Shown: in pieces, positions 1 through 36,195 of the stretch
Position numbering within the stretch: position 1 is the first letter of the stretch
How the letters are laid out: each line of letters starts with the position of its first letter
Source: Elainella saxicola E1
Lineage (GTDB): Bacteria; Cyanobacteriota; Cyanobacteriia; Elainellales; Elainellaceae
Direction: 5' to 3'
DNA length: 36,195 bases
Assembly: GCA_002796835.1 (NCBI GenBank)
Contig: LUGL01000029.1
Coordinates: 87,363-123,557, forward strand
Translations under genes and position numbers: made by a program
Notes under the pieces: model-generated
What the model was told of the DNA's origin: nothing
The model's input: only the letters and a program-made list of their open reading frames with translations
Database searches by the model: none

Positions 1-379
1 TTTTCAGAGCAATTTCTGGATTGGCTTGAATCACAGCCAGCAAAGCTTCACGATCGACCATTAGCACTTGCGCTTCACTTTCTGCGATGACGGTAGCCGG
101 TGCAATGCCGTTGCCAAACAGGGCAGGAGCCGCAAAGATATCCCCATTGGCCAGGGTGCGAAGAATCGTCTCCTTGCCACTGCTGGCAGTTTTAGAAACT
201 CTTAACAGACCGTTAATCAGCGCATACAGACGGGCAGGTAGGCGATCGCCTTCATGAGAGACAATTTCCCCGGTTTGGTAGGTTCGAACAGTCGTGTGGG
301 GCTGTAGGCTCGCGAGTTGGTCTGACTGGAGCTGAGTGAAGACTGAGATCGATGCCAATTGCTCAACAGTTGCTTTCAT
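1..379 (-). CDS. Crp/Fnr-family cNMP-binding regulator, 3' partial
   Basis: The reverse strand reads from an ATG at 379 to the window edge without a stop, giving the first 126 residues. The translation begins MKATVEQLASISVFTQLQSD and continues through a cyclic-nucleotide-binding beta roll, with GEIVSHEGDRLPARLYALING, then ILRTLANGDIFAAPALFG and an AESEAQVLMVDREAL segment. This is the N-terminal effector domain of Crp/Fnr transcription factors. The C-terminal helix-turn-helix would lie outside the window, so DNA binding is inferred. There is no cysteine in the visible part, so an Fnr-type iron-sulfur cluster at the N-terminus is unlikely. A haem- or NO-sensing Dnr-like role is possible because the next gene upstream on the same strand is the iron-sulfur repair gene ric, 165 bases away. 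A stand-alone cNMP domain protein is the alternative. Confidence 0.85.
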   Translation of the reverse strand, partial: MKATVEQLASISVFTQLQSDQLASLQPHTTVRTYQTGEIVSHEGDRLPARLYALINGLLRVSKTASSGKETILRTLANGDIFAAPALFGNGIAPATVIAESEAQVLMVDREALLAVIQANPEIALK

Positions 380-488
380 GAATATCAGTTTTTCACTAGA
401 AAATCAGTTCTTCTTCACGTCCTTCAATTCTAGAGGGTCGATACTATCTCGGTACAACACTTCATGAACGCAATCGTACCCTTCCAAC

Positions 489-505
489 TTGATAAACTCA
501 ATCAA
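489..505. promoter_or_regulatory. Perfect TTGAT-N7-ATCAA inverted repeat, possible Crp/Fnr-type operator
   Basis: TTGAT at 489-493 and ATCAA at 501-505 are exact inverted half-sites separated by 7 bases, in the gap between ric (stop at 545) and the Crp/Fnr-like gene (start at 379). The half-site sequence is that of the Fnr/Dnr family, but the usual spacer is 4 bases, so this is only a candidate for autoregulation. Chance occurrence cannot be excluded. Confidence 0.25.
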
Positions 506-544
506 ACAGAAGGATACGATCACAGTTCTATTCTGGAACTTGGA

Positions 545-1261
545 TTAATTCGCTTTTTGCTGGTCAAGCAGAATTGCCTGAGGAAACAAGACATTATTTT
601 CTTTGTGAATGTGCTGGTGCATATCCTGTTCAAACGTAAGCAGCGCATCAAAGAGAGCACGATAGGTATTGCAAGCCCACTCTGGAGGGGTGAAATCATC
701 AGTCAGTTGACGCAGTTGGGCGAGCGCAGCACCCGCTTCATCATGCTCAAATTCCATGCGGCTAATCGGATTTGCCACCGTACCGCAATGAAAACTGGGT
801 AGGGTGTCGTTCGCCTCCAACTGTCGGATGATGGGGAACAGAACCTGCTCTTCCTTCATCAAATGGATGGTCAGTTCCGTCGAAAGTGCCAGAAAAACGT
901 CTCTGATTTGGGTAAGGCGAGGTTCTTTCTCCCCATGCACTGCCGCAACTTTCGTCACCATTTTCTCTAACCGGGGCAGCTCCTCATGCAAATAGGCATG
1001 GTGAATTCGCTCAATATGATCTGCCAGTTCAGTCAGGGAGAGCTCTGCGATATTGATTTCTGAAGCGGTTTCTGAGGCTGCATAGTCTTCTAACTGGGCA
1101 AGAAAGCGTTGAGGATCAATCCCACGTTGGCGACAGGCTTCGTCTAATGTCTTTTGTCCGCCACAGCAATAGTCTACTTTGGCTTGCTCGAAGAGGCGAG
1201 ATAAAGCAGGGTGATCTCGCACAATAGAGCCTACCGTGTGATCAAGCTGAAAGGTTATCAT
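545..1261 (-). CDS. ric: Iron-sulfur cluster repair di-iron protein Ric (ScdA/YtfE family)
   Basis: This is a 238-residue hemerythrin-like di-iron protein that repairs iron-sulfur clusters damaged by nitric oxide or oxidative stress. The N-terminal ScdA_N/DUF542 domain carries the hallmark DHPALSRLFEQAKVDYCCGG with its paired cysteines. The C-terminal four-helix domain supplies the histidine and glutamate iron ligands (HHAYLHEELPRLE, HLMKEEQVLFP, EFEHDEAG, HIHKENNVLFP). The length matches the family. The frame stays open 24 codons further upstream, but the ATG at 1261 is preferred because GGAGT lies 9 bases before it and family members begin at this point; the extension would also cover the candidate promoter. 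The gene is followed on the same strand by the Crp/Fnr-like regulator, an association common in NO-response loci. The function is secure from motifs; regulation is inferred. Confidence 0.93.
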   Translation of the reverse strand: MITFQLDHTVGSIVRDHPALSRLFEQAKVDYCCGGQKTLDEACRQRGIDPQRFLAQLEDYAASETASEINIAELSLTELADHIERIHHAYLHEELPRLEKMVTKVAAVHGEKEPRLTQIRDVFLALSTELTIHLMKEEQVLFPIIRQLEANDTLPSFHCGTVANPISRMEFEHDEAGAALAQLRQLTDDFTPPEWACNTYRALFDALLTFEQDMHQHIHKENNVLFPQAILLDQQKAN

Positions 1262-1275
1262 TGCTTCTAAACTCC

Positions 1276-1303
1276 GTTTTATGAATGGCTGAGGACTTGT
1301 CAA
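1276..1303 (-). promoter_or_regulatory. Candidate sigma70-like promoter of ric
   Basis: On the minus strand TTGACA (1303-1298) is followed after 16 bases by TAAAAC (1281-1276), a good -35 and a poor -10 box. A second TTGACC hexamer lies immediately upstream, making a TTGAC direct repeat (1309-1298). The 5' leader would be very short. Prediction from pattern only. Confidence 0.25.
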
Positions 1304-1581
1304 GGTCAATGAGGCCAAGTTCAAAGCCAGCATTTACTTCACTTCTCTACTCTGCCAAACCCGTCGAGTTATTTCTATGAGCTACCTCATATCTCGCTAC
1401 TTTCAACCAAGCGCTTGCTCAGCGAATACCAGATAGGAAAGGTCAATGGGCTTGATGGAGATTGAAAAAAGGCTGCTTCAATGCAGATAGATGATGCTGA
1501 TACATCTGCACATTTAAGTCATACGGTTGAACGTTTTTTGAATTGCTTGGACTAAAAACTGTAGTCTTTGAAGACATCGCT

Positions 1582-1607
1582 AGGATCTGAACTGATGAAA
1601 AGATCCT
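1582..1607. repeat. Perfect 7-bp inverted repeat upstream of kinase gene
   Basis: AGGATCT at 1582-1588 and AGATCCT at 1601-1607 are exact inverted copies around a 12-base spacer, about 77 bases before the kinase start. The element could be an operator or a small hairpin. No T-run follows it, so a terminator is unlikely. Confidence 0.35.
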
Positions 1608-1683
1608 TAAGTCAAGCTGACTAAACTCGTTCATAATACGGTTTCGGATATACTGAGCAATATTTCTATAGAAACAATAAAGA

Positions 1684-4011
1684 ATGCGTGTGCTTCAACG
1701 CCTCCCACCTTTCTTACCTTATGGTGTAGCGATCGCCTCTACTGCCGTTGCCCTTCTCCTCAGCCTCTGGCTGCAGGATATCATTAGTCGATCGGTTATT
1801 GGTACTTTCTTTTACATCGCGATTGTCATCAGTACCTGGTATGGCGGACGGCGACCCGGAATTGTTGCGATCGCGCTCTCTGCTTCGGCGATCAACTATT
1901 ACTTCATGCCCCCCATCAGTCAAATTTATATTTCAGATTGGCAGGATGTTTTCCGTCTGGCTCTCTTTGTGTCAGTTGCGCTAATTATCAATACATTGAC
2001 GGCCAATTTACAAGAGAGCAAACGCAAGCTTGAAATACTCAATTGCAGATTAGCCGAAGAAAGTGCAAGCCGCTTGAGAGTGGCTCTGAAGGCGGCTCAG
2101 ATGGGCATGTGGGACTGGAACCTGGTGACCGGAGAAATTACCTGGTCGCCTGAGCATGAGCAGTTGCTTGGTCTGTCTCCTGGTTCCTTTGATGGCAGGT
2201 ATGAAACCTTTGAGGCTTGTGTATATCCAGATGATCAGGAAGGACTGAATCAGGCCGTCACCGATTCTCTGCAAAATCGAGTCCCCTATTATCACGAGTA
2301 TCGCGTAGTTTGGGCAGATGGTAGCATTCACTGGGTTGAAGGACGAGGGCAGACTTTGTACGGTGAAGATGGGCAACCCGTGCGAATAAGCGGCACTATT
2401 TTGTCGATCGATCAACGCAAACAAGCGGAGCTGGATTTACAAGCAAGAGAAGCCCGATTTCAACGGCTAGCCAGTAATATTGCAGGGATGCTGTATCAAT
2501 ATATGCTTCACCCTGATGGTTCTGACCGGTTTACCTACGCTAGTGCGAAATGTCGTGATATTTACGAATTAGAACCCGACGAATTACTCCAGGACTCTGG
2601 GCAAAGCTGGGACATGATTCATCCAGACGATGTTCAACGAGTGCGGCAACAAAAGCTCAACTCTGCCGAACATCTAGACCGCTTTGATACAGAGTTTCGC
2701 CTGCTGCCGCCGTCTGGAGTTGTGAGATGGGTGCGGGCTGTCTCTCAACCCGAACGACTGAGCAACGGAGATATTATCTGGGATGGATTAATTCTGGACA
2801 TTACCGATCGCAAACGGGCCGAGCAAGAGTTACGAGAAAGCAAAGAACGATATCGCACATTGGTTGAAAATTTCCCCAACGGAGCCGTCCTGCTCTTTGA
2901 CCATGACCTGCGTTATATGCTGGCAGCAGGGCAAGCGCTCACAGAAACTGAATTAAATTTAACTAACTTGGAAGGAAAGACGATTTGGGAGGCATTTGAT
3001 CCAGAGTTTTGTCAGTTGCTTGAACCGCATTACCGGACAGCCCTGGCAGGCAATTCCCACGTTGTAGAAATCCCTTTTGGCGATCGCATTTATTCGGTTC
3101 ACTTCATTCCTGTTTACGACGATCAGGGGCAAGTGAATTTGGGGATGGTGATGTCTCAAAATATTACGTTACAAAAACAGGCAGAGCAGGTCTTAAAAAC
3201 GGCTCGCGATGAGTTAGAGCGGCAAGTGCAAGAACGCACGAGAGAACTGCAAAAACTCACGGATCAATTGCAGCGATCGAATCAAGAACTTGAACAATTT
3301 GCGTATGTTGCCTCCCATGATTTACAGGAGCCATTGAGGGCAGTAACAAGTTTTACACAGCTCTTAGCCCAGGATTATCAAGGACAACTCGATGCCGATG
3401 CCGATACATACATCGAGTTTATTGTGGATGGCGCAACTCGAATGCAGCAACTGATCAGAGATTTGCTTGCCTACTCTAGAACCGGGCGCTATGAACTGCA
3501 TCTGCAGCCTGTTGACTGTAATGCAATACTAAAGCGGGTCAAACGAGATCTACAGGTCGCGATCGCCGAGAACCAGGCCGTGATTACAGCTGATCCTTTA
3601 CCGACGATTACGGCAGATCCTAGTCAAATCACCTATCTTTTACAAAATTTAATTGGCAACTCTTTAAAGTACCGCAGTGAAGCAGCTCCATCCATTCATA
3701 TTTCAGCCAAAAACAATATAGAAGAAGCAAGGGATGATACCATCCAGGAAGTTTCTCCCCAATCGGTTGCAAAGGAATGGGTATTTTCTATTCGAGATAA
3801 TGGCATTGGGATTGAACCTAAGTATGCTGAACGAATCTTTGGTATCTTTCAACGCCTGCATACCCGCGATGAATATCCTGGTACAGGTTTGGGTCTGGCA
3901 ATTTGTCAAAAAATCATTGAACGGCACGCAGGCCGAATTTGGGTTGAGTCTCAACTGGGTCAGGGAGCAACTTTTTTCTTCACAATTCCGATCGAGAGGG
4001 GTACACAATGA
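1684..4011 (+). CDS. Membrane-anchored PAS sensor histidine kinase
   Basis: This 775-residue protein should autophosphorylate on histidine in response to an unknown signal. Residues about 10-115 form a KdpD-like DUF4118 membrane domain (STWYGGRRPG, INYYFMPP). Three PAS domains follow: about 130-245 (GMWDWNLVTGEITWSPE), 255-375 and 385-500. A coiled coil (ELERQVQERTRELQKLTDQL) leads to the HisKA domain with phospho-acceptor His545 in ASHDLQEPLRA. The ATPase domain shows the N box (Asn659 in NLIGNSLKYR), the G1 box (Asp705 in DNGIGI) and the G2 box (GTGLGLAIC), so it looks active. It resembles phytochrome-type kinases that pair with small Rcp1-like receivers, and the next gene is exactly that, overlapping by four bases. 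The ATG at 1684 begins directly at the membrane domain; the ribosome binding site is weak. The signal cannot be deduced. Confidence 0.93.
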   Translation: MRVLQRLPPFLPYGVAIASTAVALLLSLWLQDIISRSVIGTFFYIAIVISTWYGGRRPGIVAIALSASAINYYFMPPISQIYISDWQDVFRLALFVSVALIINTLTANLQESKRKLEILNCRLAEESASRLRVALKAAQMGMWDWNLVTGEITWSPEHEQLLGLSPGSFDGRYETFEACVYPDDQEGLNQAVTDSLQNRVPYYHEYRVVWADGSIHWVEGRGQTLYGEDGQPVRISGTILSIDQRKQAELDLQAREARFQRLASNIAGMLYQYMLHPDGSDRFTYASAKCRDIYELEPDELLQDSGQSWDMIHPDDVQRVRQQKLNSAEHLDRFDTEFRLLPPSGVVRWVRAVSQPERLSNGDIIWDGLILDITDRKRAEQELRESKERYRTLVENFPNGAVLLFDHDLRYMLAAGQALTETELNLTNLEGKTIWEAFDPEFCQLLEPHYRTALAGNSHVVEIPFGDRIYSVHFIPVYDDQGQVNLGMVMSQNITLQKQAEQVLKTARDELERQVQERTRELQKLTDQLQRSNQELEQFAYVASHDLQEPLRAVTSFTQLLAQDYQGQLDADADTYIEFIVDGATRMQQLIRDLLAYSRTGRYELHLQPVDCNAILKRVKRDLQVAIAENQAVITADPLPTITADPSQITYLLQNLIGNSLKYRSEAAPSIHISAKNNIEEARDDTIQEVSPQSVAKEWVFSIRDNGIGIEPKYAERIFGIFQRLHTRDEYPGTGLGLAICQKIIERHAGRIWVESQLGQGATFFFTIPIERGTQ

Positions 4012-4454
4012 TAGCCCACGCTAGGTTACTCAGAATTCTGTTGGTTGAAGATTCCAAAAGTGACGCAGTTTTAATCCAGAAAACGTTGAGCCGCAGTAAG
4101 CTTTTGAACGAGCTGTATTTGGTTCGAGATGGGGTTGAAGCCACAGACTTTCTTTATCAACAAGGCGAATACGCTGACGCCCCGCGTCCTGACTTGATCT
4201 TGCTGGATTTGAACTTACCCAAAAAGAATGGTCGTGAGTTGCTCGCTGAGATCAAAGCCGATGAGGATTTGATGACGATTCCTGTGGTTATCCTCACAAC
4301 ATCCTCTAATGAAATTGACATCCTCAAAAGCTATCAGCTTCGTGTCAACTGTTACATGGTTAAACCCGTTGAATTGGATCAGTTTATCGAGGTTGTTAAA
4401 GCGATCGAGCACTTCTGGCTAGCGCTGGTTGAGCTTCCCTCTGATCAAGGTTAA
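4008..4454 (+). CDS. Single-domain response regulator (Rcp1-like)
   Basis: This is a 148-residue stand-alone receiver domain with no output domain. The acidic pocket is RILLVEDSKSD (Glu14, Asp15), the phospho-acceptor is Asp67 in LILLDLNLPKKNG, the switch threonine lies in VVILTTSS and the conserved lysine in MVKPVE. Its ATG overlaps the stop codon of the kinase gene (ATGA), which implies translational coupling and a cognate pair. The insertion of about ten residues before the phospho-acceptor (QGEYADAPRPD) is typical of Rcp1-type regulators paired with phytochrome-like kinases. It probably works as a phosphate shuttle or by protein contact. The output target is unknown; the hybrid kinase encoded just downstream is a possible partner. 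Confidence 0.93.
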   Translation: MIAHARLLRILLVEDSKSDAVLIQKTLSRSKLLNELYLVRDGVEATDFLYQQGEYADAPRPDLILLDLNLPKKNGRELLAEIKADEDLMTIPVVILTTSSNEIDILKSYQLRVNCYMVKPVELDQFIEVVKAIEHFWLALVELPSDQG

Positions 4455-4611
4455 GATTTTTGCTTTTGTGTCGGTTAACTCCGTAGCGGGGAAATTTAAG
4501 GCAGAGCAAGAAAATTCAATGCTTTAGCATCAATACAAGTCATCAGGACTGACAGCAGCTAGATTAGATTAGTCTTATTCGTGTTTTATTTTATCGACAC
4601 TTCAGTAGCTT

Positions 4612-6117
4612 ATGAGCACTGATTCGCTCACGATCCTTCTAGTAGAAGATAACCCCGCAGATGTGGCATTTTTGAAAACGCTATTGCGGGCTAGTGATGC
4701 GAAGCCTTGGCAGATCACTGAGGTCAAACGGTTAAGTCTTGCACTGAATCATTTGCAGGCTGCCAGCTTTGATGCGATTCTGCTTGACCTGTCTTTACCT
4801 GATTCCCAAGGGCTGGATACTGTAGCTCAGGTTCAAGCGATCGCCCCCGATCTTCCCATCGTGGTGCTAACCGGGTTACAAGATCACACAATTGCCCGCC
4901 AAGCAGTAGCCCAAGGAGCACAAGACTATCTTGTCAAAGGGCAGGTTTCTTCAGAATTATTGATAAAAACTGTGACTTATGCGATCGAGCGATCGCAAAT
5001 CTTGAGGCGATTGCGGGAAAGTGAACAATGCTTTCATGGCGTTTTTGCTCAAACGTTTCAGTTCATGGGTTTGCTAAGCCAAACAGGTCTTGTTCTGAGG
5101 ATGAATCAGGTTGCCAGAGATTTAATGGGTCGTCAGGATGAAGCAATAGACTTCCAGTTCATCTGGGAAGCACCCTGCTGGCAGCTATTAGAACCAGTTC
5201 AATCCTGGTTGAAAATGGCTGTTTTGAGGGCTGGTCAGGGAGAAACCATGCGCTCAGAACTCCAGTCATTTACCTCGCAAGGAGCCTCACGGTGGTTAGA
5301 CTTTTCTATCAAACCACTCAGAGATGAGCAGGGTGACATTATGTTCCTAATTGCCGAAGGACACGATATTAGCCAGCTCAAGCAAGCAGAGGCAGAAACC
5401 CTGAAAGCGCTCGAAAAAGAACGAGAACTTAACCAGATGAAAAATAGCTTCATTTCAATGGTTTCTCATGAATTTCGCAATCCTATCTCTTCGATTAGTT
5501 ATGGGATCGATTTTTTAGAAGATTTTGATCCACCAGCAGACCAGAGAGCAAAGTGCTATGAGCGAATGCGCAAGTCTGTTGATGAAACACTTCAGTTGCT
5601 GGATGAAATTCTGCTTTTAGGACGGACTGAATCTGGACGGATCGAAGTGAATTATACCTTGCTTGACCTGAAAGATTTTTGCAGTGAAATTCTAGAAGCT
5701 TCACAACTGACGCAAGGACAAGCGCACCAGATTATTTTTGTAGCTGAAAACAATTCTATTCCAGCCAAACTAGATACAAACTTACTGAAGCATATTTTAG
5801 ATAATTTATTATCCAATGCCATTAAATATTCTCCGAAAGGAGGGGTGATTCGTTTCACACTAACTAGCCAGGAGAATCAAGCTAAACTCTGCATTCAAGA
5901 TCAAGGACTTGGAATTCCCGAAAAAGACCAAGCAAGATTGTTTGAGCCGTTTCACAGAGCTGCAAATGTTCATCAAATTCAGGGAACAGGTTTAGGACTG
6001 GCAATTGTTAAGCGATGTGTGGATTTGCAGAACGGACAGATCCAGGTTGAAAGCCAAGAAGGCATTGGAACTGCTTTTACGGTTGTTTTTCCACTTAATC
6101 CAGTACAGCCCGAATAG
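4612..6117 (+). CDS. Receiver-PAS-histidine kinase hybrid
   Basis: This 501-residue cytoplasmic protein has an N-terminal receiver domain (residues 7-125, LLVEDNPAD, phospho-acceptor Asp59 in AILLDLSLPDSQG, YLVKGQ), a PAS-like domain (about 140-262), a coiled linker, and a HisKA/HATPase_c kinase core. The H box carries His286 in SMVSHEFRNPISSI, the N box reads NLLSNAIKYSPKGG, the G1 box DQGLGIPEKD and the G2 box GTGLGLAIVKRC. All catalytic motifs are present. With the receiver at the front, the kinase is probably controlled by phosphotransfer from another kinase, and the membrane kinase and single receiver 158 bases upstream are the natural candidates. No transmembrane segment is seen. The ATG at 4612 fits the start of the receiver; the ribosome binding site is not obvious. 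Confidence 0.92.
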   Translation: MSTDSLTILLVEDNPADVAFLKTLLRASDAKPWQITEVKRLSLALNHLQAASFDAILLDLSLPDSQGLDTVAQVQAIAPDLPIVVLTGLQDHTIARQAVAQGAQDYLVKGQVSSELLIKTVTYAIERSQILRRLRESEQCFHGVFAQTFQFMGLLSQTGLVLRMNQVARDLMGRQDEAIDFQFIWEAPCWQLLEPVQSWLKMAVLRAGQGETMRSELQSFTSQGASRWLDFSIKPLRDEQGDIMFLIAEGHDISQLKQAEAETLKALEKERELNQMKNSFISMVSHEFRNPISSISYGIDFLEDFDPPADQRAKCYERMRKSVDETLQLLDEILLLGRTESGRIEVNYTLLDLKDFCSEILEASQLTQGQAHQIIFVAENNSIPAKLDTNLLKHILDNLLSNAIKYSPKGGVIRFTLTSQENQAKLCIQDQGLGIPEKDQARLFEPFHRAANVHQIQGTGLGLAIVKRCVDLQNGQIQVESQEGIGTAFTVVFPLNPVQPE

Positions 6118-6119
6118 GG

Positions 6120-6145
6120 ACATGGGATAAAAACCATGTTTTGAT
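6120..6145 (+). terminator. Weak hairpin with T-rich tail after hybrid kinase gene
   Basis: ACATGG (6120-6125) pairs with CCATGT (6134-6139) around an 8-base loop and is followed by TTTGATTTATT, three bases after the TAG stop. The stem is short and poor in G/C, so it is at most a weak rho-independent terminator. Confidence 0.3.
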
Positions 6146-6187
6146 TTATTGAGGGTGAAACGTTGTCGATAGAAATTTTCTTAAACT

Positions 6188-6238
6188 GAGCTATCTCATA
6201 CACTTGGCGCACCCTATCTGACAGAGTAGAGATAGCTC
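6188..6238. repeat. Perfect 10-bp inverted repeat upstream of ywiC-like gene
   Basis: GAGCTATCTC at 6188-6197 and GAGATAGCTC at 6229-6238 are exact inverted copies around a 31-base spacer. The right arm ends 17 bases before the ATG at 6256, so it sits over the expected leader or ribosome binding region. It could be a two-site operator or a leader hairpin. Confidence 0.45.
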
Positions 6239-6255
6239 CTCTCTCCAGCGCTTTT

Positions 6256-7101
6256 ATGCCCTCATCTCCCGTGACTACAACGACTACAAAGCCATCCTCT
6301 CAAAAAACAAATTCACAGGCTTGGTATCGCCCAACCCTTTCTCCAGAGCATGGCGTTTACATTATGCTGCTGGTATCCTTTCTATCAGGTGCAGCTTTGG
6401 CTTTTAGCTGGACATGGTCAACCACATTGGCGTTCATTTGTGCCTTCTGCGGTCTTCAGGCAGAACATCCGCTAGTGGTGCAACTCAAGCAACGGCGTAG
6501 CCTAAAACCGCGATTGCTGATCTGGGGTGGTCTGTACGCTGGAGTTGCGGTCGCTATTGCGCTCTATCTGTACTGGCGGCAAGACAACCTGTTGTCTCCC
6601 CTACTCTGGATTTACCTGGGCGCGATCGCGGCATTTCTGATCGATGCAATTTCTGTATTCCGTAAAGAACAGAAATCAGTTTTGAATGAATTGATTACCT
6701 TTGCAGCCGTCTGCTTAGCCGCGCCTCTGGCATACATCGCCACAACAGGAACCTTTTCAACTTCAGCCTTGGGATTGTGGCTCTTAAATAGCCTGTTTTT
6801 CTCCAGCGCCATCTTTACCGTCAAGTTTCGCAAGCATAAGCAACATCCAATCACGCCAAGCCTGATTTATCACACGATCGCATCCTTACTGGTTATCGGT
6901 CTTTGGGCGATCGGCTGGTTACTCCCCTTCACAGCCATTGCGTTCAGTCTGGCGCTGCTTAAGCTGGGCATTATTCTTTTGCGGAAAGATTGGTACTGCA
7001 CAACTAAGATTCAATTCGTTGCCATGCTGGAGACTGGAACAGCTTCACTGTTTTTGCTGATTGCGGCTTTGTCTCTACTACCAGTGCATTTACCTGGATA
7101 G
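6256..7101 (+). CDS. YwiC-like integral membrane protein
   Basis: This 281-residue protein has a hydrophilic, threonine-rich N-terminus of about 25 residues and then about eight hydrophobic segments. The family signature is the PEHGVYIMLLVSFLSGAA segment near residue 30, matching the EHG-x-MLL-P-F-L-G pattern of YwiC-like proteins (Pfam YwiC). The biochemical role of the family is not known. In Bacillus subtilis ywiC lies beside fnr and the nitrate respiration genes. Here the gene is followed 220 bases later by the tail of a nitric oxide reductase gene and lies in the same region as ric and a Crp/Fnr-like gene, so a link to nitrogen-oxide metabolism is plausible but inferred. A 10-bp inverted repeat precedes its start. 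Confidence 0.8.
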   Translation: MPSSPVTTTTTKPSSQKTNSQAWYRPTLSPEHGVYIMLLVSFLSGAALAFSWTWSTTLAFICAFCGLQAEHPLVVQLKQRRSLKPRLLIWGGLYAGVAVAIALYLYWRQDNLLSPLLWIYLGAIAAFLIDAISVFRKEQKSVLNELITFAAVCLAAPLAYIATTGTFSTSALGLWLLNSLFFSSAIFTVKFRKHKQHPITPSLIYHTIASLLVIGLWAIGWLLPFTAIAFSLALLKLGIILLRKDWYCTTKIQFVAMLETGTASLFLLIAALSLLPVHLPG

Positions 7102-7320
7102 CAAGTTGGATAAGTTGTGTGAACGATCGTGCATTAATCCTGGATCAACCCATAAAGCTTTTTCACATCTCGTGGGCGTATGTCTCGCGCATCAACATCG
7201 CTAGTTCCTAACTGTAATGCTGTCGTTAACTCCTACTAAAACTGGACTGTGGATAATTCTTATGAATCTACTGATATAGGGTGATTTACAGCAAGGTTAC
7301 CGTCTATTTCCTTCAACAGG
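7102..7320. other. Intergenic region between ywiC-like gene and norB remnant
   Basis: These 219 bases have no open frame of note. Reading all three plus-strand frames by eye showed no recognisable NorB sequence, so the missing part of norB appears deleted rather than decayed in place. No transposon end or clear repeat is visible at the junction. Confidence 0.5.
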
Positions 7321-7686
7321 GCTGGATTTTTCGCCCTGCGCGAAATTACACCTGAAAAAGCCTGGAATGAAAAGCTGCTGCGATTCTCATTCTGGCACAT
7401 CAACGGTGGACTGGCAGTGATGATGATCTTTGGTTTGATTCCCAACGGTTTCTACCAATTAATTCAATCCGTCAATCACTACACCTGGTATGCCCGCAGT
7501 GCGGAAGTCATCCACTCTCGCTTTATGGAATGGACCGTTTGGCTGCGCATTCCCGGTGATGTCATTTTTACAGTTGGTGCGCTGGCAATGATGTTGTTTG
7601 TGGTCCAAGCCATTTGGGCGATCTTCCGCCAACCTACCCAAAATCAGCCAGAGTTCGCTGAAGTCAAAGAAGCTGTAAACGGCTAA
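7321..7686 (+). pseudogene. norB: 3' remnant of quinol-type nitric oxide reductase gene
   Basis: From about 7321 an open frame encodes the C-terminal part of a qNor-type NorB: FFALREITPEKAW, then LLRFSFWHINGGLAVMMIF, NGFYQLIQSVNHYTWYARSAE and WLRIPGDVIFTVGAL, ending at TAA 7684-7686. These are the last two transmembrane helices and tail of the haem-copper NO reductase that reduces NO to N2O with quinol. The full enzyme is about 750 residues; only about 120 are here, and the haem and iron ligands of the upstream helices are absent. A TGA at 7282-7284 closes the frame upstream, and homology stops near 7321. The first Met in frame (7417) lies inside a helix and has no proper start context. The most likely origin is a deletion that removed the 5' five-sixths of the gene. 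The surviving sequence has no frameshift, which suggests a recent event or an assembly junction. Confidence 0.85.
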
Positions 7687-7711
7687 GTCGCTCATCATAA
7701 TCACCACAAAA

Positions 7712-7759
7712 TTCCCTGTTGCAAGTCTCCGATTAACACAGGTCATTGCAGCAGGGATT
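7712..7759. terminator. Imperfect stem-loop between convergent norB remnant and accB
   Basis: TTCCCTGTTGCAA near 7712-7724 pairs with TTGCAGCAGGGAT near 7746-7758, with at most two mismatched positions, around a loop of about 21 bases. It lies between convergent coding regions, as a bidirectional terminator would. No T-run follows, so it may only block 3' decay. Confidence 0.35.
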
Positions 7760-7810
7760 CTCATCCATTTCTTTTACGGAAATCGCTGAAGACAGGTAAC
7801 CCCGATCGTC

Positions 7811-8305
7811 CTAACTCGGATTGATCCGCATCAACACTTGCCCATATTCGACAGGTTCACCGTTGGGCACCAAAATCTCAACAATCTCGCCACTTGACTC
7901 AGCTTCCAGCTCATTCATCAGCTTCATTGCTTCGATGATGCAAACCGTTTGGCCAATTCGAATTCGATCGCCCACATCGACAAAAGGTGGTTCATCCGGT
8001 CCTGGTGCACGATAAAAGGTGCCAACCATGGGCGAAATAATATCGACCAAGCGATCGTTGACAATGGGCGAAGCAGGCGGCGGACTGGCAGCAGGGGCAG
8101 GGGCAGCAGTAGCACTGGGCAGGATGGGAGCAGGGGCAGCACTCGGCAAACTGAGCGCAGGTTCAATTACAGCAGCAGCACCGCTACCCTGAGATTCTTT
8201 TTTGACAACCAATTCAAAATCACCACTTTTAAGGGTGAACTCTGCAATATTGGTTTGGTTGATAACCGTGATCAGATCGCGGAGTTCGTTAAATTCCAAT
8301 TCCAC
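7811..8305 (-). CDS. accB: Biotin carboxyl carrier protein of acetyl-CoA carboxylase
   Basis: This 164-residue protein carries the biotin for acetyl-CoA carboxylase, the first step of fatty acid synthesis. The N-terminus ([19 protein letters not shown]) is typical of AccB; residues about 45-80 form an alanine/proline-rich flexible linker; the biotinyl domain spans about 85-164, with biotinylated Lys128 in the EAMKLMNE motif and [19 protein letters not shown] before it. The start is a GTG at 8305 with AGGA just upstream, and the N-terminal motif matches the family, so no Met is skipped. It lies 84 bases downstream of efp on the same strand, the conserved bacterial efp-accB pair. The accC partner is not in the window. 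Function and family are certain. Confidence 0.97.
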
Positions 8306-8389
8306 AATTCCTATCGCCTAAGTGATGTAACAAAAATGTCGCTAGCCCAGCACCTGCTGACCTTAAAAACCAGAAAAACCCGGAAAAAT

Positions 8390-8947
8390 CTATTCGCGGC
8401 CTAAATAGCTATCGTTGCGTGTATCGATCTTGATACGTTCGCCGATCGAAATAAATAAAGGCACCATTACCTGAGCACCTGTTTCTACGATCGCGGGTTT
8501 TGTGCCACCCGTAGCTGTATCACCCTTCACGCCAGGATCAGTCTGAGTCACTTCCAAAACAACCGAGTTGGGCAATTCCACTTCCAGTACCTGGTCTCCC
8601 CAACGTACCACGTTGACTTCCATTCCTTCCTTCAGGTACTTGACTCGATCGCCAATTTGTGAAGCGCTCAATCGGCCTTCCTCATAAGTCTCCATGTCCA
8701 TAAAGACATAGTCATCGGCCTCTTTATAGGTGTGCTGCATCGTGCTCTTTTCGATCACAGCCTGGGGCACCGTTTCACCTGCCCGGAAAGTACGCTCCAC
8801 GACGTTCCCGGACTGGATGTTCTTCAGTTTAGTTCGCACGAAGGCAGATCCTTTACCCGGCTTCACATGCAGGAATTCAACCACACGCCACACCGAGCCA
8901 TCGAGTTCGATGCTAACGCCGGGACGAAAATCATTACTGGAAATCAT
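8390..8947 (-). CDS. efp: Translation elongation factor P
   Basis: EF-P binds ribosomes stalled at consecutive prolines and promotes peptide-bond formation. The 185-residue product has the three beta-barrel domains of the family: [20 protein letters not shown] at the start, the domain I loop KPGKGSAF with Lys32 at the position that is modified in many bacteria, and the C-terminal [17 protein letters not shown] signature. The frame stays open 11 codons upstream of the chosen ATG, but family proteins begin [10 protein letters not shown], so 8947 is the start. No modification enzyme gene (epmA/epmB) is nearby, so the state of Lys32 cannot be judged. The gene is divergent from the cyclophilin gene and leads into accB. 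Confidence 0.97.
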
Positions 8948-9115
8948 GAATCTTGACTTTAAAGGGAGAACAATCGGCAACTCATTTTACCGCTCTAGGG
9001 GGATAGATATCACCTGCCTCTCTAGAAAACTCAACGGCAATTCGTTCGTAAGCATGGGAAGATGGTGAGTGGAATTTTCGGTCGTTGCGATCGCACAAAC
9101 TCGTTAGGAAGAACT

Positions 9116-10231
9116 ATGGCTGTCAGTCCATTTAAGCTGCAACGTAAGTTGATTTCTGCCTTCAGAACCTTGCTGCAAGTGGGTTTTGCTCTGTTGATCT
9201 TTTTATCTTGGAGTGTTGGGTGGAGTCCTTCAGCAGAAGCGCTGCCGCCCGGAAACGCCATTACAGATAGTAAAGCGCTGTTGAGATATGCTTTACCGAT
9301 CGACAACAAGCCGATTCGCGACCTTCAAGCCAGTATCGAAAGCACTTCAGATGCCCTGCGAGCTCGCCGCATTCCCGCTGTGGTGCGTACCGTTGAGCAG
9401 GCCGAAAAGCTGCTGACGCGTAAACAGGCTGATATTTTGAACAGCATTCCTGACGATCGCAAAACCCAGGCAGAAGCTCTGTTGGCCCAACTTAGAGCTG
9501 AACTGGACGAAATCAAACTCGTTGCGGATACGGGCAACAAAGAAGCCATCCGCACTCAGCGAGCGATCGCACTCGACACCATTGGTGAGCTCGAAGCATT
9601 GATGGTCGCCAAATTCCCCTTTGAAATTCCTGACGAATATGCCAATCTGCCTCAGCTCAAAGGCCGTGCCACGGTTGAAGTGGAAACGAGCAAAGGCGCT
9701 TTGACGCTCGTCGTGGATGGCTATAATGCGCCGATTACTGCTGGCAACTTTGTCGATTTGGTGCAGCGTGGCTTTTATGACGGGTTGGAATTCACCCGCG
9801 CTGAAGATAACTATGTGCTGCAAATCGGCGATCCTCCGGGCAAAGAAGTGGGCTTCATCGATCCCAAAACGAAACAGTATCGGGCGATTCCGCTAGAAGT
9901 AATGGTGAAGGGCGACAAAAAGCCAGTGTATGGTACCACCTTAGAAGATATCGGTCGCTACCTCGATCAGCCGGTGCTGCCCTTTTCGTCTTTTGGTGCA
10001 CTGGGCATGGCTCGTCCGGGTGACGACGTGAATGGCGGTTCTTCCCAGTTCTTCTTCTTCTTATTTGAACCTGAATTGACTCCCGCTGGCCTGAATCTAC
10101 TGGATGGTCGCTATGCCGTGTTTGGCTATGTCACTGAAAATCAGGAAGTGCTGGAAAAGCTGAAGCAGGGCGACAAGATCATTTCAGCGAAAGTGATTCA
10201 AGGTTTGGAAAATCTGGTGGAACCTGCCTAA
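9116..10231 (+). CDS. Thylakoid-lumen cyclophilin-type peptidyl-prolyl isomerase (Cyp38/TLP40-like)
   Basis: This 371-residue precursor begins MAVSPFKLQRKL, has a hydrophobic segment (VGFALLIFLSWSVGW) and a likely AEA-L signal cleavage site near residue 41, so it is exported to the lumen or periplasm. Residues about 50-175 form an alpha-helical domain with charged repeats, as in plant TLP40/Cyp38. The cyclophilin-like domain covers about 180-371 (VDGYNAPITAGNFVDLVQRGFYDG, GGSSQFFFFLFEP, GRYAVFGYV). The family helps photosystem II assembly; the isomerase centre is often degenerate and that cannot be judged here. The frame is open from 9062, but ATG 9116 has AGGA upstream and directly precedes the signal peptide. 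The gene is divergent from efp, and thiL follows after 8 bases. Confidence 0.92.
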   Translation: MAVSPFKLQRKLISAFRTLLQVGFALLIFLSWSVGWSPSAEALPPGNAITDSKALLRYALPIDNKPIRDLQASIESTSDALRARRIPAVVRTVEQAEKLLTRKQADILNSIPDDRKTQAEALLAQLRAELDEIKLVADTGNKEAIRTQRAIALDTIGELEALMVAKFPFEIPDEYANLPQLKGRATVEVETSKGALTLVVDGYNAPITAGNFVDLVQRGFYDGLEFTRAEDNYVLQIGDPPGKEVGFIDPKTKQYRAIPLEVMVKGDKKPVYGTTLEDIGRYLDQPVLPFSSFGALGMARPGDDVNGGSSQFFFFLFEPELTPAGLNLLDGRYAVFGYVTENQEVLEKLKQGDKIISAKVIQGLENLVEPA

Positions 10232-10239
10232 TCCAACCC

Positions 10240-11262
10240 GTGCAGATTCGACAGTTAGGCGAACAGGGACTCTTGAAGCGACTGCAAAACTTTTGTCCGA
10301 TCGATCTGGTCGGCGATGATGCGGCCTTGCTCTCTACCACTCCCGGTTATTCCCTGGTCGTTACGACCGATAACTTGGTAGACGGCGTTCATTTCAGCGT
10401 TGGAGTTGCTGCGCCGATTCAAACCACAAGCGCTGCTGATGCCGGGTGGCGAGCCGTTGCCGCCAATCTATCAGATCTTGCCGCGATGGGAGCCACTCCT
10501 TTGGGGATTACGATCGGGCTGTGCTTGCCAGGAGAAACGGACGTGGACTGGGTGGAGCAGCTCTATCAAGGCATGGTGGACTGTTTGCAGCCGTTTCAGG
10601 CCCCAATCGTCGGGGGAGATATTTGTCGATCGCCGCTGATCACGATTTCGATTACCGCCTTTGGTCAAGTCCGTCCCGATCGAGCTATTTTGCGATCGCA
10701 AGCCCGTCCCGGTGATGTGATTGTGGCAACAGGTGTACATGGGGCATCGCGAGCAGGCTTAGAACTGTTGCTGCATCCTGAACAGGGTCGTGGTTTATCT
10801 GAAGCTGATCGATCGATCCTAATCCAGGCGCATCAACGACCTCAGCCTCGTTTGGATGTTGTTCCAATTCTGCGGGCAGTTTGGGCTGAACAACAGGGGA
10901 CTGAGTGGCGTGTCGCAGGTATGGACAGCAGTGATGGGTTAGCCGATGCAGTGCTGCAAATTTGTCGGGCCAGCCAAGTTGGAGCACAGCTTGAACGCAA
11001 CCTGATTCCCCTACCGCCCTGTCTCACGGCCTGGGTATCAGAAGCGCAGGCGATCGATTGGGCCTTGTATGGCGGCGAAGATTTTGAGCTGGTTATCTGT
11101 TTGCCTCGATCGATCGCTCAGTCACTGATTGAACAATTGGGACCGGGTGCGGCGATCGTCGGTACGATTACAGCCGGATCGGATGTGGTGCTGAAGGATA
11201 GTAGCGGCATTTATCCAGATGAAATTCTCAGTCTCAGTAAAGGCTTTCAGCATTTTGGATAA
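10240..11262 (+). CDS. thiL: Thiamine-monophosphate kinase
   Basis: ThiL phosphorylates thiamine monophosphate to the active cofactor thiamine diphosphate. The 340-residue product belongs to the PurM/ThiL fold family: GDDAALL (Asp26, Asp27) near the N-terminus, TTDNLVDGVHF for metal binding, AAVAANLSDLAAMGATPLG, GGDICRSP, the GASRAGLELLL segment, DSSDGLADAVLQIC and the C-terminal ALYGGEDFELV motif. The start is a GTG at 10240, 8 bases after the cyclophilin stop, and the N-terminus then begins QIRQLGEQGLLKRL, as in other ThiL proteins. The tight spacing suggests co-transcription with the cyclophilin gene. No TPP riboswitch is seen upstream. Confidence 0.95.
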   Translation: MQIRQLGEQGLLKRLQNFCPIDLVGDDAALLSTTPGYSLVVTTDNLVDGVHFSVGVAAPIQTTSAADAGWRAVAANLSDLAAMGATPLGITIGLCLPGETDVDWVEQLYQGMVDCLQPFQAPIVGGDICRSPLITISITAFGQVRPDRAILRSQARPGDVIVATGVHGASRAGLELLLHPEQGRGLSEADRSILIQAHQRPQPRLDVVPILRAVWAEQQGTEWRVAGMDSSDGLADAVLQICRASQVGAQLERNLIPLPPCLTAWVSEAQAIDWALYGGEDFELVICLPRSIAQSLIEQLGPGAAIVGTITAGSDVVLKDSSGIYPDEILSLSKGFQHFG

Positions 11263-11338
11263 TGGTGAGCGGTTGATCGCCCTTCTGAATCACGGCAAAA
11301 TATGAAGATGTATAACAAACTCTTCAAAATAAATTTCG

Positions 11339-12646
11339 ATGGTATTGGATCAGTCCGTAACAGTTTTGCCTAATCCTGTAACAGCTTCTCAGCAATCGAA
11401 CAATTCCAGCCTGGACTACGATGTGGCGATCGCCGGAGGCGGCATCGTCGGTCTTACCCTGGCCTGTGCCTTAAAAGATTCGGGTTTAAGAATTGCCCTG
11501 ATTGATGCCAAACCCCAGTCAGCGGGTTTAGAGCAGCGTCGCGCCTATGCTATCACGCTCATGACCGGGCAAATTTTTAGCGGTCTGGGCATCTGGGACA
11601 AGATTTTGCCGCGCATCACCACCTTCAAGCAAATTCGGCTGGCGGATGAAACTAGTCCAGCCGTCGTGAACCTGCAAACAGACGATTTAGGTACCCCAGA
11701 ACTGGGCTATGTTGGCGAACATTTCGTGTTGGTGCAGGCATTGCTAGAGGCTCTGGAAACTGCTGAGCATCTCACCTGGCTTTGTCCAGCAGAAGTGACG
11801 CAGGTGGATTATCAGGCCGATGCAGCCGTATTAACCTTGACGATCGCAGAATCAACCCAGCAAATTCGAGCGGGGTTACTGGTAGCGGCAGATGGGTCGC
11901 GATCGGCAATCCGACAATGGGCGGGCATTCACACCCAAGGCTGGCAATATTGGCAATCTTGCGTCACGGCAGTGATTCGGCCAGAAGCTTCCCATGAGAA
12001 TATTGCCCGCGAGCATTTTTGGGAAAGTGGTCCTTTTGCCACCTTGCCGCTGCCTGATAACCGTTGCCAAATTGTGTTAACTGCTCCTCATGCCCAGGCG
12101 AAACATTGGCTGGATGTCGATGAATCGGTCTTTTTAGCCGAGCTGAATCGCCGCTATCAGGGGCAACTCGGCAAGCTGGAGCTGGTGGGCGATCGGGCAT
12201 TGTTCCCGGTGAAGCTGATGCAGAGCCGCGAATATAGTCGATCCCGTTTGGCGTTGGTGGGAGATGCGGCGCACTGCTGTCATCCGGTAGGCGGCCAGGG
12301 CATGAATTTGGGCATTCGCGATGCGGCAGCTTTGACTCAGGTGTTGAAAACGGCGCATCAGCGCGGCGAAGATATCGGCGATTTAAGGGTGCTGAAACGC
12401 TATGAACGCTGGCGGCAGTTCGAAAATCTGATTATTTTAGGCTTTACCGATTTACTCGATCGCTGCTTCTCGAACCATTGGCTGCCCCTGGTTGCCATTC
12501 GCAGGTTGGGACTCCGCACCATGCGGCAATTGCGTCCGCTGAAAACGCTGGCATTGCAGTTAATGACGGGTTTGAGTGGCCGATCGCCCGACTTGGCAGA
12601 AGCCACAAGCTTAAAGAATGATCCCGCAAATGTCAGCCTATCCTAA
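11339..12646 (+). CDS. UbiH/Coq6-family FAD-dependent hydroxylase
   Basis: This 435-residue flavoprotein monooxygenase has the N-terminal dinucleotide-binding motif YDVAIAGGGIVGLTLACAL (residues 27-45), the middle FAD/NAD motif ADGSRSAIRQWAG, and the second FAD motif LVGDAAHCCHPVGGQGMNLG near residue 310. These place it with the UbiH/UbiF/VisC/Coq6 hydroxylases that oxidise the ring of ubiquinone precursors. Cyanobacteria make plastoquinone instead of ubiquinone, so the substrate is probably a prenylquinone or another aromatic ring, but this is inference. The first 26 residues before the Rossmann fold are polar and non-conserved. It follows thiL by 76 bases and may have its own promoter. A small inverted repeat (TATCCT/AGGATA, 12639-12658) spans its stop codon. 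Confidence 0.88.
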   Translation: MVLDQSVTVLPNPVTASQQSNNSSLDYDVAIAGGGIVGLTLACALKDSGLRIALIDAKPQSAGLEQRRAYAITLMTGQIFSGLGIWDKILPRITTFKQIRLADETSPAVVNLQTDDLGTPELGYVGEHFVLVQALLEALETAEHLTWLCPAEVTQVDYQADAAVLTLTIAESTQQIRAGLLVAADGSRSAIRQWAGIHTQGWQYWQSCVTAVIRPEASHENIAREHFWESGPFATLPLPDNRCQIVLTAPHAQAKHWLDVDESVFLAELNRRYQGQLGKLELVGDRALFPVKLMQSREYSRSRLALVGDAAHCCHPVGGQGMNLGIRDAAALTQVLKTAHQRGEDIGDLRVLKRYERWRQFENLIILGFTDLLDRCFSNHWLPLVAIRRLGLRTMRQLRPLKTLALQLMTGLSGRSPDLAEATSLKNDPANVSLS

Positions 12647-12694
12647 AAATTAAGGATAATATCCCTATCACTACTCATTCTCTGGGATGGGTTC

Positions 12695-13933
12695 ATGTTT
12701 AGTTCTGGGTCATCCACGCCAAAACGCAGTCGTCTTTTGACTTGGTGGGATTCACTATCCCCCCTGTCGCGGTTTTTGATCATCACTTTAGCCGCGCCGC
12801 TAACAGTCCTTAACGTCTGGGCCTTGGCGACTATTTTTAGCTATTTCAAATCGCTGTTGGTGGTGCTGCTGGTGGCATCACTCCTCTCATTCCTGCTGAA
12901 CTATCCGGTAAATTGGCTAGAACAGAACGGAATTCGTCGAGGACAGGCGGCCATTCTCGTTTTCTTTGCCTCGATCCTGTTTCTCTCGTTTTTGGGAGTG
13001 ACGCTGTTGCCGCTGGCCTTCACGCAGGCACAGCAGTTGGTGGCTCGTCTGCCGGAATGGTTTGATTCAGGGCAGCGACAGTTGATGATGCTGAACGAGC
13101 GCATCGAAATCTTTGGCTTGCCGATCAGTCTAGATGGGTTGATTACCCAAATTAACGATCGTCTCAAAGCCCAGTTACAAACGATCGCCGGACGTGCTCT
13201 CAATCTCAGCTTAAACCTGGCTGTCTTTACCGTTTCCAAACTGCTGGACTTCATTCTGATCACCATCTCGACGCTCTATTTGCTGCAACATGGCCGCGAT
13301 GTTTGGGAAAGTCTGATTGGTTGGTTGCCGACTCATGTGCAACAGCCCTTTTCCAGAACGCTGCGATCGAGCTTTCAAAGCTACTTTCTGGGGCAAATCA
13401 TTTCGGCTACCTGCATGGCCTTTGGCCTCGTTTCGGTCTTTCTGCTACTGAAAGTGCCCTTTGGCTTGTTGTTTGGCTTGACGATCGGTCTGATGGCGCT
13501 GATTCCGTTTGGCGGCACGGCAGGAATCATTTTGATCACCTCCCTGGTGGCGCTGCGCGATATTGGCTCAGCCCTGCAGGTCTTAGCCGTAGCGCTGATT
13601 GTCCAGCAAATTGTCGAAAATGGGGTTGCGCCTAGAGTATTGGGTAGCGTCACTGGCTTGAATCCCTTCTGGGTATTTGTTTCGCTGCTGGCTGGAGCCA
13701 GGGTAGGTGGCCTGCTGGGCGTAGTGGTAGCGGTTCCAACGGCTGTAGTTTTGAAGGAAGCCTTAGTAGCAGTGCGATCGACCCGCAAAGGCGAAGGCGA
13801 AGAATCAGAACCGGGAGAACAGCTGACGTTGGGACTAACTCCTCGATCGGAAGAAGAACCCGAACGACCCAATCCAGAAATTCCCAGTTCTGAACGGCGA
13901 TCTTCGCAGCCGATTCCCAAACTCAACGGTTAA
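12695..13933 (+). CDS. AI-2E family transporter (PerM/TqsA-like permease)
   Basis: This 412-residue membrane protein has the AI-2E transporter family pattern: two N-terminal helices (FLIITLAAPLTVLNVWALAT, LLVVLLVASLLSFLLNYPV), the helix ending VTLLPLAFTQAQQL, a soluble stretch of about 80 residues (about 115-190), then helices with the conserved FLGQIISATCMAFGLVSVF, FGLTIGLMALIPFGGTAGI and ENGVAPRVLGSVTGLNPFWVF segments. The last 60 residues are hydrophilic and rich in Glu, Pro and Ser (EGEESEPGEQLTLG), probably a cytoplasmic tail. Family members export autoinducer-2 in some bacteria, but many have other substrates such as ions, so no substrate is assigned. The gene lies 9 bases upstream of the ThrE-type pair. 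Confidence 0.9.
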   Translation: MFSSGSSTPKRSRLLTWWDSLSPLSRFLIITLAAPLTVLNVWALATIFSYFKSLLVVLLVASLLSFLLNYPVNWLEQNGIRRGQAAILVFFASILFLSFLGVTLLPLAFTQAQQLVARLPEWFDSGQRQLMMLNERIEIFGLPISLDGLITQINDRLKAQLQTIAGRALNLSLNLAVFTVSKLLDFILITISTLYLLQHGRDVWESLIGWLPTHVQQPFSRTLRSSFQSYFLGQIISATCMAFGLVSVFLLLKVPFGLLFGLTIGLMALIPFGGTAGIILITSLVALRDIGSALQVLAVALIVQQIVENGVAPRVLGSVTGLNPFWVFVSLLAGARVGGLLGVVVAVPTAVVLKEALVAVRSTRKGEGEESEPGEQLTLGLTPRSEEEPERPNPEIPSSERRSSQPIPKLNG

Positions 13934-13942
13934 TGGGGCTGC

Positions 13943-14752
13943 ATGACGCTTCCTGCTGAACGGCCTCCGCTAACGCTGCCAGAGCTTGTCGAGATCATGC
14001 AGGTAGTCATGCGAGTTGGGGTGTTGATGCTGAAAAGCGGCACGATTAGCTTTCGGGTCGAGCAGGCAATGCATCGGGTTGCTGTGGGACTGGGTGCAGA
14101 ACGGCTAGATGCCTACGTGACCCTGACTGGCATTACGGCTTCTTTGCATTGTGGCGATCAGCATTACACACAAATTTCCCGTGTGACTAGTCTTGGGGTT
14201 GACATGCATCGTCTCAGCGCCGTGGAATATTTGTCGCTGCATCTCCCAGAAGCTGCCACACCGACCCAAATCTGCACGTTGCTGGATCAGATTGAGCAGT
14301 CTCCCCCTCCCTATCCTGATGGGTTGGTCATTGCTGGAGTTGCGGCGGCTTGTGGTGCTTTTGCCTTGCTGAGCGGTGGCCAATGGATGGATGGATGTGC
14401 GGCCTGTTTCAGTTCGGCCCTGGGGTTAAGGTTGAGAATGCTGTTGCAACATCAGCATTTAAACTCGATCGCCATTACCGTCATTTGTGCCGCAGTTGCA
14501 ACCCTCATCTGTGGCGGCATTGTCAAGATATTGGCCCTGTTTCAGATCACGTCACCGTTACCCCAATCTAGTTTTCTGGCCGCCGTTTTGTTCCAGGTGC
14601 CGGGAATGCTATTGGTCACAGCTACGCTCGACTTGGTCCGACTGGACCTGATTTCAGGACTGGCCCGAGTAACCTATGCCTTGATTCAGCTCTTTAGCGT
14701 GGCGATCGGCATTTTGATCGTGATGACCTTTACAAATCTCTCTATTCTCTGA
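13943..14752 (+). CDS. ThrE-family exporter, N-terminal subunit (DUF1212)
   Basis: This 269-residue protein matches the N-terminal half of ThrE threonine/serine exporters. It has a soluble region with the pattern MLKSGTISFRVEQAMHRVA and DAYVTLTGITASLH (residues about 30-70), then five predicted membrane helices from about residue 125 on (VIAGVAAACGAFALLSGGQW, IAITVICAAVATLICGGIV, SSFLAAVLFQVPGMLLVTA, FSVAIGILIVMTF). In actinobacteria the two halves are fused in one protein; here the second half is the next gene, 10 bases downstream. Together they would make a complete ThrE-like transporter in the cytoplasmic membrane. The substrate is predicted from family only. Confidence 0.85.
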   Translation: MTLPAERPPLTLPELVEIMQVVMRVGVLMLKSGTISFRVEQAMHRVAVGLGAERLDAYVTLTGITASLHCGDQHYTQISRVTSLGVDMHRLSAVEYLSLHLPEAATPTQICTLLDQIEQSPPPYPDGLVIAGVAAACGAFALLSGGQWMDGCAACFSSALGLRLRMLLQHQHLNSIAITVICAAVATLICGGIVKILALFQITSPLPQSSFLAAVLFQVPGMLLVTATLDLVRLDLISGLARVTYALIQLFSVAIGILIVMTFTNLSIL

Positions 14753-14762
14753 ATATTCCGCG

Positions 14763-15215
14763 ATGGTGGTTCCCTCCGATCTGGTTCAGCAAGCATTTCT
14801 CAGTTTCATTGGCACGTTTGGGTTTGCCCTGCTTTATCAAGTGCCCCGCAAAGTCTTGCTGATGTGTGCGGTGGTGGGTATGGGAGGTTACGTATTGCGA
14901 TCGTTCTTGTTTCAGATGGGCCTCGATTGGGAGGTTGCTACTTTTTTTGGTGCGCTGTTTGTTGGTTTAGTTGGGACATGGCCCGCTCGCCATTTCCAGT
15001 TGCCCCTCGTCCTGTTTGCCATCACTGGCATTATTTGTATGGTTCCTGGCATCGCGGCCTATAAGGTGCTGGTTTATTTCAACCAGGGAGATATTTTGGG
15101 TGGCCTGAAAAGCGCGATCGAAGCAGGGTTTGATGTCGTTGCCTTAGTTTGTGGAATTGGGGCCGCTCGCATCTTAACGGATTCGGAATGGGGGTTTGAA
15201 CGCAGCTCAAAATGA
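14763..15215 (+). CDS. ThrE-family exporter, C-terminal subunit (DUF3815)
   Basis: This 150-residue membrane protein with about four or five helices matches ThrE_2/DUF3815, the C-terminal half of ThrE-type exporters (FIGTFGFALLYQVPRK, MGGYVLRSFLFQMGLDWEVA, FGALFVGLVGTWPARHFQLP, AITGIICMVPGIAAYKVLVYF). The last segment with the MVPGIAAYK pattern is the usual signature. It begins 10 bases after the N-terminal half, which supports co-translation and a two-subunit transporter. It ends 17 bases before the convergent Slr1339-like gene. Confidence 0.85.
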   Translation: MVVPSDLVQQAFLSFIGTFGFALLYQVPRKVLLMCAVVGMGGYVLRSFLFQMGLDWEVATFFGALFVGLVGTWPARHFQLPLVLFAITGIICMVPGIAAYKVLVYFNQGDILGGLKSAIEAGFDVVALVCGIGAARILTDSEWGFERSSK

Positions 15216-15232
15216 AACAGGTGCTAAGCCAA

Positions 15233-15892
15233 CTATTTCAGGCCCAGAAAATCGATCGCTGCCGCAATTCGGGATTCATATTTGGCCGCAAATTCTTCAA
15301 ACCAGGCCGCTTCACTACTTTTGGCATCCAGTTTGTCTAACCAGTCTTGGGCCTGACGCTTGATTTTGGCTGCCTGCTGGCGGCGCAACGCAGTCTGACG
15401 GCGTTGTTCAGCCTCTCGTTCTTGCTGTTGCGTTTGCTCGATCGCCCGATCTTGCTCTGTGTAAATCGCCTGCAGGTCGCTGAGCAGATTGTCCATGTTG
15501 CCTTTGGTGGCGGCTGGTGGCTCTGAAGGCAAGAGGGTATCTAGCTTGGGATTCGGTCGGTTCTGCGGTTTTGGATGAGGCGGATGCAGCAATGCATCGA
15601 ATTTTGGATTCTTGCTGGGCTGAATGGGCACGATCGTTTTTTGTGCAGGGATAGCAGACTGCTGGTTTGGGGATTCGATCGAACTCAGCAAATCATCGAT
15701 CGATTGATTCGTCGATGGATCGGTCTTCAGCGGTGCAGGCTTAGCCGATTGGTCCGGTTTGGCAGACAAGTCAGGAAGACCCGAATCAGACAATCCTGAG
15801 TCAGGCTGAAGCTGCGATGATTTCTGGGGATGATCCTGTGGGTTGTATTTGCCTTTCATTTCAGACAGCAACTGGTCGATCGGATCGTTCAT
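15233..15892 (-). CDS. Cyanobacterial Slr1339-like protein with disordered middle and basic coiled coil
   Basis: This 219-residue protein starts with the short helix MNDPIDQLLSEMKGKY, continues with about 100 residues of Pro/Ser/Gln/Asp-rich low-complexity sequence containing repeated D-x-LL motifs (IDDLLSSIE, FDALLHPP, LDTLLPSE, MDNLLSDLQ), and ends with a charged coiled coil (EREAEQRRQTALRRQQAAKI) and a compact tail (WLDKLDAK, WFEEFAAKYESRIAAAIDFLGL). The organisation resembles the cyanobacterial Slr1339 family, sometimes labelled a salt-stress protein. That assignment is from memory of the family pattern and is moderately sure. The repeated D-x-LL helices separated by linkers look like repeated short binding motifs. 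The cellular role is unknown. It is soluble and has no signal peptide. Confidence 0.7.
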   Translation of the reverse strand: MNDPIDQLLSEMKGKYNPQDHPQKSSQLQPDSGLSDSGLPDLSAKPDQSAKPAPLKTDPSTNQSIDDLLSSIESPNQQSAIPAQKTIVPIQPSKNPKFDALLHPPHPKPQNRPNPKLDTLLPSEPPAATKGNMDNLLSDLQAIYTEQDRAIEQTQQQEREAEQRRQTALRRQQAAKIKRQAQDWLDKLDAKSSEAAWFEEFAAKYESRIAAAIDFLGLK

Positions 15893-15925
15893 ATCGAGTC
15901 TTGAAGCAAGCGCTAAGTTTTGAGG

Positions 15926-15953
15926 AAGGAGTTGATTGCAGCTATTACTCCTT
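15926..15953. repeat. Inverted repeat between VWA and Slr1339-like genes
   Basis: AAGGAGT (15926-15932) and ACTCCTT (15947-15953) are exact inverted copies around 14 bases, 70 bases after the VWA gene stop and 34 bases before the Slr1339-like start. It may be a weak terminator or an operator; no T-run follows on the minus strand. Confidence 0.3.
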
Positions 15954-16023
15954 TATTTCAGCGTAGCAAGCTCCTCTAAACTCAGCACCTGCATTCCTGT
16001 ACAGCAAGAGGTTGACGATTCGC

Positions 16024-16626
16024 TTAGTCGGCAATCGCATTCATTAACACATCAGCCAAACTCATATCCCCCATGTCGTCGAGGGTGACCGTGTCGCAGA
16101 TGTCAAACTTGGCTCCCACGCCTTCCAGCTGATCGTCGAGTGCCTGCAAAAACTTGGTGGCCTGGGCATCCGAACCCACCTGAATCATGGAAATGGCCAG
16201 CTCTTCGTCCCGTTCCATCTGCCGACTGGCGTTGATAATCACTTCCATCACGGCTCGGCGATCATCCGGTTCGCCATCAGTGATCACCAGAATCGTTTCG
16301 CCTGCGGGCTTGGTCTGTCCTGCCGCCTTGCGGTGAAAGTAGGAGTTCGTGGCATCCTGAAGCACACTCGCCAAATTGGTCGTGCCAGAAGGATCGTTCT
16401 CCATGAAAATCTGCTCCACCTTGGCAGCCGTGACATCGTCATAGCGACGGAAGCGACCAGAAAAGACATAAACCGTGATGCCGTCTGGATCGAACTGTTC
16501 ACATTTGCGAGCGAGCGCCAGGGTTGACTCCTGGGCTTCCTGCCAACGGCTGCGTCCACCTCGCTGATCGGGGGTAGACATACTGCCGCTTTTATCAATA
16601 ATCAGGGTGTAATCTCTGTCTTTCAA
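16024..16626 (-). CDS. von Willebrand factor type A domain protein
   Basis: This 200-residue protein is essentially one VWA domain. The metal-ion-dependent adhesion site is complete: DKSGSMS (Asp11, Ser13, Ser15), the SGTTNLASVL threonine and ITDGEPDD aspartate. There is no signal peptide or membrane helix, so it is cytoplasmic, unlike adhesins. Comparable small VWA proteins in bacteria work with MoxR-type ATPases, tellurite-resistance-like proteins or kinases, but no such partner gene is visible nearby. The start is a TTG at 16626: GGAGGA lies 7 bases before it, and the first Met (residue 16) lies inside the metal site, so a later start would destroy the domain. The helicase gene stops 110 bases upstream. 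The function is unknown. Confidence 0.88.
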   Translation of the reverse strand: MKDRDYTLIIDKSGSMSTPDQRGGRSRWQEAQESTLALARKCEQFDPDGITVYVFSGRFRRYDDVTAAKVEQIFMENDPSGTTNLASVLQDATNSYFHRKAAGQTKPAGETILVITDGEPDDRRAVMEVIINASRQMERDEELAISMIQVGSDAQATKFLQALDDQLEGVGAKFDICDTVTLDDMGDMSLADVLMNAIAD

Positions 16627-16633
16627 CGCGAAA

Positions 16634-16639
16634 TCCTCC
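16634..16639 (-). promoter_or_regulatory. Strong ribosome binding site deciding a TTG start
   Basis: TCCTCC on the plus strand reads GGAGGA on the coding strand, 7 bases before TTG at 16626. It is one of the best Shine-Dalgarno matches in the window and fixes the non-ATG start of the VWA gene. Confidence 0.75.
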
Positions 16640-16736
16640 AGTTTTTTTAATGTGAGGCAAAGTGCCTTGACTCATACAGAGTTCTACAACCCAGGATTCC
16701 CGTTGTCCGAATTCAAACTGCTACCTGCGACATAGG

Positions 16737-19190
16737 TTAACCATTGCGTCGAGGCAGCGCTTGCGGAAACTGCTTTACTAAAGCAGGCAGTACCGGGCAG
16801 GGCGATCGACTATCCAAGTTCTCAGGTTTGCTCCAGGTAAAGGGAGCCTGATGAGCCGCCGACATCCACAGCAAGCGTCGGGCTCGCGTCATCGCCACAT
16901 AGAGCAGCCGATATTCTTCTGCAGTTTTCAGTGCAGCCGCTCGATTCCAGGCCGCTTGAGTATCGGGAATTTCTGATTCGCCATGAATGCAGGCCCGAAT
17001 CTGGACACGAGCCACTTCCGACAGGTTGCAGTTGCCTAAAAACTGGGCTTGTGGCAGCACTCGCAGCGTTCCCGGCATCACATGATCGTGCAAAAACGGG
17101 ATAAAGACGAAATCCCAGTCCAGGCCCTTGGCTTTGTGCATCGTAATAATGGTGAGCTGGCCGGGACGAATGTAACGAGAATCCGGATCGTCCGTTTCGA
17201 CGGGTTCAAACCGCTCCGATCGGACAATTTCAGTTAACGCCTCTAGAGTGGCGGCCATAGAGGAATTCCCAGCCGTTTGCAGGGCGATCCGATGTGCCAA
17301 TTTATCTGCCGTCGCCAGTTCCGTCTGGTCATATTGCAGGGTCAGCGCTACAAACGGAATCAACTGATAGTGCGGCAGCTCCAATCTGGCTCGCAGCAGT
17401 CCGGTGCAATAGCGGCGTGCTTGCAATGCCGATTCAGGTTGGGGTGGATCGATCGGCCCTGGATAGAGAAACTGCTCCGGCAAGCTGATCAGCGAATTCA
17501 AATCTTGGTTGGGTGCAAGCTGGCGATCGACCAATAACTGCAGCATCGCCTTCAGGTAATCGGGCGAATGGGGGCGATCGAGGAATTGCAGCACCGCCAG
17601 CATCTCGGTGGGAATATGGGAATGCCGATCTTGCTCGCCCACATCAAACAGGGAAATACCCAGCTCTTTCAGGTTGACATCAATTTGATGCTGCTCTGGA
17701 TTGCGCAACAGCTCGCTAATGAACCTCCCCTGCCGATTTTCTCGGACCAAGACGGCAGCACGAGCTTCGGGTTCACGGCTGAGCAAGCTGGCTACCCGCT
17801 TGGCAATCAGATTCACCGACTGGTAGATATCGGGTGGAAACCGGATTTCCAGGCCGCTGCCTTCGGGGTCGGGATTAGCGTCCGGCTGCGGATCATGGCC
17901 AGAAACGGGTTGAATCACCTGGGGACGAAACGGCTGGGTTCGCGGCTCGCCATAGCGCTGATTGACCCAGCTCAACAGAAAATTGGCGGCTTCCATGATG
18001 ATCGGACTGCTGCGCCCCGCCTGATCCATTTCGGCTAAGTTGCCTATTGCAGCGCAAGCCTCACAGAAGTCGGAGAAGAAAATCGGATCGGCAGGGGTGA
18101 AGGTAGAGTTGATTGCCTGATTCGGATCGCCCACCCGCACTAGATTCAACTCAGACGGGTTTTGCGGATCGGCAGCCAAAATTTCCAGCAAGCGCGTTTG
18201 CAGTGGCGAAGAATCCTGGGCCTCGTCTTCAAACACCGCAAAGATTTGGGATTGCCACAGCCGTCGCACCGTTTCATCCTGCAGCACATGCAGCGCCGCC
18301 AAAATCATGTCGTCGTAGTCGATCAATCCCCGCTGTTGCAGCAACTGCTGATAGCGTTCGTACAGCCCTGCTGCGATCGACAGCACATCATAATTCGGAC
18401 CTTCTATGGCGCTGCGCCAGGTTTGCTGTTGAGCCAATTGCCAAACTGCTTCCGGCAACAAGCCTGAACTTTTGGCTTCATGAACGATCGTATAGGCCAG
18501 ATCAGGTAAGACTTCCGTGCGCAAAACCGACTGTCGTCGCAGCCGCTCAGTTTCCTCGCCATCCAGGTAAGTGCCTTCCAGCAACTGCTGATAAGTGTGG
18601 GGATAGGCGGCCAGCCATTGCTCGACGCTGGTGCGAATTAGGCGGTTGCTCTGATTGGGAGAAATCAGCGTCAGCCGTTCCAAATCCAGTCCCGACAGCT
18701 CTGGATGCCGCGTGGCGATGTGGAGGGCCAGTCCATGTAGCGTGTAGACCATAAAGCCCTGGGGCGGCACCGACAGTTCGCGTAAATACTGGCGAATTTT
18801 GTTTTTCAGGTTGGCGACGGCGGAGCGGGTGAAGGTGACGAGCAGGAGGTGAGAGGAGGAAGGGGGAGCAGGGGATAGGGGGGGAGTTGGCAGGAGATTG
18901 AATGAGATGCTTGGGGGTTGCGATGGGCTGATGTCTGGCGGATCGATCGCTCCATCCCAACCCGTGAGTTGTTGACTGCGAGCCATGAAACGTTGGGCTA
19001 ACAAAATTGAGGCTGCGATCGCCATGCCGGTAGACTTACCTGATCCGGGCACCGCAGAAACCGCCAAAGTGCCTCCCTGCCAATCGGCGATGCGTCGCTG
19101 TCCGGGCCGCAGTCCTTGCCTGAGGCGATCGAGCCATTGGGCCTGCAGAAGCGGAGAGGGTGGCATTGATGGCGTCAGGTTGATTGACAT
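16737..19190 (-). CDS. UvrD/Rep-type superfamily 1 DNA helicase
   Basis: This 817-residue ATP-dependent helicase shows the SF1 motifs in order: Q-motif LRPGQRRIADW, Walker A AVPGSGKST (residues 46-54), motif Ia LLLVTFTRSAV, motif II EDEAQD (321-326), RVGDPNQAI, then LTIITMHKAKGLDWDFVF and LLYVAMTRARRLLWMS near the C-terminus. It therefore belongs with UvrD/PcrA/Rep helicases used in DNA repair or replication restart. The exact class is unclear: it differs from canonical UvrD and has no nuclease motif that I can see. A proline/serine-rich stretch of about 40 residues (71-113) lies between motifs I and Ia, where most family members have a short loop. The frame is open to 19256, but ATG 19190 has AAGG before it and is preferred. 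The gene is divergent from the DUF2079 gene. Confidence 0.9.
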   Translation of the reverse strand: MSINLTPSMPPSPLLQAQWLDRLRQGLRPGQRRIADWQGGTLAVSAVPGSGKSTGMAIAASILLAQRFMARSQQLTGWDGAIDPPDISPSQPPSISFNLLPTPPLSPAPPSSSHLLLVTFTRSAVANLKNKIRQYLRELSVPPQGFMVYTLHGLALHIATRHPELSGLDLERLTLISPNQSNRLIRTSVEQWLAAYPHTYQQLLEGTYLDGEETERLRRQSVLRTEVLPDLAYTIVHEAKSSGLLPEAVWQLAQQQTWRSAIEGPNYDVLSIAAGLYERYQQLLQQRGLIDYDDMILAALHVLQDETVRRLWQSQIFAVFEDEAQDSSPLQTRLLEILAADPQNPSELNLVRVGDPNQAINSTFTPADPIFFSDFCEACAAIGNLAEMDQAGRSSPIIMEAANFLLSWVNQRYGEPRTQPFRPQVIQPVSGHDPQPDANPDPEGSGLEIRFPPDIYQSVNLIAKRVASLLSREPEARAAVLVRENRQGRFISELLRNPEQHQIDVNLKELGISLFDVGEQDRHSHIPTEMLAVLQFLDRPHSPDYLKAMLQLLVDRQLAPNQDLNSLISLPEQFLYPGPIDPPQPESALQARRYCTGLLRARLELPHYQLIPFVALTLQYDQTELATADKLAHRIALQTAGNSSMAATLEALTEIVRSERFEPVETDDPDSRYIRPGQLTIITMHKAKGLDWDFVFIPFLHDHVMPGTLRVLPQAQFLGNCNLSEVARVQIRACIHGESEIPDTQAAWNRAAALKTAEEYRLLYVAMTRARRLLWMSAAHQAPFTWSKPENLDSRSPCPVLPALVKQFPQALPRRNG
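18862..18884 (+). other. G-quadruplex-type G-run cluster within helicase gene
   Basis: The plus strand has runs of 5, 4 and 7 G separated by AGCA and ATA. The 7-G run can supply two tracts of three, so the G3-N1-7 rule for a four-tract quadruplex is met. It lies on the template strand of the helicase gene and encodes the Pro-rich insertion. Confidence 0.45.
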
Positions 19191-19452
19191 TTGTAACCTT
19201 GCATCTAAATACTTTTGAATGAGCTGCGCTGCGCGATGCCTCAAGCCTCTATGCAATCGATTAAAAAATAGCGATTGAAGGCGCGATGTTCAGAAAATTC
19301 CACAACATCTTTACGAACATTTGTATTAGATTCTATCCTAGCCAAGATCATAGCGGATCCAAGCCTGCTGTATTGGAGAGCCTGTTTGGAGGAGAATCTA
19401 ACCCTTGTCTCGATGGATGTGATTGGGTTGAAGATTGAAGGTGAAACGTCTC

Positions 19453-20931
19453 ATGCCTGATTTGTCGGATGCTTCGAAAACCCAGATCGATCGGTCTCAA
19501 ACGCTGGATTGGGGCGATCGGTTGAAAGCAATTCGCAGCCATTTTTTGACGAAATGGATTGCCATTGCAGTTGTGATTTTGCTGATCGCCAGCTCTGTCC
19601 GGCATTGGATGCTGATGTCCACCGCGTTCGATCTGGGCATTTACGATCAGGTGGCCTATCTGCTGAGTCGCGGCAAGGAACCCATTTCTTCCTACTTGGG
19701 ATTCCACCACATGGGCAACCACACCGCCTATTCGTTCTATCTAATGGCGTTGCCCTATCTCATATTCCCCTCGGTTTACTGGCTGTTTGGGGTGCAGGCG
19801 GTTTGTTTGGCGCTGGGCGCATGGCCGACCTGGTTATTGGCAAAGCAAGCCGGACTTTCCAGCTCATTATCCATGGCGATGGCGGCGGTGTATTTGCTGC
19901 ATCCGCTAATTTTCAACGTCAATATGTTCGACTTCCACCCGGAAGTGATGGCCCTGCCCGCCCTGCTGTTCTGTATTTTGTTCGCCAGACAGGACCAGAA
20001 ATGGTGGTTTGTGGGGACTTTACTGTTTGCCCTGGGCTGCAAAGATGCGCTATCGGTAACGATCGCCGCCATGGGATTTTGGCTGCTGGTGTTTGAAAAG
20101 CGCCGATTCTATGGAGCCTTTGCTCTGATTGTCGGGGTGGCCTGGTTTTTACTGGCGACGCAGTGGATTATTCCTAGCCTCAGCGGCAGTGAGGCCGCAG
20201 CCGTGGGACGCTATGAGGCGTTGGGGGGCGATTCGGTGCTGGAAGTAGCGCTGAATCTGTTTCTGAAGCCCCATGTGCTGCTCAGCAGGCTAATCTATCC
20301 TGGCTCATTGCAATATCTGGCTTTGCTATTTGTGCCTTTTCTCTGGGGATTGTCGCCTCGGCATTTAGCTCCACTGGTCAGCACAATTCCAGTGATTTTG
20401 CTGAATATTCTCTCCTCAAATGGCGGACAGCGTGACCTGGTGCACCAATATTCCCTGCCGCTCCTGCCGTTCTTTCTGGTGGCAGTCATCGATTCGCTGG
20501 CCGATGGACAGGGCTTATTGCGACAGCGCCGCTGGATTATTCTCTGGGCGTTAGTCATTTTTGTCTCGCTGGCAAAATATGGCCGCTACTATTCGGAATA
20601 TGCGCAAAATCTCGATACCTGGCAGGCTAGCCAAGAAGCGATCGCCCTGATTCCCCGACATGAAGGCGGCGTCATTACCGACAATTGGCATGGGGCACAA
20701 CTCAGCCAGCGAGAGCATATTTTCCTGTTTCGTGGCAACGCTACCTTCAAAGAAGATCTACCTAAAGCCGACTATGTGCTGATCAACGTCAAGCATCCCT
20801 GGGACGACAATCAGGAATTCACGGATCGCATGTTCGATCGATTAAAGCGGCGTCCAGACCTGCAAATCAGCTATGAGCGAGATGGCGTTTATCTGTTTAC
20901 CCGGAAGGGAACTTCAGCCAACCAGCCATAA
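19453..20931 (+). CDS. DUF2079 polytopic membrane protein
   Basis: This protein of 492 residues has about ten membrane helices. It carries the DUF2079 signature: FDLGIYDQVAYLLSRGKEP, FHHMGNHTAYSFYLMALPY, NVNMFDFHPEVMALPALLFC, a GCKDALSVTIAAMG segment and a C-terminal soluble tail with ADYVLINVKHPW. The acidic and histidine residues in the first extracytoplasmic loops resemble GT-C glycosyltransferases such as PMT/ArnT, so use of a lipid-linked sugar is a fair guess, but no DUF2079 activity can be assigned. The frame is open from TTG 19435 and GTG 19441; ATG 19453 was chosen, with GAAGG 11 bases before it, and the choice is uncertain. It is divergent from the helicase and heads a run of three membrane proteins. 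Confidence 0.85.
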   Translation: MPDLSDASKTQIDRSQTLDWGDRLKAIRSHFLTKWIAIAVVILLIASSVRHWMLMSTAFDLGIYDQVAYLLSRGKEPISSYLGFHHMGNHTAYSFYLMALPYLIFPSVYWLFGVQAVCLALGAWPTWLLAKQAGLSSSLSMAMAAVYLLHPLIFNVNMFDFHPEVMALPALLFCILFARQDQKWWFVGTLLFALGCKDALSVTIAAMGFWLLVFEKRRFYGAFALIVGVAWFLLATQWIIPSLSGSEAAAVGRYEALGGDSVLEVALNLFLKPHVLLSRLIYPGSLQYLALLFVPFLWGLSPRHLAPLVSTIPVILLNILSSNGGQRDLVHQYSLPLLPFFLVAVIDSLADGQGLLRQRRWIILWALVIFVSLAKYGRYYSEYAQNLDTWQASQEAIALIPRHEGGVITDNWHGAQLSQREHIFLFRGNATFKEDLPKADYVLINVKHPWDDNQEFTDRMFDRLKRRPDLQISYERDGVYLFTRKGTSANQP

Positions 20932-21013
20932 TCAGACAGGGAACCAAACGTGATAGGATGCCGTTGCTGAAATAGCTGCCACCCCACGTTGAAGCGCAAG
21001 TAGAGAGCCATCT

Positions 21014-22750
21014 GTGAAAGACCTGCGGCAATTCTCCCCCTTCAAGGAAGAGCAGACCAACCGTCCCTCTCGCCGTTCAACCCTGTTTTGGTTTGGCCTC
21101 AGCCTGGTGTTCGCGCTGGTTTACGGAATTTTGGTCTGGAAGCAGGCATTTAGCAGCGAATTTGTCGTGCAGGATGATGCGCGGCAGCATGTGTTCTGGA
21201 TGCAGCGATTTGTCGATTCGTCGCTGTTTCCCCAGGATTGGATTGCTGACTATTTTCAGTCGGTTGCTCCCGCTGGCTATACATGGCTGTATCAGGTTGC
21301 CGCTCTGGGCATCAATCCGTTGTTGTTTAGCAAGCTGTTACCGCCGCTGTTGGGAGTGCTCAGCACGATCGCCAGTTTTGGTATTGTCCTGGAAATATTT
21401 CCGGTTCCAGCCGCCGCTTTTGTTTCGTCATTGCTGCTGAATCAGGTGCTCTGGATGCAGGATGATCTAGTATCCGCCACGCCGCGCGCCTTTATCTATC
21501 CATTGTTTTTGGGCTTCTGCTATTTTCTGCTGCGCCGATCGCTCCTCCCCTGTCTGGCGATGATTGTGTTGCAAGGCTTGTTTTATCCTCAGAGCGTGTT
21601 TCTGTCCGCCGGACTGTTGCCCTTTCAAATCTTACAGTGGCAGGGATGGCGGCCTCGATTATCGCGATCGGTTCAAGACTACTGGTTCTGCGGCCTGGGC
21701 TTGGCGGTGGCGATCGGGGTAATGTTGCCCTATGCCCTGTCGATTTCCCAATTTGATCCGGTGGTGACGCTGGCCGAAGCGCAGCAAATGCCGGAATTTC
21801 AAAAAGGAGGGCGATCGGCCTTTTTCAGCGACGACTTTTGGTGGTTTTGGGTGGAAGGTCCCCGGAGCGGTCTGTTGCCCTATCCTTCCCGTTTACCGAA
21901 GCTCTTGATTTTGGCATTATTGCTGCCCATTAGCCTACGGTTTCCCCAGCAGTTCCCCTTAGTGCAACGGATTCAGCCTGCGATCGGCCTTTTACCGCAG
22001 CTCATGCTGGTGTCGCTGTTTTGGTTTGGTGCAGCCCACGCCCTACTGTTCAAGCTGCATTTACCGAGTCGCTACACGCAGCATAGCTTCCGGTTAATTT
22101 TGAGTTGGGCCGCCGGGATTGCTATCATCATTGGCCTAGATGCCTTGCGCCAGTGGGTCAACCGAAATCCAAAACCCGTTAAACAGATTGTGGCGATCGG
22201 CCTCACGGGTTTAGTCGCAGCCGCACTAATCTTCTACCCCAGCTACAAACGTGCATTCCCGTACACTGGTTACATGGTGGGTACACAACCCGACCTCTAT
22301 CGATTCCTGGCTCAACAACCCAAAGAAATCCTAATCGCTTCCTTGTCTCCTGAAGCAGATAATTTGCCCAGCTTGACTCAGCGATCGGTTTACGTTTCGA
22401 AAGAATACGCAATTCCTTATCACATGGGCTATTACCGACCGTTGCAGCAGCGCATTGAGGCATTGATTGGGGCACAATACAGTCCCGGTCTGCCCAAACT
22501 GAAGCGATTCATTCGCGACACGGGTGTAGATTTCTGGTTGCTCGATCGCTCCGCCTTTACGCCTGAGTATGTAGAAGAAAGCTGGTTTAAGCAATATCCC
22601 AAAGCAGCCAAGCTAGCAGAGCGCAGCCTTAAAACCTCAGCAGGTCCGGCCTTGGCAAAAATGACTCGTCCGTGCGCCGTTTCCCAAAACACGGAATTTA
22701 TTTTGTTAGATGCCGCCTGTATTGTTGATCAGCCGAATCGGGAACCGTGA
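21014..22750 (+). CDS. Large polytopic membrane protein, GT-C-like
   Basis: I do not recognise a named family for this 578-residue protein. After a polar N-terminus (about 25 residues) come about ten hydrophobic helices. The first outer loop has VVQDDARQHVFWMQRFVD followed by LFPQDWIADYFQSVAPAGY; the paired acidic residues after helix 1 are the pattern of GT-C membrane glycosyltransferases that use lipid-phosphate sugars. The C-terminal 160 residues are soluble and probably extracytoplasmic (RSVYVSKEYAIPYHMGYY, GVDFWLLDRSAFTPEYVEE). The start is GTG 21014; no upstream Met is in frame. Its stop overlaps the start of the GT39-like gene, so the two are co-translated. A role in surface glycan assembly is inferred from the fold pattern and neighbours. 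Confidence 0.8.
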   Translation: MKDLRQFSPFKEEQTNRPSRRSTLFWFGLSLVFALVYGILVWKQAFSSEFVVQDDARQHVFWMQRFVDSSLFPQDWIADYFQSVAPAGYTWLYQVAALGINPLLFSKLLPPLLGVLSTIASFGIVLEIFPVPAAAFVSSLLLNQVLWMQDDLVSATPRAFIYPLFLGFCYFLLRRSLLPCLAMIVLQGLFYPQSVFLSAGLLPFQILQWQGWRPRLSRSVQDYWFCGLGLAVAIGVMLPYALSISQFDPVVTLAEAQQMPEFQKGGRSAFFSDDFWWFWVEGPRSGLLPYPSRLPKLLILALLLPISLRFPQQFPLVQRIQPAIGLLPQLMLVSLFWFGAAHALLFKLHLPSRYTQHSFRLILSWAAGIAIIIGLDALRQWVNRNPKPVKQIVAIGLTGLVAAALIFYPSYKRAFPYTGYMVGTQPDLYRFLAQQPKEILIASLSPEADNLPSLTQRSVYVSKEYAIPYHMGYYRPLQQRIEALIGAQYSPGLPKLKRFIRDTGVDFWLLDRSAFTPEYVEESWFKQYPKAAKLAERSLKTSAGPALAKMTRPCAVSQNTEFILLDAACIVDQPNREP

Positions 22751-24495
22751 TGAGCCGCCCTCAAAATTCAATCTTCATTCCCCCACTATTTACTCGTTTG
22801 GGTCAATCGGGCATGGTTTTAGCGATCGTCCTGCTGTTGGGCTTCGGCTTACGATTGTGGCATCTGGACCTCAAACCCCTCTGGCTGGATGAAGTGCTAA
22901 CGGCCATTTTCACGATGGGGCGTGGCTATCAGGATGTGCCGCTGAATCAATTTTTTCCGCTGACTGCCCTCGATCAGGTGTTCACCGTGCAGCCCGGTTT
23001 AAGCTGTGCCGACATTACGCAGCGCATTACTACTGAGTCGGTGCATCCCCCTGTCTTTTTTTGCCTGCTCTATCGCTGGATGAGTTGGCTAAATCCGCAA
23101 AACTGGGTTTGGGCAATGCGATTTCTGCCTGCTCTGTTCGGCGTAGGGGCGATCGCAGCGATGTATTGGCTGAATCGAGTCGCGTTTTCAACTGCTGCTG
23201 GATTGCGGGCTGCTGCTCTGATGGCCGTTTCACCCTTCACGGTCTATCTCTCTCAGGAAGCTCGCCACTACACGCTGCCCATGTTGCTGATTACGTTGAC
23301 GCTGGCATTCCTCGTTCAGATGCAGCAGGATGTAATCCTTCAGAAACGATTACGTCCTCTCGTTTGGACAAGCTGGGTGCTGCTCAACAGTTTGGCGCTC
23401 TACACCCACTACTTTTGTCTGCTATCCCTAATCGCCCAAATTGCCGCTTTGACAGGTTGGTTGCTCTGGAACCATCGATCGATCGCCCGCCGCTACTGGA
23501 TAGGCTGGGGATTGGCCATTAGCGCGATCGGCCTCAGCTATCTACCCTGGCTCCCAACAATGATCAGCCACTTTAGCCGCCCCGAAACCGACTGGTTGAT
23601 TCCCTACAAACCAGACTGGCTCGATCGCTTAGAACCACTTTACCAAACGCTGGTCGGTTGGACGCTGATGGTGATTGCCCTGCCGGTTGAAGGTCAGCCC
23701 AACTGGATTGTGATTCCGGTGACGCTGCTCATCATTGGCTTTATGTTATGGTTCGTCTGGCAGCTCAGAACAGGCTGGCAAAAACATTGGCAAAATATCT
23801 CCAATCGCCCTGGCACGCTTTTGATTGCAGGATTTACCGCCTGTATTCTGCTGCAATTTTTTGCGATCGTCTATCTTCTCAACAAAGATCTAACAGTCGT
23901 TCCCCGCTACAACTTCATCTACTATCCCAGCGTCTGTGCGCTCCTCGGAGCCTGCTTTACGTCCCCCCGCGCTCATACCCATCCACTGATTCACCCCTTC
24001 ACCTTGACTCTCATCGCTGGTCTACTCAGCAGTATTTTTGTCGTCAATGGTCTGGTATTCCAAAAGTCTTATCATCCCGATCAGGTCGCCCAAAACATGG
24101 CCTTTGAGCCAGAAAAGCCATTAGCGGTCGTTGTGAATTATCGATCGCCCCAGGAAGTTGCTCTCGGGCTCAGCTTTGCTTTGGCACTTCGCCAACAATA
24201 TCCGCCCGAAACGATCGATCAGCTGGTGCGGTTTGCGTTTGTCGATCGATCGGAGGGATACAGCGAAGCCTGGAAAAAGCTCAGCCAGATAGAACAGTCT
24301 TTAATACCGCCGCTGAATCTTTGGGTAGTAGCATCCCCTGGTATGCGGACAAAGGATTATCCGCAACAGCTCACCTTAAATGCACCATCCACACCCGGTA
24401 CTCGTCCCAAAATGCGGTGTTTGGTGGGCGATCGGTTGTACCGACAGGGATTTCCTTATCAACTTTATCGGTGTAGATCGTTGGATCGGAAATAA
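22750..24495 (+). CDS. GT39/PMT-like membrane glycosyltransferase
   Basis: This 581-residue protein has the layout of ArnT/PMT-type GT-C enzymes: helix 1 (LAIVLLLGFGLRLWHLD), then LKPLWLDEVLTAIF with the catalytic-type Asp-Glu pair, then TESVHPPVFFCLLYRWMSW with the HPP motif, AMRFLPALFGVGAIAAMYW, AALMAVSPFTVYLSQEARHY and further helices to about residue 430, with a soluble C-terminal domain. Such enzymes move a sugar from polyprenyl-phosphate to an acceptor outside the membrane. Donor and acceptor are unknown. The ATG at 22750 overlaps the TGA of the previous gene (GTG at 22747 is the alternative). The last 15 bases, including the stop codon, are duplicated exactly just after the gene. Confidence 0.87.
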   Translation: MSRPQNSIFIPPLFTRLGQSGMVLAIVLLLGFGLRLWHLDLKPLWLDEVLTAIFTMGRGYQDVPLNQFFPLTALDQVFTVQPGLSCADITQRITTESVHPPVFFCLLYRWMSWLNPQNWVWAMRFLPALFGVGAIAAMYWLNRVAFSTAAGLRAAALMAVSPFTVYLSQEARHYTLPMLLITLTLAFLVQMQQDVILQKRLRPLVWTSWVLLNSLALYTHYFCLLSLIAQIAALTGWLLWNHRSIARRYWIGWGLAISAIGLSYLPWLPTMISHFSRPETDWLIPYKPDWLDRLEPLYQTLVGWTLMVIALPVEGQPNWIVIPVTLLIIGFMLWFVWQLRTGWQKHWQNISNRPGTLLIAGFTACILLQFFAIVYLLNKDLTVVPRYNFIYYPSVCALLGACFTSPRAHTHPLIHPFTLTLIAGLLSSIFVVNGLVFQKSYHPDQVAQNMAFEPEKPLAVVVNYRSPQEVALGLSFALALRQQYPPETIDQLVRFAFVDRSEGYSEAWKKLSQIEQSLIPPLNLWVVASPGMRTKDYPQQLTLNAPSTPGTRPKMRCLVGDRLYRQGFPYQLYRCRSLDRK

Positions 24496-24510
24496 TTGGA
24501 TCGGAAATAA
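24481..24510 (+). repeat. Perfect 15-bp tandem duplication across a stop codon
   Basis: TTGGATCGGAAATAA occurs at 24481-24495 and again at 24496-24510 with no spacer. The first copy encodes Leu-Asp-Arg-Lys-stop, the end of the GT39-like protein; the second copy repeats the same codons in the same frame behind the stop. It marks the boundary with the AT-rich convergent cluster. Confidence 0.95.
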
Positions 24511-24582
24511 ACAAAGCATGAGGGATTCAACATTTAGCCAGCAAATCTTTCAAAATTGGCGCAAGTATCAATAGTAAATCTA

Positions 24583-25350
24583 TTACAAGACATACTTTGA
24601 GCGAATTCTATCAGCCCAAGCTTGATTCCTTTCTCCGCCAATCTTCTGAGTAGCAGCCATCGATAGAGCAACGTTGATCTGCACATCTTCTCCCAGAAAA
24701 CTCAAGATTTTCTTGATCACTCCTTCAACATTTTCTAAAACCTCTTCATAGGTAATTCTCAGAGGTTCAACGGAATAGAATGAGAAGAAACGTTCCCACT
24801 GCGATCGTTCATACAATAATCGATCAACATGATTAAGAATAGCTGTTTCGTCATACTCACACTCAGGTTCAGCAATTCCGCTCTCAGCTACATGCCACAC
24901 CCCTGACGATCGGGCCACATGGGCAGAGATTGCTTGAAGGATAATATCTTGTCTTGTCAAATAAATAAATTTGACTGGATTTATTGATCTACCAATTATT
25001 TGTTGATTGATCAGGGGTTCAAAATCCATAAAGCAGGTCTTCATACCGAATATGCCATTTTCACAAACTTGGCAATGACGCAATATGTTGATGTATTGAG
25101 AAATATCTGACACACGATACTTCTCTAGATAGCTTTGCATCACATCGCGCGGATTAATGTATTCTTCTGGCATTCCCAAAACACCAGTCTCTTTAAGCAA
25201 GGAACATAGCATTGTGCTCCCTGAACGCTCTGTAAAACAAATAATATAATTTTTTCTACTAATCGATCGCTGTTCTAAATTTTGATGACAATCCTGTAAA
25301 ACTGTAGAAAAGATATCAACTTTCCCTGATTCAGAATCAACAAAAATCAT
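24583..25350 (-). CDS. Stf0-type sulfotransferase
   Basis: This 255-residue protein probably transfers sulfate from PAPS to a carbohydrate. The 5'-phosphosulfate loop is NYIICFTERSGSTMLCSLL (residues about 34-52), followed by GVLGMPEEYINP, the PVKFIYLTRQDIILQAISAHVARSSGVWH segment that carries the 3'-phosphate contacts, and the late LRITYEEVLEN block. This order matches the Stf0 family, named for mycobacterial trehalose 2-sulfotransferase. The ATG at 25350 has GAGAAG just upstream. The gene is the last of the minus-strand glycan cluster and converges on the GT39-like gene. It lies in the AT-rich block. The acceptor is inferred to be the glycan made by the neighbouring enzymes. Confidence 0.87.
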   Translation of the reverse strand: MIFVDSESGKVDIFSTVLQDCHQNLEQRSISRKNYIICFTERSGSTMLCSLLKETGVLGMPEEYINPRDVMQSYLEKYRVSDISQYINILRHCQVCENGIFGMKTCFMDFEPLINQQIIGRSINPVKFIYLTRQDIILQAISAHVARSSGVWHVAESGIAEPECEYDETAILNHVDRLLYERSQWERFFSFYSVEPLRITYEEVLENVEGVIKKILSFLGEDVQINVALSMAATQKIGGERNQAWADRIRSKYVL

Positions 25351-25394
25351 CGTTTCTTCTCAAATGCAATAAAGTTCAACTATACTAAGCCTGA

Positions 25395-26108
25395 TTAGAT
25401 TTTCCGACTGATTAGCACTTCAATATATTCTGCTTCAATACCAAGCGAAACATCATGAGTATAAACCATAAAGGTATACAAACCACTATTTTTAAATATA
25501 AAATCGCAGATATCATAACCCCAATTCGTTACAACTAGAGAACCCTGCTCACTAATCGGATTGCCGTGGTATTCAGGTTCCTTGAGATATAAAGTTTCAC
25601 CTCCTGATTGGACCGCACAAGTTTGAGATGGTTGATTTTTATTGACAAGAGGAACAGTAAATATATGAGCTCCACCAGATTTCAGTGTCCGCGCAATTTC
25701 TCCAAAAGCCTTAGCAGGATCAAATACATGTTCCATAACATCTTGAGTAATAACTAAATCAAAACTTTCATCTGGAAAAGTTTGATTCTCTAGATTTTCA
25801 TTTTTCCAACCATTAGAGTCACACCAACCAAGCGGTAGATGAGGAAAAAATTGCGTTGCCTGATAATTTTTACAATTATTTTTCAATTTAAAGCTAGCAC
25901 CACGATTAGCAGGCGAAGATTCATGAATAGCAAGTTCTGCCCAGTTAGGATAGAATTTTTCTATACAATAGAATAAAGCTCGTTCTCGTGGAATAGAACG
26001 GCAGTTTTCGCATATGTAATGATCTCTTAACCACTCATTATGAGAGGAGAAAGTGACATAATTATCGCACGTACAACAATATCCTGTATTACTAATAATT
26101 GCATTCAT
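25395..26108 (-). CDS. SAM-dependent methyltransferase with N-terminal zinc ribbon
   Basis: This protein of 237 residues begins with a likely zinc ribbon, in which CCTC near the start is followed by CENC some 25 residues later (IICENCRSIPRERAL-like region, actual text HYICENCRSIPRERALFYC). A class I methyltransferase fold follows: the AIHESSPANRG segment in place of motif I, TFPDESFDLVITQDVMEHVFDP (motif II, with the DVMEH signature) and ARTLKSGGAHIFTVPLV. The motif I glycine-rich loop is weak. Proteins of this type occur in glycan clusters and are usually listed as methyltransferase type 11. The chosen ATG at 26108 excludes 16 hydrophobic residues encoded upstream (frame open from 26156). 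The gene is 44 bases upstream of the sulfotransferase gene. The acceptor is unknown, perhaps a sugar. Confidence 0.82.
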   Translation of the reverse strand: MNAIISNTGYCCTCDNYVTFSSHNEWLRDHYICENCRSIPRERALFYCIEKFYPNWAELAIHESSPANRGASFKLKNNCKNYQATQFFPHLPLGWCDSNGWKNENLENQTFPDESFDLVITQDVMEHVFDPAKAFGEIARTLKSGGAHIFTVPLVNKNQPSQTCAVQSGGETLYLKEPEYHGNPISEQGSLVVTNWGYDICDFIFKNSGLYTFMVYTHDVSLGIEAEYIEVLISRKI

Positions 26109-26168
26109 TATGATCAATAACAACCCAATTGCTTCATTTATTACGCATTGCCTCAAGAGAAATTACTA

Positions 26169-27047
26169 TCAACTTGCAATTTGTTGAAAATCTTCCAATC
26201 CATACCAACGAATAAACTGTTCAAAAAAACCAGGCCAATTCAGTTTAGAAGGAGCTAATGGATTGGGCGTCCATTGAAAGTTTGCGGCCGAAAAGTAATT
26301 AGTTAACAAGCTACTTGATTCTTGTGGACCGATCGCATGCAAAGATTCAAAGGTATTGTCCCCATGAAACCGATAATAGTAGAGGTCTTGATCCAGGAAA
26401 AAAGGTTCAGTGTGAATAAGCGATCGGAGTAGGAAGTCCCAGTCATGACAATATCGGTAGTTATTAAATAAGCCTACGCGATTGTACAACGACCTCGTTA
26501 ATACAAAATTTCCCGTTGAGATGCTGACATTAAATGTCAAACATGCAAAACCAACTGTTGGCAATCTCTTGATATTTTGCTGTGCCCTAAAATAGATATT
26601 TGCGCGTGGATTAAAATATGTAAGATAGCTGTTCTTTGAATCAATATATTGCACACGACTAAATACAAAATCTTGCCCTCGTTGAATCTGATTGACCATC
26701 AACTGAATTCGATCAGGGTGATACATATCATCTGAGTTCAATAGAGCGATAATATCTCCGTTGGAGTGATTGATTCCATAATTAATTGCATTGTGAGCAC
26801 CCTGATTATGAGTGAAAGCATAAAACCTAGTTCGCTTCGGAAATCTAGCTTTCCAAGTATTACAATGAATTAGCCGATCGATCTCTGCAGCGGAACCATC
26901 AGGGGAGCAATCATCTAAAATAATAACCTCTATATTCGTATAAGTTTGGTCAGCTACAGATTTTAAGCACTGCTCCAGAAAAGGCTTGTGGTTATAACAG
27001 GGAATAATTACAGAGACAAGAGGGTTGGGAGACAAGTTAGATATCAT
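26169..27047 (-). CDS. Family 2 glycosyltransferase
   Basis: This GT-A-fold enzyme of 292 residues has the family 2 layout: PLVSVIIPCYNHKPFLEQCL at the start, YTNIEVIILDDCSPDGSA, NQGAHNAINYGINHSNGDII, and the metal/nucleotide-sugar DXD-type motif LLNSDDMYHPDR near residue 95. The later CHDWDFLLRSL segment supplies the acidic base region. There is no membrane helix, so it acts in the cytoplasm on lipid- or protein-linked acceptors. ATG 27047 was preferred over TTG 27074, which would overlap the stop codon of the WbsX-like gene by four bases; the tight junction shows translation as one operon in either case. The sugar is not predictable. Confidence 0.92.
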   Translation of the reverse strand: MISNLSPNPLVSVIIPCYNHKPFLEQCLKSVADQTYTNIEVIILDDCSPDGSAAEIDRLIHCNTWKARFPKRTRFYAFTHNQGAHNAINYGINHSNGDIIALLNSDDMYHPDRIQLMVNQIQRGQDFVFSRVQYIDSKNSYLTYFNPRANIYFRAQQNIKRLPTVGFACLTFNVSISTGNFVLTRSLYNRVGLFNNYRYCHDWDFLLRSLIHTEPFFLDQDLYYYRFHGDNTFESLHAIGPQESSSLLTNYFSAANFQWTPNPLAPSKLNWPGFFEQFIRWYGLEDFQQIAS

Positions 27048-27070
27048 TGTTTCGCACTCTAAATTTACTT

Positions 27071-29467
27071 TCAAAACCGCTCAAAAAAATGATGGACAGA
27101 ATATTCTTGCAGAAGTTTTTGTTTAGCTTTGATATATTCTTCCTTCCCATTTATCACAGCCTCTAACTTTCTCAACAATTCATAACGTTGCTCATGGTCC
27201 TCTAATTGCAATGATCTAATCTGATCAATCAGCGATTGTTCGTCATTACTAGAAAAGCTAGAAGACAAACTGATGTCACTATTGCTGATTTCTAAAATTT
27301 CTAAATGCACTGTACCCAACTCTATGTACCGGCCATTCTGAAGCATAACCCATAGACTCAGTTCAGGCTTCAAAAATTTTTGCCTGCTAAGATCTATTTG
27401 GGCGTAGAAACCACATTTCTCTGCATCTGATCGTGATAATTGGTTGGCAACATCTAGACGACTTAAATAAACAGGAAGTTGAACAACCAATTCGTGATCA
27501 CATCTAACCTCAAATGTACAGATAGTAGAAGAAAAACTAAATACCCAGCCTTGAAGCTCGATTGAGCCTAGATTAATTTTTTGATGATTATAGAGTGAAT
27601 CCAAGTTCCAGAAAATATCAGTTGGTGAGTTAGCATTAGAAATCCCAACTACTGTTCCAACTTTTTGAGAGAGAAGCTTTTGCATCAGAGTAAAACTTCT
27701 GTCTATTATTTTGATTCTCATCTCTAACTGTTCAAGTAGCTCGTATAAATGAGCATGTTGATTGAAAGGAAAATGTTTCAATAGATTGATCACCGTACCC
27801 CAAGTGTGGGTTCCGCGTAAAGCTTGATGGGTCGCAACTAAAAAATCATGCCCATGTTTCTGGTCAGGCTCAAGATGAGCACCTTCCGCCCATTCATTCC
27901 AGGCATTGATGAAAACAAGTTGTTCGTCACCGGTATAACGTTGACGGGTTTTTTCAATTGCACCCCGTAGCCAAAATTCATAATCTTGAGGATTAGAATT
28001 GAGGAAAGCATGAGCAGCATTTTTACGACGAGCAGTATTATCCCAAGAAGGCATCGCTGATAAAAACACTTTTGTTTCTGGAACTCTTGCTGATACGGCA
28101 TTAATCGCAGCCGCTTTATAATTGTAGAACTTTCCAGTAAAGTCTGAAGTCAGTACTCCAGCAGGTGATATTTCAGGGGCAGGGATTTCATGAGGAGCAA
28201 ATTGTACAGCAGCATCAAATCCTAGTTGAGTTGGATCAGTTAATCCTGAGAGCAATCCTGAAAAGCATGTAAGTGTCACAGCAAGATAAACTTCACCAAT
28301 TCCATGTTTTCGGAAACATTCTCTCCATTGTTGTATTGTATGCAAAACATCTGGAAAGATATCGGCTCGATAAATGATCAACAATGGAAGACCATTGATC
28401 CGGATATAGCGTTCATCCTGCAGAATCGGCACAACACTTTCTGCAAAAGCTTGGTTCTGATCATCCGAGAAATCTTGGGCAATTAGAACTTCATCTTCTT
28501 GCCCATCCCATCTTCGAGTCCAATTTTCATTTGCCCAACAAATGCAAAATGGGAAATCAGGCTTTTTGCTCGCTAATACATCATCCAAAGGTCGATTCAG
28601 TAACCGTTTCCCAGCAAACCAGTAATAGTAATAGCAAAAACCATGGATTCCATAACTACGGGCTAAATTAGCTTGCATCTCCCTAACTTCCGCAAGCCGC
28701 AGATCGTAAAAACCTAGATCGGCAGGAAGATGGGGTTGGTAATGACCGTCAAACAAAGGCTGTGCCTTACTAACATTTGTCCATTCTGTAAACCCTTTTC
28801 CCCACCATCGATCGTTTTCTGGAATTGGATGAAACTGAGGTAAATAGAAAGCAATCAGACGGGTTTCTGAGTGTGTTTTTAGATTATCTACTTCACTTGG
28901 TTGATGCCCATTCTCCGAAGACGAACTGCCGGATACTCGATCCTTGCCCGAGAGAGGCTTGATTTCCTGGCAAGGCTGAGTCGGAATTCGATATAGTCGT
29001 CCCTCCCATTTACCATGATCCAAATAATGCTCGACCGCCTGATAGTATCTATATTGCTTACTTGTAAATCTCACCCCTAAATCAGGATTAAGTTCTAGAT
29101 ATTGTTCAACGCTAAAATCTTCTGGCAAATCTAATTGTTTAATCTCAAAATATTCTTCTAAGGCAGATTGGCTAGGAAAACGCCCTTCTAGCTTCCCAAA
29201 AACCATCCAATGTTCATGAGCTAATTCATAGCTTAAGTCACTCAAATCTTCATAATACTCAATATAAAATTGCCAATCAAAGCTAGTATCTGAAAATGAC
29301 GAAGGTTCCTGAAAAGAGGGCTCTTGAGATTTAGTAAAAGGAACAATTCTGCCAAGTTTCTCTTTGAGGGAAAACCGCTTAAGTCGAGTTTCAGAAAAAT
29401 TAATGATTTTGGAGTCAGAATTTGCTTCCATAGAATTGTTTGTAGTTTTCACCCTAAAAATTTTCAT
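27071..29467 (-). CDS. WbsX/GH99-like glycan enzyme with N-terminal repeats and C-terminal beta domain
   Basis: This 798-residue protein has three parts. Residues about 55-165 hold two copies of a motif of the form F-D-x3-Y-x3-Y-x-D-L ... H-W-x3-G-x2-E-G-R (FDWQFYIEYYEDLSDLSYE, EHWMVFGKLEGRFP; then SVEQYLELNPDLG and HYLDHGKWEGRLY). Residues about 205-560 form the WbsX/GH99-like TIM barrel: RLIAFYLPQFHPIPENDRWWG, GFTEWTNVSKAQPLF, FCICWANENWTRRWDG and FINAWNEWAEGAHLEPD. Residues about 635-760 are a beta-rich module (LQGWVFSFS, VRCDHELVVQLPV, CGFYAQIDLSRQ). WbsX proteins belong to O-antigen and surface polysaccharide clusters; whether they cut or transfer glycans is not settled. The start ATG overlaps the stop of the TPR-GT2 gene by one base. 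The gene is AT-rich compared with the 3' half of the window. Confidence 0.88.
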   Translation of the reverse strand: MKIFRVKTTNNSMEANSDSKIINFSETRLKRFSLKEKLGRIVPFTKSQEPSFQEPSSFSDTSFDWQFYIEYYEDLSDLSYELAHEHWMVFGKLEGRFPSQSALEEYFEIKQLDLPEDFSVEQYLELNPDLGVRFTSKQYRYYQAVEHYLDHGKWEGRLYRIPTQPCQEIKPLSGKDRVSGSSSSENGHQPSEVDNLKTHSETRLIAFYLPQFHPIPENDRWWGKGFTEWTNVSKAQPLFDGHYQPHLPADLGFYDLRLAEVREMQANLARSYGIHGFCYYYYWFAGKRLLNRPLDDVLASKKPDFPFCICWANENWTRRWDGQEDEVLIAQDFSDDQNQAFAESVVPILQDERYIRINGLPLLIIYRADIFPDVLHTIQQWRECFRKHGIGEVYLAVTLTCFSGLLSGLTDPTQLGFDAAVQFAPHEIPAPEISPAGVLTSDFTGKFYNYKAAAINAVSARVPETKVFLSAMPSWDNTARRKNAAHAFLNSNPQDYEFWLRGAIEKTRQRYTGDEQLVFINAWNEWAEGAHLEPDQKHGHDFLVATHQALRGTHTWGTVINLLKHFPFNQHAHLYELLEQLEMRIKIIDRSFTLMQKLLSQKVGTVVGISNANSPTDIFWNLDSLYNHQKINLGSIELQGWVFSFSSTICTFEVRCDHELVVQLPVYLSRLDVANQLSRSDAEKCGFYAQIDLSRQKFLKPELSLWVMLQNGRYIELGTVHLEILEISNSDISLSSSFSSNDEQSLIDQIRSLQLEDHEQRYELLRKLEAVINGKEEYIKAKQKLLQEYSVHHFFERF

Positions 29468-32400
29468 TACGCTCGAATGCTGTAATCTTCTCTCTCCAAT
29501 GAGAGGTGTGGACTATAGCAAGGATCCTGCTGGAGTAAATCACCCCACTTCTGCTTCATGAATTCTCGCTCCTGCCCAAACCGCTGCTGCTTATCCCAAC
29601 TATCTTCTACACCCCGACTTTTAGACTCATGATGATAAAGCTGGACATGAGGTAGCATCAGGTTTTTATATCCCAACTGCCGAACCTTCAGACAAAAATC
29701 AACATCATTAAAAGCAACCGCTAATTCCTCATCAAAGCCACCCACTTCCTCAAAGATGGAGCGCCGACACATCATGCAAGCAGCCGTTACTGCTGAGTAG
29801 TTATTAATCGAGACTAACTGAGAGAAATAACCGTAATCATCTCTCGAAAAATATTTGTGACTATGTCCGGCAACACCACCGATCCCCAAAATCACTCCAG
29901 CATGTTGGACCGTGTCATCAGGATAAAGCAGCAATGTACCAACTACGCCGATCGAAGATCGCTGTGCCTGTTCCACCATTGCTTCGATCCAGTCTGGTGT
30001 GATCACCTCGACATCGTTATTGAGGAATAATAAATAGTCCCCTGATGCTTCAGTAACGGCAAGATTGTTAATCGTGGAATAGTTGAACGGAATATTGAGG
30101 GAATAGCATTTCAATCGCTCTGGCTCTTGTCGTTCCCACCGATCGATTACGTGAAGTGTCTCAATCTCGTCACTGCCATTGTCAATTAGAACGACTTCAT
30201 AGTTTGGGTAGGTTGTTTGGTCAAAAATCGATTGCAGGCATTTATCAAGCGTGGTTCCTAGATTTCGCGTTGGAATAATGATGCTAACACGCCGATAATG
30301 AGTAACTTCATAATGGATAATATACACTCCCCGCGCTGTTGCATGAGTCACGATCTCACGAACAGGTTCTCCTCGCCGATCGCAAGCCTCCAGTAAAGCC
30401 CGCTTTGCAGCCTCTTCAGCGTAGGGTTTTACGAACTGATTGTTGGATGTCGAAGCTGCATGATCGCGCCAGTGATACAGAACTTTCGGAATATGGAAAA
30501 TCCGATCGGTCTGCTCGGTCAACCGCAGAACCAGATCGTAATCTTGACTCCCTTCATAGCCCACCCGGAAACCGCCGATCGCTTCAACCAATTGCCGACG
30601 ATAAACGCCAAGATGGCAGGTATACATCCGCGACAGAAAGGAATCTGGACACCAATTGGGTTTAAAGAAAGGCAGGACTCGTTTTCCTTGTAGATTCAGC
30701 TTGTCTTCGTCCGAATAAATCATGTCGGCTTCAGGGTGCTGATTCAACAGAGACACCACCTCATAGAGCGCTTCTGGTGCGAGCCGATCGTCGTGATCAA
30801 ACAGCGCCACAAATTCCCCGGTTGCCAATGCTAGTGCAGAATTAGAAGCAGCTGAAATATGGCCATTTTCAGATCGAAATACGACCCGAATTCGATCGTC
30901 TTGTTGAGTCAACTGATTCAGCAGGTCCAGCACTTCCAAATCTGCCGACGCATCATCCGCAATGCAAAGCTGCCAATGTGGATAAACCTGGTCAAGCACC
31001 GACTGCACAGCAGCCTCTAAAAAGGCGATCGGTGGATTGTACACCGGCATCATAATGCTAATAACCGGCTGATAAGACCAATCTGCAATACTAGTCGCCA
31101 TTTGCCGCAAATCTTCTGCGGTGGGAGTATGCTTCGCCATCCAGCGATCGTAAGCGGCTTCATCCTGCATCTGAGGTCGACGAGCTTTGACCTGTAGCTG
31201 CAAGAGATGTTTCAACTTGGCAATGATTTCCACAGCTTCGGGTCGCATCTGTCGGGCAATTTGGCAACAGGCCAGCGCCTCATCCCATCTTTCCTGACCC
31301 ATCAACGCATCAGTCAATCCCAAATACAGATCGAGTGAATCGGGCTGTAGCTCTAGCGCTTTGTAATAGTTCTCTGGATCCGCCGGATTGCGCTGAATTT
31401 CTTGAGTGTAAAATGTCAAGGCATTATTGCGATCGATCACAGCACGTCGCTGTAATGCATCTGCTAAATGGGCAGCAGCATAGGGCAGATCAGGCTGTAA
31501 ATTCAAAGCAGTCCGGTAAGCTTCGATCGCTCCATCCCAATCCTGTAAGCGAACCAGTGCTTCCCCCAAGTTATAGTGAGACCAGGGAAAGCTGGGATTG
31601 AGCACGATCGCAGTTCGGAGCGGATTCACGGCATCTTGCCACTGTTCCATCTGGATCAGCGCGTCGGCTAGATTGTTGTGCGACCAGGAAAAGGTTGGTT
31701 CTCGCTGAATTGCCTGCTGATAGGCAGGAATGGCAGCAGACCAGTACTGCAATCGACTATAGACTTCAGCGAGTTGGTGCCAATGTTGTGCCACTTGCGG
31801 CTGCAATTCGACTAATTTCTGGCTGTAGACCAGCGCCTCATCCCACTGTTTCAATTGATAACAGCAGGTTCGCAAACCCTCGATCGCTTCAATCCGCTCA
31901 CTCTCTTGGTTCAGCACTGGACGATAGGCATCCGCAGCAAGTTGCCAATCCTTTAGCGTGACTAACGCATGAGCCAGTTGAACATAGAGATCCATACAGT
32001 CAGGACATTGCTGAATACCCTGCTGATAATAGTAAATTGCAGTAACAGACTCATTTTGCTTGAATAACAGAGAACCTATCCCTAAATAAGCAGCAGCCAG
32101 CGTTGGATCCTGTCCAATCGCCCGATCGTAGCATTCGCGAGCCAAGTCCAATTGATTGAGCTGGAATAACCGATCGGCCAGTCGGCAATTGTCGATCGCA
32201 CTAGCCCAATCGGGCTGTAGTCGAAATGCTTCATACAGACAGGTCGCCGCAGATAAATGCTCGCCAAGCTGATGCCACACCTGCGCCAGCTTCCAATAGG
32301 CTCCTGCGAAGTTGGGATTGAGTTGAATGGCCGCTTGATAGGATTGAACAGCATCAGACAAGCGGTTTTGGTCGGCATAAAGGCTGGCTAAGCGGGCATG

Positions 32401-33195
32401 CACTTCTGCTAAATCAGGCTTGAGCGTCAGCGCTTTTTGATAAATTTGCTCAGCTTCTACTAACTGCTGCTGTCCGTGCAGCGATCGGCCCAAAATCAAG
32501 TAAGCAGTCGAAGCTTCTGGTTCCAATTGGGAAAGCGCCATTTGACAGGCCGCGATCGCATCTTGCCATTCTGCTGCATTGCAGCTCACCATCGCCTGCT
32601 GGAGATGAAAGCTTGCCTGCTCAAACCAAGGCATTGGCTCTGCGCTAACTTTAGGCCGAGCAGCAGACTGCGATTGGTCTTGCGAGGCACTAGTACTGAG
32701 TTGAGGTGCAGTTCGATCGGTTTGCTGCGCTAATTCAATGGCTTGACGGTAATAATTTGCCGATTCCTCTAGGTCGCCCTGCTGAGACAAAACCTCTGCT
32801 AAATATTGATGGAGTTCAGCATTTTGTGAATCCAGCTGAATTGCTCGCCGGTAATAAGCTGCCGCACTGTTCCAATCTTTTTGCTGAGCACAGGCATATC
32901 CTTGTTGAATTAAATCTTTCAATCGACTAGAGTCGGCCTCATCCCCAGCCTTCAGAGCGATCGGCTCAGCCGACAATTGTGAGTTTGACAAAGATTCATC
33001 GGTCGCATCACTTGGCGCATCACTGGATATATCACTTGGGCGATCGGACAACGCTACCAAATTCCAGCTCAGCAGACGATTTAAAAATCCCTTCCGTCGC
33101 TCTTTGCGAAAACGCGGTTTGGCAGCATTGGGATAGGGGGCAATAGACATTGATGAATCTACACCGAGTGGGGGCTCGCGAAAGAAGTTCAACAT
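29467..33195 (-). CDS. TPR protein with two family 2 glycosyltransferase domains
   Basis: This protein of 1242 residues is a fusion. After a basic N-terminus (about 20-40: FRKERRKGFLNRLLSWN) and a Ser/Asp-rich linker, residues about 85-660 carry a long tetratricopeptide array (repeated LHQYLAEVLSQQGDLEESANYY-like units with A-x-Y and P-x3 helix ends). Two GT2 domains follow: about 705-950 (ISIMMPVYNPP, LCIADDASADLE, LFDHDDRLAPEAL) and about 965-1200 (SIIIPTRNLGTTLDKCLQSI, VLIDNGSDE, LFLNNDVEVITPDW, GGFDEELAVAFNDVDFC). Both domains keep DXD-type motifs, so both may be active and could add two sugars in turn. The frame is open from TTG 33228; ATG 33195 is preferred, but no ribosome binding site is evident at either, and ATG 33150 is possible. 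It is cytoplasmic. The TPR array probably binds protein partners or the acceptor. Confidence 0.92.
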   Translation of the reverse strand: MLNFFREPPLGVDSSMSIAPYPNAAKPRFRKERRKGFLNRLLSWNLVALSDRPSDISSDAPSDATDESLSNSQLSAEPIALKAGDEADSSRLKDLIQQGYACAQQKDWNSAAAYYRRAIQLDSQNAELHQYLAEVLSQQGDLEESANYYRQAIELAQQTDRTAPQLSTSASQDQSQSAARPKVSAEPMPWFEQASFHLQQAMVSCNAAEWQDAIAACQMALSQLEPEASTAYLILGRSLHGQQQLVEAEQIYQKALTLKPDLAEVHARLASLYADQNRLSDAVQSYQAAIQLNPNFAGAYWKLAQVWHQLGEHLSAATCLYEAFRLQPDWASAIDNCRLADRLFQLNQLDLARECYDRAIGQDPTLAAAYLGIGSLLFKQNESVTAIYYYQQGIQQCPDCMDLYVQLAHALVTLKDWQLAADAYRPVLNQESERIEAIEGLRTCCYQLKQWDEALVYSQKLVELQPQVAQHWHQLAEVYSRLQYWSAAIPAYQQAIQREPTFSWSHNNLADALIQMEQWQDAVNPLRTAIVLNPSFPWSHYNLGEALVRLQDWDGAIEAYRTALNLQPDLPYAAAHLADALQRRAVIDRNNALTFYTQEIQRNPADPENYYKALELQPDSLDLYLGLTDALMGQERWDEALACCQIARQMRPEAVEIIAKLKHLLQLQVKARRPQMQDEAAYDRWMAKHTPTAEDLRQMATSIADWSYQPVISIMMPVYNPPIAFLEAAVQSVLDQVYPHWQLCIADDASADLEVLDLLNQLTQQDDRIRVVFRSENGHISAASNSALALATGEFVALFDHDDRLAPEALYEVVSLLNQHPEADMIYSDEDKLNLQGKRVLPFFKPNWCPDSFLSRMYTCHLGVYRRQLVEAIGGFRVGYEGSQDYDLVLRLTEQTDRIFHIPKVLYHWRDHAASTSNNQFVKPYAEEAAKRALLEACDRRGEPVREIVTHATARGVYIIHYEVTHYRRVSIIIPTRNLGTTLDKCLQSIFDQTTYPNYEVVLIDNGSDEIETLHVIDRWERQEPERLKCYSLNIPFNYSTINNLAVTEASGDYLLFLNNDVEVITPDWIEAMVEQAQRSSIGVVGTLLLYPDDTVQHAGVILGIGGVAGHSHKYFSRDDYGYFSQLVSINNYSAVTAACMMCRRSIFEEVGGFDEELAVAFNDVDFCLKVRQLGYKNLMLPHVQLYHHESKSRGVEDSWDKQQRFGQEREFMKQKWGDLLQQDPCYSPHLSLEREDYSIRA

Positions 33196-33293
33196 GGTTG
33201 GGAGATGGTAGGAGACACAGTCACGCAATCAAAACGAAAAGATCGAATTCGATCCTGCCGGAAAACCTAATATACTTTTCCAAAACAAAAATA

Positions 33294-35345
33294 TTATGAT
33301 CGAGTTAAAATTTGAGAATTGGAATTTGAACTAGAAGGATACAGAGTTTTCTGTGGTTTTGCAATCGGTTTAACCGGTAATTTTAGTTTGCGAACGATGA
33401 CTTGATAACCTTGATAGACGATCGCTAAGTGATGTTTGGCAATATCCAAAAAAGCATCAATGCCGCGATAGGTTTCCTGACCTGGATGCGTGGGATCAAT
33501 CCATTGATAATCATCAAAAATCATCAACCCTCCCGGCTTCAGCAATCGCCAAGCCAACATGGCATCCTGTCGCACATGATCTGCTAAATGACAGCCATCA
33601 ATATAAATGAAATCGTAAGTTTCGGACGATAAAGTTCTTAAAACTGCATGAGAATCTCCAACGAGCTTGATCAACTTATGGGCAGATCCGGATTGGGCAA
33701 TATTCAGTTCAAAACTTTCTTGGAAAAACAGATCGATACAGGTCAATTTCGCTTGGGGATGGGTTAAGACGTGATCTAATAACCAGCAGGCCGACATGCC
33801 CTCATAGCTGCCAATTTCCAAGGCATGAACGTTGGGATAGTTCGTAAACGGTTTGAGATAACTTTCCCAGGTGTCAATGTTGTGGGTAAACCAATCATGC
33901 GTGAACTGATAGTTGCGATAAGCAGCCGATTGCCAACCCCGCATCACAATCGCATTTTGATGGAGTTCGATCGCTTCGGTTAATTCACCCTGATCAGCTA
34001 ATAAATTTCCTAAATGGGAATAGAGCCAGTGATAGCTAGGATTCTGCTGAATTTCCTGACGATGCCAGCTAATTTCTTGCTCTAACCGCTGATATTCAGT
34101 AATGGTCTGCTGGAGCTGCGATCGAAGCTGCTGATCTTGCGTGCGTTGGACCAATGCCAAACTGTAGAAAATAATCGCCGCTGCATATTGTTTGAATTGC
34201 ACAAACCGGGTCGCGAGTTGAATGTAAAACTCTGGAGTCCGGTAGGCAGATTTTAACGGGATCGATCGACGATAGGCTTGAATGGTGGGTTTCATCCCCA
34301 TATGACGCACCTTACGCCGCAGCGCACAGCCCAAACGAGGATAAAAAGCCCCCAGATCCGCCTGAATTTGCAATGCTGTTAAAAATGCTGCGATCGCCTT
34401 ATCCCATTGCTTTTGGTGCAGCAAAACTTGTCCTAAATGATAATAGGTCCAGGCAAAATCAGGATTAAGCTTAATCGCGCGGCACAGCATTGAAAAAGCT
34501 GCCTGCCATTTTTGATGTTTCAGCAACGCATAGCCCAAATTGTTATAGGCCCAGGACAGATCCGGATTCATTTGGGCAGCGCGGTAACAAACAGGCAAGG
34601 CCTTTTCCCACTCTCGCAGCTTAATCAGCATTTCGCCCAGACTGAAATAGGCAGCCGCAAACTTGGGATTGAGCTGGACCGATCGCAAATAGCAGGTGGC
34701 AGCCAATTTGGATTTATCTGCCTGTTCGGCCAATTTACCTAACCCATAGTAAGACTCAGCATGTTGAGGATTGAGCTGAAGCACTTTCTGAAAGGCAGCA
34801 GCAGCAGCACGCCAATTCTGCTGATAGGCTTCCGCAACGGCTAAATTGTAGTAAGCCTCATAAAAATCAGGACGAAGCTGAATAGCACGCTGGTAGCAGT
34901 CGATCGCTTCTTTCGTTTTATCTAATTGGATTAATGCATTTCCCAAAATCAACTGATTGCTAGGCGTCGCCCAGGCGGGCTTCAACACCACTGCACGATA
35001 GCGATAGGCAATTTCTTCATGACGTTGACCCAGGTGGGCATAGATGCCTGCCAGACTGCGATGGGCTTCGGCATAGTTTGGATCGAGCTTTAAGGTTTGC
35101 TGATAGGCAGCCAGGGCTTTTTGCCAGTTATGTTGTTTGGAATAAAGTGCGCCAAAGCCAGCATAAATTTCGATCGAATTGGGCTGAGGATCCAGCGATC
35201 GACTATGCCAGATAATCGCTTCTCGAAACCAGCCAATGCTCTGCAACAAATTGCCCAAACTGCGACAAGCCATAGAAAAATCGCCCTTCTGCAAAAGAGC
35301 CTGCTCACAAGTAGCGATCGCATGGTCAAGCTGAACAGCAAACAT
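33294..35345 (-). CDS. TPR protein fused to class I methyltransferase
   Basis: This protein of 683 residues has about ten tetratricopeptide repeats (residues about 1-455, with regular units such as AYQQTLKLDPNYAEAHRSLA, CYQRAIQLRPDFYEAYYNLA and AFQKVLQLNPQHAESYYGLG) followed by a SAM-binding domain (about 500-665). The latter shows VHALEIGSYEGMSACWLLD (motif I), AKLTCIDLFF, YDFIYIDGCHLADHVRQDA and LLKPGGLMIFDDYQWID, matching the Methyltransf_24 type in which the substrate is often a sugar or small molecule. A chain of TPRs before this domain is unusual outside cyanobacteria and similar bacteria. The frame is open from TTG 35390; ATG 35345 was chosen. A 7-bp perfect inverted repeat (35346-35376) sits immediately before that ATG. 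The TPR-GT2 gene starts about 100 bases downstream. Confidence 0.9.
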   Translation of the reverse strand: MFAVQLDHAIATCEQALLQKGDFSMACRSLGNLLQSIGWFREAIIWHSRSLDPQPNSIEIYAGFGALYSKQHNWQKALAAYQQTLKLDPNYAEAHRSLAGIYAHLGQRHEEIAYRYRAVVLKPAWATPSNQLILGNALIQLDKTKEAIDCYQRAIQLRPDFYEAYYNLAVAEAYQQNWRAAAAAFQKVLQLNPQHAESYYGLGKLAEQADKSKLAATCYLRSVQLNPKFAAAYFSLGEMLIKLREWEKALPVCYRAAQMNPDLSWAYNNLGYALLKHQKWQAAFSMLCRAIKLNPDFAWTYYHLGQVLLHQKQWDKAIAAFLTALQIQADLGAFYPRLGCALRRKVRHMGMKPTIQAYRRSIPLKSAYRTPEFYIQLATRFVQFKQYAAAIIFYSLALVQRTQDQQLRSQLQQTITEYQRLEQEISWHRQEIQQNPSYHWLYSHLGNLLADQGELTEAIELHQNAIVMRGWQSAAYRNYQFTHDWFTHNIDTWESYLKPFTNYPNVHALEIGSYEGMSACWLLDHVLTHPQAKLTCIDLFFQESFELNIAQSGSAHKLIKLVGDSHAVLRTLSSETYDFIYIDGCHLADHVRQDAMLAWRLLKPGGLMIFDDYQWIDPTHPGQETYRGIDAFLDIAKHHLAIVYQGYQVIVRKLKLPVKPIAKPQKTLYPSSSNSNSQILTRS

Positions 35346-35376
35346 GGATGTTGTCAAATCAAGGGGCCAAACATCC
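35346..35376. repeat. Inverted repeat immediately before TPR-methyltransferase start
   Basis: GGATGTT (35346-35352) and AACATCC (35370-35376) are exact inverted copies around 17 bases. The inner arm touches the ATG at 35345, so a hairpin there would affect initiation, or a protein could bind the two arms. If the upstream TTG is the true start, the repeat is coding. Confidence 0.35.
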
Positions 35377-35452
35377 TGGGAGGATAACAAGATTTTCAGG
35401 AAACGCTTCTAGATTTATGTAAAGTTTTTATAAGGTTGTTGAAATTCAGAGC

Positions 35453-35464
35453 TGCTCATGAGCA
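35453..35464. promoter_or_regulatory. Perfect 12-bp palindrome TGCTCATGAGCA in glycan-cluster spacer
   Basis: TGCTCATGAGCA is a perfect palindrome, 36 bases after the GT61-like stop and 108 bases before the TPR-methyltransferase ATG. It has the size of a dimeric repressor site. No known regulator is matched. Confidence 0.3.
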
Positions 35465-35500
35465 ATTACGCCAAAAGTCAGGATGCAGAGAATTGAGCAT

Positions 35501-36195
35501 TTAGACCAATCCGGCCTGGGTCAAAGCAACCTCCAATGTTTTAGTGTCCAACCAAATATCTTCCATCAAAGGACTGGGATACATGAGGCGATGGATGAAA
35601 GCACAGGAAAACTCTGAACCGATCGCAAAATAATGATTCAACCCTAACTGCTGACTAATTTGCCAGTAATAGTGACGAATATAGCTGGGGGTCATCAACT
35701 CAATCACCGTCGTCCCAGGTTTGCAGAAAATCAAGTTCGTCAATCCACCGCCATGGGGTGCAACAATCACTTTGGCCTGAGCAAACAGAGCAATTTGTTC
35801 CGCTACGGACAGCGTTTCCAGCTCCACAACTTTAAAGTCCAAGGCTTGGAGGCATGCCACTACTTCCGCTTCGTTCAATAACCGTCGATGATGGGCGTTA
35901 GCCCGACTGATATAGATCCGTTCAGCTTGATGTCTTCGCTGGGACTCAGAAGTGGCGATCGGCAAAAACTGCTGCCTTAAAAAGGCTAATGCCCAGGGTT
36001 CTAGCCAGCCCAAATGACCGGGAAACGAAGGCACAATCAGCGTCTCTGCTTGAATCACCGGATGGCGATCGGCTGCCAGAACTTTGTGGGATGGAATTTC
36101 CAAATAGTCCAACATTTCTTGCTGAAAGGCTGCTTGACCCTGATGCACCCAAAACCAATCCAGATCAGACCAGCGCAACCCACTGCGGCGCAACA
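35501..36195 (-). CDS. GT61/DUF563 glycosyltransferase, 5' partial
   Basis: The minus-strand frame is open from its stop at 35501 to the window edge, giving the last 231 residues of a longer protein; the TTG near 36193 is not taken as the start. The sequence has the GT61/DUF563 pattern: the RIYISRANAHHRRLLNEAEV block, then LSVAEQIALFAQAKVIVAPHGGGLTNLIFCKPGTTVIELMTP, the conserved HGGGLTN loop and IELMTP strand of the family, and HYYWQISQQLGLNHY. GT61 members transfer xylose, GlcNAc or other sugars to glycans or proteins. In cyanobacteria such domains are often fused to TPR arrays, and the missing N-terminus may be one. The gene heads the visible part of the minus-strand glycan cluster. Confidence 0.87.
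   Translation of the reverse strand, partial: LRRSGLRWSDLDWFWVHQGQAAFQQEMLDYLEIPSHKVLAADRHPVIQAETLIVPSFPGHLGWLEPWALAFLRQQFLPIATSESQRRHQAERIYISRANAHHRRLLNEAEVVACLQALDFKVVELETLSVAEQIALFAQAKVIVAPHGGGLTNLIFCKPGTTVIELMTPSYIRHYYWQISQQLGLNHYFAIGSEFSCAFIHRLMYPSPLMEDIWLDTKTLEVALTQAGLV

What the first reader, a model, noticed from the sequence alone, without database searches (positions are those of the whole stretch)
24583..36195. TPR-coupled glycan assembly cluster with methyl and sulfo decoration
Seven consecutive minus-strand genes combine a GT61-like enzyme, a TPR-methyltransferase, a TPR-dual GT2, a WbsX-like enzyme, a GT2, a zinc-ribbon methyltransferase and an Stf0-type sulfotransferase; several are linked by 1-4 base overlaps or short gaps. 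TPR arrays on both an early transferase and a methyltransferase suggest a docked complex, or even protein glycosylation, instead of a plain Wzx/Wzy pathway; no flippase or polymerase is visible. A sulfated, methylated cyanobacterial glycan made this way would be new as far as I can tell.
Basis: inference. Interest (0 to 1): 0.6.

Follow-up and report, generated by a model that had tools for sequence, protein, structure and literature searches.

The report
Sugar-coating operon for secreted calcium protein
In filamentous cyanobacteria a small calcium-binding protein of a secreted kind is encoded together with sugar-transferring, methylating and sulfating enzymes, most of which carry the same protein-docking repeats, which suggests an undescribed machine that decorates this protein inside the cell before it is exported.

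Summary
The seven-gene array is real, but its key partner lies just outside the window. The GT61 ORF at the edge is the tail of a TPR-GT61 protein; the gene directly before it encodes a ~300-aa RTX calcium-binding protein, and a type I secretion cassette (HlyD, C39-type ABC, PpiC) follows upstream. In a homology-guided survey, 61 of 72 unique loci of this TPR-GT61 clade with enough upstream DNA have an RTX ORF within 4 kb upstream, against 0 of 50 outside the clade. In clade loci 127 of 204 downstream ORFs carry TPRs, against 8 of 249 other ORFs in the same stretches. Across loci TPRs are fused to GT61, GT2, GT4, WbsX, methyltransferase and sulfotransferase domains. The RTX and TPR proteins tested lack hydrophobic segments. 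Best reading: a cytoplasmic assembly line in which TPR-docked enzymes glycosylate, methylate and sulfate an RTX protein that is then exported. Acceptor, linkage and chemistry are inferred, not shown. It works like FlmG/OGT but with a GT61 catalytic domain; the paper searches made found no description.

The parts
35501..36195 (-). C-terminal part of the TPR-GT61 glycosyltransferase; the gene continues beyond the window to L002:6297 (contig C156 about 122863-125296). Upstream of it, outside the window: RTX protein (C156 about 125321-126215), HlyD (127783-129357), C39/cNMP ABC exporter (129452-132436), PpiC (132433-133200).
   Evidence: 8 TPR units in the upstream piece by the in-house model
33294..35390 (-). 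TPR-methyltransferase (11 TPR units by the in-house model; Methyltransf_24)
29467..33228 (-). TPR with two GT2 domains (13 TPR units by the in-house model)
27071..29467 (-). WbsX-family protein (PF14307), no TPR found; a relative in the same genome (L197) is fused to a TPR array and a GT4-type domain
26169..27074 (-). GT2 glycosyltransferase
25395..26156 (-). methyltransferase with an N-terminal CxxC..CxxC motif; as called from its TTG start it has one hydrophobic segment near the N-terminus
24583..25350 (-). Stf0-type sulfotransferase; a 62% identical copy stands in the third island of the same genome (L197)

Best explanation
The operon encodes an RTX calcium-binding protein together with the enzymes that glycosylate it in the cytoplasm. 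The RTX protein is made unfolded (RTX rolls fold on meeting outside calcium; recalled). Each TPR enzyme holds it, or a shared complex on it, with its TPR superhelix: TPR-GT61 adds the first sugar to the protein, TPR-GT2-GT2, WbsX and GT2 extend it, the two methyltransferases and Stf0 cap it. The modified RTX protein then leaves by a type I exporter (the PpiC/ABC/HlyD cassette next door here) and forms a calcium-stiffened glycosylated rod on the surface or in the sheath. Shown here: gene order, its conservation, domain content, lack of hydrophobic segments in the RTX and TPR proteins, no PF01943 or PF04932 match on the contig. Inferred: that the RTX protein is the acceptor, that GT61 starts the chain, the order of steps, the sulfate and methyl groups, export by the neighbouring cassette.
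For: RTX ORF within 4 kb upstream on the same strand in 61 of 72 unique clade loci with at least 1.2 kb upstream, 0 of 50 outside the clade, 31 of which have a long N-terminal part (Fisher 1.6e-23, not corrected for kinship). The 72 are one clade (FastTree support 100) and the label needs at least 4 changes on the tree of 122. Upstream neighbours differ between loci while the pair stays. TPRs on 127 of 204 downstream ORFs against 8 of 249 other ORFs in the same stretches, 5 of 100 and 4 of 346 in control loci, fused to six enzyme types. From the RTX side: of 38 RTX genes in 40 genomes, 20 of the best-scoring 23 and 2 of the other 15 (one of them spurious) are followed by a TPR gene. A third island in the same genome has RTX, TPR-methyltransferase, TPR-WbsX-GT4, GT2 and Stf0 but no GT61, so RTX is the constant partner there. 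No hydrophobic segment in 61 RTX, 92 clade GT61 and 136 other TPR proteins. The only GT61 enzymes that the clade profile finds in the PDB are POMGNT2 (1.7e-9) and EOGT (4.2e-8), which act on proteins (by name and recall). The TPR part of a relative's model matches the OGT TPR domain best. Precedent: FlmG binds flagellin through its TPR domain and glycosylates it in the cytoplasm (PMC7591256, passages).
Against: No biochemical evidence. 11 of 72 clade loci failed the RTX test: L058 has an RTX ORF that the motif missed, L172 an RTX tail, L051 sits in a genome whose RTX island is elsewhere (L209), and eight have none found within 4 kb, four of them named Planktothrix. Three RTX genes among the best 23 have no TPR neighbour (L196, L210, L212). 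13 of the 20 linked best RTX genes are in the profile used to find them; of the other 10, 7 are linked. RTX repeats are very common in this genome (185 profile matches, several of which can fall in one gene). Part of the match to OGT is generic TPR: BBSome TPR proteins follow closely. The secretion cassette is adjacent only here and in L037, L038, L039, L045, while close relatives of its ABC protein occur in 96 of 117 genomes. In the window's own operon WbsX, GT2, the second methyltransferase and Stf0 have no TPR, and that methyltransferase has a hydrophobic segment (2.05). No clear acceptor site: the Ser/Thr/Pro excess in the RTX heads is weak (p 0.018), with a control set that contains linked members.
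Confidence: 0.6

Rival explanations
1. The TPR enzymes form a scaffolded complex that makes a lipid-linked or free surface polysaccharide, and the RTX protein is a co-regulated anchor or lectin for that polymer, not its acceptor.
For: WbsX and GT2 enzymes are usual in polysaccharide clusters (recalled). Wzc-like and Wza-like genes lie about 8-12 kb beyond the RTX gene. Three membrane proteins, one without any Pfam match, stand convergent to the Stf0 gene at 19435-24495 and could hide a divergent polymerase.
Against: No PF01943 or PF04932 match on the contig; no flippase or polymerase family among the flanking genes put to Pfam (not all genes); no hydrophobic segment in the TPR enzymes.
Confidence: 0.22
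2. The TPR arrays dock on another common partner (each other, or the exporter) and glycosylate several RTX proteins from elsewhere in the genome, the linked one being only one of them.
For: RTX repeats are very common in the genome; eight clade loci, four named Planktothrix, keep the enzymes without an RTX ORF found within 4 kb.
Against: Linkage is concentrated on one RTX subfamily: 20 of the 23 best-scoring RTX genes against 2 of the other 15 (the profile was built from linked genes).
Confidence: 0.12
3. Neighbourhood by common descent without functional coupling, or by chance.
For: The linked loci are one clade with few label changes, and RTX repeats are abundant.
Against: The pair is kept across many named genera while upstream neighbours differ; two other islands of the same genome repeat an RTX gene before TPR enzymes (L049, L197); 0 of 50 GT61 loci outside the clade have it.
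Confidence: 0.04

Closest known systems
FlmG flagellin glycosyltransferase, Caulobacter (PMC7591256, passages)
   Same: [quoted passage not shown] cytoplasmic O-glycosylation of a protein that is exported.
   Different: The paper likens its catalytic domain to the GT-B superfamily and the acceptor is flagellin; here the domain is GT61, the presumed acceptor an RTX protein, and further enzymes of the operon carry TPRs too.
OGT and SPINDLY
   Same: TPR superhelix joined to a protein-modifying glycosyltransferase; the OGT TPR domain is the best structural match of a relative's model (Z 24.7, rmsd 11.5, 332 aligned).
   Different: Other catalytic family (GT41, recalled); here a multi-enzyme operon with an RTX gene.
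EOGT and POMGNT2 (GT61)
   Same: Same catalytic family; the GT61 enzymes that the clade profile finds in the PDB; both act on proteins.
   Different: Eukaryotic secretory-pathway enzymes without TPR arrays (recalled).
Oscillin of Phormidium uncinatum; SwmA (PMC3034196, passages)
   Same: Cyanobacterial surface RTX proteins described as glycosylated; oscillin is a 646-residue protein with 46 repeats tied to gliding.
   Different: Their sequences were not compared. Linked RTX proteins are mostly 210-460 aa; the one of oscillin's size (631 aa, L177) has only about 20 repeat-motif matches.
ngt/agt cytoplasmic N-glycosylation, Actinobacillus (PMC6318927, passages)
   Same: Soluble cytoplasmic glycosylation; fragments of RTX calcium-binding domains were modified in that study.
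   Different: Other enzyme family (GT41, recalled), its usual targets are adhesins, and the passages read mention no TPR enzymes.

Membership tests
GT61 glycosyltransferases | PF04577 catalytic domain | tested here: met
   E 5.9e-29; invariant H,G,L,T,N in the HG..LTN stretch of 24 aligned relatives; profile finds POMGNT2 and EOGT
FlmG/OGT-type TPR protein glycosyltransferases | N-terminal TPR superhelix joined to a glycosyltransferase | tested here: met
   Pfam TPR hits in the upstream piece; 87 of 92 clade GT61 ORFs have at least 3 TPRs; model of a relative
FlmG/OGT-type TPR protein glycosyltransferases | GT41 (OGT) catalytic domain | tested here: not met
   The catalytic domain is GT61
FlmG/OGT-type TPR protein glycosyltransferases | TPR binds the protein that is glycosylated | not testable with these tools
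   needs two-hybrid, pull-down or mass spectrometry
RTX proteins exported by type I secretion | GGxGxDxxx repeats forming a calcium roll | tested here: met
   PF00353 E 9.4e-32; a relative models as one continuous roll, pLDDT 94.9, matching known RTX domains
RTX proteins exported by type I secretion | No Sec signal; cognate ABC/HlyD exporter | tested here: inconclusive
   No hydrophobic segment in 61 linked RTX proteins, 18 of them without a clear start; cassette adjacent here and in four relatives; export not shown
Wzx/Wzy polysaccharide pathway | Flippase and polymerase in the cluster | tested here: inconclusive
   No PF01943 or PF04932 match on contig C156; other Wzx/Wzy families not searched, and a membrane protein at 21014-22750 has no Pfam match
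Oscillin | Sequence homology to the P. uncinatum protein | not tested
   oscillin sequence not at hand

The most novel reading that the evidence does not exclude
A widespread cytoplasmic protein-glycosylation assembly line of filamentous cyanobacteria in which every class of modifying enzyme, sulfotransferase included, has acquired its own TPR docking array for one exported RTX rod protein; it would be the missing glycosylation machinery of oscillin-type surface glycoproteins.
Probability: 0.35. Interest if true: 0.85.

Novelty: new variant of a known kind. Interest (0 to 1): 0.7.

Why it matters
Glycosylated RTX proteins on cyanobacterial surfaces are in the literature (oscillin, SwmA; PMC3034196, passages), yet no enzymes for them came up in the searches made. 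This locus names a candidate enzyme set, a candidate acceptor and a candidate exporter in one place, and RTX-linked relatives stand in Trichodesmium, Okeania, Microcoleus, Laspinema, Tychonema, Phormidium and others, so the question becomes directly testable. It would add GT61 to the TPR-docked protein glycosyltransferases and bring sulfation and methylation into such a line.

Tried and rejected
Looked for Wzx (PF01943) and Wzy_C (PF04932) near the cluster: none on the contig; other families of these functions were not searched. Considered that TPR-GT61 proteins in general are RTX-linked: rejected, the 31 long relatives outside the clade have none. Considered one type I cassette next to every island: rejected; the flanks of four relatives put to Pfam (L041, L042, L044, L047) are housekeeping-like genes. 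Tried to find an acceptor signature in the RTX heads: only a weak Ser/Thr/Pro excess, with a contaminated control. A regular expression for the RTX head missed true members (17 of 20 with the motif and 5 of 18 without it are linked), so counts by profile rank are given instead. The fold searches list TPR proteins almost only; the GT61 domain was not searched alone. A2 contained one wrong fragment (L060) and was replaced by A3 before modelling.

Limits of the counts. 27 of 160 loci with under 1.2 kb upstream were dropped; duplicates with identical GT61 tails were removed (133 to 122). The search that brought L116-L195 used clade members as query and kept the best 80 of 299, so it is clade-enriched; the loci outside the clade come from the relatives search, of whose listed places I fetched 80, not all. 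ORFs were called mechanically. The RTX scan of 40 genomes scored at most 58 candidates a genome. That upstream neighbours differ between loci rests on reading, not on a count. The start of 18 of the 61 linked RTX proteins is uncertain.

Papers. Searches on this combination or on RTX glycosylation: (open-licence PMC texts only; listings seen, capped at 20 of 31 and 12 of 53; two searches returned nothing). One search was for FlmG. Six papers were read in passages only, none whole.
Full report
What is there. The seven minus-strand genes of the finding exist with the stated domains and tight spacing. The window is C156:87363-123557 of an 8.7 Mb genome. The stretch L038 of its genus-mate G002 lies on a contig of the same length (84568) as an Elainella sp. 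Prado103 record that gave an identical GT61, so the host belongs to that group of filamentous cyanobacteria.

What lies beyond the edge. L002 shows that the GT61 ORF is the end of a TPR-GT61 gene (L002:3864-6297) and that the gene before it, 24 bases away, encodes an RTX protein (L002:6322 to about 7216; PF00353 E 9.4e-32). Both hold one 'n', which breaks the frame in the assembly. Further up are a + strand ORF of pentapeptide-repeat look, then HlyD, an ABC exporter with C39-like and cNMP-binding domains, PpiC, and Wzc-like and Wza-like genes. The ten other window genes put to Pfam are unrelated (a UvrD helicase, transporters, kinases and so on); at 19435-24495 stand three membrane proteins, one DUF2079, one weakly PMT_2-like, one without a match.

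Is the RTX gene a chance neighbour? GT61 relatives were sought in 117 genomes (64 with a match) and 80 stretches taken; 80 loci came from named genomes by a clade profile. Of 160 loci 133 have at least 1.2 kb upstream, 122 after removal of duplicates. At 212 bits or more to the window's GT61, 61 of 72 have an RTX ORF within 4 kb upstream on the same strand (median 213 bases away); below, 0 of 50, of which 31 have a long N-terminal part. The 72 form one clade (support 100) and the label needs at least 4 changes. The counts are not independent, but upstream neighbours differ between loci, so the pair was kept while its surroundings changed. Of the 11 exceptions, L058 has an RTX ORF that the motif missed, L172 an RTX tail, L051 sits in a genome with an RTX island elsewhere (L209); eight have none found within 4 kb (L146, L147, L154, L155, L157, L169, L174, L179; four of them named Planktothrix).

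Looking from the RTX side. The genome has 185 matches to the RTX profile, several of which can fall in one gene, so RTX repeats are common. In 40 genomes 38 RTX genes reached E 1e-47. By a simple rule (a gene with at least 3 TPRs among the next two on the same strand) 20 of the best 23 and 2 of the other 15 are linked; one of those two (L226) is spurious, and 13 of the 20 were in the profile. Of the 10 best genes not in the profile 7 are linked; L196, L210 and L212 are not. The window's genome has three islands: this one, L049 (RTX, TPR-GT61, TPR-methyltransferases), and L197 with RTX, TPR-methyltransferase, a 1772-aa TPR-WbsX-GT4 protein, GT2 and Stf0, without GT61.

TPR on most enzymes. In clade loci 127 of 204 downstream same-strand ORFs of at least 200 aa carry 3 or more TPRs, against 8 of 249 other ORFs in the same stretches, and 5 of 100 and 4 of 346 in loci outside the clade. 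TPRs are fused to GT61, Methyltransf_24, GT2-GT2, GT4, Sulfotransfer_1 and WbsX domains. A sulfotransferase-like ORF occurs in 25 of 92 clade loci and 2 of 55 others; one of these two, L176, had itself been brought in by the clade profile. In the window's own operon WbsX, GT2, the second methyltransferase and Stf0 have no TPR.

Where it works. None of 61 linked RTX proteins, 92 clade GT61 proteins and 136 other TPR proteins of these loci has a 19-residue segment of mean hydropathy 1.8 or more; the window's second methyltransferase, as called, has one of 2.05. PF01943 and PF04932 match elsewhere in the genome, not on this contig. Close relatives of the exporter's ABC protein occur in 96 of 117 genomes; the cassette sits beside the RTX gene here and in L037 (cut by the contig end), L038, L039 and L045.

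Structures. The TPR-GT61 of L038 models as a TPR superhelix (residues 5-371) and a GT61 domain joined by low-confidence linkers (mean pLDDT 80.7). The TPR part matches the OGT TPR domain best (Foldseek 7.4e-16; 1w3b Z 24.7, rmsd 11.5, 332 aligned); BBSome TPR proteins follow at Z 22.8, so part of this is generic. The clade's GT61 profile finds POMGNT2 and EOGT in the PDB. The RTX protein of L038 models as one continuous roll (pLDDT 94.9) like known RTX domains.

Mechanism. I read the operon as a cytoplasmic line that decorates the RTX protein before type I export, with TPR arrays as the shared grip. FlmG is the experimental precedent for a TPR domain that grips an exported protein for glycosylation (PMC7591256, passages). 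Oscillin and SwmA are cyanobacterial RTX proteins described as glycosylated (PMC3034196, passages). One linked RTX protein (L177, 631 aa) is near oscillin's 646 residues and has a Ser/Thr/Pro-rich head, but it shows about 20 repeat-motif matches against oscillin's 46 repeats, and oscillin itself was not compared. A paper on Phormidium sp. KS found no close oscillin homologue in its genome (PMC4284469, passages). Acceptor, linkage, sugar identity, sulfate and methyl groups are all inference.

Novelty. The parts are known families; the combination, an RTX gene heading an operon of TPR-fused glycan enzymes, was not found in eight paper searches over open-licence PMC texts (listings, two of them capped). 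I call it a new variant of TPR-docked cytoplasmic protein glycosylation.

Noticed in passing
L002:4559 and L002:7056: Single 'n' bases inside the TPR-GT61 and RTX genes break their frames, probably assembly joints.
   Followed up: partly
window 19435-24495: DUF2079 protein and two large membrane proteins (one weakly PMT_2-like, one without a Pfam match) on the + strand, convergent with the Stf0 gene; perhaps polyprenol-dependent glycosyltransferases.
   Followed up: no
L002:15584-19516: Wzc-like and Wza-like genes beyond the type I secretion cassette; Wzc-like ORFs also near it in L039 and L045.
   Followed up: partly
G000, whole genome: RTX repeats are extremely abundant (185 profile matches, several can fall in one gene).
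   Followed up: partly
alignment A1, N-terminal part: In most clade members the GT61 domain is preceded by a CxGLNCxPCL motif, perhaps a metal knuckle.
   Followed up: no
L177 RTX ORF: Linked RTX protein of 631 aa with a repetitive Ser/Thr/Pro-rich head that looks mucin-like.
   Followed up: partly
L075, L137, L183, L194, L195: Islands with two RTX genes before the TPR-GT61 gene.
   Followed up: no
L146, L147, L154, L155, L174, L179: Planktothrix and two unnamed Oscillatoriales loci keep the TPR enzymes without an RTX ORF found within 4 kb upstream; L154 has a 919-aa RTX ORF at the far end of its stretch.
   Followed up: partly
GT61 loci outside the clade (among L060-L115): TPR-GT61 proteins without an RTX neighbour: 28 of 55 GT61 ORFs outside the clade carry at least 3 TPRs; their role is unknown.
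   Followed up: no
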